64,000 nt of DNA from Topomyia yanbarensis (lineage: Eukaryota; Arthropoda; Insecta; Diptera; Culicidae): the NCBI RefSeq assembly GCF_030247195.1, contig NC_080672.1, positions 249,143,709 to 249,207,708 on the forward strand. Direction: 5' to 3'. The position numbers and the translations under genes were made by a program. Each line of letters starts with the position of its first letter. The first letter of the stretch is position 1. Below are positions 1 through 64,000 of this stretch, piece after piece. The notes beneath the pieces were generated by a model, which was not told where the DNA came from, searched no databases, and saw only the letters and a program-made list of their open reading frames with translations.

Positions 1-1240
1 ACGGAAGTTCCCCACTGCGATTAACCGAATAGGTGATCGAAGCTAAACGGCTCGAATGTATGCTCTATTGTATCATTTTGTCATAACTTGTCCTGGACAA
101 TATATAATCATTTTTATACAAAGACATACCTTAAGTACCACCATTAAAGCTGAAATAGATTGTTAAAATCATGTAAATGGAACAAGTAAATGGAAATTTC
201 AACAAAAGAAATATCTCGTGATCTCGATCTTGTACAGGGTATCTATCTTCGGAAAACCTGTTCGGAAGATCAAGAGCTGTGAAAGACCAAATAGTTTTCA
301 ACTCTACCACTAGGTTGTGCCAGTGATCATGCTATTTTTTTAGTTCAATGTATATCAAGACCGAATAAGTCTCCCTACGATATAACGCTTTGATGCAGTC
401 TCGTGGGGCAGAAGGAAGGAAGAAAAGTAAGGACTGTTTTAAGTGGTTATGCACGAAAGTGAGTCACAGCCAGCGTCAATGCACTTTTGAAACTTTTCAA
501 CTTTACTGTAATAAACACACATATAGACATTTTCACATCTCGACGAACTGAATCTAGTGGTATATGACACTCGACACTCCGGGTCTAGCTTGACAAGTCG
601 AGTTTCAAAGTGATTGCATTCCTTATATGAAAAAGGCAAATATGAAATGATGATTCCTATACGTTTCATAAATCCATACGATTGCACAACAAGATGAGGG
701 AAAATGCAAGTATTTTGAAGATGTACACGGAACAGAGCCAAATGACTATCATGTACCTAACAAACAAATCTACAAGTTTTCAAACACAAACAATAAACCA
801 AACCTGCCGTTTCCACTAGAGCTCGAAAAATTATAGTATGCACAGAATGTACGTTCGCCAGTTCGCCAGTCCATATGTAAAATGTTACAATCCTGTTTCT
901 GTACATTGTTATCAAGCAGGGTCATCTTTGACCAATTTTCATGCTTTTTGTGTAAAGTCGGTCCATGTGCCACTACAACGGTACGGAAACTATCCAAGCA
1001 ACCAAAAGTTTGGATAATACCTAAAAGTACTCCTAAAGGTTCATATTAAGTTCTCAGTGATCATTCAAGCTTTTATTGGGAATTTTCGAAACAGATTAAA
1101 CCGCTATTAGAAATTGTACTGTTCGGAAATTTATTTAAAACGAAAAACTTAACCATCGCTTTCTTATATGAACTTACATCTGTGTATCTTATATGAACTT
1201 ACATCTGTGTATCAGAGACATAGAAGATAGGGTGGACAAG
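1..1240. other. Unassigned non-coding sequence
   Basis: AT-rich sequence with no convincing gene. Short open frames at 439-741 (minus) and 770-997 (minus) have no recognisable domain, and I take them as chance. The only clear structure is a 25 bp unit starting TCTTATATGAACTTAC, present twice in tandem at 1162-1211. Confidence 0.5.
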
Positions 1241-1559
1241 GCTTACAGGGGGGGGGGTGGTTGGGCGAGATAAAAACTCAGTTTCCGGCATCGGGAATCA
1301 ACGGCCAGGATTACAGATTCGAACGGATGCATCATGTATTGGGACGTCGGGCGGGTTTCCTCGAGCCGGCAGGGGTTCCTCCAGACGATTTCGTAGTACG
1401 GTTCATATACGGATAGGAAACACACAGCGTTGCGCGTGTGATGTTGTACTGTAGGTCTCGTGTTGTTGGGTCATTCGACAGATGTTTTGTCTCGTCTTGG
1501 AGTGGTATCAGATCATCGTTGGGGTACGGTAGGCGGAAGAGGGCACTTCTGGGAATGAT

Positions 1560-4500
1560 AAGAGAAAAGATAAGGGCATTTAAATTTGGATATTGATGAT
1601 TTTTAGGTACGTGTATATAAAGGACATGTAGAGAATATCGCGACTTGCTAGTACATCTCGAACCGGGACATTGGATGATCTTCCTCGGGCCCGAAGGGAA
1701 TCGAATAGCTCAGATCTGGCAGAACAGTACTCGGCGCATGCCTAGACAATATGTTCGTTCTCGTGATAACCATTGCCACAAGCGCAGATACCACTATCCG
1801 CGAGCCCAATACGCCGTAGATGAGCGTCCAGTGTGTAATGATTAGACATGAGCCGAGACATCACGCGAATGAAATCCTGATCCATATCCATCCCCCTGAA
1901 CCAAGGTTTCGTTGATACCTTAGGGATTATCGAAAGTAGTCACCTTCCCAGTTCACCATTGCTCCGTGCAGTTTGCCTTTCGAGGGTTCTCTGATGAGTG
2001 ATACTGTTGAATTCGCTGAATTTAATTGGTCTTTCATATATGTCACCTTGTAAAGCGCCCGCCTTAGCTAAAGAATCCGCTTCTTCATTACCTGGAATGG
2101 AGCAATGCGAGGGAACCCAAACTAAGATAATCTTGTACGATCTTACAGACAAAGCACGCAGGCGCTCCCAGATTTTCCCCAGAAAATATGGAATGTGCTT
2201 TCTAGGTTTCATTGAACGGAGAGCCACGATTGAGCTGAGGCTATCCGAGACAATAAAGTAATGATCGGTGGGCAAAGTATCAATGATACCAAGGGTATAC
2301 TGAATAGCAGCAAGTTCTGCGAAGTAAACTGAAGCAGGATCATTGAGTTTGAATGAGGCGGTGAGGTTTTGATTGAATATACCGAAGCCAGTGGAGCCGT
2401 CGAGGCTTGACCCGTCGGTGTAAAACATCTTATTACAGTCGACTTCTCGAACTTTACTATGAATGATGCTTGGGATCACTTGCGGACGTATGTGATCCGT
2501 GATTCCACGAATCTCATCTTTCATGGATGTGTCGAAGAATACAGTTGAATCAGAAGCATGAAAGAGATTGACACGGTTGGGATAGTATGAAGAAGGGTTG
2601 ATATATTGTACCATGTGATCGAAGTACAAGGACATAAATCGGGTTTGAGAATTGAGCTCGACAAGCCTTTCGAAATTTTCAATTCCTAACGGGTTCAAGA
2701 TATCGCATCGGATGAGCAATCGATATGAGAGGTCCCAAAATCGATTTTTCAGCGGAAGAACGCCCGCCAGCACTTCTAAACTCATCGTATGTGTCGAGTG
2801 CATGCAATCCAAGGCAATACGCAAACAACAATATTAGATTCGCTCTAGTTTGATGAAATGTATGTTCGCAGCGGAGCGGAAACAGAAACTCCCGTACTCC
2901 ATCACCGACAATATCGTTGTTTGGTATAGCATGATCAGGTCTCCTGGTTTGGCACCCCACCATGTTCCAGTTATTGTACGGAGAAAGTTAATCCTTTGGT
3001 GGCACTTCTGTTTAAGATATCTAATGTAACATCCCCAGGTTCCTTTAGAGTCGAACCAGACCCCTAGATATTTGAAAGTTGAAACCTAAGCAATAGTTTG
3101 ACCCAATAATTGAAGCTGTAGTTGCGCTGGTTCACGCTTCCTTGAAAATACGACTAGCTCAGTTTTCTCCGTGGAGAACTCGATACCCAGCTGGAGGGCT
3201 CAAGCAGACAAATTGTCCAAGGCATCTTGCAATGGTCCTTGCAGATCGACGGCTTTGGGACCTGTAATAGAGACCACACCGTCATCTGCAAGCTGCCTTA
3301 GCGTGCAGGAATTGAAAAGACATTTGTCAATGTCATTCACGTAAAAGTTATAGAGAAGGGGGCTTAGACATGAGCCCTGTGGAAGACCCATATAGCTAAT
3401 TCGTGATGTCGATAAGTCACCATGCGAGAAATGCATATGTTTTTCAGACAGCAAGTTTAGCAAAAAGTTGTTTAGAGCCGGTGAAAGACCATGCTGGTGC
3501 AGCTTCTCAGAAAGAATTTGGATAGAAACTGAATCAAAAGCCCACTTTATATCTAGGAAAACTGATACCATCTGCTCTTTGCTGGCATAAGCCATTTGAA
3601 TTTCTGTTGGGAGCAACGCAAGACAATCGTTCGTCCCTTTGCCTTTGCGAAAACGAAATTGTGTATCTGACAGTAAGCTATTAGCTTCAGCCCAATTGTC
3701 GAGGCGAAACAAGATCATTTTCTCGAACAACTTTTGGATACAGGACAGCATCGCTATCGGTCGATACGAGTTGGGGTCAGAGGCTGGTTTTCCTGGTTTT
3801 TGAATGGCGATGACCTCCATTGCCTCCAGTCATGAGGGACAATATTACCCTCAAGAAACTTATTAAATAGCGTCTCTTGGCAGAGTCTGGCAGATTCTTT
3901 AACAAGTTAAATTTGATTCTGTCTGGCCCAGGAGCTTTATTGTTACATGACAAGAGAGCAAGTGAGAACTCCATCATCGAAAACGGTGTTTCGTTCGCGT
4001 TATCGTGAGGGGACGCTGCGCGGTAGATCTTCTGTGCCGGGGCGGAATCCGGACAAACCTTCTTGGCTAAATCAAATATCCAACGGTTTGAATATTCCAC
4101 GCTCTCGTTAGTGCTGTTTCGGTTTCGTAAGCGCCGGGCCGTACTTCAAAGAGTGCTCCTCTAGGTTTTTCTCTCGTTAGTCCGTCGACGAACCGGCGCC
4201 AGTAGCTACGTTTTTTACCTTTCATCAAACTCTTCATGAGCGTTTCCGCTATCGGTAGCTAGCTGGCAGCCCGTCGTCCCGGAAGGTCTTATACGCAGCG
4301 GCCTTCTCCGCGTACACGTCTGAGCACTCTTTGTCCTAACATGGATTGGGAGGACGCCTGCGTGATTTCGCGTCTGGTACGCGTTTAGTCTGAGCTTGAA
4401 TCGCGGTATCCAGAATCAAGCCACCCAGGAACCCGTACTCTTCCTCCGGAGGAAGCTCTTGGGTGCACTCGATTTTGTCGGATATCGCGGACGCGTAGCT

Positions 4501-4995
4501 CTTCCAATGAATTTTTCGTGTGAGATCATACGAGACATTGATTGTATTCGGTGGCCCTGACCCGTTAGCAATATTAATTACGATTGGCAGATGGTCGCTG
4601 CCGTGAGGATCAGAGACTACCTTCCACATGCAATTTAACCTCAGCGATTTCGAGCAGAGCGACAGGTCTAAGGTGCTTGGACGTGCTGGATGGGTAGGAA
4701 TCCGTGTCATTTCACCCGTATTCAAAATAGTCATTTTGAAGTTGTCGCAAAACACATGGAGTAGGGTGGATCGATTATCGTCATGAAGGCAACCCCATGC
4801 CGTTCCGTGGTAGTTGAAGTCACCTAAAACTAGCCTCGGTACGGGGAGGAGTTCCGTAATATCGCAAAGCCGTCGGTGGCTAACTGAGGCTCTAGGGGGG
4901 ATGTAGGTGTAAGCAATGTCTTTAATTCTGGTTTGGCAAGCGACAACTTCAATGCCTGGTGTCGAGGGGAGGTCGATTCGATTGAAAGAATAGCA
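1560..4995 (-). pseudogene. LINE ORF2, 3' part: endonuclease C-half, reverse transcriptase, RNase H
   Basis: Read on the minus strand, 4995-4336 gives the second half of an APE-type endonuclease: YIPP, GDFNYHG and SDHLPIVI are visible. A frameshifted stretch around 4100-3777 carries NNKAPGPD, the usual lead-in to the RT. RT core is at 3820-3200: YRPI, the FRKGKGTND block, a D in FLDIKWAFD, GLPQGSCLSPLLYNFYVND, and LADD in place of the usual YADD. RNase H is at 2480-1990, with FYTDGSS, the E of FAELAAI, the D of VSDSLSS and WVPSH...GNEEAD, so its acidic residues survive. A C-terminal CxC...H-type motif lies at about 1790-1740. Several frameshifts and stops interrupt it. Confidence 0.85.
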
Positions 4996-5549
4996 CTTTT
5001 TGCATTTTTGTTACTAATTGGTATTACAGATATTCAAAAAATACTAAAAGTGAGAATCTAATGAACAATCTCATTGTCTACAACTTCGTAGAATGCTATA
5101 AATCGATGTAAAATCACCCGAGAAAGTTATTAAAATTTTATCAGTTTTTAGGCGTGCGCCTATGTATTAAGAAGTCGATTAACAAGGGCTTACAAAAAAA
5201 AATGTTGGGTTTAAATGAACAGTAAATTCAGATAAATTTGTATACAAAGTCCTATTCTCAGCAGAAAAAATTTATTTTCAGATTTCTTCAGGTGTTGGGC
5301 GAAAATGACGCTTTATGAACAAGGAGGTGTGGAAAGGTGTTGATCAAATTTATTCGATAATCTTACACCTTTTCTACATGTTGATTAATGAAGTAACGGA
5401 TTTTATCATGCCTTTTTCATTTCTTTTCTCGCTAGCTAATGCTAATGTAAACTAGAATGTAAACTAGAATGACCCTTCTTCCTGATCCTATCCTGCCTGG
5501 TAAAATACTATTGGCTTAAATTCAAAGCTTTATATTTGAATGAACTAAA

Positions 5550-7417
5550 GTACACTGAAGTTTTTTTATGCGGGGGATACGTACCGCATAAAAAAATCCG
5601 CATAAAAAAAACCGCATAACTTTGAAAATCCGCATAAAAAAAACCGCATAACTTTGAAAATCCGCATAACATAAAACCGCATAACTTTGAAAATCCGCAT
5701 AAGAAAACTGCATAATTTTGAAAATCCGCATAAAAAACACACAAGGTGTGAAATATTTTTCAATATTAAGCGCCATAGTACTCAAGGAAGAGCAAGGATT
5801 TGAAGTAAGAAAGTTTAGAGAAAAGCGTGGAGTAGGGTCATATGAGCAAGCTTAGGGTTCCCCGCCTACTTAACTCTTTTTCTTCTGCAATGCAGAAGTC
5901 AGGATCTTTTGGCATTAAATGCGAATCACCTGAGTCTGCGGCATGTCCAGACAAGCGTAAAGTCACTTAATGACTTATACTGTCGGAACCGTGACTCCTT
6001 GGAATCGCAAGACTGACCTCGGCACCTAACCGACCAGCATCGAGATAACGATTTTGAGAGGAATTTCAACGTCGAAAAATTTCTCCGTCGGAGTAGACTA
6101 GGCCCACTGCCGGGGACTAATTAGAATAGATCGGGAAGTAGCTCCGGCAGATGCTCGTCGGGGAGCCTGTCAGCTGGAAGTCACACTCCACCCAGAATCG
6201 CAGGACCGACCTCGGCATCTGCCCGGGTAGTATCGGTTTCAGAAGATCTTCCACTGCCGGGGAACTCTTCGTTGGAGTAGGAAAGATCCACCGTCGGGGA
6301 CTATACCGAGTAGTCCGTAGCGAATCGCCGGCTTGAATCATGCGCCAGTGAACCGGACGCAATCCTCCACCGGGAATCGCTGGACTGACCTCGGCATATT
6401 GCCGGACTGCATCTAAGGAAGAATAACGTGTCCGTCAACGGTTGCAGGAGACATTCTTCCGTCGGGGAACTCTCCGCCGAGGTAGGCTAGCTCCACCGTT
6501 GGGAACTACGCCGAGTAGCACCGAACGCGATAGACCCTGGTCGTTGGGACACCAGTGAACCGGAAGCCACCCTCCAACTGGAATCGCTGGATCGACCACG
6601 GCATCCAACTGGTCAACGTAGAGAGGAAGGCATGTAGAATATCATGCCGTGCAGGACTGATATGGTGGTTACGAGACAAGCGAAATCTAGCCCGACCAGC
6701 TAGACCTGGAATCAAGTGAAGTGCATTAGCACGCCTCCCCCCAAAGTAGTCATTTCAAATGGAATCCGGGGGATCAGGCAAATGTCGGACTTCTTGGCGA
6801 AGTTTATAGGAATAGGGTTCAGAGTTATCTTCTCTGTTCAGAGTCCCTCACTCTGGCACACGATGCACGAAATCGGTAGTATGGTCTAACTACTGAACGT
6901 GTGCCGGGTTGGCGTAAAAGCTTTAAAAAAAAATACACGCTCAGAGACTTTTTTCCGATCTCGCCGAACTGAGTTGGCGAGGCTCTGCGGGCCTCGGTTA
7001 AAAAGTCGAAATTCCGACCGATTGCTTAAATTTTATTATGATAAAGGTAAAAAGGTATTCAGTCATTTTCTGTTTTTATTTTCACTACATCAAGAATGCT
7101 TCTCATATCCTTAACCCAAAGACTAGTAATTTATAACCTAAAATAAAAATATGAACATTTTATGTCTTTTGTTTAAGCATGTGCACGACAATCTATCTTT
7201 CGATAAAAGTCGCTTCAGGTGATGCCCTAGAAATTAAAAGGAAGCTACATAAAAAGAAACGCCAAACTTTGAAAATTCGCATTAAAAAACCGCATAACTT
7301 TGAAAATCCGCATAAAAAAACCGCATAACTTTGAAAATCCGCATAAAAAACCGCATAACTTTGAAAATCCACATAAAAAAGTCGCATAAAAAACCGCATA
7401 AAAAGACTTCAGTGTAG
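5550..7417. repeat. TIR-bounded element with two CCGCATAA tandem arrays
   Basis: Short inverted termini reading ACACTGAAGT then a T run and ATGCGG lie at 5551 and, on the opposite strand, at 7417, each next to TA. Next to the left terminus is an array (about 5585-5735) and next to the right one another array (about 7255-7410) of a unit of roughly 30 bp made of CCGCATAACTTTGAAAAT plus CCGCATAAAAAA. Both arrays read in the same direction on the + strand, so the middle 1.5 kb may have split one original array. The open frames here (FYADFQSYAVF-like repeats on the minus strand) are translated satellite, not protein. Confidence 0.6.
5990..6720. repeat. Degenerate tandem repeat, period about 180-205 bp
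   Basis: A phrase close to GAATCGCTGGACTGACCTCGG starts at about 6002, 6195, 6374 and 6581, spaced 193, 179 and 207 bp. Between these marks other phrases recur, such as CCGTCGGGGAACTCT and AGTAGGCTAG. GC content is higher than the surroundings. The same phrase appears in the opposite direction near 36015, so this is a dispersed repeat family. Function unknown. Confidence 0.6.
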
Positions 7418-8645
7418 ACAGTTCGAGTCATTGTAATAAACGACGAATTTTGTTGGAACTTTGGGTTGAGAATCCTGTTTGTCTTTATCAACATTGAAAG
7501 AAAGATGATTGAAAGAGAAAAAAAAAGCTCATCGATTTTCGGATCCATGTTTGTTATCTTTTGGGGTAGATTCATTTCATCAGAATTTATAATGCAGATT
7601 TTTGCTTGTCCTCAAATTTTATTTCCAAATCGAACACACTTCACATAATCTTAGAAAAAAGAACAAAACCAAGTTTCATAATTTTCTTTAAGAAGAAATT
7701 CCGGAGTCGTTACTCGTTGAACACGGATCACAACAGAAAACGAACAAGAAAATATCAGGCTGGACCATACATTCAGTCAATTCTCATAGTAATATAAGTC
7801 TGTTTATTGACGATTTCCCTCATAATATGGGATAAGAGCAAAGAAAACATATTATGAAGACAGAGTTGCAAGTTCAGTTCAAAATCTGTAGATATTATAT
7901 TGAAATCGCTATCTTCGTACAATAGACAAAACCTTTATTTCTCATTTACTATTGCGATTTCTGTTCAATGTACAGCGAGTTCCAAAAGTTAACAAACTTA
8001 AACATAAATCTCATCGAATTATTTTTCTATCCTTCATGAAACTGTCAATCAGTATTCTCAATCGAAATCAATTCAAATGAGAATATCTAATCGAGTTTGA
8101 TCAAATATAAAGTTAAAATTTAAGCCAAATATATCCTACAAGATGCAAACGAGCAAAAAGGTTGATTCAAGATTACATAAAGCATACTCAAGAATGAGTG
8201 AAGAAATAAAAAAGAAGAAGCAAATATATCTATGACAGAAAAAAAACTATTTCATTTTGCTGCATTTGGTGTTTTAATTTCGTTCAAATTTTATCTACTC
8301 TTCTCTATATCTCCTTGCTCCTAAAATATCACTTTAATAGCTTTCTCCGGCGTAGTTTTGTAGTTTTCTACAAAGTTGTACACAATGAAATTGTCCATCA
8401 GATTCTCACTTTCGATAATATTTGAATGCCTAAAGTACTACCTAGGGGCAAAAATGTGAACTAGTTTCATTGAAAAACCTTAGTTTTCAAACAAAAAAAA
8501 ACTTTAAAACAAAAAGTTGTTCTAGAGCCCCCGACAGAATATTTTAATTTTACTTTCAAATGAAAAGGAAAGTGATAGAATACATGTTGAAGTTTTAGCG
8601 ATGCCGATTTTTTTCGAATAAAATTGTTCTACCAAACACACAATA

Positions 8646-8762
8646 ATCGCATTTCAAATTATTTAGTAAGATTTTAAACGAATCGATTTTCGGGATAATG
8701 CTTCTGCAATTTCACTGTAGCACAGTGATTAAATCAGTGACCTCGTTCGATGAATTAGCCAT
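8646..8762 (-). pseudogene. LINE ORF2, 5' fragment (start of endonuclease)
   Basis: Minus-strand ORF2 begins with ATG at 8762-8760 and reads MANSSNEVTDLITVLQ, then a TGA at 8714-8712 where the family normally has Trp, then NCRSIIPKIDSFKILLNN. The stretch before a WNCRS motif is the standard opening of an APE endonuclease. The frame runs into unrelated sequence at about 8645, the right edge of the inserted block. ORF2 overlaps the ORF1 tail, as is common in two-ORF LINEs. Confidence 0.75.
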
Positions 8763-10079
8763 CGAAGGATACAAACGCTGAAAGGAGGCCATTTCGCAGT
8801 GAACTGCATCAAGAATGATTTTACTGCGGGGAGAAAGCTTATCAAGATCAAGATGCTTTTAAGGGGGTCAGAAATATTTAAAGCTGTAAGAATACGGTCC
8901 ACAATGCCAGAGAAATTTATTAAGCTAGCGCTGTTTTCTTTCTCTGGCTGAGATATGGGAGCACTTGGAGTTTTTGATGTTCCTGGAAGTGCTGGGAACT
9001 CCTTTTCTGAGCTCAGATTACTGAGACCGGGAGCGACTTGCTTCGTTTTTTCACCAGTACTTCCTCGAGTAGTTATTCTAGGGGGGGGGGGGGGGGCATG
9101 AAGAGACACCTTCTGGCCTTTATGACGAAGCTTGGGAGAGGAGATGTTCCTCCTTTTTCTATTGCTTCTAGGAACAGTAGAAGATGTTCCCTCCTGGGGT
9201 TCATCACAGTCGCCTTCGTCGGTAGACAAGTTGGTATACATGTTCGTAGAGAAAGGTGGCGTAGCTATCTTAAGCATTTCTGCATAAGATCGCTTAGAGC
9301 GTCCCTGAAAGGAACGCTTAAGATTCTCCTCGCACTGTTTGTACGCGTGACATGAAGGGAGATCATGTGGGTTTCCCCCACAGTAGAGACACTTTTCGAC
9401 ATCTCTACCACAGGAATCATCCGTATGATTCCCACCGCATTTCCCACAACGGGCTTTATTGCTACAATGGGGCTGTGTGTCCCAATTGTTTGCAATTAGC
9501 ACAGTTCATGACCGCGGCACAAAAAGGCGAACAGGTAGACGAACCTTGTCAAAGAGGAGGTAGTTGGGTAGAGCAGAACCTGCGAAGGTCACCCGATAAG
9601 AGTCTGAGTTGACGCATGTTTTCTTCCCGTCAGCTGCGACTGATGCTGAATGCAAACGTTTGCACCCTAAGATCTCCACTGGCTTAAGCATGGGGTCTTT
9701 GAAACAGCCAGTCCCACATTTTAGCAGGTCCTCGCAATTCAGACTCCAATCGGAAACGACCCCACTGACTTCAACCCTGTTAGCTGGAATATACACCCTG
9801 TACTCCTTCGTAAAGGGCCCGTAGCCAGCAATATCGTTTGCCTGAGTCAAACTGTTAACAACCACCCGAAGCTTATCAGGGTGAATTTTTGATATTTCTG
9901 TCACGTCCGAATACCGATCCGTCAGAACTTGAGAAATCTGCAACAGATTCAAACACTTTTTATCTTTGGTCCGAAAAATGATTACGAGTGACCGAGTTTG
10001 GATATACTTTGAGCCGGGGAGTCGATTTTGTTTCGATGTCCATCTTACCTTGAGATGAACCGCCGTCAGGGGAAGTCAT
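8729..10079 (-). pseudogene. LINE ORF1 (Gag-like protein with zinc knuckles), frameshifted
   Basis: Minus-strand frame from an ATG at 10079-10077 (MTSPDGGSSQGKMDIETKST) to 8729. A frameshift lies near 9980, and another near 9505 separates the N-terminal 148-residue block (9952-9506) from the C-terminal 257-residue block (9502-8729). The C-terminal block opens with CCHC-type knuckles (CSNKARCGKCGGNHTDDSC), followed by a Ser/Pro/Arg-rich stretch. A run of 16 G at 9081-9096 encodes a poly-proline tract. Such proteins package LINE RNA. It lies directly upstream of ORF2 of the same element. Confidence 0.75.
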
Positions 10080-11384
10080 TTTTGCACAGGCCTATTACCC
10101 AGTGCACGTTAGTAAGACAACCAAGAAGGGGAAACGTAAACTAATACTTAACTTGTGTAGGTAACGGTATCCAGACGGCTTACTAGAAGAACGCTGGTTC
10201 ACTGGTCACTGACCGGCTAACGATACTCAGAAACAGAAACACAAAAGAAGGAAAAAAATACTGAAACCTCGACTATGCGTAGAGTGTGCGAAATAACCTT
10301 GAACGCGGATTAGCACTATTTGTCGGTATAGAGTCTACGGACCGACAACAAAAGACTTCTATCTCGACTGAGTGCTCGATAACGAATGAGCTGCGTATTG
10401 TCTGAAGGCACTGTACTGTTCAGTCGTCCGCCCTATCCTCGAAAACGCTTCAATGGTCCGTTTTCCAATCAAGTAACCTGGTGCATTTCAATCGAACGAG
10501 TGCAGAAACGCTTTGAGCGCATGGTATTAAGAAATCTACCTTAAATAGATGGATGCTCCAGAGCTTGAAAGTAAATTTTCGATCTAAATAGAACATTTCG
10601 AAATACAACACTGCTGCAGCAAAGATTCCATCGTACTTGGTTTGGATCCAACGAGCCGATTGCCGCATGCAATCGGACATTCACCGCAGTGGAAGAGTTT
10701 TTCAAGTTTAATGAGTCGTCTATTCGCTTCGTCCATCAAATTTTCTTCAAAGCCTATTAAATTGCATCGAAACATACTGCAATGACTTATTTTTAATGCT
10801 ATTGCCAAAAAACATTTAATCCGAATTGAACCAGGGAGGGGGGCTGTCCGAATTGGGCCAGAGTGGGGGTAATTTGAACTTATTGCAATCTCTTGGTATA
10901 GAGCGCATGGACGCACTTTGATAAAACATAGCTAAAAGCGATCTGAGAAAAAAATGGGCGCAATCGGTCAGGCTTGTAGAAAAGAGTTTTGCAGATGGGT
11001 TGACAAAGTTTCATTCTATAGCACAATAACTCTTACTAAGTCCGAATTGGCACAGTTCCCCCTACATTAATGGCATTTGTTAATAAAAATATCTCGCTAG
11101 CATAATTTCTTGTTTGTATCGAGCTAAACACGACAAATATTTTTAAAATTCAATCTTATGTTGGTTTTAATAGTATGGGTAAAATATATATGTTATTTTC
11201 CTAAAATTTAATCCGCTTTTAGAAATTAAAAAGGACTCGGATAATAATCACTAGAAAATAACCGTCAAACCAATAATGGTTTGTTTTGGGAGAAAGTAGT
11301 TTTGAGAAGTTTCCAAGCATTTTTTCTTCGTGCACTGCTCGCTAGCATATTTTTTGTGTGATTTGAATTGATTTTTCTCTAGTA
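10080..11384. other. LINE 5' UTR (to about 10450), then unassigned sequence
   Basis: 10080-10450 is upstream of the minus-strand LINE ORF1 and is probably its 5' UTR and internal promoter region; the exact 5' end is not defined. From 10450 to 11384 I recognise nothing, apart from two partial copies of TCCGAATTGG near 10834 and 11039. Confidence 0.4.
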
Positions 11385-12051
11385 GGGTAATACACCCCAC
11401 CGGGGCAAAATGCCCCTCTTTAATTCCCAGAATTCATGAATTTTCTAAAAAGTAAACATGACTGATAACAGTATCGTTTCATGAAATCAACGTAATAAGT
11501 TAACTTGGTATTTTTAATATGTTGCAAAACAATAATATACATAAAAGCTTCAGAAGAGCCATTTTGATGCAATTTCCCACTTTTTCCAATAGTATTACAA
11601 CCAATTAAAAACAGTCAGATTTGATAGAACTATTTCGAGTAGCTTACTAGAATATTATAGTTACAGTCTTAGTTTTTAGCTTGGCTTAAAATTATGTGTG
11701 CGTGTAGCATTATTCATGCATTCACAACAGTTCATCGCCGACAAAAACGCCCCGCCCATTGAGGCATACTCACCGATTGCTGTGGGGCATACCATCCTCT
11801 TGTTGTGGGGCATATTACACTGTAACCGAGGGCATTGTGCCCTGAGTGAAAGAAAAAACTAGAATTTAGAAATCTTTAAAAAAATGTTTAATAATATTTG
11901 AATCAGGATGTTTTTAATAAAAAAAATGAAACGGGTGCTAATTTCTAACTAATATAACAATAAATTAGAGTAGATGGTGCGGAGATCATAGTGTCGAATG
12001 TTGAAATACAGCTATCTTTGCTTAAGGGGGGCGTATTCGACCTGTTTACCC
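11385..12051. mobile_element. TA-flanked MITE-like element
   Basis: The left end reads GGGTAATACACCCCACC and the right end, on the other strand, reads GGGTAAACAGGTCGAATACG. Both are preceded by TA (11383-11384 and 12052-12053). Inside are repeated GGGGCAAAATGCCCC and GGGGCATA phrases. No coding capacity is seen. TA duplication suggests a Tc1/mariner-type origin, but the termini match only in part. Confidence 0.45.
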
Positions 12052-12650
12052 TAGTATGCTTTTAAAGCTACTAACAGAGCCTTTCTATTGAATTGTACTG
12101 TATATTAAATAAGAGGTGTGCGCCGATACGTTGTCGGGCCGCCCCGCGCCTGCACGCTGCTGGTTGCAATTTTTGTAAACACGCCGGCGTGCTGATGTTT
12201 TTTACCTGACATCGAAGGCGCGGCGGCGCACGCCTTTATATTGAATATTGAATGAAACTTTCCGCAAACTCGCCTTAAATTTAAATAATGTAATGCTACG
12301 TAGCACGCAATGCTGCAATAAGTCACTACCAACCATGCCCTTGTCCAACAATTTATACCTTTTATAATCTATTCTTATTCTAATTAAAATTCTGTCAATG
12401 TCGATACTGTTTCCGTTGTTGCATTAGCATGCCTTGTGCATGTTAGACTATGTTATATTATAATACAGCGATTTCAACATTTTTCGTAACACAGACCTCT
12501 TCGAATTCACACTGGGTTGCAACAGACCCCTCCCCGGTCCGTTTCGGATATTTGAAATTCCAGTATGCACCAGGAAAATAAATTCTTCTTGGCGGACCCA
12601 CAACAACTACTTCACGGCCCCAAGGGCCACATTACATTACATTACATTAC
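12052..12650. other. Unassigned sequence with a CG-rich patch
   Basis: 12112-12240 is unusually CG-rich for this window (CGGGCCGCCCCGCGCC, GGCGCGGCGGCGCACGCC) and has partly self-complementary ends, so it may be a short MITE. No gene is supported. Downstream sequence up to the (TA)n tract is unremarkable. Confidence 0.35.
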
Positions 12651-12652
12651 AC

Positions 12653-12880
<228 letters not shown>

Positions 12881-13090
12881 GTGTTATATTATATTAACGT
12901 ATCGTTTGTAATAGTTTTGCTACTTTTTGTGCATTGAATGTTTTTATGTGTGTATTAGCCGTAAAGCCTCTATTTGTATGGTTCACAGCCTTAAATGCAT
13001 GAAACAAACAAATAATCAAATTAATTAAAAATCTCATGCGAACATTGTTGTAGCACCTCATTCACCACGCCGGCAAAAACTGAACCTTAG

Positions 13091-13245
13091 AATGAAATCA
13101 CTCAGTCTGGACTCACCAGAATCGTCCGAATTGCATGGGCAAATGCGACGACGTTACCCAGGGCCATCGGCTCAGGCAGGCCAGGGAGGTTCTGGGGGTC
13201 ACTTAGAACATAGCACGCCACCATCAAACAATAGTAGATTACACT
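13091..13245 (+). CDS. Stac-like gene, upstream coding exon
   Basis: The frame reads MKSLSLDSPESSELHGQMRR and on through a Pro/Gly/Ser-rich stretch, ending at a GT donor (GTAAGT, 13246) in phase 1. A possible acceptor AG (13089-13090) sits just before, so this is probably an internal exon, though ATG 13092 could start a shorter isoform. The acceptor's pyrimidine tract is weak. Splicing to 13416 keeps the frame (LHSPSSPSGK), which is good evidence that both exons are real. Ser/Pro-rich linkers between the C1 and SH3 regions are usual in Stac proteins. Confidence 0.65.
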
Positions 13246-13415
13246 GTAAGTATGAAAAATCGAATGCTACCATTAGTCGACTTTAAATATTTGATAAATG
13301 CAGCTGTCTAGTGGTTGTAAAACTCATTTGCTACACCGTTCGGATGAAGCTATTTGCATCGCTGACATATTGTGAACTAGATAACTTTCTAATGCAATTA
13401 ATTGTCAATCAACAG

Positions 13416-13564
13416 CACCTTCAAGCCCGTCGGGCAAGCAGCGCAAATTCCTGTACGCGAATCGTGGAATGAAAACTGGATCGGTGGACCTTCCAGACGA
13501 AATTGAAAGAAGCCAATCATCAGCCAGCACATCACCATGTCCATCACCTGTCCGACAGACGCAG
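13416..13564 (+). CDS. Stac-like gene, Ser/Pro-rich linker exon
   Basis: Bounded by an AG acceptor at 13414-13415 (CAATCAACAG) and a GT donor at 13565 (CAGGTAATT). With one base carried over from the previous exon it codes for exactly 50 residues, including KQRKFLYANRGMKTGSVDLP, DEIERSQ and SPCPSPVRQTQ, and ends in phase 0. That matches the phase 0 start of the SH3 exon at 19446. The 170 bp intron before it is ordinary. The protein looks disordered, rich in Ser and Pro, with possible phosphorylation sites. Confidence 0.7.
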
Positions 13565-13749
13565 GTAATTCTAGATCATCTTGAAATATTTTAATACAGC
13601 TTTGAGGGAATAAAACAACTGGTGGTCTTAGCATCGTTATATAGGGAATAAACTTTGTTATTTTAGCCGAAAATAGCCTATTTTTTAACCATATACGGTA
13701 GAAACTAGAAGATGAAAAACAAAAAAATATGATTTTAAATTAGTTTAAG

Positions 13750-14652
13750 GGGGGCGGTGAAGATTTCAGCGTGAAATAAATACTTCTACTGCGAATTTTT
13801 TTAGAACTTTGCGTGAAGCAAATTTAGGGTTACGTGTTTCGGCTATGCAGTCTGCGGTATACAAAAACACTATTTTGTCTTTATCCGACGTTTCGGTCCG
13901 TTTGGGACCTGTTTCAAGGATTCTAGAAAGGAAGTTTATTGTGCTGTTGTTACATTGTTTTTTAATTGTTTTTACCGATAATGTGTGTTCTGTTGTCCGA
14001 TGTCTTGTTTTGCACCAAGCAATTGTCATTTGTCTATCCAACTGTTGAAATCAAAACTACCCGTTTAGAAAATCATTTTTCACAGAACACTTCTTTCCGC
14101 GTACTTACATTTCGCCGTTTCGATCGTGTCCACATCGATTTTGAGATCGAAACGCTTATTCTTTTAGCTCGAAATTCGGGCTGAACAGATTTCAACCAGC
14201 TGACAGAGTACATACATGGCTGTATGTTGGTGTGTGTTTAAACTTACTGCTCGTGTACCTATATGAGATTTGTTTCAGCTCTCTGAGTTCCTGTCGATAG
14301 TCGTTGCTGACTGTGCATTTACATTTGATTTGTTTTGATTCTCTCTTTTCGTTGATCGTATGAAGAATCCTAGCATAAATTACATGCAGATTGGCTGTGT
14401 CTGTACGCTTGTTTACTGTGTGTTGTGTGTTCCTAATGTGGCAACTTTCTAGGATTGGCAGATTATTAATTTTGAATGAACGGTCGATAATTTTTAGGTT
14501 GTCTAGCCGGAAGGTATGTCCCGTTTCTGCTGCGTGATCTACCAGTGCTGTATTCTCTCTTACGCAAGCTATCGCTGTATCTTCGTTGGTGTACCCCGCA
14601 TGCCGAAGCGTTGTTAGTTTTTTCATGTTGGACCGATGATCACTGGTGCGGT
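13750..14652 (-). mobile_element. Penelope-like element fragment (3' end with GIY-YIG-type endonuclease tail)
   Basis: The minus-strand frame 14626-14192 (144 residues) follows HRSNMKKLTTLRHAGYTNED with H..E.GHTF and FKINNLPILESCHIRNT, the C-terminal portion of the GIY-YIG endonuclease domain found in Penelope-like retroelements. Downstream on the same strand (about 13910-13870) is the phrase GGACCGAAACGTCGGATAAA, typical of the non-coding end of these elements. The reverse transcriptase part is missing: the copy stops at about 14650, where the LOA-like LINE begins. It lies in the intron of the Stac-like gene, on the opposite strand. Confidence 0.7.
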
Positions 14653-17600
14653 TTTTTTAACTTTGTGCTAGTCATGCCACATAAGGCATACAACACCACC
14701 TGGAGATATGGAATCCTACGAATACTACGGAAATGGCAGCTACGTGGAAGAATGATGAACAGTTTTCTGGCCGAAAGAACGTTTCAGGTCAACGTGGAGG
14801 GGCACTTGACGCCAGCACATCAACTGAAAAATGATGTGCCACAGGGCTCAATGCTTTCGGTTACGCTGTTTCTCGTGGCTATTCAACCTATCTTTCGCGT
14901 GGTTCCGAGTTCCGTACAGATCCTGGTGTACGCTGACAACGTTCTGCTTATAGTATGGGGGAAGAAAAACCAGTCGCTCCTTCGGAAACTTCAATCCGCT
15001 GTGGAAGCCATCGATAAATGGTCGAAAAGTGTTGGATTTACGATATCCGCAACGAAATTCAGCATCTTCTATTGCAGCCTGAATGCCCGCCGCGAACCCA
15101 CGCAAGCGATAAAGGTAGATAGTGTACCGTTCAGACACATACGCTGCTGAAAACCCTCGGTGTTAATCTCGACCAACCACTCAACTTTAAAGCGCATTGT
15201 AAAATTACGAAGAAGGCGTGCGAATCCAGGCTGCGTATTGTGATCGGATGATGATCGGTGCCAAGTTACCTCGTGGTCATCGTGCGTCTCTACTGCAAAT
15301 CGGGTCAGCAATTGTTACCTCTCGACTGCTCTACGGCATGGGGCTCGTAATCAGAGGAGGAGATGCCGTCATCCAAACTCTCGCACTTTGCATACAACAG
15401 GATGATAAGATTCGCATCCGGAGCATATGTCACAAGCCCAATCCTAGCCATTATTATTATAGCTTTCGCAATAAGAACAGCGCTAACTGCGTACCATACG
15501 TCCAGAGACCTGCTGATAATGTCAGGTTCGGCTTGCTGTCTATCAGCAATCGAAGCTAGCACCCGTGGAGATTGAGAACATGCTTCGAAACCGTCCAATC
15601 AAGCTGTGCTGGATTCCGGGTCATGCTGTTATACATGGTAACGAAGAGGCAGACCGACTTGCAGCAGAAGCCAGGGGCATTGCCCCACCAGATTTATCCG
15701 TTCCGGAGCAGACGCCGTTAATCAAACAAAAACAGCTATCCGAAATCAGTGGTACCAGCGGTGGTTAGCGTCCACTGAAGTAAAGCTTCGTGAAGTTAAA
15801 TTCGACACAGTGAAGTGGAGTGAAGTGAAGTGACCGCGAGAATTCGGCCGAACAGCGAGTGCTTACCCGGCTACGAATAGGGCATACCCGGCTGACACAC
15901 GATTTCCTGTTAAAGAAAACTTCGCCACCAGCGTGGGACTACTGTGAGATCACTAGGGTTCGTCGCGGTTGCGGTAATTACCGCAACCGCGCGGTATTTA
16001 CCGCATCCGCTCCGCAAAATCTGCGGTGCGGTGAGACGCTTTTTCCCGCAGATGCGGTGCGGGAAAGAACTTTCACCGCGCGGTTTTACCGCAACCGCAC
16101 CGCAAAAAATAATTGATGAAGTGATAATTTTGATTATTCTAAATTGATAAACAGACTGCTATTACGAAAGAAAATCTAGCTGTGTCCGAAATATTTTGAC
16201 GCTATTATTTTACGACATATTTTGGACTAGTTATTTGATACTTCTAAGTAAAAATTCACAAGCTAACCATTTCAAATACATGAAATGCAAGATCCAAATA
16301 GAGACAAAATTATTAGATCATTTAAAAACAATAAATTTGTTCTCTTAAATCCAATTTAAAAGTGCATCACTTCTCCCGATTTCTGCTGGTAATCGTGGAA
16401 TTATGAATCGTATACGATATCAATTTTTCAATTGCGAATTTTGACTAATTTAAAGGAATTAGAAATCAACTAATTATGCTGGGACTTAAACACAATCCAA
16501 AGAATATATTTATCTTCGTCAAACCAAACGAATTTGCAATAATTGGCAGTAAAGGATACAAATGTATGAAAGCGTCCAAAATAAGGAGGGGTCCAAATTT
16601 GGATGATTATTCTATCATTCGATCCTCAACATCGTATTTCTATCTTCTTTGATTGCTGTGTAAATTCAATGTAAATTTTTCTACAGTCAATTTTAATGGA
16701 CTCTTTCTCAAAAAGTATGCTACATAACTTTTTTTATACTTCATACATTTTTAAAGGGAGCAATCTTAGTTTTTGAATGAGAATACATCTGTTTCTTGAA
16801 GAATGCGGAAGTTAGAGTTTTGAGATATATTGGTCGTAAAACCCCCTATTTTTAAAAATCATTTCTGCTGTATGCTAAATCATACATTTTTTGCAGTTTT
16901 TCTAATGTTCAATAATTCTGTACCGGTTGAGACCGGACACCTGATTGGATGTAATGTATAGAGCAATTTTTTCGTCAAATATGGCGTCGTTCTTATTGAT
17001 GAAATACAATATGTTTTTATTTCACTGTATATGCGCTACTATATAGGAGTACTGGTATTTCGACTTTAAATTTTTGTTGGTGAAATTCCATTAAGAATGA
17101 AAGGTGGTTTTACTACGTAAATGCGAAAATCATCCATTTTATTTTCATATGTCAAAAGCATTGAAAATTTAAAGAAAAAAATATGCAACTTCATTTCTTA
17201 TTATATTTTTATTCCCCTTTTTTCAATTAACTGAAGGGTTGCTAAAATAAAAGTTTTCCTATTACTGCAGTAGAACCTTTTTTGAATGTATAATGTTTGC
17301 CTTAAAATAAACGGAATTTTATTAATAGAAAATGCAAAAGTTGATTTTTTCATAAACATTACATTCTGAGGAGTCTCTTAAAGTTAAATTTCGTGTGAAT
17401 AAAAATAACATTTTATTATATACTGTTACACAAATGAACAATTTTCCAACACTTTTTTTTTAAATTTAAAATTTTTCCGCATTTACCGCATTACCGCGCG
17501 GTGCGGTGCGGTAAATAAAGTGCGGTTGCGGTAAGCGGTGCGGTTTTATTATTTTTTTGCGGTTGCGGTGCGGACAATCCATTTACCGCCCACATCCGCA

Positions 17601-17800
17601 CCGCGACGAACCCTAGAGATCACTACAGACGTCCGTCATGTGATTCTCCAGTGCACAAAATACGACGGTGTTAGAAGAAAGCACGATATCGTGTTGACTA
17701 GTCTGCGATCAGCTCTGCGCAACGACGAGAAAAATGAGAAGAGTATGATAAAATTCCTAACGGAAACTAATTCTTTAAAATGAGGAGTTTGTATCTTTGA
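14653..17800 (+). mobile_element. LOA/I-group LINE, 5'-truncated, with a hAT element inside
   Basis: RT motifs: AYNTTWRYGIL, VPQGSMLSVTLF and LVYADN at 14700-14950. The usual YADD is YADN here, so a catalytic Asp is lost. After several frameshifts, RNase H remains at 15566-15768, with LCWIPGHAVIHGNEEADRLA. The C-terminal part (TRLRIGHTRLTHDFLL) is cut by the hAT element at 15954 and resumes at 17624 with DVRHVILQCTKYDGVR, the Cys/His end of ORF2, to a stop near 17781. The APE domain and ORF1 are absent, as expected of 5' truncation during target-primed insertion. It is inert. Confidence 0.75.
15954..17615. mobile_element. hAT-type non-autonomous element (8 bp TSD)
   Basis: Ends read TAGGGTTCGTCGCGG (15954) and its inverse CCGCGACGAACCCTA (to 17615). 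The 8 bp GAGATCAC is duplicated at 15946-15953 and 17616-17623. An 8 bp duplication with such ends is the hallmark of the hAT superfamily. About 150 bp at each end consist of GCGGTGCGGT/ACCGCACCGC motifs in both directions, while the 1.3 kb core is AT-rich with no transposase frame. It splits the coding sequence of the LOA-like LINE exactly, so it inserted later. Confidence 0.88.
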
Positions 17801-19445
17801 TGAATAATAAAACCAGAATATTGAGCTCATGAAACAAATGAACAATTGGTACTCAGTGTGACGCTAGACGCTGAAATCTCGAAACGAGCAAAAACAAAAT
17901 TTTGGCTTTCACTGCACGTTTGTGATCCTGATCACTAATAGAACATCCATTCTGACCACATTTTTCCTTCCGTTAGAGGCTCAGTTGTTTTCCGATGTCC
18001 CGATGAGAGAGTTTAGGATTTTCCAGGTGCTTGCGCAAAATGAACTCGCCATGTTGTTTTTCAGGCGACGCCATTTCTTCCAATTTTCGAAAAACTGGCA
18101 GCAATAAAAGTACAGTGTAAGCCATACACTCTAAACTGCTTCTACTCAAATTTTCAAGAGAAAATACCCAATGGGTTCTATAGCATTTTTTCCGTGGTTT
18201 TCTATAGCGTTTTTTCCGTGATGCAATTTGTTGTGGGACACCCTTAAATTCCTTTGACACTTGGTATCGACATCGTAGCGTGGTACGCCTGATGCCTCCA
18301 TGATGGACGAAGGTAATCGAAATTATTCAAAACCTTAGATTGCAATATTATTTACTATTAGTCAAAAAAAATGTTTAGCTTAATAAAATAAATCCTAAAG
18401 CCCTTAAGTATACAAAGTTGTGGCGAAAAAGTGAGCTAAGTTCATGATTTTTTTAAAGCGTTTCATGCAATTCTTTTTTTGAAAAAGCAAAAGACAGCTC
18501 GTTGGTAGTGCTATCTAAGTTCGAAAAAACAAGTTGAATTTAAAAAAATATTGAAGGTAGGCGGAGTTATGGCCCATCCCCCGTAGCGAGTTTTTTTTTG
18601 GCAAAGGTTTGCGGTGAACGCTCTCCAAGCCGAACCGCTCAACTGAAATAAAAAAAAGGAAAAAGATTATTGAAGAAAAATGTATTGTGGTGTACTTGAA
18701 CGGATCGGTTTTCCAATAAAAAAAAATTTTCTGCGAAAAAATCGTGTTAACCAAAAAATTGAGTTTTGTAGTGTTCAAAATTTTAAACAAAAATTCATGG
18801 CAAAGAATCAAAAAATTTTGAATAAAAAAGGAACCGTTCAAGTGCACGAAATACAAACAATTTAAAAAAAATGATGAAGATCGGATGAATCGTTTTTGCG
18901 ATATAACGTTTACCGCAACGGTACTTTTTAAACAACTTAGTTCCGAGATAATTGCGTTTAAAGTTTTGTGTTAACTTTATACGCGGAAGAACCAACGCGC
19001 TGCGAACAGCTGTAGTTTGAAATCTAGTGCTGCGATCTGGATGAAATTTCGCACAGATATTTTCAAAAGTATGTACTTTCAGAATATTCAATTAAATGTT
19101 TTTCGATTTTTTGAGTTCCAACTTCTTATATAACCCATTAAAGCAACAATGCAATTACTATTATAGGTATTAACATTCACGGAAGTCACCGACTATGCAT
19201 GGTTGAATTTCTTATTATTAATAAGACTTTTCAACGACATTAGAAACTATAGACCGTGATCTTACCTATGCGATTTGCAAAACCAGTAAACGGATCCAAA
19301 TATGATATGGGATGCAAATCCCACACTTGGGCCGACATATCAGATCATAGGATTTAGTTCCACTGTCGTACAGCAACACATTTAGCTATAAATATTTATT
19401 GCCATATGCTCAACGATGCTTCTTTATTCATTTCATGCATTGCAG

Positions 19446-19952
19446 AAGGTGCAACGACTGCTGCCAACTAACATTCACGTGGTGTTGTTTAACTTCAAGG
19501 CCCGGCACCAGGACGAGCTGGATTTGATGGCAGGATATAAGGTACATTTCAGTGCACAGGTGCAAATAATTAGCAAACGGTGGGACTTTAGACTACGCAT
19601 CCAAATTGCAGGTTACCGTTATCGATTCGTCGGATGCCAACTGGTGGAAAGGAAAATGCTTGGGTAAGGTTGGATACTTTCCTTCCAAGTATTGCACTAA
19701 ACTTGGCGCCTTGGAAAAGGTGTTACAAGTGACCCACCCACTCCATATCACTGACAACGAGCGGTGTGAAGTGAAATTGCAAAGAGATCAAATTGTGATA
19801 CAGGTACAGAAGGTTAGATTGTTGTGACTGTAAAACAATTTTAACTATATAAACATTTTCAGATTGCCGAGGAGGTAGGGGGTATGATAATGGTCCGCTT
19901 TGCTGACAATCATCAGGGTGTCATTCCGGCAAAATATCTACAGGAAGTCTGA
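19446..19952 (+). CDS. Stac-like protein, tandem SH3 domains (three exons)
   Basis: Exons 19446-19541, 19612-19803 and 19863-19952, with introns of 70 and 59 bp. SH3-1 carries VVLFNFKARHQDELDL (ALYDY-type start), the acidic RT loop, ANWWKGKCLGKVGYFPSKYC (WW, then GYFPSKY). SH3-2 (VTHPLHITDNERCEVKLQ, then VRFADNHQGVIPAKYLQEV) is divergent and lacks the WW. Two SH3 domains in this order, the second atypical, and an end just after the IP.KYL motif are what vertebrate STAC proteins show. Known role of the family: adaptors that bind voltage-gated L-type calcium channels in muscle and neurons. The C1 domain was not found in this window. The frame ends at TGA 19950-19952, followed by CTA; see the next entry. 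Confidence 0.87.
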
Positions 19953-22034
19953 CTACGGGATGACGAGGAATTAGACCGAGATCGAGATAAGCCAAACAAA
20001 AAAGCTAATAAAAGTATCTTGCCAGGCCAAAATGGTAAGTCGAGCAAAAAAATCGCGAAACTTCAAAGCTACGAAAAGGAGGACGATACTCGTAGTCACC
20101 ATTATCATAAGGAAGGAAAACATAACATGCATATAACATGTGATAAGAATTGGGAAAAATGGGAAAAGTTCCGGGAAAAGAAAATGCAAATGATGAAAAC
20201 ACATAAATATAATGTAGAACAGCGACTTAGAAATGAAAATCAAGAGCAAGTTTATTATAGGCACCATTTTAATTATCACCCTGTGAAAAGACCTAAAAGA
20301 AAAACATCACTAGACCCCAATTGGTATACCGAAAATATCTATTCTAATCAGTCGATAGATAATTCAGATGGAGAACAAGCTTTAGCGATGGTACACAGTT
20401 ATCAGCCCAGAAAACCTCAAGCCTATAGAGACCTCAACGGAAATCTCGACGAGGAATTGGGCGGCATTTTTACTATAGGTGCACAATTTGAACGAACAAA
20501 CAAATACCCTAAATCGAATAGCTGTTGTTTTGGTGGAAGTAGTAGCTTAGCAATTAACAATGTTAGATATAAAATTCCTAAATCGCACTCGTTTAGCACC
20601 TCCAGGAGTATGGGCGCCAGTTTCAACTTAAACAAAACATACAATCGAAATAGTTTCGAAATGGCTGAGTTTCCTGGACATGCTTTATCCGATTCGGGTC
20701 GATTGAACCATTACAACGGTCTCAAACCGTTGGGAATGCGTATATGTGATCGTGAAGGTTGCTTCAATGAAACGTGCTTTAGTAAGGATACTAAGAATAT
20801 TCATAATAACAATAATAATAACCTGATGAACGAGTGGAATCTGCGGAATCGGAATAATATAAGAAGGCGTTTGGCAAGTGCAAGACCGCAGCATGTCATG
20901 GAAGAAGACTTTGATCTGTTTGAAGATGATGAGGAAAGTGACCTAAACATGTACAACGACGACAACTCGATCGTATTTGACGAATTCGATGACCAGGACT
21001 ACTATGGAGCTGGACAGGTCACGGCCGACTTTGATGAATTCTACCGTCACGAGCGAGCCAAGCAGGTATTGCGTGGCAAGTTTGATCGAATCAGCAAGTA
21101 TACCGATGACTTCACCGATGATTATCATAAATCTTTTGAGGACATATTCAATCAAAATTGCTACATTGACAAACAGTATCAGGTGAAAGGCAATAATTTT
21201 TTTTCCAAACCTTATATTGCTAAGAACAAAAGTATGCTGGAAGTAAAACCACCGAGTAAATATGACGATACCTCATCCGATTCCACCGATTTGGAATTGG
21301 ATGATTTTAACTTTGATTTTGAAAAATACTGGGAAGAACTAGAGAAACCATTACCTACATCGCCGAGTGAACTCAAGGAGAAGTATCCGCCGGGAGCATT
21401 GAAGAAGGTGAAAAATGTTAACATTAATCGATACAACAATGGAACTGTGATAGACATCTATCATGACGATGACCCTTATCATTCAGATCATCATCACTAT
21501 CGCGAGGGTAACGATAGAAACAGCAAACTTGATTCTTTCTCGCCACCATCGCTTAGTAAGTTCAGTAGAAAAGTATATCCCGAAAGAAATAACGTAACTA
21601 ATGGTTTAAGTAAAAACCCCAGCAGCAAAAGAAATAATATTAGCAACAACAACAACGCGATTAGTTTTTTGAACAACATTTTTTCCATCTACAAACCAAG
21701 CAAATACTCACCGCTCAATTGCCACGTAGAACAGAATTATTTGAAAAATATCCCTGCCAAAAAGATGAACATAACAAGTTCAGCTAGACCGCTTGGAGCA
21801 CCTAGAAGTGATTCGGAGAATTCGGCTAAACGACCACTAACAGTTCATCCATCTAAACAGTATTCGCAACGCTCATATCAAGGTAATCGTAACCAGAAGG
21901 AACCGCAAGCCAAGTTCCAGATAATTCCAGACAAAACCGGTTTGAAAATATCTCCACTATACGTATCGAGTGCCGACTATCGGAAAGCAAGGTATAAATT
22001 AAAAAGTACTTCCCGACCACTATCCTTCTGGTGA
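19953..22034 (+). CDS. In-frame 693-codon extension after the leaky-context UGA of the Stac-like gene
   Basis: Directly after TGA 19950-19952, the same frame is open for 693 codons and stops at TGA 22032-22034. A random frame this long in AT-rich DNA is very unlikely, so this is coding. It starts LRDDEELDRDRDKPNKKANK. The first in-frame ATG is about 60 codons in, without an obvious promoter or splice acceptor before it. The protein is hydrophilic, with Asn, Ser, Lys, Tyr and His runs and strong acidic blocks (EEDFDLFEDDEESDL, FDEFDDQDYYGAGQ, LELDDFNFDFEKYWEELE), a PLPTSPSELKEKYPPGALKK segment and a basic tail. No known domain is seen; it is probably disordered. UGA followed by CUA is the established high-readthrough context. 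Alternatives: a separate downstream cistron or a spliced isoform that skips the stop. Confidence 0.75.
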   Translation, partial: LRDDEELDRDRDKPNKKANKSILPGQNGKSSKKIAKLQSYEKEDDTRSHHYHKEGKHNMHITCDKNWEKWEKFREKKMQMMKTHKYNVEQRLRNENQEQVYYRHHFNYHPVKRPKRKTSLDPNWYTENIYSNQSIDNSDGEQALAMVHSYQPRKPQAYRDLNGNLDEELGGIFTIGAQFERTNKYPKSNSCCFGGSSSLAINNVRYKIPKSHSFSTSRSMGASFNLNKTYNRNSFEMAEFPGHALSDSGRLNHYNGLKPLGMRICDREGCFNETCFSKDTKNIHNNNNNNLMNEWNLRNRNNIRRRLASARPQHVMEEDFDLFEDDEESDLNMYNDDNSIVFDEFDDQDYYGAGQVTADFDEFYRHERAKQVLRGKFDRISKYTDDFTDDYHKSFEDIFNQNCYIDKQYQVKGNNFFSKPYIAKNKSMLEVKPPSKYDDTSSDSTDLELDDFNFDFEKYWEELEKPLPTSPSELKEKYPPGALKKVKNVNINRYNNGTVIDIYHDDDPYHSDHHHYREGNDRNSKLDSFSPPSLSKFSRKVYPERNNVTNGLSKNPSSKRNNISNNNNAISFLNNIFSIYKPSKYSPLNCHVEQNYLKNIPAKKMNITSSARPLGAPRSDSENSAKRPLTVHPSKQYSQRSYQGNRNQKEPQAKFQIIPDKTGLKISPLYVSSADYRKARYKLKSTSRPLSFW

Positions 22035-23570
22035 TAGTTGCTCGACTGTTCGTATTATTCGGATGGCCGACTGGATGGAGTACCCGTGGTCAAGAAGACT
22101 CGCAGAACCAAATATCTCAAGTACTGAAATTTCATCAATCAGAGTGTTATAATATAAATAAGAAGCCCACCACTTTTCAATATTCCACTTCGTTCCATCT
22201 CCTGTACAGTTGAAGTTTTCATAAAACTCGCAACAGATTATTATGCTACTTTTTATACCATTAATCGGTAAACTTAAAAGTAAGAACCACGTAAATCCAC
22301 CTATCAAAGCGTACATCCTTGATTGTAAATATCCATATTCGAATATTTAAAATGCAACTTTTAATACCTTTTGAAGGATTCTATATTACAAAATCACCAG
22401 CAACTCACCTACAATTTTGCATAGGAGCATTAATGAATTTGAAAACCGTAGAAGTTATAGTCGCACATCAATATACGAAACCATATCCAGACATACAAAT
22501 TAATCTACTATACTATTTTAGTTCGTTAGGTGCCATCAAAATTGTATCAAGTGATATGATTTATATATAGCAAACTGTAGCTAGCACACATGTAATGCAC
22601 CTTCACAAACGATTGATTTGTTATGCAAACCCTCTTCTTTAATTCGAAACGAAGCTTACTTGACTCTGCTGACAGTACAGTATATTGTCGATTTTGTACT
22701 CTGAAGACGATGAAAAAATCAACACGGAAATAACCAAGTTGGCGTTGAATATCTGAATAATGCGAACGCGATCCATTCGTGGTTTCAACCCATAATTGGT
22801 TATGTGTTATTAAATGTCACACATAGCTGTCCTATGTTCTGCGGGATTGCATTTCCATATTGCTGTTCCCAATTATCTTGAGCGTATTCAACATAGTGAA
22901 AATTTGAGTTCTACTTTTCATACGTTTTCTGTGACAAGAAATAACGTATAACCGTAGTGGGGTAACTTCACAAACTACAGGAATTGACTGCAGGAAAAGA
23001 TCTTCTTTTTGTGTTTGATTTAAGGATAATAACAAACAAACTGCACAGAGAAGGTATTGTCCCGAGCAGCTAACATAACTAAACATAAACTTCACGCCGT
23101 ACCCAATAGTAGAGAGATATAAGAGCTATTCGGTTGATTTTTACAGCGATTTACTTCAGTTGCGGACAAAAATGAACACAATGTCACACAAGTTAAACAT
23201 TGAATGTGGTACAGGCTTGAGAAAAATATTGCCTTTGCTAAGGTAGCTTCATTTGAATTTTTACTCAAATCAACTATATGTATCCGAAGCTCCTTATAAT
23301 CCTCATTCCCCAAAGTTCTTTTTTACATCAATCAGATAGCGTATGTAGGTTGTTTCTCTTTTCAAACTAGTTAGTAGTGTCAATGTACCAATAGCCGCAT
23401 TATCAAAAAAGTTTGCATCAAAAAATTGATAAAACGATCTATGCCATCGCTCTACAATTTTTGATAGGGAATTCTATGGATCATACGATAATCATTCGTA
23501 TTGCCGAATAAGGGTGATGTTCGTAGTTGAATTGAAAGTATTTAATTTTTATCTTGGAGCGATTTTTTTA
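22035..23570 (+). other. Probable 3' UTR of the Stac-like gene, then unassigned
   Basis: Sequence after the second stop is AT-rich with no convincing gene. Part of it is presumably the 3' UTR, but I cannot fix the polyadenylation site. Short open frames here (22020-22316 minus, 22319-22570 plus, 22832-23095 minus) have no recognisable features. Confidence 0.35.
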
Positions 23571-23574
23571 TTTT

Positions 23575-23735
23575 GATTATAGAGGTGTTAACCTTAGGGT
23601 TATTCGCCTCTTTTCAGGTTAGAGAAATCTCTTTTCAGAAAAATCTCTTACCCTATGTGCGGGGTTGGGAATCGAACCCAGGTGAGCTGCGTACAAGCGA
23701 AGACTACATATTAAGAAGACTGATATCTCTTTCCT
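23575..23735 (-). mobile_element. tRNA-derived SINE fragment
   Basis: On the minus strand it reads CAGCTCACCT, then GGGTTCGATTCCCAACCCC (a pol III B-box, GGTTCGATTCC), then CGCACATAGGGTAAGAG, and ends in AGAGGCGAATAACC and CCTCTATAATCAAAATAAAA. This layout, a tRNA-like head and a 3' body with an A-rich tail, is that of mosquito Feilai-type SINEs. The A-box part is poorly preserved, so it is probably 5'-truncated. Confidence 0.6.
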
Positions 23736-24044
23736 TCCCCCATACAAACGAGAAGCGACAGAGGTTACAGCGCCTCTATTGGAAGAAGGGAGGAAGCTTT
23801 ATGTAAAAATGTATATGTGTGTGTGCATCACTATGGAAAGCACCACCTTTACCCGTAAGTGGCGTTGCTGTTACTGTCTCCGGATTCTGGACAGAGTTGC
23901 CAGTCTTCTTGATATGGAGTCTTCGGTACAAGGCAATCGATTTACCAACTATGCTATGCCCATCCCCCTTGGAAGGAAAATTGTCTTCCAAATAAATTTA
24001 TTTATTCCAAACTGCTGGATTTGCTCAAATTTAAAGGGCAAAGA

Positions 24045-24240
24045 AATATTAGTCAGGTGGTTCGTCGATGTAAGACGATGGTCTTATAAGCCACTTGATT
24101 GTATGATCGAGTCCCAGCCAGAAAAGATTCTTAGTGGTCGGTTCGATCCTAGCACTAGCCCTGTAACTATTCTGTTCACTAAGAACCTGCCGCTAAGTCT
24201 GCCGAAACAAAAGTTCAAACTCTTCAACGGATTGTGATGC
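24045..24240 (+). mobile_element. tRNA-derived SINE-like copy
   Basis: The stretch 24048-24119 resembles a tRNA: TTAGTCAGGTGG matches an A-box, and GATCGAGTCCC about 50 bp later matches a B-box, with tRNA-like spacing. A body of about 120 bp without coding sense follows. I call it a SINE rather than a tRNA gene, because the stems do not pair well and no acceptor stem is visible. Confidence 0.5.
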
Positions 24241-24249
24241 TGACGCATT

Positions 24250-25390
24250 GCTTTAGTTTGAACGATTCAAGTTGTCCGCGGCCGAGGTAGCAGGACACTC
24301 GCCATAAAATATATTCCTTATGGATTTTGTTCTACGGCAACAGCAACGGCTGGTTAATAACTAGAACAAAATTCATTGTGAATATGTTTGTGGCGTGTGT
24401 CCTATTGTCTCGTCTGCGGACAACTTCAAGTGTGATATACTTCGCAAAAAATATTTCATAACGGTTCTGCATCGACAAATGCACCCACGAGGGCAGCAAT
24501 TGGTATTACCACGACTACTAGAACTTATACCCTATCTACATACTGGCATATATTATCGTCAAAACAAAACTAAAAAAAGTGACGAAAACTATAGTGGGTT
24601 TGCATTCTTTACGCTTTTCAACATTTTACTTCGTACTCGTTAGGTTAGTTGAAATAATGAATTGCTAGACAATATTTTGATCCAGTAGGTTTCGAAAATT
24701 TTGTTGTTTGGGGTTTTATCATGTAGCATTTGATTTCAGAGCATAAAATAATATTGGAAACATTTAACATTATCGTTCCGACGTATTATCTTTGAAATTA
24801 GTCCATGTTATTTATATCATGTATTTATCAAGAAAATAAATACATGTTATACAGAAAATATAAACCTAGTATTTGCTATTCTCATGGACACGCTTTTTTG
24901 AAAAATTTTGAATTTGTCTCAAGATTTAAACTTTTGAAAGAATTTTTGATTTTGCGCATTGAAGATAATTGGATCAAAGTTTTCCAAAAAAAAGGTTATT
25001 TCTAACGTTATTTTGACTTACACGATGGGGTAACAAATAGGAAAAATTTCACCTAACCTTGAAAAGTCGACACATTTTATGATTTAAAACCAAATACAAG
25101 TCCTGTGCTCGTTACCTCCTAAAAGATTACATAGTTTATATGAAAAACGTGTGATTAAAATCGATTAATTAAACCGTTACACGATATGACCGACCGCCTA
25201 AGAAACTATTCACTAAATTATATATTTATGTAATTCACATCGTCATATTCGAGATAGCACGTCGTTAAGGCAACATCCATAAATAACATAGCATTTTTTT
25301 TTCAACCACCAATAGCAGCAATTCGCTACAAGTCTCTAGAGACTAGTAAGTGCTTATCGAGCTAATATATTTACATTCACAATAATCTGC
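24250..25390. other. Unassigned AT-rich sequence
   Basis: I see no gene, clear repeat or RNA feature here. The small frames at 24395-24643 and 24805-25005 look like chance. Confidence 0.4.
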
Positions 25391-25392
25391 TA

Positions 25393-25729
25393 CACACTAA
25401 ATTTTGACTGCCGAATATCAGCAAAATTTTGCTGAATTTTGCCTTGCTGAAATATGAGCAACACTTCCGGAAAAAAAATTTCGCTGAAATTACAGCAATT
25501 CGAAACTGTCAGAATTCGCTGAACAGCCAGTGTGATTTGCTGGAACTCAGCAAAATTGCCATTCTTTTCAGCAATCAAATTCTATAGATTTTCTGTTTTC
25601 GCTAAAATAATGGGCTTTACTAAAAATCAGCAGAACAAAAATTGCAAAGCTGAACTCTTAGCAAATCCAGTTTTGCTGAAAAGTTTCAGCAAAATATTTT
25701 GCTAAAACAAAATACTAAAAATTGGTGTG
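25393..25729. mobile_element. MITE, TA-flanked, rich in TTTGCTGA motifs
   Basis: The left end reads CACACTAAATTTTGACTGCC and the right end on the other strand CACACCAATTTTTAGTATTT, each next to TA (25391-25392 and 25730-25731). The interior of 337 bp repeats ATTTTGCTGAA and TTCAGCAAA in both directions, so it folds back on itself. It has no coding capacity. Confidence 0.7.
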
Positions 25730-25731
25730 TA

Positions 25732-27252
25732 TGTATATATTCGAAACGGGAAGAAATTCATCTGCGAGAATTAGTCAACACATCGAAACAGAATTTACTA
25801 GTAACTATCGCATATTCAAGATTCTTCTGATTTTTGTTTCCAAAATCCCTGTATAACAAAAACCAATTTATTTCGACCACAGCGGTAGATACCTTGGCAA
25901 ATGTTTTAATGTGATATATGTATTTATCACCAAATAATTATTGGCTGACTGAAATCAGCCTTCCCATTTGCAGATCTGAAATAATTTCAATATGTTCTAA
26001 TGGAGGAATCTGATTAAATTATTTGCATACTTTGGTGGGATTTCAGGGCGATCTGGAATATAAGAGTTGAACAAAACGATTGTAATTGCAGTAGACAGTC
26101 GATTCTAGCTGATATTTTGATCTTCTGTACTTGTCATTGAATGATTCGAATTGAATATTACTGAATATAAATATTTTTTTTTGAAATTTAGACAACGTAT
26201 AACTATTAAAATTACTATCAAATGAAAATGTTTCTGCGAACTAATGTTGAATATTTCTGAGAAAAAAATGTTTGGAAAATATCGATTTGTTTGCATTTCT
26301 TGCATGCAACATCACAGTACCGTCACAGTGATAATCATGAATTTATTATTGTGTTCTTCTTTTCAAATAATCACAAAATATGAAAGTCCCCCTTCCACAT
26401 GCAAAAGCTACGTCATTTATGGATGCGCCGTAATTTCTTCAGATAAGAATTCTTCGCATAAGAATTAACCGCGTAGGGGAGAGAGGGTAACAGTGGATCA
26501 GCAGGAACTATAAAACATTCGCAGTAAAATCATAATTAATGCATGATCACAATCGTCTCATTCCCTCATATTTCACTATTTATAATTCTTTACACGTGTT
26601 GTTGTATTTTGGAAAAGATCTGATAACTCTATCTCTTTTAATGGATATTTGTTTGTTTTGTGATAGCCAGAGTAAATTTCCATTGAAAAACATTATTCCA
26701 TTTTTATGAGTTACCTTCCATTGAATAAATCTTTAGTCTATTGATATTTATAGCAAATTTTATGCTCAACATTTCCGGCGAAGAAAGTTTTTAATAACTT
26801 GTCATGGTTTTGTGCAATTCTCATGAATGGACAGGGTAACTGTGAAATGATGGCGTATGGGAAACAGTGATTTTTTATTTTTGTGGTCTGTCTCAAAATG
26901 TGAATAGATTTCGATTTTCCATAGTAAATACTACTCATATAGAGAAAAGTTAGTAAATTTGGGCAAGTTTAGTAGAAATTGTCCATTCTTTTAGGATTGC
27001 AGCTAATATGCGTATATGGCGGTCCGATGTTTCGCGATGATATAGTGATTTCTTTCGTAACAAAAAAATTTAGATTTTCGTCTCAATATAACTTCAATTC
27101 GAAGCAATACAAGAAGAATATTTCACTATAGACGACGTCGTGTTTCATAGTTCCTATCCATGGGGCATACTGGTACCTTTTACCACAGACGGTTTATTGC
27201 ACATAAAAAGTTATTTCCCGCAAATTTTACCATCTGGAAAAAATATATTTCA
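25732..27252. other. Unassigned AT-rich sequence
   Basis: No gene is recognised. A 20 bp stretch near 26408 (GCTACGTCATTTATGGATGC) resembles the end of the MITE at 33558-34334 and may be a remnant of that family. Confidence 0.4.
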
Positions 27253-29118
27253 ACGACATTCAATTAGCTAGAGGTTACTGGGTAGGGAAAGTTATGAAAA
27301 TTAGAGCCATAGTACTCAAGTGAGAGCAAGGGTGTGAAGTATGCAGATCGGAAAACTAGAAGTGGCAGAGTCATTAGAACAGGCGGTAGGTAGCCGCTGT
27401 ATACACAGCCACCACCTTACACAATGTAGCAAACCCGATACGACTGTAAGCGCAATGGCAATAGTCTAATAAAAATCTATCCCAGCATTCGAAAGACAAA
27501 CAGAGATGAACAGCAGCAACAATCATCATTGATTGATGCTAATCGTCGCACAGTGATCACCTTCCATACAAAAGTCGGACAAAACCTCAAAAGTGGCCCG
27601 AATTTGATGAAAACTTCACATTAGGGTAATTTTGTGACGCTGAATTCATATTAGATGTTTATTTTTTGTTTTTTATTTCCTCAAAATTTTGGCACTTAGG
27701 GTGGTTCGAAAATTCAACATTTACAAATATAAAATGCACTATTTCCAAAAATTCATTTTCAAAAAATAGGTGCGGTGAATTTTTTAGCAGAACACACATT
27801 TTTTCAATTGCTGATAATGATAAGACACATCTATAAATTATATTGCGAACCCTGGGTAGTCAAAGGCTACCATGCGTCTCCTTCAGACGTATCATGAAAA
27901 ATCACCTTTTTTCATACCTCGGGGCAGAAAAGGGCAAAACAAGATATTCATTTTCGGAAAGTACACTAATTTTCAAGTATCGTGAACAACAAGCGACCTT
28001 TCCGAACCGTTTCAAAAAAAGTACAGCCACTTTGAACATTATAACTTTAAACTATTGCTCGATTTATTATTTGTTTTTCATGTCTGAGCGAGAAGAAAGG
28101 CTTGTATCAGTTTGACCCCAATCGGAATCTTAATTTAAAATATATACGCATTTGAATAACTTACACACCTAGAAAAAATAGTGTAAATTTACGTCTCCTG
28201 ACCATGACATATACGAGAAACAAAAATGACTTAGTTTTACGTTTGATTTTAATTTTACATGACGTTTAATTTCGTAAATCATGTAATTTTACTCCACATA
28301 CAGCGTTTGTTCTGAATGGTAGGAAGTGTAATTTTAAGTCATTGCGCATGTGAAGTATATGTTTCATGTAAAATTAAATGGAACACGGTAATGTTCTATC
28401 ATTTCGTAAATTACGGTTTGTTGAATTGTGTCATGTTTGCAATTACGTCAACGATAAAATTCAGATTTTTTTGGTGTGTAGGTTTGAAAATAGTTTTCCT
28501 CAGAATTTATCATCTATTTCACCTTTGAAGCCATGTAAAAAATCGAACTGTCGTCCTCGGGACTTAATATTTCGAGAAGACTCTATTCAACCTGTTAAGA
28601 AACAGAGAAAAATGTTAAATCATGAAAAATCAAAACTGGCGACACTGTGCGTCGACAGGTTTTCAGTGGCGATCTTGCGTGGCTTTTATTTTGTCGGTTC
28701 TCACGGTAAAGAGGAACAAGTCTGTCTTTGCCAAGACACATGCTGGTGACCTCGAGTTATTCTCCGATTAGAATGAAATAACAAGATTATAACAGAGTGA
28801 TATTTTCGTAACATATTGTGTTATAAATGCGGTTTAATTAAAATAACAGAAAATTATAACAAGTAACAACACGAGATATAGTTTTGCAATCTTTTTGTTA
28901 TGTATTTCTGATCGGGTCGTAGTTATGCTGCCTAAGCTTGACCCTCATCAGAAGACAAAAGTTAAGCCCGTAAGATATTAAGTCTGTTCTAATAACTCTG
29001 CCCCTTCTAGTTTTCTGATCTGTATACTTCACATCCTTGCCCTCACTTGAGCACTATGGCTCTAATTCTCATAACTTTCCCTATCCAGTAATCTCTAGCT
29101 AATTTAATGTTGTTAAAA
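27253..29118. mobile_element. Element with 130 bp terminal inverted repeats
   Basis: 27253-27386 (+) matches 29118-28990 (minus) over about 130 bp: AATTAGCTAGAG, then GGGAAAGTTATGA.AATTAGAG, CATAGT.CTCAAGTGAG, and GATC.GAAAACTAGAAG. The match is roughly 85-90% by eye. The 1.6 kb between has no transposase-like frame and contains a second MITE at 28164-28478. A weak partial match of the arm occurs at 5771-5800. Exact ends and target duplication are not defined. Confidence 0.65.
28164..28478. mobile_element. MITE, TA-flanked, CACACC ends
   Basis: The left end reads CACACCTAGAAAAAATAG and the right end on the other strand CACACCAAAAAAATCTGAAT; both are next to TA (28162-28163 and 28479-28480). 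At 315 bp, with repeated TTTTACGT.AA phrases and no coding capacity, it resembles a Tc1/mariner-derived MITE. It lies inside the larger inverted-repeat element. Confidence 0.7.
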
Positions 29119-29448
29119 TGTAAAAAAGAAAATGTGACTAACACAGTCGAAATAAAAAAGAAACACAAGAAAAAGATGGGTGGGTAATGTCAGAGACATA
29201 ACCGGAGTGAAGTAGAATACACTTTAGACCGGTAAATTCTGATCTGGAATAAGCAATTTCTATGCGATTTTGTCGACTTTAACACATTCATAGTTTATTT
29301 GGAGTATTTTTGGAATTATCAAGTTGACAATTTGCAACATTCTTTGAAAATATTGTTGAACTTTTATGAATGAAGGCACGCAAACGAGCGTTTGACCGTC
29401 GTCCTACTACCAGCATCAGAGAAGTAGCAGATCAGCATTTTTCGCTAC

Positions 29449-29925
29449 ATGACCTGTACCAAACAAACCGCTGGTAAGTCCACCGGAGGAAAGGCTCCCC
29501 GCAAGCAGTTGGCAACAGCCCCCTGGCAACCCTATACCATCATATGGAGTTTGACAGGGACCGACATATATGGGGCGTTATAGCTATAAAGCCCCAAACA
29601 AAGAATTATGTTCGGCACTATGCTCGATATTCAAGCATTCCACACGACGTTTTGCATCTGGTGGGATGATTTAATAATTTAATTTAGTCGACATTTTGTA
29701 ACTAAATACAGCTTCTAATCATTCGGTTCAAAATCAATGTTTTGCATTTCATGGCAGTGATGCTGGCTGTACAGAGACGTCGTCCTTGACAGGGGCTGGT
29801 TGGCAACGAAGGCCGTGTAAAAGTGCCCCAGTCACGGTTGGCGTTAAGAGCCTCATCGCTACCGAACAGAAACAGTCGCCCTGCGAAAAATTCACAGCTA
29901 TCAGAAATCGAGCGGGCCTAAATTG
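29449..29925 (+). pseudogene. Histone H3 pseudogene, copy 1, split by a MITE
   Basis: The frame from ATG 29449 reads MTCTKQTAGKSTGGKAPRKQ LAT, the H3 N-terminal tail with two early substitutions and one Arg-to-Gly change. It is cut at 29516 by a 283 bp hAT MITE. After the MITE (29799-29920), with one-base indels, H3 residues around 35-58 can be followed (GVK, PHRY, TVALR, YQKS). The globular domain beyond that is missing; the sequence passes into TAAATTG and non-histone DNA. It is clearly dead. It lies upstream of an H2B remnant on the opposite strand. Confidence 0.85.
29516..29798. mobile_element. hAT MITE (283 bp, 8 bp TSD) inside the H3 pseudogene
   Basis: The 8 bp GTTGGCAA is present at 29508-29515 and again at 29799-29806. 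Ends read CAGCCCCCTGGCAA and, inverted, CAGCCCCTGTCAA. This is hAT-like. The second H3 copy at 31104 lacks the insert and shows the uninterrupted site, which confirms the insertion. Confidence 0.85.
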
Positions 29926-30503
29926 TGACCCAAAATAAACCACAAACCAACAAGTTGTTTGCAGGACCAGCCAATTATAAAGTATTATTATTATAAATGA
30001 AATTTTCCATTGCCTTACAACCTCCCTCCCCCTTTCCACCCGGCTTGAATAACTATCAATCTTGATGATGCTGTGCGGCGGGGGCACTAGTTTTTATTAT
30101 GGTGGAAAATTTAGGTTTGCGCGTTTTTCCCAAAAGTTTTTTGGCTGTGCTGTTTTCAAGGAAGTTGTAGTTGAATTCAAAATAAAATAGTTTATTTCTA
30201 TTGTCAGAGATGGACCTTCCAACGAAAACTAGTTTGGCTCGCTTGGAATCGAATTGTATGGACCAACCACTGCTTTCACAAAATCTGTTATTTTCAGTAA
30301 TTGAACATTCTACATTTTTGTAAATTGAATCATTACACTAACCTGTCTACAAATCACACAAATAACTTTTTTATTTTGTGCCATTCTACTTGAAAACGAA
30401 GATATTGTTCACAAGTGGCTCACTTACCATCCAACGCTCTTGGCAAGCCACTTTCTGATGCTTGTAATAAAATTTCAATTCGATTCTTTGTCGATAAATT
30501 GAT

Positions 30504-30519
30504 GGCCCTGAAAAGCGCC
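30504..30519 (-). promoter_or_regulatory. Histone mRNA 3' stem-loop (H2B copy 1)
   Basis: On the minus strand it reads GGCGCTTTTCAGGGCC, 24 nt past the H2B stop: the replication-dependent histone hairpin, here with one mismatch in the stem. A purine-rich GACAAAGAATCG follows, like the U7-binding histone downstream element. In live genes this hairpin replaces polyadenylation. Confidence 0.8.
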
Positions 30520-30543
30520 TGTTGTTTGGACAGTGTTCGGAAT

Positions 30544-30720
30544 TTACTTGGAGCTGGTGTATATGGTAACAGTTTTGGTGCCATCTGGGACGGCGTGCTT
30601 GGCCAACTCTTCTGACAGCAGCAAACGGACGGCGGTTTGAATTTTGCGGGAGATGCTGCAAACGAACTGCTGCAGGCTGATGCTGCAAACGAACTGATCG
30701 TGAACAACAGCATGCTGAGT
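30544..30720 (-). pseudogene. Histone H2B C-terminal fragment, copy 1
   Basis: The minus-strand frame 30654-30544 reads [20 protein letters not shown], then [16 protein letters not shown] and a stop: the H2B alpha-C helix and C-terminus (the normal protein has [13 protein letters not shown] and ends YTSSK). The region before residue ISRK is replaced by a short repeated stretch (TTCGTTTGCAGCATC twice), so the histone fold is missing. It is a pseudogene, but its 3' processing signals are preserved. Confidence 0.88.
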
Positions 30721-31103
30721 TTTTATACCTGACTACAGCACAATGTAAGCTCGTCCTTTTTTGTGTTGTCCTCAATATGTGTTCTTCGTAGCTCCACCCC
30801 TTTGTTGCTCGACCACATATTTTTGATAAAGAACAAATTTGAAATTGTGTTTCCAATACGGAGGTTATCGAACACTCAGGGTAAAAAGAGTAATCTAATA
30901 CGAATAATTGAAACCATTTTTGAATGCGCCTAGTAAACACGAAACTGTAAACAAACACACAAATGATAACTTTTAATTTTGTGTCATTCTACGTGAAATC
31001 TACGATATTGTTCACAAGTAGCTCACTTGCCATCGAACGCTCTTGCCAAGCTACTTTCGGATGCTTGTAATAACAAAATTTCAATTCGATTCTTTGTTGA
31101 TAA

Positions 31104-31290
31104 ATGGCCCGTACCAAACATACCGCTCGTAAGTCCACCGGAGGAAAGCCTCCCCGCAAGCAGTAAGCAACGAAGGCCGTGTGAAAGTGCCCCAGTCACG
31201 GTTGGCGTTAGGAATCCTCATCACTACTGAACAGAAACTGTCGCCCTGCGAGATATTCACAGCTATCAGCAATCGAGCAGGCCTAAATTG
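31104..31290 (+). pseudogene. Histone H3 pseudogene, copy 2
   Basis: From ATG 31104 the frame reads MARTKHTARKSTGGKPPRKQ, then TAA where the H3 codon for Leu should be. Past the stop it continues as A-T-K-A in the same frame and then, with indels, follows H3 to about residue 58. The N-tail is closer to real H3 than copy 1 (two substitutions). It is directly joined to a copy of H2B 3' flanking sequence (30366-30505 is similar to 30960-31103). There is no MITE in this copy. Confidence 0.85.
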
Positions 31291-32007
31291 TGACCCAAAA
31301 TAAACCACAAACCAACAAGTTCTTTTCAGGACCAGCCAATTATATTCCAGTAAGATATAAATGAAATTTTCGTTTTCCATTGCCTTACAACCTCTTTCCT
31401 CCCGGCTTGAATTACTATCAATCTTGATGATGCTGTGCGGCTGGGCACAGGCAGTTTCCATTATAGTGGAAAATTTAGGTTTGCGCGTTTTTCCCAAAAG
31501 TTTTTTAGCTGTGCTGTTTTCAAGGAAGTTGTAGTTGAATTCAAAATAAAATAGCTTACTTCTATTGGCAGAGGTGGACCTTCCAACGAAAACTAGTCTG
31601 GTTCGCTTGGAATCGAATTGTATGGACCAACAACTGCTTTCACAAAATCCGTTATTTCAGTAATTGTACATTCCACAGAATTAGTCACAACTATTTCCAA
31701 TCAGCGCAAAAATCGAAGGTTTTCATTCAATACAACAGAAGATTTTCACGTTTGAAAAAACAGGCAGCATTCTGGCCGAAAATTTTGAAACGGAGCACCT
31801 ATATCGAAACGTTAGAAAACGTTCGATTTTTGTAAATTGAATCATTACACTAAACTGTCTGTAAATCACAAATAACTTTTGATTTTGTGCCATTCTTGTG
31901 AAAGCGACGGTATTGTTCACAAGTGGCTCACTTACCATCCAACGCTCTTGACAAGCTGATGCTTGTAATAACAAAACTTCAATTTCATTCTTTGTCGATA
32001 CATTGAT

Positions 32008-32023
32008 GGCCCTGAAAAGGGCC
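32008..32023 (-). promoter_or_regulatory. Histone mRNA 3' stem-loop (H2B copy 2)
   Basis: On the minus strand it reads GGCCCTTTTCAGGGCC, a perfect 6 bp stem with a TTTC loop, 24 nt after the H2B copy 2 stop. GACAAAGAATGAAAT follows, a plausible U7-binding downstream element. Confidence 0.85.
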
Positions 32024-32047
32024 TGTTGTTTGGACAGTGTTCGGAAT

Positions 32048-32190
32048 TTACTTGGTGCTGGTGTATATGGTAACAGTTTTGGTGCCATCGAAGACGGCGT
32101 GCTTGGCCAACTCTTCTGACAGCAGCAAACGGACGGCGGTTTGAATTTTGCGGGAGATGCTGGAAACGAACTGAGCGTGAGCAACAGCAT
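32048..32190 (-). pseudogene. Histone H2B C-terminal fragment, copy 2
   Basis: The minus-strand frame 32158-32048 reads [20 protein letters not shown], then [16 protein letters not shown] and a stop. It differs from copy 1 at a few residues (Pro to Phe, Ser to Thr). Flanks on both sides match copy 1 over about 600 bp (30330-30960 is similar to 31830-32440), so the block was duplicated. Confidence 0.88.
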
Positions 32191-32587
32191 GCTGAGTTTT
32201 TATACCTGACTACAGCACAATGTAAGCTCATCCTTTTTTGTATTGTCCTCAATATGTGTTCGTCGTAGCTCCACCCCTTGGTTGGTCGACCACATATTTT
32301 TGATAAAGAACAAAATTGAAATTGTGTTTCCACTACGGAGATTATCGAACACTCAGGGTAAAGAGAGTAATGTAATACGGCACCTTGGTAAAATGTTTGA
32401 GAATTGAAACCTTTTTTGCATGCGCCTAGTAAAAATGTTTTCCACTTCACTCCAGATTGTTTCTGACCATATTTGCAATTTGCGTACTGAAATAAATCAT
32501 AATTTAGGGTTTAACCCAAATAGCTCTCCAAGGAGAAACAGTCCATGACACAGAAAATGCAAACTTATTCTTTGAAATGATTTTGGT

Positions 32588-32603
32588 GGCCCTGAAAAGG
32601 GCC
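32588..32603 (-). promoter_or_regulatory. Histone mRNA 3' stem-loop (H4)
   Basis: GGCCCTTTTCAGGGCC on the minus strand, about 40 nt past the H4 stop, followed by CAAAGAATAAG. Same hairpin as H2B copy 2. Confidence 0.85.
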
Positions 32604-32642
32604 TTTTTTATAATGATACAAGTGAGTTCTACCTTTTCAACT

Positions 32643-32940
32643 TCAAAATCCATACAAAGTGCGTCCCTGCCGCTTCAGAGTATAGACGACATTCATTGCG
32701 GTTTTGCGCTTGGCGTGTTCAGTGTAGGTCACGGCATCTCGGATGACATTTTCCTGCACACCATCAGCATTCGTAGATTAAATCGGAGATGCATTTTACA
32801 CCACCACGATGAGCCAGACGCCAAATGGCGGATTTTGTGATTCCCTGGATTTTATCACGAAGAACCTTGCGATGACGCTTGATACGGGAACGCAAACATG
32901 ATACCGCTCATTGTACCGTCCGGACGAACATGTTGCTCGT
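32643..32940 (-). pseudogene. Histone H4 pseudogene
   Basis: Minus strand from about 32875: [20 protein letters not shown], then [18 protein letters not shown], then a break, then [36 protein letters not shown] and TGA (32645-32643). About ten codons (EETRGVLKVF in normal H4) are replaced by a short frame-shifting stretch, and the last two glycines are lost to the stop. The N-terminal tail (about 32940-32880) is no longer recognisable and has a stop. Upstream, at about 32985-33000, is a TATATATAA-like TATA box. H4 is normally 103 residues and nearly invariant, so this copy is non-functional. Confidence 0.88.
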
Positions 32941-33004
32941 GTGGTAAGCGAGCACCTACTGATACAAAACAAGCTCGCGTGACCTGTATATATAATATTC
33001 CCGT

Positions 33005-33554
33005 ATGTAATGAAACGCTTACATGCCCCTTTTTGACGGCTCTGCGTGGGATATGCTGGCAAATTGCGCATTTTCCTCGCTGTTTCCGAAGGATTTTTTA
33101 AAAATCCTAGTTCTGGTTTATTTATAGTAGTCGTACTAATTACGAAATTTAATACGAAATACGTGCACAAATTTACGATCAGATAGTGCAAAAATATTGC
33201 GATTTCGTCCAGTAGAACGGAAGATATTCGCATTTCAAACCTGGGAAAATTTCTCAACTGAAATTTTTGAAACGGGACCCCATATTGAAACGTTAGAAGT
33301 ATTCTACTTCAAAATATATGTATTAGTTAACAACAGAGTGGAACTATGTATCACTTTTGGCCACACAAATAACATGTTTTATCATAAAATTTAAATCACA
33401 GAAAAAATGTCTTTCACTGTTACCCCCTCTCCACTACTGTTGTTTATATATTTGGAATTGAGTTGCAGTAATATTTTATAAATTTCTGTTGATAGTTCCT
33501 CAGTTACAAAAACATTGAAAAGTATTATTTAGTTTATTATTTGTTAACATTATA
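33005..33554. other. H4 upstream region and unassigned sequence
   Basis: No gene is seen. A phrase at 33256-33300 (TTTTTGAAACGG, then ATATTGAAACGTTAGAA) is a diverged copy of 31780-31825, a short dispersed repeat next to both histone remnants. Confidence 0.4.
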
Positions 33555-33557
33555 TTA

Positions 33558-34334
33558 GGGGCCGTACACAAATGACGTAGCTTTTTTCAGCGATTTTTGA
33601 CCCCTCCCTCCCCCCTCGTAGCATTTGGTCACAAAATTCTAACCTCCCCCTCGTAAATAACGTAGCATTTACCTACCCCCTCCCCCTCGTCCCATGCACA
33701 GCGCCCGGGTGATGAAAAAAAAATTACATGCTTTTCAATTATTTTAAATACATGTCCTTTCGAAATGTTTGACGACTTTTATCAACATTTTCATTATAAC
33801 AACAAATTTCGTGCAAAATAAGCCCATTTCATCACAAATATAGTGTTGATAGTTTTGTTTTGAATTTTATATGTCAAGGGGAGCATGAAGAGAAGTTCTC
33901 TCAATCCTGTAGCTGCCAATGATTCTAAGAAACATACGTTCATCTAAATTACTAAATTTAGTTTGGTTGATTCCGAAGTGAAAATTTAATTCAGCTTCCA
34001 AACTAAGTCTACTAGTTAGCAACATTAGCTAACTAATGTAGCAAGTTAAATCCGCATACAAAATCTTTTCGTATTTTTGCGAACTTGAAATTGAAATTCT
34101 GCGAATTGTAAAATTTACCTCATGAAAAACCGCATCAAAAGTAACTTGTTTGAATTTAAATTCATTTCTCTTGGGAACGGAGGATCATTAAATTGTTTTC
34201 TCTAAACAATGGGTTTTAAACATAATGCTACGTCGCACAACTTCTGACCCTACCCTCCCCCTCGTCACACTTCGTCACAAATTTGGTATACCCTCCCTAC
34301 CCCCCAAAATGCTACGTCATTTATGCATGGCCCC
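33558..34334. mobile_element. MITE with TTA target duplication (PIF/Harbinger-like)
   Basis: Ends read GGGGCCGTACACAAATGACG and, inverted, GGGGCCATGCATAAATGACG. TTA flanks both (33555-33557 and 34335-34337). A 3 bp TTA duplication suggests PIF/Harbinger. The subterminal regions carry CCCTCCCCCTCGT repeats in the same polarity, and the 777 bp core has no transposase. Confidence 0.8.
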
Positions 34335-34394
34335 TTAGTTGATATAAGTTTTATAAATTTTACCGAATATATCTAACCGAACAGTAGAAAAAAA

Positions 34395-34571
34395 ATGGAT
34401 CTAGATTCCGGTAGTAGTAGCATTAGTTGTTGTTGTCTAGATAACACGAATAGTGCCAGTACTATAGACAAACAAATGCAATATATTCGCCGGCAGAAGA
34501 GCTTACCTAAACGAAAACTAGAACTACAACTCTTACAAACAAACAAACAAGCAAACATGCTCAACCAATAA
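34395..34571 (+). CDS. Small ORF, 58 residues, function unknown
   Basis: ATG 34395 opens MDLDSGSSSISCCCLDNTNS and ends in QTNKQANMLNQ at TAA 34571. It is Ser/Cys-rich at the start and Lys/Gln-rich later, with no known domain. A CAG (34382) that could be a splice acceptor lies just upstream, and AATAAA signals follow (for example near 34795, 34819 and 34949). It could be a terminal exon of an unseen gene, or chance. Confidence 0.25.
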   Translation: MDLDSGSSSISCCCLDNTNSASTIDKQMQYIRRQKSLPKRKLELQLLQTNKQANMLNQ

Positions 34572-35880
34572 AATAATAACGCAAATCTCCTCAGGCGTTT
34601 GAATCCTTGAACAAGTTAGAATTATGTTCGATGGCAGAATTTTTGAAAGTTGCATTTTCTTAAAGCTATCATTGTATATAATAATTGGCACTATATTACA
34701 TGGAAAAAATACTTATAATATAGCTAAAAAGAAATGATGTGTGATTAATGGTGATGAAGAGATTTTCTACATACTAGATTATTTATAATAGAAAAATAAA
34801 TGCCCCGATCTTATGAATAAAATAATAGTATTGATTTACGAATCGTTCCCAGAAGGTTAGTCGTTAGTTTATACAGCATTTTAACTTTTTCCAGTTTTAA
34901 GTAGATGTAATATTTAATATTATATTTTGTAAGCGCAGCAGTTTGTTGAATAAATTTTTAATTGACATCAGCTGAAACCAAACAAAACAAAACCGTACTT
35001 TAATGGTTAAGGCTCATGATTTAAATGAAATTAGTTTAACTTACACGTTGAGGATTCCGTAAAAAATATTCGTGTTTCTAAAACTGTACATTCGTCTCCG
35101 CGTACATTTCCAAAGAAACCACAAATTGAGTTCCTAATAATTCGCACAATGATTCGCTATAACGTTATGTGCACGCTTAGAAAATGAAAAAAAGGTGAAT
35201 ATTGTATTGCACTGTGATAAAAAAAAGTCTAAAATTTCGTTTCGGAGCAATTTTCAAGCATTGTGGCAGATTTTTCCGCATTCAAATTTGGATAACCATA
35301 TCATAAACTTTGCATCATCCCGTTTCACCTCACAACTCTTGTTCGGCATATCTGAAGCTCTTTTATTTGCCACACTTCATGAAAATCCTACAGAAACCTC
35401 CCAACCGATTTATCCTTTGTGCGTTCCCGTAATACTTTTCTCATTTCAATTTATTTATTCAAGTTTGATTAGACAACCAGTTCCATATTTAAACAAAAAC
35501 TACATTGGGCTAGTTCAAGGGTCATTTAAGCCATATTCATTAATTTCGCAAAGTGTAGCTTTACGTTTGGCATTATTATAACATCGTACATGTGCACCCG
35601 CTAAATTCATTTTGGAACCATTTGAGAGACGTAGGAAATGCGGAAGGTGCGATCTATGTCTGTGAAACATTTATACATGAATATAACCGTCATGCGAAAT
35701 TTCCACTCGACAATCTATGAACAATGCAATCACATGCAAAGTTATCCAGACACACGCTTTTGCTTGCTTGCATTATTTATAGCAAATTGAACTGATGTTC
35801 TTCTTTCTGTAATTGAGCTATTTAGCTCTGAACAGATAGTCAGATAGTCCACGAGGGTGAATTTACTCTATTCTGACTGA
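34572..35880. other. Unassigned AT-rich sequence
   Basis: Contains several AATAAA motifs and an open frame of 128 codons at 35195-35581 with no recognisable domain or composition bias. I do not support it as a gene. Confidence 0.35.
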
Positions 35881-35889
35881 AAGTTCTTC

Positions 35890-37000
35890 TTTCTCGCGAT
35901 TGCGTACATTATACAGCGGGCAAGATCCGCCATCGATGCTTCAATGCGAAGTACTAGAGCTAGTTCCCAAGGTTGGGTCTAGTCTACTCTCCAGGTCAAA
36001 CAATAAGTATCGAGGTCGATCCAGCGATTCCAGATGCCGCAAGTGTTTCGGCAAGATCTACTCGATCTAGTCTCCTATGATGGGTCAACAAAGCCCAACA
36101 GGTTTCCCGGTACCATACACTGCCATCGACGCGAACTATTCAAGCTAGTCTCGGACTGGATGACTGATGGGATGCGCTTATTCGAACTGTAAGTTAATGG
36201 TCACCAATTCGTTGATCTCTTATTCAGTTCCCCTGTAGCTCCACTAGTATCTACGCGAATACTGAATTGAAGATGTACCACGTCCCTTCGTCTTTGAACA
36301 TCTATTCTACAACATTCTCTACGCTTAGAACCAGAATCCCGCTCGCACTTCTTCGAATCTTCGAAAATCAAAGACAATGTTATCCGATGTCTCCTTTGCA
36401 CACTCACGCTCCAGACAGTAAGGTGAAGCAACATCACCGAACCGATGTAAATTCTTCCTGAAACAACCGCGACTTGATAGGAACAGCGTTAGGTGAAAGC
36501 TCTTTCTCCGTGCTTTCTGTTACCTACAAAAACATATATGGAATTCATGTTTTAATATTGGTGTTATCCTGTTACCACTTGACCATCGAGTCAGCTTTCG
36601 CCATCCTCTTCACCCCTCTTGTTCCCCTTCGTTACTAACCCTAGATACCTTCAGCTAAGGCGATTCCAATAGAGATCATCCCGGCGATGACGTATACGAC
36701 CTTCCACGACATGGTATGACATAGTCGACGTGGTAATTGAGGTTTAACCGATTGTCTATCTTGACTTTTACCTATTTGAACACATAGTTCTTGATTGTGT
36801 TGATGATCTCCGTTGTCAGCTTCCACCTTTTTCAGCATCTGCCCTGTTCTCGTTGAAACGATGTCATCCGCGAATTCAACTACCTTGACTCCTATAAGCA
36901 GCTCTAGCTTTCTGACTCCTTTTCTGTACTCTCTCTATGACTGTCCGGATTGCTTTCACCGTTGATCATACCTCACCGTTTTTTTGCCAGTGTGACAGAT
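35890..37000. repeat. Second copy of the approximately 190 bp degenerate repeat family
   Basis: CGAGGTCGATCCAGCGATTCC at about 36011 is the reverse complement of the phrase repeated at 6002-6581. Surrounding phrases (CATCGATGC, AGTCTACTC, CTAGTCTC) recur at irregular spacing. The block is in the opposite orientation to the one at 6 kb. No open frame of note. Confidence 0.45.
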
Positions 37001-37008
37001 CCCGAGAA

Positions 37009-37285
37009 AACGGGTTTCACGGGTTATGAGACCATACAATCCCTTAATAAGACCATAAATATGGTCCGTGTCAAATTTAACAACCATGTAAATGCCATAA
37101 GATGGTGATAACCCAATAACCCATAAATACACCAAAATTTGGTTTTTATAGGGGATCTATCGGACCATGGTGATGGTGTTTTCGTGGGTTGATTCCATTT
37201 AAATCACTATGAAAACACCATGCAGTGGGGATGAAATTGAACCATAACCAGGGGGTTTTATGGACTTTTCGTTTGCTCGGGATAG
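37009..37285. mobile_element. MITE with ATCCCGAG ends
   Basis: The left end reads ATCCCGAGAAAACGGG and the right end on the other strand ATCCCGAGCAAACGAAAA. The 277 bp body repeats phrases of the CCATAA and ATGGTG type in both directions and can fold into a hairpin. No target duplication could be fixed. Confidence 0.65.
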
Positions 37286-37879
37286 CTTGCGCGTCCTGTG
37301 AAATTCGTTATCTCGTTGAGGGTAATCCTTTTCATGTGATTCTCGCGAGTATCCAGCAGGCACATGGCCCTTATTAAAGTAGTTTTCGCTGATGGTTTAG
37401 CAGTTTGTGCTGAAGTTTCTGTATCCGTTTTTGTTGTAATGAATATTTTTCTTTTTGCTTTAGTACTCTCGCGCAGGGCTATCGGTAGTGTGCTGAATAC
37501 TTACGGTACGGATATGTGGGAGATTGATTGTCATAAGTACTGTTTTTTTAGAAAAGGCAGATACAGATTCCAGGCTAACGAAGGAAGGAATACAATGTTT
37601 CAACCGCATTCTTTGCATTCGAACACCATAGAGAATACCTGGGAAAAATCTTCCATTTATCCTCTTTGACTGAGAGCTTTACCATATTGCGACATAAGTT
37701 TTACTTCAGCTACGTTATCTCCATAGTACACGCGGATCTGCACTTCACAATATGAAAAACTTGACTTGGGTGTTGAAACACAAATATCATGGAAGAATTT
37801 GAACATTTTTACGAAATGACAGACCAGTCTGTTAGTAACAGATCATTTTTAGAGATTTTGTATCGCTCATATTACATGG

Positions 37880-40150
37880 ATACGAAAAACTACCAAAAGT
37901 TGAGCTCTTTTGACTAAATCTCGGGGTATCGTGGAATAAGGTAATATTAGGTAAACAGTGTTGAAGGTAGTTTCACTTTAACCACGGCAAAAATCATAAC
38001 TCATTGACAGGTTTTTTATACTAAACCTTGAGTTAAATATGCTTAAATTTAAGTTGAATCTACCTAATTTTGAGTATACCCCAAACAACTCAAAAGTACC
38101 TTATTCCATGGAAGGCCTCGACTGAGTCGAATCTCTCTCTTTGTTTTTGACAACACTAATAAGTGCGAAAGCTACGCAAAACTCAAAACTACCTTAATTT
38201 AAGTTAAATAACTTATTCTGTGGGTTGTTTTATTTTTCCGTGCATGAATACAGTAACTATAGTTTTAACTAAAGACGCTGAATCTCCGGGGTAAAAACTC
38301 GACACAATCTTTTGTTACCAGTTCTCGTGCTCGATTGAAATGAAAATAATAGATAAATTGTAAACAAAAATTGAAATGGCGAGTCTTTATTCAGAGCTCC
38401 GGGGTCGTTAGATTTGAATACAGACACTTTATACACAGACTAGCGAAATGTCAAAAAAATCAGCCAAACCGACTGTCAAAAACTGCAGCCAAACAAGTTT
38501 GAGGGTATAGTGAGGGGAAGTAAAGAGGTAAGCCAATGCAAAGCTTATGACATCTTCCGCGATACTAGTAAATATTCATGGTTACTGGTTTTACTGTTTT
38601 TGTTTCCGCAAGTCTGTAGTTTTGGCTACAGACACTTTATACACAGACTTGCGGAGACAAAAACTAGCAACTATGAATGTGAACTGGCATCACAGCAGAT
38701 CCGGGATGCTTTTCATGCATGCGAATGAAAAACTACCTAAAATAGCGTTCTTTTGACTCAATCTCAGGGAACAGTGGAGAAAGGTTAACTTAGGTAAACC
38801 GTGTGGAAGGTAGTTTTTGCGTGTACACGCAAAAGTAAAACAACCCGAAGAATAAGTTCTTTTAACTTACTTTTGAGTTGTGCGTCGCTTTCGCACTTAT
38901 AAGTATTGTCAAAAACAAAACGAGAGATTCGACTCAGTCGAGGTCTTCCGTGAAGTAAGGTACTTTTGAGTTGTTTGGACATACTCAAAATTAGGTAAAT
39001 TCATCTTAAGTTTTAGTATAGACGAATTTCGCGCCAAATCATATTCAGAGTTGGCAGCACCTTCTCAGATTCTAACTTTCTGTACATGAAGACATTGTCA
39101 CAAAAAGCCACTTTGCATATTTTGTTTTTTTAAAAATGATCTAGACTGTCTTTTGAAAAGGGCCAAACTTTTTTTACCAATTTTTTTCAAATGGCTATGG
39201 TCTAAAAATGATAAATCCTACAAAAAATATAGGAACGGTTTTTACAAAATTAGTCAATTTTTTAATAAAAATATTGAAAAAATTCTTCATTGACTCCTAC
39301 ACTAAATAAAAATCGATTTTAAAAATTTAAAATCGATTTACAAAAAAACATTTTTGATTTGGATGAAATTCTGTTTCAAGATAGATAATTATGTTCCATC
39401 CTTGCTAAATTGGACAATATCTTCTCACAAACTGAGTTTTATTGGATCCTGAGATGATTATGACTTTCATTGGATTAGTGTTCGATTAAAAAAAACTGAA
39501 AAAAAATCAGTTTGGACAAGGAAAAGTTTTTTTCAAATAACTTTTTTTCCTTGAAAGTGCCCAACTTGAATTTTTGACGGTAGGTAGGAAACATAACAAA
39601 ATTTCATCCAAATCAAAAATGTTTTTTTGTAAATCGACTTTAAGTTTTTAAAATCGAAAGAACATTTTTTGCCATTTATTGTTTGAAAACAATTTTTTTT
39701 TTCAGTATGAAAATTTTTTTCAATATTTTTATTCAAAAATTTGACTAATTTTGTGAAAATCACTCCTACAACATTTTTTGTAGGATTTGTCATTTTTAGA
39801 CTATAGTCATTTGAAAAAAATTGGTAAAAAAAGTTTAGCCCTTTTCCAAAGACATTCTAGATCATTTTTGGAAAAACAAAGTATGCAAAGTGGCTTTTTG
39901 AGACAAAGTTCTCATGTACAGAAAATTTAATTAAAATCTAAGAGGGTGCCGCCAACATTTGTTTGAGTTGGCGCGAAATTCGTAATATATATTGAATTCA
40001 AGGTTGAGTATAAAAAACCTATCAATGAGTTGTAATTTTTGCCGTGGTTAAATGGAAACTACCTTTCACACGGTTTAACTTATTTTACCTTTCTCCACGA
40101 TACCCCGAGATTGAGTCAAAAGAACTCTATTTTAAGTAGTTTTTCGTTTG
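37880..40150. mobile_element. Nested foldback/MITE cluster with three sets of inverted repeats
   Basis: Set A: 37880-38035 pairs with 40150-39996, with a third, direct copy at about 38729-38815. Set B: 38040-38235 pairs with 39010-38815 (about 190 bp; shared CCTAATTTTGAGTAT and CTCGACTGAGTCGAATCTCT). Set C: about 39022-39390 pairs with 39990-39585 (shared AAAAAGCCACTTTGCATA and AAAAATGATCTAGA). Between the B arms is a small hairpin, GTTTTTGTTTCCGCAAGTCTG with its inverse. The order A-B-A-B'-C-C'-A' suggests one element inserted into another of similar ends. No transposase is seen. Confidence 0.7.
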
Positions 40151-40159
40151 CGTGTAGGC

Positions 40160-41080
40160 TTCCTCCCATGCTTCTCCTCACAATTGGCGATTTGCGGCAA
40201 AACCAAAATTAGTCATGCGACACCTATGATTCAGCTTATGAACTGGCAAAGTGATACAGTTTGCTTTTTTTCACCCGTAAGTGAGTCGTAGCTTACAACA
40301 AAATCTTCATTATCTTCTCGGAAAAAGCTTACCACAGCCAAAATATGAATGAAACGAGTAAGAAATTTAGTTTTATTTGCAATTATTCTGAAATTACAGT
40401 CATTTGCAACTATTTGACTCATACATTTCTTCGAAATGTAATCGGGGTATTATTGTGGTTATAAAAAATCGTTCCATAAATAAAGTTCCAACTCGAAACC
40501 GCGACCCAATCAGTACCAATGTCAAACTCCTTCATATTTTGAACTACGTAGGAGATTCAGTGAAGACTATCGAAGAGAAGGATCGGCTGTGCATGATACA
40601 AAGCTGACACTTTCCTATTAGCCGGATATATTCTTTCCTCGCCTGATCTGGAGAGTTTAATGAATTTACACCATCTCATGAAGGTTTAGCTTAACTTAGG
40701 ACGAATGGGAAATGCTGTTGCGGCGGCTACGGTGCTCAACAAATTACATTTCGAAACAGCGCGCATATAGCTCTGCGAATAATATTAGAAACCACTATGT
40801 TTTACACTCTTTTCGCAAGATGTTTACTCATCATCTTATAAAATGATGGTTTTCCTTCATTTTCATAAACAATTATCAACAAATTGATCGGTAATTTGGT
40901 GTTTAAAAGTCATTTTTTACCAATGTTTACAGAAAATATATGCACTATGACAGAACAGAATAAAATCAGCAACACTTTCCTTCCAGCGCTATCTGCGAGC
41001 GGTTTCAACGTAGAATCGCCAATACATCATGCTCGTTTGGCTGTACTTTTTGATAGTTCATTTGGCTGCAACTTTTGACA
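40160..41080. other. Unassigned sequence
   Basis: AT-rich, with no gene recognised. The right edge (41030-41080; TTTGGCTG and CTTTTGACA repeated) belongs to a repeat that also occurs, inverted, at about 38420-38470 and resumes at 42081 after the hAT element. Confidence 0.4.
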
Positions 41081-41086
41081 CTTTGC

Positions 41087-42080
41087 TAGGGTTACCAAAT
41101 GGGCTGAGAGCAAATTAAGGACAGTCGGAATTCTGCCTAATTTTCCAGCGGTTGAACTGGGATGTTGAATCTCAATCGAGACAAATTGTATGACAAATGA
41201 TGTAGTGGCAATACCAAAGAGATACCACTTTGGCCAAACTTCATATTGAGCTGTCCAACAAATTTTGGTTACTTCTGAGTAAAACAAATTTTGGTTGCCA
41301 TGGGTCGCAGAGAGTATGTTATAACAAAAAAATCGCTGGAAGGAATTGAAATTGATTCTCTTGGAATAAAGTTGATCTGAATAATTTAATACAGGGTGAT
41401 TCGTCATGACGTTCTTTTACTCTAGTAAAAAATTGAAAAGCGGAGTAAATCGCGAATTGTTTATTTGTCAATCGAAAGAACATTTTTTGCCATTTATTGT
41501 TTGAAAACAATTTCTTTTAAATATTGACCAAGTTGGCGCTTCAGGTAGTCCATTCGACTGGTCCAATTTTCGATGATGACTAATTACTCGAGTAATGTTG
41601 GTTTCTAATGCTTGGGGATGTCACCGCCGCTATGTTTTCTTCACTGTGTGCTGGATGTGGTCGATTTGTTCGCTAATCATCCAACAATAAGAACTAAAAC
41701 GCTCACTTCTTGGTTGTATGGCGAATAGTTGAGTCAGTTGGCCTATGGTGTCGACCATATTATGGTCGGAGTTCACTAAACACATTTCCCACAGATCGCT
41801 GATTTTCGAAATATAGTTGAATAATTTGAAAATGGTGAGCCAGTGTAAGTCGTTCCAATATGAAATGGCAAACAATACTAAACTACAATAGCATGACAGT
41901 TTGCAGTTAGTACCCGTTAACTACTAGAAAATGCCCTGTTAAAAAACTTCATGTTGAACCACCCTGTATATGCCAAGGTTTGAGACTAAAATTAAGGACA
42001 TTTGAAGTAAAATAAGGACGCTTCCAAAAACCTCGAAAATAAGGACATGTCCTTTAAAATAAGGACGGTTGGTAACCCTA
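41087..42080. mobile_element. hAT-like element containing a mariner-type MITE
   Basis: Ends are TAGGGTTACCA (41087) and, inverted, TAGGGTTACCAACCGTCC (to 42080). ACTTTGC is present at 41080-41086 and 42081-42087, a 7 bp duplication (8 bp if the end base is counted differently), hAT-like. AAGGACA-type phrases lie inside each end. The centre is another insertion, 41392-41971. No transposase is apparent. Confidence 0.7.
41392..41971. mobile_element. Mariner-type non-autonomous element
   Basis: Ends read TACAGGGTGATTCGTCATGA and, inverted, TACAGGGTGGTTCAACATGA; TA at each edge fits Tc1/mariner insertion. It is about 580 bp. Short frames inside have no recognisable transposase motif, so it is either a MITE or a badly decayed copy. 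Confidence 0.65.
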
Positions 42081-42087
42081 ACTTTGC

Positions 42088-43890
42088 TAGTCTGTCTATA
42101 AAGGATCTGTAGTTTTGACTACCGTAAAACGGGGTATCTTTGATCACCGGGGTAACTTTGATCAAATGAGATTTTTTCATTAACGTACGATAAGATGATT
42201 CCCTCTAACAAAATCATTGAAACAAAATACAAACCATATTCTGAACATGTTCAGCATCTACCGGCAACGATTATTTTGTCATTTAATGTACCTTTTATGA
42301 AAACAAATTCAAATTGAAAATGATTCCACTTTCATGCATCGTTCCAATCTGTTCAAACAATTCCTTGTATATTAATGAAATCAAACAACTCCAACTGAAC
42401 TGATCACCTTTTTAGAAACTGAAAATATTTTTGTCCAATAATTTATTTAAAAAATCCGAGATTTTTATTGCTAACTATTTTATTTCGACTATTTTCCCCA
42501 AAAAGTTCGTTAATGTGTATTTATAGGTAGAAAAATTCCCAATGCGAATTTTCAAACAGTTATCCTTTAAACAATTCCCAAAATGACTTTTTCCAATCCC
42601 CCTGGTATTCCTTTAAATTTTTCAATATGTGTATGGGACGTTCATACAGTTTTCATAAGTTGGGATGACACTGTTGCAAATAACTTTACTGACACAGTAT
42701 GCAAGACTACAAAATTCTTAGCGAAGCAATGCTGAAGTTTCGTTTCATTCATGGAAACTACTAAAATCGTACAATATGATAAAATGATAATACAACATCA
42801 CACATTAGTCACAAAATTCTAACGGGAACTGATTGTGTAGTGAACAGATGTTATTATAACTGCACTTACATAGAAAAGCACCAATTATTGACCAGGCACG
42901 ACAGGTTTTATATCATAAGGAAAGCTCCATAATCATCACAGAAGTATTGTCGCTCATGTTTAAAACACGTCAACAAAGCACACTTGTCTCCTCGAAAGAC
43001 CTTTAGTCTTTTTGAATCAGTACCATTGAACAAACAATAAGAAACAAACAAAAAATCAACCTCCATTAATCAGTAATCTGATTTAATAACAGAAAAAATC
43101 GTTCGAGATTTTGAACTTAAATATTATACATTTTTATGCGCGCGAAGCAAACTAGATGAACGACTACTACAATGATTAATCGACACACAATGGTTTAAAC
43201 TCGGATTGAAAGTTTGTTTATTTTCGAAAAGACGACCATTTTGTAGCAACAACAGAAGGCCACAGAGTATCAAAGTAAATTTTAATATGAGCCTTTTACT
43301 GTCTTGATGCGTATTCTTACTATAGCTTATTCAACATTTAGTTAACGGGTGAATGGCAGATAGTAAAGTGACTCAGAGAGACAGTAAAATGCTGAATATA
43401 TATGAAACAAAACAATAAAATAATAAAAACAAAAAAACCCGTGATCGACCTTGTTCATAACAGTAAACATAAATGATAAGTAATGAATGCACTGGTACAC
43501 CGCAGAAAATTAGTGAACGAAACAATTAATAGCAAAATGGGACGTATAGTCGAAGTAAACTAATGTAACACACCGTAGAGTAAACCCATTTTCCACACAA
43601 TGTGCTGTGCATATTTTGACAAGGAAAACTGCAAATGAAGTAGTATACGTGACGAATGGAACTTTAATATTAAAGTCACATAAATAAAAAAAATGAAGTA
43701 GTGAAGATGTAATAAAGTTGTGGCAGAGATAAAACATTGCATTTACCCGAGAACTTTATATCACTGCCCTTTAAAGTTGCACTACATACATATCATCATT
43801 TGGAGTAGCTTGGATAGTGATATGACATGGTACAGAAATGAAAATTTCTTTGGTTACATCGTTTCCAAACAAGTAACAAAATTATGAAAA
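42088..43890. other. Unassigned AT-rich sequence
   Basis: The region begins with AAACGGGGTATCTTTGATCA and GGGGTAACTTTGATC, which look like repeat-derived sequence. Otherwise nothing recognised. The 3' LTR expected for the BEL/Pao fragment to the right was not found here. Confidence 0.35.
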
Positions 43891-43894
43891 ATGT

Positions 43895-45335
43895 TTACAA
43901 TTGGGTTTGGGTACGCCGACGTTTCCAGAAATCCTGAAGCTGACGCTGCACCATCTGCCATCTATTGAGCCGATTAATCTGTATCGCGCTGTAATCTGGT
44001 TCAGGTATCGCCTGTAGAGAACCCCCGGCCAAAAAGTGTGCCGGAGTTAGTGGCTCCAGATCAGTTGGATCTTCCGATAATGGAGTTAGTGGTCTCGAAT
44101 TGAGACACCCTTCGACCTGAACTAAGAGAGTTGAGAAGTCCTCAAGTGAAACTGAATTTCCTCCGATTACCCGTAGCAAATGGAATTTCGCAGACCGAAC
44201 TGCCGCCTCCCATAGGCCTCCAAAGTGTGGAGCGCCTGGTGGATTGAAATGCCAGTGTATTTCTTGGTTGACACATTCTTTTATTACTGCTTCCTGGTGA
44301 TTTTGATCCTTCAGCAATGTAAACAATTCTCGGATTTGGTTTCTCGCTCCAACAAGTTCGTTCCGTTATCGGAGTAAATATCGGTGCATCTACCCCGTCG
44401 TGCAGTGAATCGTCTCAGTGCTTGCAAGAACCGCTCTGTGGACAAGTCAGTGACGAGTTCAAGATGGACTGCCTTGGTGCACATGCACACAAAAACTGCA
44501 ACATAAGCCTTTAGTACTGCACGTCGTCGTCCTTCACGAATGTACACCGGCCCAAAATAATCTAGTCCAGTTCTAGAAAACGGTCTTGAAACTGTTACTC
44601 TTGCCGATGGCAGCTCTCCCATTTGTTTCTGAATAATAGATGGTTTGGCTCGGAAACAACGTAGACATCTGTGGACAATTTTTCTTGCAGCATTTCCCCC
44701 CCCCCCCCCCCCCCAGGGGTCAAAAGCGCAACCGAACCGTGGCTAGTAGCAACTGTGGACCAGCATGTAGCAGTTGCTCATGATAATGCTGCATGACCAT
44801 ATCAGTGAGCGAGTGTTTAGAGGGTACAATCATTGGATGTTGGACTTGATATGATTCCGTCGAATGACCTAATCTCCCACTAATCCGTAATATTCCATCA
44901 TCGGTAATCGTCGGATTAAACCAACGTAATGGCGAACTTCGAGTAAGATTGTTGCCATTTGAAATTGCATTCCTCTCCTTCGAAAATGATTCTCTTTGAA
45001 CTTGCCGAACGATCACCAGTTCAGCCTGCCGCAGCTCAGTTATACTTAGAAACCCATTTTTCCTTTTTTCATTCACGCTTCGCAAAGACGTCATCAGCCG
45101 TAACCAATAAGCTGTACTCCTGATCAATTTAGTATACGACGAGAATTTAGAAATGAACCAAACGCTGAATGTTTGTTCATCTGAGGCAACACAAGCTGTA
45201 ACCATCCGCCGTTTTTCCTGCATGTCTTCCAACGAGAGTGTTTGTTGTTTTGGCCAATCATCCATCCCTAACTTCAACCATTGTGGACTATACCACCATA
45301 AACTGCATTCCTTTATTGCATTCGGCCAGACCAGA
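43895..45335 (-). mobile_element. BEL/Pao retrotransposon fragment (RNase H tail, integrase)
   Basis: Minus-strand frames 45277-44720, 44622-44311 and 44326-43895. The integrase carries the H-H zinc finger start (MVMQHYHEQLLHAGPQ), then FSRTGLDYFGP (first Asp), TDIYSDNGTNL (second Asp) and HFGGLWEAAV (catalytic Glu), followed by NSRPLTPL and LTPAHFL, as in BEL/Pao. A run of 19 C at 44696-44714 and a frameshift near 44320 break it. RT, protease, gag and LTRs are missing. It is a different, older family member from the intact-LTR copy at 48307. Confidence 0.85.
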
Positions 45336-45789
45336 GCCGTAGCAACCTAAGGGGCAAGAGGGGGCTTTGCCCCCCACGTGTTTTGCGCCGAGCGAAATTA
45401 TAGATTAATCAAATAAAAAGCAAGAGGACTATTTGTATATTGTATACTGTGTTAATTAGTATCGATCCGAAATTTCATCGCCGCAAATGGCCGGGCTTCA
45501 TGAAACACCGCACCTAGACGATCTGTCATAATATAGCAAATTGCACAATGAAGGGCCGAATGAGAACACAAATTGTTCAAAAATTAGATGCAGTCTTATC
45601 GATGTACGGCTGCTCCAACTGGTGTGGATGGGCACCTTGCACAGCTAGCCACTTCCACTCTGCACAGTGTTTTAAAACGTCGTTTTCGTGCTCCAAATTA
45701 ATAGCGTCTAAACCCTTTAACTTTAGAAGTATAGATTGTTCGGAGAAGTGTCATAAATGTGTCAGAAGTATATCGTTTAATTAATTCAC
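45336..45789. other. Unassigned sequence
   Basis: Starts with CAGAGCCGTAGCAACC, which looks like a transposon terminus, but I could not find a partner end. No gene is seen. Confidence 0.35.
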
Positions 45790-46384
45790 CTAAAAGTAAT
45801 ATAATGGAACGTTATTTCGGAGCTTAAGCCAGATGTCGGTGTGGCGAATCCCGGGGAGCTGCCGGAATCCGATATACTGATATGATTCGCCTCGAATCGT
45901 GTCCCGAATCATCTCACCTTCGTCGATCTCGCAGTCTCCAGTCTCGACCAATCGCCCTGATAGTAGCGGAGCAGATCGGCGTTTCTCTAGGTCAAACGCT
46001 ATGCTGATGTCGCCACTAATTCTTTCGGCTAGTGTGATGACTACACACAGTCGTTCTGTCGAGTCAGCATAGATCTTGATGTCGTCCACGTGAAAGTATG
46101 GGACGTCTCTTCCGGTGAGCTTTCTCTATACCTTATCTGATAGTCATTGAGGTGTCCTACTGTGCGGGATAAAAGAATCGTCTTGGAAAGTCCCCCTCAA
46201 GATGCGAAGCATTCTAGACCGCAACACGTCTTTTCCACTTCTGAGCTGAGCAGTTTTGTCGTTCCTCTCTCCATCACCTGCCGTAGGAACCTTAGACTAC
46301 AGGATCAGCTTTATACATCTTTAATACCTTGATGAGGAGCGAGTGCGATATGGAGTTGTATGTCGTCTTGTAATCGGCATACTC
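45790..46384 (-). mobile_element. Dong/R4-like LINE, RT second half
   Basis: The minus strand from 46384 reads YADYKTTYNSISHSLLIKVL, then after frame changes FQDDSFIPHS in place of the usual GDSLSP, then KLTGRDVPYFHVDDIKIYAD and EKRRSAPLLSGRLVETGD, YQYIGFRQLPGIRHTDI. YDSISHS...VL and MDDIK belong to the Dong/R4-type LINE RTs; here MDD is VDD. The first half of the same RT lies at 61608-62350 on the same strand, so the element was split by the insertions in between. Confidence 0.7.
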
Positions 46385-48306
46385 ATGTTCCGTTGGTTAC
46401 ACACTACTTCTCCAACAACATCGCAGACCTCTTCTCCATTCTCGATTGGCTAAATTTTCTGGACCTCGAAGATGTTGATACGGCAGTTCAAGCATTTTCC
46501 AACGTTTTGGGTTATGTTATTGACAGGCACGTCCCGAAATTCATCATCAACAAATTGGCCATCCTTGGCAAACGAGCACGATGCGACGGCTGAAGTCCAT
46601 TAAGAGAGCTGCTCTGCGGAGGTTGACCAAGTATCGCACAATTCCACTTAGAAACTTTTACGTCAGTCTCAACCATGCTAATAAACGTGCTAGCCAGGAT
46701 TGTTTCTTTCGATATCAGCAAAACATTCAGCGTATTCTCAAGTTGCACCCAAAACGTTTCTGGAAATAGGTGAGTGAGCAGCGCAAGGAATCCGGACTGC
46801 CGTTGTCTACGACTTTCAACGGCCGCACAGCTATCACATCCCAAGATATGTGCAGATTTTTTTCGGAGAAATTCGCGAATGTGTTCACATATGAGGCCTT
46901 AACAGTTGATCAAATTGAACTCGCTGTTAGTCAAGTTCCGGTTGTGAGCCAAACTCTAAGCGCAATTGATGTCAATGAAGCGATGATAACCAGAGCTTGT
47001 TCTCGGTTAAAATCGTCTTTCATTCCGGGACCCCATGGTTTCCTTTCAGTACTTTTAAAAAGGCACATCGACGTTTTAGCACTTCCCCTTCTTCGCATCT
47101 TTAGAGCATCTATTGCCATTAGGCAATCCATGAGGCATTTCTGATCAGATGATTATTTCTTCTGACGTAACTCGGGTGGGTGCGATGTCTGACAAAATCG
47201 CCGATTTGATCCAACATCAAACGAATCGGGCTAACGAAGTATGGTCGTCGGACGGGTTTTTCTTTTAGCTGGAGAAAACTTGTTGACAAAACAACTCGCT
47301 GAATTGTCAATCAAACGTCGTGGTGGATTGCCTAATTGGCATCTTTCCATCCTGCTGGAAGTCCGCGAACATGTTCCCAGTCCATAAAAAGGGTAATAAG
47401 CGAGACGTCAATAATTACCGGGGAATTACTTCATTGAGTGCTGTCTCGAAGTTGTTCGAGAATTGGTGATTATGGAACCTCTTTAGGCTCACTGCAAGCA
47501 GTACCTAAGTGACGATCAACATGGCTTCATGTCTGGCCGTTCGACAACGACTAACCTGCTTTGCCTAACATCATACATAACAGAGAGTATGGAACGTCGC
47601 GCTCAAACCGATGTTATCTATACAGACCTATCTGCCGCTTTTGACAAATTGAACTATGAAATAACAATCGCTAAAATGGAGAGATTTGGAATTAACGGTA
47701 GTCTGTTGCAGTTGTTTCGATCATACCTTTCAGGTCGAGAAATAGTGGTCATTGGAGATTGTCAGGCACCCACATTTATTTCTACGTCAGGAGTACCCCA
47801 GGGAAGTCACTTGGGACCGTTGATGTATCTGCTTTACTTCAACGACGTTCATCTAGTTCTGAAGTTTCCACGCCTGTCCTTCGCAGACGATCTCAAGATG
47901 TTTCTTCTCATCAGCTCTACTGAAGATTGCAGATTACTCCAACCACAGTATGAAACCTTCGCTGACTGGTGTAACACGAACCGTATGTGTGTAAATCCAA
48001 CAAAGTGCTAGGTGACATCGTTCTCACGAAAAAAAAGACCCGGTTTGTTTTAACTACTGTCTACCTGATACTGAAATTGAACGCGTTAGTCAGGTGAAGG
48101 ATCTAGGAGTGTCTAGGAGACTCGCAACTTGCGTTTAAACAGCACGTCTCCTATACCGTTAGCAAAGCATATCGAATGCTGGGATGCATCTTCAGGATAG
48201 CTAAAAATTTTACTTACATGTATTGTCTCAAAACGCTGTACTGCTCTTTGTCGTGGTCAATCCTGCAGTACTGCTGCGAAGTTTGGAGCCCAAACTATAA
48301 CAACGG
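46385..48306 (+). mobile_element. Jockey-like LINE ORF2, 5' portion
   Basis: 5'-truncated just past the endonuclease. Contains FNGRTAITSQDMCRFFSEKF, SSFIPGPHGFLSVLLKRH and, after frameshifts, the RT: NNYRGITSLSAVSKLFE, DDQHGFMSGRSTTTNLL, VIYTDLSAAFDKL (catalytic D), SGVPQGSHLGPLMYLLYFND, LSFADDLKMFL (FADD), then NRMCVNPTKC and KDLGV. Ends at CEVWSPNYNNG, where the BEL element inserted. It is likely dead, with several frameshifts and stops. The 3' remainder is at 61106-61607. Confidence 0.8.
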
Positions 48307-48934
48307 TGTTACGCCCTTTGGGGAAAGCTCCTCATTCTTTGCCAGCGTTACGGACACACCCGAGGCCAACAAGAGGATTGTGACTGATTGACAGCTGAAG
48401 GACTGCTAACACGCGACACAGGATCATTATTCTTCATTCTACAACAAAGGTGTATCAAATTTAAAGCTATCTAAAATTTATTATTTTCTACTTAAAACTA
48501 CACTTAAAGCTAATGTGAATTTCTACCAATGGTAATTACTTTATTATTATAAATTAAATCTAAAAACTATAATGTGAATTTGTAATATAATATAGGATTG
48601 AGTTGAAGATTATTTTCACGGGCTTGATAACTAATACTAAATCAAACTCGTTAAACTATCAGGTAACTATATCTAAAGATTTAAACTTAGTAGCTAAATT
48701 AAACTAAATCTTAATTAAAACTAGTATTGCTGATTAAAATAAGGAGCTACTCCTGCAGATCGAAATCCGGATAAACGAGAACGTTGAATACTAAACATGA
48801 GTTGATAAACCTAACCTCAATTATTAAAAAATACACCTAACAAATATGTACAATTGTAGGAAAAATTTAACAACGCCTGCTGGAAATATAATTGTTAAAA
48901 TTTCGGAAAACTTGTTATTGATCCATTCATAACA
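48307..48934 (+). repeat. 5' LTR of the BEL/Pao element
   Basis: Starts TGTTACGCCCTTTGGGG and ends TTCATAACA. It is preceded by the 5 bp target duplication AACGG. The promoter within it was not resolved. Confidence 0.93.
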
Positions 48935-48989
48935 AATTATATTTTTCGTTTATCTTCCGGAGTACGATATCTTCTGAAACGTAGCTAGA

Positions 48990-49692
48990 ATGCCTAAACG
49001 ATCGAAAGGTGGAAAGATAATTAGTGACTCCCCTGGTGAAAACGGGGCCAGTTGTGGAGAGTGTCGAAAGCTGGACCACAGTCGGATGGTTCAATGTGAT
49101 GACTGCGACGAGTGGTTCCACTACGAATGCGTCCATGTTACTGACGATATAGAGTACGAGGATTGGAATTGTAGACGGTGCATTAAAAAATCGCTCGACG
49201 AAGGAAAGCGAATTCTCCAAGCAAAGGAACAACAACTTCAGCAGCAGCAGAAGAACAAGCAACAACTGCAGCAACCATCGGTTGAGCAGCAGCAGCAAGG
49301 GCTACAGCGGCAGCAGACTAGAAAAGTTGTGACAGACCAAGAATTGAAAGTACTAACCGAAGTCGGCACTCGTTCGACGTCAGGCGTTACGTCTACTCCA
49401 ATATCCAAAATGAGTATAATGGAACAAAATATCCTTAGCCAAGCTATAGCTACTGAGCAGCAACGACTGCGTGAAGAAATGGATAAATCCAATCAGGAAA
49501 TGCGAGAACAGCTGCAGCAGATTACTCAAGCTCTCATGAGCGAGCGAACAAAACACAAGCAACAAATTCTCACTCTCATGCAGCAGTATGAGAATCGTAT
49601 GAAACTACCGCCGATCTCGTCGTCACTCGAAGCCGGCATGTCACAGCAAAATCACACTGGCGCAATCAAGAAAAACTACAATAGTTTCCAAG
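48990..49692 (+). CDS. BEL/Pao Gag N-terminus with PHD-type zinc finger
   Basis: Starts MPKRSKGGKI at 48990, 55 bp after the LTR. Residues about 20-70 form a PHD finger: CGEC, then QCDDCDEWFHYEC, then WNCRRC (C4HC3 pattern). A Gln-rich coiled-coil stretch (QQLQQQQKNKQQLQQ, later EEMDKSNQEMREQLQQI) follows. PHD fingers usually bind histone tails; in this class of element they may guide packaging or target choice, which is inference. The frame is cut at 49692 by the foldback element. The part after 49326 is repeated at 54810. Confidence 0.85.
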
Positions 49693-51533
49693 AGGCAGCC
49701 CTAAGTTTGCGCCGCTAAAACAACAAAAATGATCCATAAAAAATTTAAAAACGATCCATAAAAAAGTTGTCAATGTTCCATAAAACAAAACTGAAAATCC
49801 ATAAAGCAGTGTGAATGATCCATAAAAAGGGGTGTTTTGATCCATAGATTATGTAAAATTGAACCATAAAATGGTCGCAAAAGAGCACTAAAATAGTAAT
49901 AAAAGAGCAATTAAAATGAACCAATGCCCCATAAAAATATTGGAAATGTTCCATAAAATGATACATTTTGCGCCATAAATTAACTGACATTGATCCATAG
50001 AATATTAACAATGTACAATAAAACACGTCGATATGTTCCATAATATCGACAAAAATGTTCCATGGTATTACAAAATGGAGCAATAAAATATCAGAAAAAG
50101 TTCCATAAATTTGATGAAAATGTTTGCTAAATAATTTTTCTTGGTTCATAGAAGATGTAAAAATGAACATTAGAAATGATTCATATATCGAACGTTAAAT
50201 AATGGTTCATGGATATTTACAAAACGATCCATAAGAAAAGAAAATGTAAAACGATCCATTAATATGTGCTTATGCACCAGAAAAATTAAATTTAATGAAT
50301 TCATGCGAAATTTTTGCTGTTCGAACTAATAATAAAGTTTATTACATTTGGTTGTAATGTCAAACTACAACAAACCATGCATACATTATAGTTAAACTTA
50401 AGCTTCCGTATCCCACTAGTCAGGTAACTGACCTTAGCTAACCTGAAATCATTATGGCAACTCTTTAAACGTCAGGGTATTTATGATATTAGAGCGCTGA
50501 GAGTTATTAGACCACTGATACAGGGTGGCATGAGTCGCAAATACTATCTGAATAACTATCTGAAGCGAAAACGGACACTTTATACACGAACACTGACTAA
50601 TGTGGCTACGCCACATCGCTTTCTAGTGTACTGTCGGACTTCGCTGCCGCTCAGTCGGCTTTTAACTAGCTATAGCCCCTATGTTTAAGTAAACCGGGTA
50701 AACGAGAGGACCACAGGTTTGCTTGCAATTCCAGCTACGGGTTAATCAATGCCTCGTCCAACGGATCCTCAGCGGCTTTGCGCCGCTTCGGATCCTTGGC
50801 CTCGGATATGTGGCCAAGCCGCATCACACTAGCTCCCAGTATAAGCTCACTTGTTAAAACACTGTCACTGTTATGAGAATTATTAAGCACAACTTATTTT
50901 TTCAGTTTACCTTAAAATTTCGCATGAATTCATTAAATTTATTTTTTCTAGTGCATAAGCACATATTAATGGATCGTTTTGCATTTTCTTTTCTTATGGA
51001 TCGTTTTGTAAATATCCATGAACCATTATTTAACGTTCGATATATGAATCATTTCTAATGTTCATTTTTACATCTTCTATGGACCAAGAAAAATTATTTA
51101 GCAAAGATTTTCATCAAATTTATGGAACTTTTTCTGACATTTTATTGCTCCATTTTGTAATACCGTGGAACATTTTTGTCGATATTATGGAACATATCGA
51201 CGTGTTTTATTGTACATTGTTAAAATTCTATGGATCAATGTCAGTTAATTTATGGCGCAAAATGTATCATTTTATGGAACATTTCCAATATTTTTATGGG
51301 GCATTGGTTGAATTTAATTGCTTTTTTACTACTATTTTAGTGCTATTTTGCTACCATTTTATGGTTCAATTTTACATAATCTATGGATCAAATCACCCCT
51401 TTTTATGGATCATTCACATTGTTTTATGGATTTTCAGTTTTGTTTTATGGAACATTGACAACTTTTTTATGGATCGTTTTACAATTCTTTATGGATTATT
51501 TTAAATATTTTATATGCAAAAGTACATTTTCCC
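49693..51533. mobile_element. Foldback element: about 595 bp arms of CCATAAA repeats, 8 bp TSD
   Basis: TTTCCAAG is duplicated at 49685-49692 and 51534-51541, and the empty site is present in the second gag copy at about 55171. Arms 49721-50318 and 51510-50918 are inverted copies, over 90% alike by eye, built from a loose repeat of 22-30 bp around GATCCATAAAA/GTTCCATAAAA. The central 600 bp is unique: it has a TATAAA motif, several short hairpins (GGATCC...GCGGC...GCCGC...GGATCC) and AATAAA. The 140-residue frames in each arm are the translated repeat, not protein. Confidence 0.85.
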
Positions 51534-51974
51534 TTTCCAAGATGTTGCTAGAGAGAACCAAACTCAAGGAGGAAATTTTGAAACGAAGAGTAAGGCGTCG
51601 TCCAGGGCTTCCAGAAACTCTGCTAGGTTGTATGAGCTTCAACGTAAGGCGCTGGAGGAAAAACAAGCTCTGGAGAGAAGACAGCTCGAGGAAAGATTAG
51701 CTTTGCAGCAGGAGCAAATAGAGCAAAGTGACAGAGATTCGGTAGAGGACGTTGGAGATGTATCGAAAATAGCTGATTGGCTTGAAAAGGTCAATCTCGG
51801 AGAGCATCCTAAAGAGCATTCAGCCGCGATCGACGAATCACCGGTAGCTGAAAATCATAGAAACTCTCATTCGTCGCTGGCATCGGTATTTAGTCTACAT
51901 CCTCGGCAAGGATTGGAGCCGCTGGATACCCGACACCTAGCCGCTCGACAGACTGTCAAGGATCTTCCAAGGTT
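51534..51974 (+). pseudogene. BEL/Pao gag, first copy, middle part
   Basis: Continues gag after the foldback insert: DVARENQTQGGNFETKSKAS, a charged coiled coil (LEEKQALERRQLEERLALQQ), then a region ending in LDTRHLAARQTVKDLPRFG. It is identical or nearly so to 55172-55608 in the second copy. Interrupted by the R1 insert at 51975. Confidence 0.85.
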
Positions 51975-53310
51975 CGGCCGGCAAATGCCTGGGCAATGCG
52001 CAATACAGACCCGGTGGTTAGCCACAGTGGTCCTTAGCCTCTTGCCCAGGAACTCCTATCTCATCACAAGACGGAGGTGGTTGTTGTCAATAACCGCAAG
52101 TCGGCACAACAAGCAGTTATCCAAGCGGGAGAAGTTGAGATAACTTCTAAGCGGAGTCTGAAGATTCTTGGGGCCATCATAGACGACAAGCTGACCTTCG
52201 GCAGCCATGTCGACTATGCGTGCAAGAAGGCTTCGGTGGCTGTTGCGGCATTATCGAGGATGATGTCCAACAGCTCCAAGGTGTGCGCCAGTAGACGCAG
52301 GCTACTGGCCGGTGTCGCCGTATCTATTCTTAGGTACGGTGGACCGTCCTGGGCGAGGGCACTGGGAGTAACCAGTTACCGTCGCAAATTGGAGAGCACC
52401 TATCGCTTGATGTGTCTCAGAGTGATATCTGCCTACCGCACGGTATCACATGATGCATCCTGCGTGATAGCGGGTATGATGCCAGTCGGGCTGGTCATCC
52501 GGGAAGACGAAGATTGTTTCGAATTGCGTGGCAATAGGGGAGTCCGTGAGCGTGCCAGGGTGACCTCGGTCGCCAGATGGCAACGCGAATGGGACAACTC
52601 GTCGAGAGGTAGGTGGACCCACCGGCTGATACCCAACATATCTAGCTGGGTGGGAAGACCCCATGGGGAAGTTCACTTCCATCTGACACAGTTCCTGTCA
52701 GGCCATGGCTGTTTCCGACAGTACCTCCACAGGTTTGGGCACGCTGAGGCCCCAGTCTGCCCAGACTGCCCAGGTGTCGACGAAACTGCGGAGCACGTAC
52801 TATTCGTATGTCCCCGCTTCGACGTCGAAAGAGGCGCTATGCTAGGCGTCTGCGGCTTGGATACAACCCCTGATACCCTTGTTCAGGGGATGTGCCAAGC
52901 GGTAGAGAAGTGGAACGCAGTTTCGACTGCCACCACTCAGATTGCCTGCCGGCTGCAGAGAGCATGGAGCGCCGAGCAGCAGGCGAGGAGTTAGAGTGAG
53001 TGAATTGGCGGATGATAGACGAAGGTATGGTCTACCCATGCCAAGATGGGAGCGAGTGTGCGATAATGTAAGGCACGAGTGAGAGCGTACGCTAAGTACG
53101 GCCATCCCCCCAGAAGTAATGCCGAAAGGTAGTTCCTGGGGATGGATGGCGGAGCCCAATGGAGTTTAGTCGGTATTAATGGCTGGTCACCATTTGAGTC
53201 CGACACGCCCCCAGTGCACCCCGTGTGGTAGATTGGACCCTACCGTTAGCACGTGTACTGGGTTAGGACATAAAGGTCTTCTCCATTGTTAAAAAAAAAA
53301 AAAAAAAAAA
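51975..53310 (+). mobile_element. R1-clade LINE, 5'-truncated, with poly(A) tail
   Basis: A 25 bp duplication (AGACTGTCAAGGATCTTCC...) flanks it at 51950-51974 and 53311-53335. It carries the C-terminal part of an R1-type ORF2 (52077-52994, 305 codons): KTEVVVVNN-type opening, SLKILGAIIDDKLTFGSHVD, SRMMSNSSKVCASRRRLLAG, and the terminal CPDCPG...ETAEHVLFVCPRFD zinc motif. A 3' UTR of about 300 bp ends in about 20 A. The RT core is missing. A long duplication and poly(A) fit target-primed insertion. Confidence 0.88.
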
Positions 53311-54807
53311 AGACTGTCAAGGATCTTCCAAGGTTTGGAGGCGACCCAGAGGACTGGCCTCGTTTCATTGCAGCGTATGAAAGAACAACACGAATGTGTG
53401 CATTTCGAAACGATGAGCTGTTGGATCGACTGGAAAGATGTCTCCACGATCGAGCTTTCAGCGCCGGTTAGAGCCTGCTATTGCACCCAGAAAATGTACC
53501 CGTGATAATCAAACGGCTGAGGACGCTATTTGGAAATCCTGAGTCAATAGTAGAAACACTAGTTAAACGGATTAGAGCGATGCCAGCACCTAAAGCGGAT
53601 CGGATGGAAACAATAATTGATTTTGGGGTTGCAGTACAAAACCTTTGTGCTACTGTGCAGGCATGTGAAATGGACGAGTGTCTGTATAACGTGGCTCTAC
53701 TGCAAGAATTGGTAGATCATTTGCCTCCCACCATTAAAGTGAACTGGGCACTTTTTCGCCAATCCAAGCGATCCGCCTCTCTCGTCGATTTTAGTGAATG
53801 GATAGGAAACTTGGTAGATGCGCTGAGCAAAGTTACGAGACCTGCCTTTGTCGGTTCCAAGTGTAACCGGCCGATCGAGAAGCGAGGCCGGAGAGACGAC
53901 GCATATCTGAATACTCATACAGATGAAAGGAAACCGAGTCTGAAAGCTTGTTTTGCATGCGGAAAGTCTTGCAAAGCGCTGGATAAATGCGAAGGATTCC
54001 TAAAGATGTGCCCAAAATCGCGATGGGCGATTGTAAAAAATAATAAAGTGTGTAGAAAATGCTTGAAGAAACATTTTAATTCTTGCGCAGTAAACAATCC
54101 CTGCAGAAAGAACGGGTGTCTGTACCTACACCACCCACTTCTCCACGATGATGAGCGGCATAAGCAACAAAGCAATGCTTCCGCGAATCAGCACAGCCCT
54201 TTGACCAGGTACACACCATCATGCAATACTCATTACTGTTGTCTTGGTACAGTTATGCTCAAATACGTAAAGGTTACAATACATGGAAGAGGGAGATCGG
54301 TAACCACATATGCCTTCCTGGATGACGGGTCAACTTGTTCACTCATGGAGCACGATCTATTGGAAGAGCTCAATATTTCGGGAGAAAATTACCCTTTATG
54401 TATCAATTGGACTGGTGGACAGGCTAGATATAAATCAAACTCGGTCAAGTGCGTCGTAGAGATAACAGGGGTGAATGATTCCAGTGGCCGGACCAGTCTT
54501 TGCAAGGTTCACACGGTAGAAAGTCTTCAGTTACCGTAGCAAACGATGTCTGTTGAGGATATTTCAAAGCATTATCGACACCTCCGGGGAATCTCGATAG
54601 AATCTTATGTAGATATCAGACCTCGTGTTCTCTTAGGGATGGACAACATCCGGTTAGGACACCCGTTAAACTCGAGAGAAGGGGAAGAAAATCAACCAGT
54701 TGCAGCTTTGACGCGACTAGGATGGATCGTTTACGGTCCATGTTCTATTGCTAACGCCGACCAGCGAAAACAACACGATGAGACCTATAGTTTTCACATC
54801 TGTCAGT
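53311..54807 (+). pseudogene. BEL/Pao gag-protease, first copy
   Basis: Gag C-half (GDPEDWPRFIAAYERTTRMC, as in DUF1759-type domains), LLLHPENVPVIIKRLRTLFG, CCHC-like Cys clusters (ACFACGKSCKALDKCEGFLK), then a retropepsin-like aspartic protease with TYAFLDDGSTCSL. One frame throughout, but broken by TAG at 53469-53471 and 54537-54539. After MSVEDISKHYRHLRGI it runs to HICQ and then jumps back to earlier gag sequence at 54807-54810: the duplication junction. Confidence 0.85.
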
Positions 54808-54809
54808 CA

Positions 54810-57081
54810 GTTGTGACAGACCAAGAATTGAAAGTACTAACCGAAGTCGGCACTCGTTCGACGTCAGGCGTTACGTCTACTCCAATATCCAAAATGAGTA
54901 TAATGGAACAAAATATCCTTAGCCAAGCTATAGCTACTGAGCAGCAACGACTGCGTGAAGAAATGGATAAATCCAATCAGGAAATGCGAGAACAGCTGCA
55001 GCAGATTACTCAAGCTCTCATGAGCGAGCGAACAAAACACAAGCAACAAATTCTCACTCTCGTGCAGCAGTATGAGAATCGTATGAAACTACCGCCGATC
55101 TCGTCGTCACTCGAAGCCGGCATGTCACAGCAAAATCACACTGGCGCAATCAAGAAAAACTACAATAGTTTCCAAGATGTTGCTAGAGAGAACCAAACTC
55201 AAGGAGGAAATTTTGAAACGAAGAGTAAGGCGTCGTCCAGGGCTTCCAGAAACTCTGCTAGGTTGTATGAGCTTCAACGTAAGGCGCTGGAGGAAAAACA
55301 AGCTCTGGAGAGAAGACAGCTCGAGGAAAGATTAGCTTTGCAGCAGGAGCAAATAGAGCAAAGTGACAGAGATTCGGTAGAGGACGTTGGAGATGTATCG
55401 AAAATAGCTGATTGGCTTGAAAAGGTCAATCTCGGAGAGCATCCTAAAGAGCATTCAGCCGCGATCGACGAATCACCGGTAGCTGAAAATCATAGAAACT
55501 CTCATTCGTCGCTGGCATCGGTATTTAGTCTACATCCTCGGCAAGGATTGGAGCCGCTGGATACCCGACACCTAGCCGCTCGACAGACTGTCAAGGATCT
55601 TCCAAGGTTTGGAGGCGACCCAGAGGACTGGCCTCGTTTCATTGCAGCGTATGAAAGAACAACACGAATGTGTGCATTTCGAAACGATGAGCTGTTGGAT
55701 CGACTGGAAAGATATCTCCACGATCGAGCTTTCAGCGCCGGTTAGAGCCTGCTATTGCACCCAGAAAATGTACCCGTGATAATCAAACGGCTGAGGACGC
55801 TATTTGGAAATCCTGAGTCAATAGTAGAAACACTAGTTAAACGGATTAGAGCGATGCCAGCACCTAAAGCGGATCGGATGGAAACAATAATTGATTTTGG
55901 GGTTGCAGTACAAAAACCTTTGTGCTACTGTGCAGGCATGTGAAATGGACGAGTGTCTGTATAACGTGGCTCTACTGCAAGAATTGGTAGATCATTTGCC
56001 TCCCACCATTAAAGTGAACTGGGCACTTTTTCGCCAATCCAAGCGATCCGCCTCTCTCGTCGATTTTAGTGAATGGATAGGAAACTTGGTAGATGCGCTG
56101 AGCAAAGTTACGAGACCTGCCTTTGTCGGTTCCAAGTGTAACCGGCCGATCGAGAAGCGAGGCCGGAGAGACGACGCATATCTGAATACTCATACAGATG
56201 AAAGGAAACCGAGTCTGAAAGCTTGTTTTGCATGCGGAAAGTCTTGCAAAGCGCTGGATAAATGCGAAGGATTCCTAAAGATGTGCCCAAAATCGCGATG
56301 GGCGATTGTAAAAAATAATAAAGTGTGTAGAAAATGCTTGAAGAAACATTTTAATTCTTGCGCAGTAAACAATCCCTGCAGAAAGAACGGGTGTCTGTAC
56401 CTACACCACCCACTTCTCCACGATGATGAGCGGCATAAGCAACAAAGCAATGCTTCCGCGAATCAGCACAGCCCTTTGACCAGGTACACACCATCATGCA
56501 ATACTCATTACTGTTGTCTTGGTACAGTTATGCTCAAATACGTAAAGGTTACAATACATGGAAGAGGGAGATCGGTAACCACATATGCCTTCCTGGATGA
56601 CGGGTCAACTTGTTCACTCATGGAGCACGATCTATTGGAAGAGCTCAATATTTCGGGAGAAAATTACCCTTTATGTATCAATTGGACTGGTGGACAGGCT
56701 AGATATGAATCAAACTCGGTCAAGTGCGTCGTAGAGATAACAGGGGTGAATGATTCCAGTGGCCGGACCAGTCTTTGCAAGGTTCACACGGTAGAAAGTC
56801 TTCAGTTACCGTAGCAAACGATGTCTGTTGAGGATATTTCAAAGCATTATCGACACCTCCGGGGAATCTCGATAGAATCTTATGTAGATATCAGACCTCG
56901 TGTTCTCTTAGGGATGGACAACATCCGGTTAGGACACCCGTTAAACTCGAGAGAAGGGGAAGAAAATCAACCAGTTGCAGCTTTGACGCGACTAGGATGG
57001 ATCGTTTACGGTCCATGTTCTATTGCTAACGCCGACCAGCGAAAACAACACGATGAGACCTATAGTTTTCACATCTGTCAG
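54810..57081 (+). pseudogene. BEL/Pao gag-protease, second tandem copy
   Basis: Repeats 49326-54807 minus the two inserts, at nearly 100% identity. It has the same two in-frame TAG codons (55743-55745 and 56812-56814) and one extra A near 55917 that shifts the frame. Small differences from copy 1 include GTG for ATG near 55061 and TAT for TGT near 55713. This copy carries on into the pol region, so copy 1 is the extra one. It provides the empty site for both the foldback and R1 insertions. Confidence 0.87.
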
Positions 57082-60000
57082 TGCGAAACCCTTCATGCAA
57101 TGGTTAAGGAGTTTTTCTCACTAGACAGCCTTGGAATCCAGACTCCCAGCGGTTCCCTAATGTCTAAAGACGATGAGCGTGCAATGGCGCTACTCATGTC
57201 CAACACTTTACTGAAAGAGAATCGGTACGAAACATCCCTACTATGGAAATTTGATGAAGTCAAATTGCCAGAAAGCAAAACGATGGCTCTAAAGAGATTT
57301 CACTGTTTGGAGAAACGTATGGCACGTGAACCTGAGATGGCTACAGCATTGCGAATTATGATTCGGGACTATGAGACTAAAGGCTATATATGGAAATTAT
57401 CATCGGAGGAGGAAAATGTGCCGAGAGATCGTGCTTGGTATTTGCCAATATTCCCGTGACGAATCCTAATAAACCAACGAAATTGCGAATCGTCTGGGAT
57501 GCTGCAGCCAAAGCCCATGGAGTATCGCTAAATACTTTTCTACTTAAAGGACCCGACCAGTTAACATCCTTACCTGGAGTCCTCCATCGCTTCCGGAAGT
57601 ATCGAATAGCGGTTTCAGGAGACATATGTGAGATGTTCCACCAGGTACAAATTAACAATGATGATCAGCACTGCCAGAGGTTTTTATGGAAAAGTGGACC
57701 TCAAGATCAAACACCATCGGTGTACGTGATGACTGTTATGACGTTTGGTGCAACATGTTCTCTTAGCTGTGCCCAATACGTGAAAAACAAGAATGCTGAA
57801 CGTTTCGTGCACAAGATGCCTGCGGCTGTCGATGCCATCATTAACGAACACAATGTGGACGATATGCTATCCAGCGTAGAGACGGAAAAGGAAGCTGTTG
57901 ATCTTGCAACAAATGTCCGCTTCATTCATGCACAAGCGGGATTCGAGATACGTGGATGGCTTTCTAATTCCAATGAAGTGCTAGCTGCTTTAAACGGACC
58001 CCAAACTTCGGAGAAGGATCTGAACGTAAATTCTCAGATGGCAACCGAAAAGATTCTTGGGCTGTGGTGGAATACAAAGACCGACACTTTCACCTTCAGA
58101 TTTCCCAAGAGAGCAGATGTGAAATTTTTATCCGGCCAGACAATCCCTACGAAGCGTGAAGTCTTGCGAGTCCTGATGTCCATCTTCGATCCACTAGGAT
58201 TTCTCGCCAACGTACTAATGTACTTAAAAGTTCTTCTACAGGAGATATGGCGTGCCGGTACGGCATGGGATGAGCCAATAGCTAATGAGCAATTCGTGAA
58301 ATGGCGTACGTGGCTTGGAGTTTTGACGAAGGTGGACACCGTTTCTATTCCGAGGTGCTATCGTGTCAAAACTTCATCAATGGAATCAAATAAACTGCAA
58401 CTCCATATCTTCGTCGACGCGAGTGAAAATGGATTTGCAGCTGTCGGCTATTTTCGATATGAAGAGCAAGGAGTAACTGAGTGTGCATTCGTGGCTGCGA
58501 AAACACGCGTTGCACCCCTGAAATATGTTTCCATACCTCGACTGGAATTGCAGGCTGCGGTGATTGGAGCGCGGTTGGCAAAGACGATAGTGGAACGTCA
58601 CCGCGTGACAATCAATGAACGCTTTTTTTGGACAGACTCGCGGGACGTACTCTGTTGGCTAAATTCGGACCATCGTCGCTATAGCCAATTCGTTGCATTT
58701 CGTATAGGAGAGATTTTGGAGAATACGGACGTTTCTGAATGGCACTGGTTATCAACGCAGATGAATGTGGCAGACGAAGGTACTAAGTGGCAAAAATTAC
58801 CAGATCTTTCTCCGTCCAGTAGATGGTTCCGTGGTTTGTCGTTCATCTGGATGCATAAGCACGAGTGGCCAGATCTGCGAGGACATGTGGGATCGACGTC
58901 AGTAGAACTGAGACACTCAGTGAATCTCCATCAACATGAAGCAGTATTGGTGAACTTTTCGGATTTTTCCAATTGGAAACGACTACTACGTTTGGTTGCT
59001 CTCGTGTTTCGTTTCGCTCACAACTTAAAAGCCAAACTTAATGCAACGTCACCAACTGTTAAAGCACTGCGAACCGAAGAACTTCAAATTGCAGAAAGCT
59101 ATATTTTTCGGCAAGTTCAGTTAGCAGCATATTCTGAAGAAATGGCTATAGTGGCAAAGTCAGCCGAAACGAGCCGATTTAAGTTGCCGTCGAATAGTAC
59201 AATATGTGGCTTGTCACTATACTTGGACGATCGAGGGCTATTGCGAATACGAGGAAGAGGTAAACATTGCGCGTTTGCAGGCCCATACGCAACCAATACC
59301 ATTTTACTTCCAAGAGACCACCCTGTTACTACACTTATCGTACGCTCGGTACACGATCGATATCACCACCTTAACCATGAGACTGTCGTGAACGAGCTTC
59401 GACAAAAATATCGGATCCCCAGATTGCGTAGACTCTGCAACAAGATTCGCAAGGAGTGTCAAACTTGCAAGAACAGCAGAGCAAAACCGGAACCTCCAAT
59501 GATGGCAGATTTACCCTTAGCCAGGCTGGCTGCTTATACCAAACCCTTCTCGTATACAGGTGTGGATTATTTCGGTCCACTGTTCGTAGTTGTGGGTCGA
59601 CGAGTAGAGAAACGATGGGGCGTTCTTCTTACGTGCATGACGGTTCGAGCTATCCACATCGAAATAGCACACACACTAAACACTGACTCATGTATAATGG
59701 CTATACGGAACTTCATGGCGCGTCGTGGAACACCGTTACAAATTTTCAGCGATAGAGGAACCAACTTCATCGGCGCTAGTCGTGAGCTACAAGAAGCGCT
59801 GCAGAAAATCGACCACGAGAAACTATTCAGCGAATTTGTATCGTCAGAACTAAAATGGTCGTTTAATCCGCCAAACTCTCCACATTTTGGAGGCTGTTGG
59901 GAGAGATTAGTACAATCCGTTAAAAAAATTCTCAACCAGATGCATCTTCCACGTCATCCTACAGATGAAGTCCTGAGAAATACACTGGTGGAAATTGAGA

Positions 60001-60554
60001 ACACCGTAAATTCTAGACCGCTCACATATATTCCTATCGATGATGAGTCCGCACCGGCTCTAACACCGAACCATTTTTTAGTTGGTTCTTCCAGTGGCTG
60101 CAAACCTCTGGTCATTTTTGACGACAAGCCCGCAACGTTACGCAATAATTGGAAAACTTCACAGATTTACGCAAACCATTTTTGGCAAAGATGGGTTCGC
60201 GAATACCTGCCAACAATTTGTCGTCGAACTAAGTGGCACCAACCAGTGAGACCAATCCAAGTAGGTGATATTGTTGTCATTGTTGATCCGGACTTACCAC
60301 GAAACATGTGGCCCAAAGGTCGAATTGTTGCGACTAAGAACAAGGACGGCCAAGTTCGAAGAGCAACGGTGCAAACCATGCACGGTATCTACGAGCGTCC
60401 AGCCGTTAAGCTGGCAGTTCTAGACCTCGGAGCAAATGAGAGTAAGCAGGATACGACATCCAGCGTACTGGGGGGAGTGTTACGCCCTTTGGGGAAAGCT
60501 CCTCATTCTTTGCCAGCGTTACGGACACACCCGAGGCCAACAAGAGGATTGTGA
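57082..60554 (+). pseudogene. BEL/Pao pol: RT, RNase H, integrase
   Basis: 57082-57459 (CETLHAMVKEFFSLDSLGIQ) leads into the RT. A one-base change near 57452 shifts the frame to the 1,054-codon frame 57390-60554. RT: IVWDAAAKAHGVSLNTFLLK, DICEMFHQVQI (Asp), HNVDDML (VDD box). RNase H: HIFVDASENGFAAVGYF, PRLELQAAV, FWTDSRDVL. Integrase: HH-CC finger (YHHLNHETV and CQTCKNSR), TGVDYFGP, IFSDRGTNF and HFGGCWERL (D, D, E). The usual C-terminal tail follows, and the frame runs into the 3' LTR. All catalytic residues seem present, so the polymerase part is nearly intact. Confidence 0.9.
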
Positions 60555-61105
60555 CTGATTGACAGCTGAAGGACTGCTAACACGCGAGACAGGATCATTA
60601 TTCTTCATTCTACAACAAAGGTGTATCAAATTTAAAGCTATCTAAAATTTATTATTTTCTACTTAAAACTACACTTAAAGCTAATGTGAATTTCTACCAA
60701 TGGTAATTACTTTATTATTATAAATTTAATCTAAAAACTATAATGTGAATTTGTAATATAATATAGGATTGAGTTGAAGATTATTTTCACGGGCTTGATA
60801 ACTAATACTAAATCAAACTCGTTAAACTATCAGGTAACTATATCTAAAGATTTAAACTTAGTAGCTAAATTAAACTAAATCTTAATTAAAACTAGTATTG
60901 CTGATTAAAATAAGGAGCTACTCCTGCAGATCGAAATCCGGATAAGCGAGAACGTTGAATACTAAACGTGAGTTGATAAACCTAACCTCAATTATTAAAA
61001 AATAAACCTAACAAATATGTACAATTGTAGGAAAAATTTAACAACGCCTGCTGGAAATATAATTGTTAAAATTTCGGAAAACTTGTTATTGATCTATTCA
61101 TAACA
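60478..61105 (+). repeat. 3' LTR of the BEL/Pao element
   Basis: Matches the 5' LTR with about six substitutions in 628 bp. It is followed by the target duplication AACGG (61106-61110). The polypurine tract lies at about 60470-60477. Confidence 0.93.
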
Positions 61106-61607
61106 AACGGTATTGAGTGAATTGAGTCCGTGCAACGACGCTTTTTACGTTTTGATTAGCTTGGAACCCCTGCTTGTTCGATGGAATACAGCAAGGGCTT
61201 TGTTTGATGCTGATACTTTGTGAGGTCATCTGGATTGCTCAGCCACCTTGGAACAAATTAACATAAATGTAGCACCTCGAACAACACGTAACAACCTCAT
61301 GCTCCGATTGCCATTTCGACGCACTAATTATGCACGGGGCCATTACGGGCCTACAAAGGATCGTCAACCGAGTCGCATCAGCTTTCGACTTTAATTTGCC
61401 TCGCCCAACGCCAATGATTTTACCTAGCCTTCAAAGGACCCATTAATTTCGGCTGATTCCTTCATTGTTGATTTTTTCACTGTATTGTTATTATTTTTAT
61501 CAAAGGTTGTAACGATTTGACTGTTAGCAATAAGTTTAGCATTAAGACATCATTGTGGCTTTGAATTCCCTGTTGGTGTATATATGATACATACAAATAC
61601 AAATACA
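61106..61607 (+). mobile_element. Jockey-like LINE, 3' portion and simple-repeat tail
   Basis: Resumes the LINE cut at 48306: NNGIE, a stop, then IESVQRRFLRF, and later DCSATLEQININVAPRTTRN and RTNYARGHYGPTKDR, the usual C-terminus. The 3' end at about 61586-61607 is an (ATACAA)n tail, a known LINE 3' ending. Confidence 0.75.
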
Positions 61608-62350
61608 AACAATGATTGCATGGAGGATAACTTGATCTTTTCAGTCTTGTGTATTTTTTTACATCCCTTCTGCTCCTCTGGTCCTTCTGGTGCTATTCTT
61701 CTCATAGTGGGCTGTATGTAGCGATGAAGGTGCTCATGATCTTGTGCAGACTTGTTAGACAGGTAATTGGTATGTCCTTGAGGATGAGAATTGTGGTACC
61801 ACGGGTGATGAAATCCGGCGATAAACGGGGTTCGCGTAACGCCCAATTTCTAAGATACTGTGTACCCTCGCATACATCATTGGTTTCGACGGAGACAGCT
61901 GACATCTCGTCGATTTCTTCGCCTGGTCATTTCTCCACGCGCCTAAGCCACTGTTGTCCTTCGCTATATTGTACGGGGACCTCCCAAATACTGATTCAAA
62001 GCTATAACATCACTGATATCCGGTAGACCTTCGCTGAAACTGGGCTTCTTGTGGCTGATTTGGTCATAGAAGTGTAACGCCTTGGCCGTTTCGATAAAAC
62101 ACTCCATTACTGAATTAGTGTGTTGTGTTTTTTTGTCAGATGGCGACCTCCCAGCATGCGAAGCTCAGTATGTGAAATGATAGCGGCAGAGTTGTTCGAG
62201 ATCCGACTCTCCAATCACCGCTACCTTGTAGGTAGTTACTTTTCCCGGTAATATTGAGACGGGTTGCCTCTAGGTGTAAGTCGGTATCGTAAACATCTTA
62301 CGGTTGCCACTGTAGTAAGTTCTGCACAAATTCCAGGTGAATTGGGAGCA
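61608..62350 (-). mobile_element. Dong/R4-like LINE, RT first half
   Basis: Minus-strand reading: HPRGNPSQ-type segment (here PRGNPSQYYREK), QWLRRVEK, then TRGTTILILKD, PITCLTSLHKIMSTFIATY and EEQKGCKK, then NTQD and KDQVILHAII. This is the N-terminal half of the RT whose second half is at 45790-46384. Stops and frameshifts are frequent. Limits at the 62.4 kb side are uncertain. Confidence 0.65.
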
Positions 62351-63302
62351 CGTTACCATTCATGACCTGAAGTTCACAGGCAGGGATGGAAATTATCATT
62401 CATTCGCATGATTCTTGGCGAATCCGTTCATTGCTTTGGCAGTAGCCAGTCGTTCATTCACGATCCGACGAAAACTCTCCAAATGAACACAAATGGACGT
62501 AGGTAGAGATGAACTTCCGAAGAAGTGAGCCAGGTAAAAGAATGACACGTACTACGTTGAATGAAGAAGATTGGGGTTCTTTATTCGCGCATTGAATCGG
62601 ATGATTGTATTGTAAACATTCACAAGTGAATCAAATTTTAGTTCACAAATGAATGAGAGATTGTATTCTCCAGTTGGGTTAGGTCAACTTTATACTGCAA
62701 ATGTACACTATAATCATTATTGGGAAGTATATTGCACTAGAATCCACTTGAAATTGATGTTATTATATGGGAATCGTTTTATGAAGTTATTTCTAGGCAA
62801 ATGCATGCTTGTACATGACATACATGAAAATTGTATAATTGAAAATTGTATAATCAACAATTTTTTCAAGCAATCCATGTTACGGTTCTGCGGTTCGATT
62901 TTCTTGTTTGGCGGTGCTGGTAAATTCATTACTGCGTAGACAGCAGGGTACATTTTAAAAAAGTTCCTCTTGAAATTTTTGAGTATCAGCGGTGCTTGCT
63001 TACATTCGCAATTCTCATCTGCTTTGCTGTGGAATTTTCTGCCCTCCTCCTAGATAACTTGCAACAGAATCTTTTTTTGGGTACAGCGTCGTTTCATTCT
63101 AAAAATTGTTTTTTTTTCACCAGCGCATCGCAAGCTACTTACTTGACAATTAGAGATCACCAAGTGAAAATTTCACAGGTCTATAAACAAGAACGACCAG
63201 TTTTTTTTATTAGAACGATCTGGTGAATGTTTTGAAATGAATTTTTGTGAATGAAAGAATGCATTCATGTGCGATCCTTTCTGCTTTCATTCAAAGCAAT
63301 AT
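62351..63302. other. Unassigned sequence with ATTCATTC-rich patches
   Basis: 62380-62480 and 63230-63295 share ATTCATTC/CATTCA-type phrases and may be the two ends of another transposon (CAGGGATGGAAATTATCATT at 62381 looks like a hAT terminus), but I could not pair the ends. No gene is recognised. Confidence 0.35.
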
Positions 63303-63624
63303 AGGGTGTGGAGACTATTTTCGCCCTATTTCTATTATCGCCCTACCCATTTGAAGCCATTAGTTAGAGCAGCGGCTGCCATCTTTGTTCAACGCATTGG
63401 TACAAATGGTAGACGGAAAATAGGAGCATTCGGTTCAAGTTTTCGTGGCGCTCAAACAAAAATATTTCCTCATTCTCAGGACATTTTTGGTATTAAATTG
63501 GTTCTTGGGAACGAAGCAAGGGCACTGCTGCCAATTTATACGCATTTAGTCGATTGTAGGCTGCGTAATTAATAGAATATTGTGGCACCTTCCCTAATGG
63601 GGCTAAAATTAGGTCTTTACCCTA
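63303..63624. mobile_element. MITE, TA-flanked, AGGGTGTGG ends
   Basis: The left end reads AGGGTGTGGAGACTATTTTC and the right end on the other strand AGGGTAAAGACCTAATTTTA. TA borders both sides. The 322 bp body has no coding capacity. A Tc1/mariner-type MITE is likely. Confidence 0.7.
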
Positions 63625-64000
63625 TATGCGATGGAGAATGAATCATTGGTTGAACAATAACATTGCCGTGTGCTGTCGCTTTTTTCAGTTTTTTGTTTTG
63701 TTTCTCGCTTTCGCATGAACGCGTAACTCTACACAAGAAGGGTTGCCGAGATCGGGTTTCACAGTAGGAGCATGTTGGCGGATGATTTGAAATTGATCGT
63801 TTCGTGAAATGATTTTTTCCATGCCTGTTCACAGGTCAACTTAAAAGAATACTTCAGCTTCGGGATCCTGGGGCGTGACATTGGATCCGTGCCGCGACAT
63901 TGCGCAATTGCTTCATCCACAATAAACACCAAATCGTCTTGAGTACTGTGGTTCTAAATATCAAAAAAAAAAAATTCTTCCAGTCCCTTGCTTTAAATAT
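63625..64000. other. Unassigned sequence at window edge
   Basis: I see no gene or repeat here. The short minus-strand frame at 63617-63832 is not supported by any domain. Confidence 0.4.

Follow-up and report, generated by a model that had tools for sequence, protein, structure and literature searches.

The 3′ exons of the Stac gene

The window analysed here, a stretch of 64 kb (C3:249143709-249207708), carries on its plus strand the 3′ exons of a gene that we assign to Stac on its tandem SH3 unit, and directly behind the stop codon of these exons a long open reading frame in the same frame. The features, given in window coordinates, are the following:

19446-19541, plus strand: Stac exon with the first half of the first SH3 domain, SH3-1 (KVQRLLPTNIHVVLFNFKARHQDELDLMAGYK); acceptor TGCATTGCAG, donor AAG/GTACAT
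19612-19803, plus strand: Stac exon with the remainder of SH3-1 and the beginning of the second SH3 domain, SH3-2
19863-19952, plus strand: Stac exon with the end of SH3-2, terminating at TGA
19950-19952, plus strand: UGA stop, the proposed readthrough codon, followed by CUAC; it comes directly after the codon for the residue that pairs with the end of the STAC3 chain 6uy7
19953-22034, plus strand: in-frame extension of 693 codons and its own stop, of low predicted order, with one match in the genome
19953-20126, plus strand: first 58 codons of the extension, without ATG and of coding-like composition
20127-20129, plus strand: first in-frame ATG of the extension (AACATG)
22032-22037, plus strand: double stop TGA-TAG closing the extension
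22038-22127, plus strand: in-frame tail of 29 codons and its own stop, TGA 22125-22127 (LLDCSYYSDGRLDGVPVVKKTRRTKYLKY), with a coding-like score

The exon at 19612-19803 is flanked by introns of 70 nt (19542-19611) and 59 nt (19804-19862). Splicing of 19446-19541, 19612-19803 and 19863-19949 resulted in a translation of 125 amino acids, for which the best matches in the PDB were tandem SH3 chains of STAC3 (6uy7, E 2.6e-22). Residues 10-125 of the 125 query residues were aligned to residues 7-120 of the 120 chain residues of 6uy7, and the alignments with the chains of STAC (6b25) and STAC2 (6b26) reached to within at most one residue of the chain ends. We take these chain ends to be the natural C-terminus of STAC proteins. 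The original prediction that the tandem SH3 frame ends at TGA 19950-19952, at the place where vertebrate STAC proteins end, was borne out by the alignment with 6uy7, which extends to residue 120 of 120. Pfam detected only SH3-1, with no Pfam match for SH3-2; the tandem SH3 unit with its STAC-specific second SH3 domain points to membership in the STAC family. The three SH3 exons are present once in the genome of 1.168 Gb, and the remaining five of the eight genome matches to them are weaker, lone SH3 domains located elsewhere with identities of 34-42%. Stac is a single-copy gene in this genome.

A search of the genome for C1 domains yielded 129 matches at E values up to 10, one of which (E 0.05; C3:249113061) lies on the strand of the SH3 exons, some 50 kb upstream of them. 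The bounds of the corresponding exon were set by eye (L004:9353-9508), and the piece 9352-9499 was searched; it scored 25.0 bits (E 1.7e-5) over positions 25-49 of the 53 positions of PF00130, which falls short of the 26.5 bits required for a whole domain, and the remaining half of the domain was not found. The best PDB match of the exon was STAC3 (2db6, E 0.042), closely followed by PKC gamma (E 0.043). The exons after it, likewise read by eye, keep the frame (...RRQKSTSEIENRTEAEEE..., ...EPTDIDQIYQVLKRAG...). Judging by these similarities, the upstream exon is probably part of the C1 domain of Stac.

The open frame behind the UGA stop codon

The exon at 19863-19952 ends with ...GVIPAKYLQEV-TGA and is followed by the bases CTACGGGATGAC. 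The frame of the SH3 exons is open from the CTA after this TGA up to TGA 22032-22034, so that the original prediction of CTA as next codon and of 693 open codons held. Within the extension, frame 0 contains no stop, and the five other frames contain 35, 92, 22, 41 and 39 stops, the first two numbers belonging to the two other forward frames. The probability of 693 open codons by chance was calculated as about 1e-19 from the stop-triplet density of the stretch itself and as about 5e-18 from the density in downstream non-coding DNA. In simulated sequences of 64 kb, generated with two second-order Markov models (60 sequences each, one strand each), the longest open frames comprised 200 and 212 codons. 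For comparison, 22 kinase ORFs of the same genome were examined: behind their stops the frame stays open for 0-40 codons, one of the 22 running off its locus and thus giving a lower bound. These controls, the stops of which were taken as gene ends, remained from the loci of the 30 best among 133 matches after six loci without a motif-bearing ORF having a stop after it and two duplicates had been dropped. The claim that a frame of this length is very improbable by chance (P about 1e-18) was thereby confirmed.

With respect to the context of the stop, the claim that UGA-CUA is the strongest known readthrough context was confirmed in part. A UGA followed by a 3′ C does belong to the readthrough class, but the strong mammalian motif is UGA-CUAG, whereas the bases at positions +4 to +7 are CUAC here, not CUAG. 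In HEK-293T reporters UGA-CUA alone led to 1.5% readthrough, and for OPRL1, which carries the strong motif UGA-CUAG, about 31% was reported (PMC4132726). UGA with 3′ C has been tied to readthrough in flies and Anopheles, and the features by which readthrough is recognised in Anopheles include UGA, the 3′ C and a second ORF exceeding 100 codons (PMC5100048). Two features of functional readthrough, namely a long in-frame second ORF and a leaky UGA with 3′ C context, were found at the Stac locus.

Codon usage in the extension

For an assessment of coding potential that is independent of Stac, a codon model was built on kinase segments of this genome, of which 25 were found in 30 loci and 23 were used after the removal of two duplicates. 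Under this model, codons 1-58 of the extension, which precede any ATG, reach 0.207 bit per codon when read in frame 0, compared to -0.135 and -0.087 in the other frames. None of 270 non-coding windows, taken from four stretches of the 64-kb window that were assumed to be non-coding, reached this score, and 46% of 68 held-out coding windows scored as low; the SH3 exons score 0.342. For the first 20 codons of the extension the score is 0.323, a value as high being found in 5 of 1584 non-coding windows and in 12 of 2000 open shuffles. Codons 1-58 were also scored with a composition model: when it was trained on the SH3 exons together with the extension body, none of 1000 dinucleotide shuffles scored as high, and when the SH3 exons alone served for training, 2 of 1000 did; among shuffles that stay open, 0 of 1000 reached the composition score of codons 1-58. 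Training on the extension body shares the ORF with its test, and the kinase model is the independent one. A coding signature from the stop codon onward and ahead of the first ATG was thus found, as judged by composition in a single genome.

The signal is not uniform over the extension. It was divided into 12 blocks, each of 58 codons except for a shorter last one; frame 0 scored highest in seven of them, and another frame was better by codon usage in blocks 117-174, 175-232, 523-580, 581-638 and 639-693. Blocks 59-116, 175-232 and 523-580 resemble non-coding DNA, fractions of 0.32, 0.49 and 0.60 of the non-coding windows, respectively, being as high. The mean of the whole extension, 0.008, lies above 97% of the non-coding windows of 58 codons and below 97% of the held-out coding windows. 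The codon score ignores stop codons and hence does not penalize the 35 and 92 stops in the other forward frames. The poorly scoring blocks contain asparagine-rich, AT-rich sequence, and their low scores may be due to such content in a fast-evolving disordered tail.

Probable readthrough of the UGA and alternative explanations

Readthrough of the UGA is the best explanation for the extension and, on the sequence features described, probably the right one, although it is an unproven candidate. It is favoured by coding-like sequence immediately after the TGA, by the lack of a good splice acceptor and by the UGA-C context; the five of 12 blocks in which another frame is preferred count against it, so that the original prediction of readthrough stands with this reservation. 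According to the proposed mechanism, most ribosomes would terminate at UGA 19950-19952 and release the canonical protein, whose C-terminal part is the tandem SH3 unit, and a fraction of the ribosomes would decode the leaky UGA-CUA stop with a near-cognate tRNA. Decoding would then continue for 693 codons and give rise to Stac-long, the C-terminal tail of which would have about 81 kDa, be slightly basic and for the most part disordered. Both translation across the stop and its efficiency we infer. The tail would probably provide added protein contacts for the channel adaptor. In RNA folding, nothing significant was detected 3′ of the stop (z-scores of -0.64 for 110 nt and -0.71 for 80 nt), and the A of the stop was predicted as unpaired with a probability of 0.83-0.88 in four folds. 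The stable RNA 3′ of the stop that marks the structure-stimulated subclass of readthrough was not seen in these folds; therefore readthrough, if real, would rest on the immediate context or on elements invisible to folding.

The usual confounder of readthrough is a splice bypass, in which an alternative transcript would lack the TGA because an upstream Stac exon is spliced to the extension; the long protein would then arise without any readthrough. Several sites could serve for this: CAG 20025, with an upstream CTAAT, is a possible acceptor for the phase-1 donors 19882 or 19918 in the SH3-2 exon, GAG/GTAGGG at 19875 is a possible phase-0 donor, and a poor phase-0 donor, GAA/GTCTGA at 19947, agrees with the consensus at 4 of 9 bases and would shorten SH3-2 by just one residue. 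However, all of these donors except the poor one at 19947 cut into SH3-2, and the acceptor 20025, which is the sole CAG in 19953-20111 and of phase 1, would drop 24 codons of the extension, the first 20 of which score as coding. Moreover, the extension runs on uninterrupted from the SH3-2 exon, and by sequence consensus no good acceptor was found soon after the stop (19953-20111 and CAG 20222). Each of the six phase-0 AGs in 19953-20111 is a GAG or an AAG; their pyrimidine fractions lie between 0.35 and 0.59, compared to 0.29 for the next phase-0 CAG, at 20222, and to 0.24 and 0.29 for the TAGs at 19974 and 20095, respectively. The three genuine Stac acceptors are CAGs with pyrimidine fractions of 0.53-0.65; therefore pyrimidine content alone is a poor discriminator, and more weight is carried by the base before the AG and by the loss of SH3-2. 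Taken on this evidence, bypass by splicing is unlikely. It is quite unlikely that the open frame forms a downstream cistron or gene of its own, with translation beginning at ATG 20127 or a non-AUG codon and expression from an internal promoter or by re-initiation. Dicistronic genes are known in the fly (PMC4528330), ATG 20127 has an A at position -3, and the codon score is weak just after it (block 59-116), where a boundary could be hidden. Nevertheless, 58 open, coding-like codons in the frame of SH3-2 precede this first ATG, and an independent cistron would share that frame by chance in one of three cases. A separate cistron started at the ATG is disfavoured because codons 1-58, which lie before it, score as coding. 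Under readthrough, with the A at -3 in mind, internal starts at ATG 20127 are possible for part of the product.

The TGA is known here from one assembly, and this one codon alone parts the two reading frames, so it might have arisen recently as a nonsense allele, or be an error of the assembly, with a long Stac as the norm in the lineage. This we regard as improbable: the stop coincides with the vertebrate chain end, which a random codon of the joined frame of 818 codons would do with a chance of about 1 in 800, and it carries the UGA-C context typical of readthrough stops. A nonsense mutation or assembly error is disfavoured because its chance of hitting precisely the former end of the protein would be small. 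Recoding of the UGA in another way, either by A-to-I editing to UGG or by insertion of selenocysteine, would equally give the long protein from the same DNA and is highly improbable. ADARs disfavour a 5′ G, which the A of this stop has, and the A to be edited is mostly unpaired in the predicted folds (probability of pairing 0.12-0.17); due to these two properties editing appears unlikely. No SECIS element, which selenoproteins carry in the 3′ UTR, was matched with Rfam in the whole 64-kb window at the gathering threshold or in 19850-24000 at E <= 1. In a survey in the fly, readthrough stops were likewise described as being without signs of editing and without SECIS elements (PMC3840789). Readthrough of the UGA is therefore the reading that is followed below.

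Predicted properties of the extension

The protein encoded by the extension has a mass of 81 kDa and a pI of 8.97, with 110 lysine and arginine versus 96 aspartate and glutamate residues. The description of the tail as acidic in the original prediction was thus not upheld, the tail being slightly basic overall (pI 8.97), with one acidic patch, a 60-mer from residue 308 with a net charge of -19, and a basic end. Its predicted disorder found agreement in two analyses. The charge-hydropathy plot places the extension on the disordered side (mean 0.362 versus a boundary of 0.421), and AlphaFold without an alignment returned a mean pLDDT of 39.5, with 601 of the 693 residues below 50. Single-sequence structure models are often poor, so that a model of low pLDDT is weak evidence for disorder; a largely disordered extension fits these predictions. 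The longest predicted helices comprise residues 64-104, the more confident one with blocks of up to pLDDT 87, and residues 367-400.

Searches of the extension against Pfam and the PDB gave no match, and it matched only itself within the window as well as in the genome of 1.168 Gb. An origin as transposon ORF was rejected on the grounds of these self-only matches in window and genome and the missing Pfam and PDB matches. Viral contigs searched by pattern for relatives of the extension yielded no match, and the same kind of search in contigs of prokaryote genomes yielded seven matches, none of which was confirmed. One KRPKRK cluster at residue 112 of the extension and one class I SH3 ligand pattern at residue 465 were found; none of the seven targeting or SH3-ligand patterns searched for was enriched, and shuffles reached the counts of KRPKRK and of the SH3 ligand in 89 of 500 and 136 of 500 cases, respectively.

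The double stop and the second tail

After the double stop TGA-TAG, codons 22038-22124 are open in the frame of the extension. The tail of 29 codons scores 0.269 in a scoring window of 30 triplets, which includes the stop of the tail that is skipped by the score; 1 of 1560 non-coding windows was as high, yet so were 94 of 2000 open shuffles. Frames +1 and +2 of the tail are also positive (0.096 and 0.178), and in another score 41 of 1000 open dinucleotide shuffles were as high. TAG 22037 is a possible phase-0 splice acceptor. On this thin basis, 22038-22127 is possibly a further extension or an alternative exon. Thirteen cases of double-stop readthrough are given for A. gambiae (PMC5100048). 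Conceivable here, albeit unlikely, is a stepwise cascade in which the UGA adds 693 residues and TGA-TAG, passed at a low rate, adds a further 29, so that three C-termini of Stac would originate from one mRNA. If this were true, readthrough in muscle or neurons would, owing to the great size of the tail, toggle between a plain calcium-channel adaptor and a scaffold.

Significance and comparison with known readthrough systems

STAC proteins affect the inactivation of calcium channels and excitation-contraction coupling, and Drosophila Dstac acts in fly muscle, locomotion and neuropeptide release (PMC8258685, PMC7573238). If the 693 residues are indeed added by readthrough, translation termination would itself act as a control over how channels are regulated in excitable cells of insects, and the locus would be a clean test bed. 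The mechanism as such is already established in insects; the surprise would lie in the gene and in the size of the extension.

The fly counterpart of Stac is presumably CG43729. Neither this identifier nor 'stac' occurs in the main texts of PMC5100048, PMC3840789 and PMC4528330, the gene lists of which sit in supplements. In PMC13170385, CG43729 is absent and both occurrences of 'stac' are part of 'stacks'. Thirteen Dstac transcripts with a BAR domain are mentioned in PMC7573238, the main text of which does not contain the word 'readthrough'. Because the gene lists are placed in supplements, outside the main texts, a prior listing is possible, and the Stac case would be a new instance of insect readthrough, or possibly one already listed.

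Compared to the STAC family itself, STAC1-3 and Drosophila Dstac have the tandem SH3 unit in common with the Stac described here, which has a probable C1 exon and is single-copy; the STAC3 chain ends at the Stac stop, and the tail of 693 residues has no counterpart in the PDB. Among mammalian readthrough genes, OPRL1, OPRK1, AQP4 and MAPK10 share UGA-CUA with Stac, but have a G at position +7 where Stac has a C, and the mammalian extensions of stated length are short, with 13 residues for MAPK10 and typically 28 for another (PMC4132726). Drosophila headcase, kelch, traffic jam, Synapsin and drifter/ventral veins lacking (dfr) likewise represent one mRNA with two proteins, one with a longer C-terminus; their readthrough was shown experimentally, whereas that of Stac is proposed, and dfr has a promoting stem-loop, unlike Stac with no significant predicted structure (PMC13170385).

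The closest likeness is to the sets known from insects, which comprise 353 readthrough stops in Anopheles gambiae, with 333 Drosophila candidates used in the same study (PMC5100048, Jungreis et al. 2016), and 328 genes annotated with readthrough in FlyBase (PMC4528330). The extensions in FlyBase have lengths of 4 to more than 1000 residues, most of them 8-300 (PMC4528330). The idea that a giant extension would be exceptional did therefore not hold, since extensions of more than 1000 residues are on record (PMC4528330). With 693 residues, the extension of Stac is longer than most annotated ones (8-300, maximum above 1000). The conserved readthrough genes of Drosophila and Anopheles resemble the Stac candidate in the UGA-C context, the long in-frame second ORF, the early coding signature and the lack of a SECIS element. 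Many of the longer FlyBase extensions are of low complexity and similar to disordered sequence (PMC4528330), and the tails of the Drosophila and Anopheles readthrough genes are in this respect, low-complexity and disordered-looking, like the tail predicted for Stac.

Candidate 3′ ends of the Stac extension

Within the extension, the open frame following the Stac TGA, the sequence ATG|GTAAGT at window position 20035, 83 nt 3′ of the TGA, agrees with the splice donor consensus at 8 of 9 bases, and its use as a donor would result in another 3′ end. At the end of the extension (22032-22127), a TGA-TAG double stop is followed by 29 coding-like codons in frame and then by a TGA. These codons may be reached by readthrough of both stops, or they may belong to an alternative last exon whose acceptor lies at 22037.

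Repeats and retroelements

Upstream of the SH3 exons, a reverse transcriptase match (PF00078) and an RNase H match under its cut-off derive from a decayed retrotransposon (12001-16000, plus strand). A translated stretch seen by eye to be common to 18515-18970 (minus strand) and to 8329-8541 (plus strand) of L004, the genomic piece upstream of the window, shows a dispersed repeat, the copies of which are located approximately 50 kb apart, one immediately preceding the SH3 exons, the other immediately preceding the probable Stac C1 exon.

The following features were identified elsewhere in the window, those in ORFs by eye:

31984-32028 and 32563-32608, minus strand: histone 3′ UTR stem-loop matches over the Rfam gathering score
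49745-50194, minus strand, and 51034-51504, plus strand: nearly identical ORFs about 840 bases apart, an inverted repeat
53472-54539 and 55891-56814, same orientation: nearly identical retroelement ORF pieces

The stem-loop matches are surrounded by partly repeated minus-strand ORFs and may be copies of a repeat that is mobile or histone-derived. The ORFs following the two retroelement pieces, at 54540 and 56815, begin alike, and an ORF of 1057 aa that comes after them within 53472-60554 looks integrase-like by eye.
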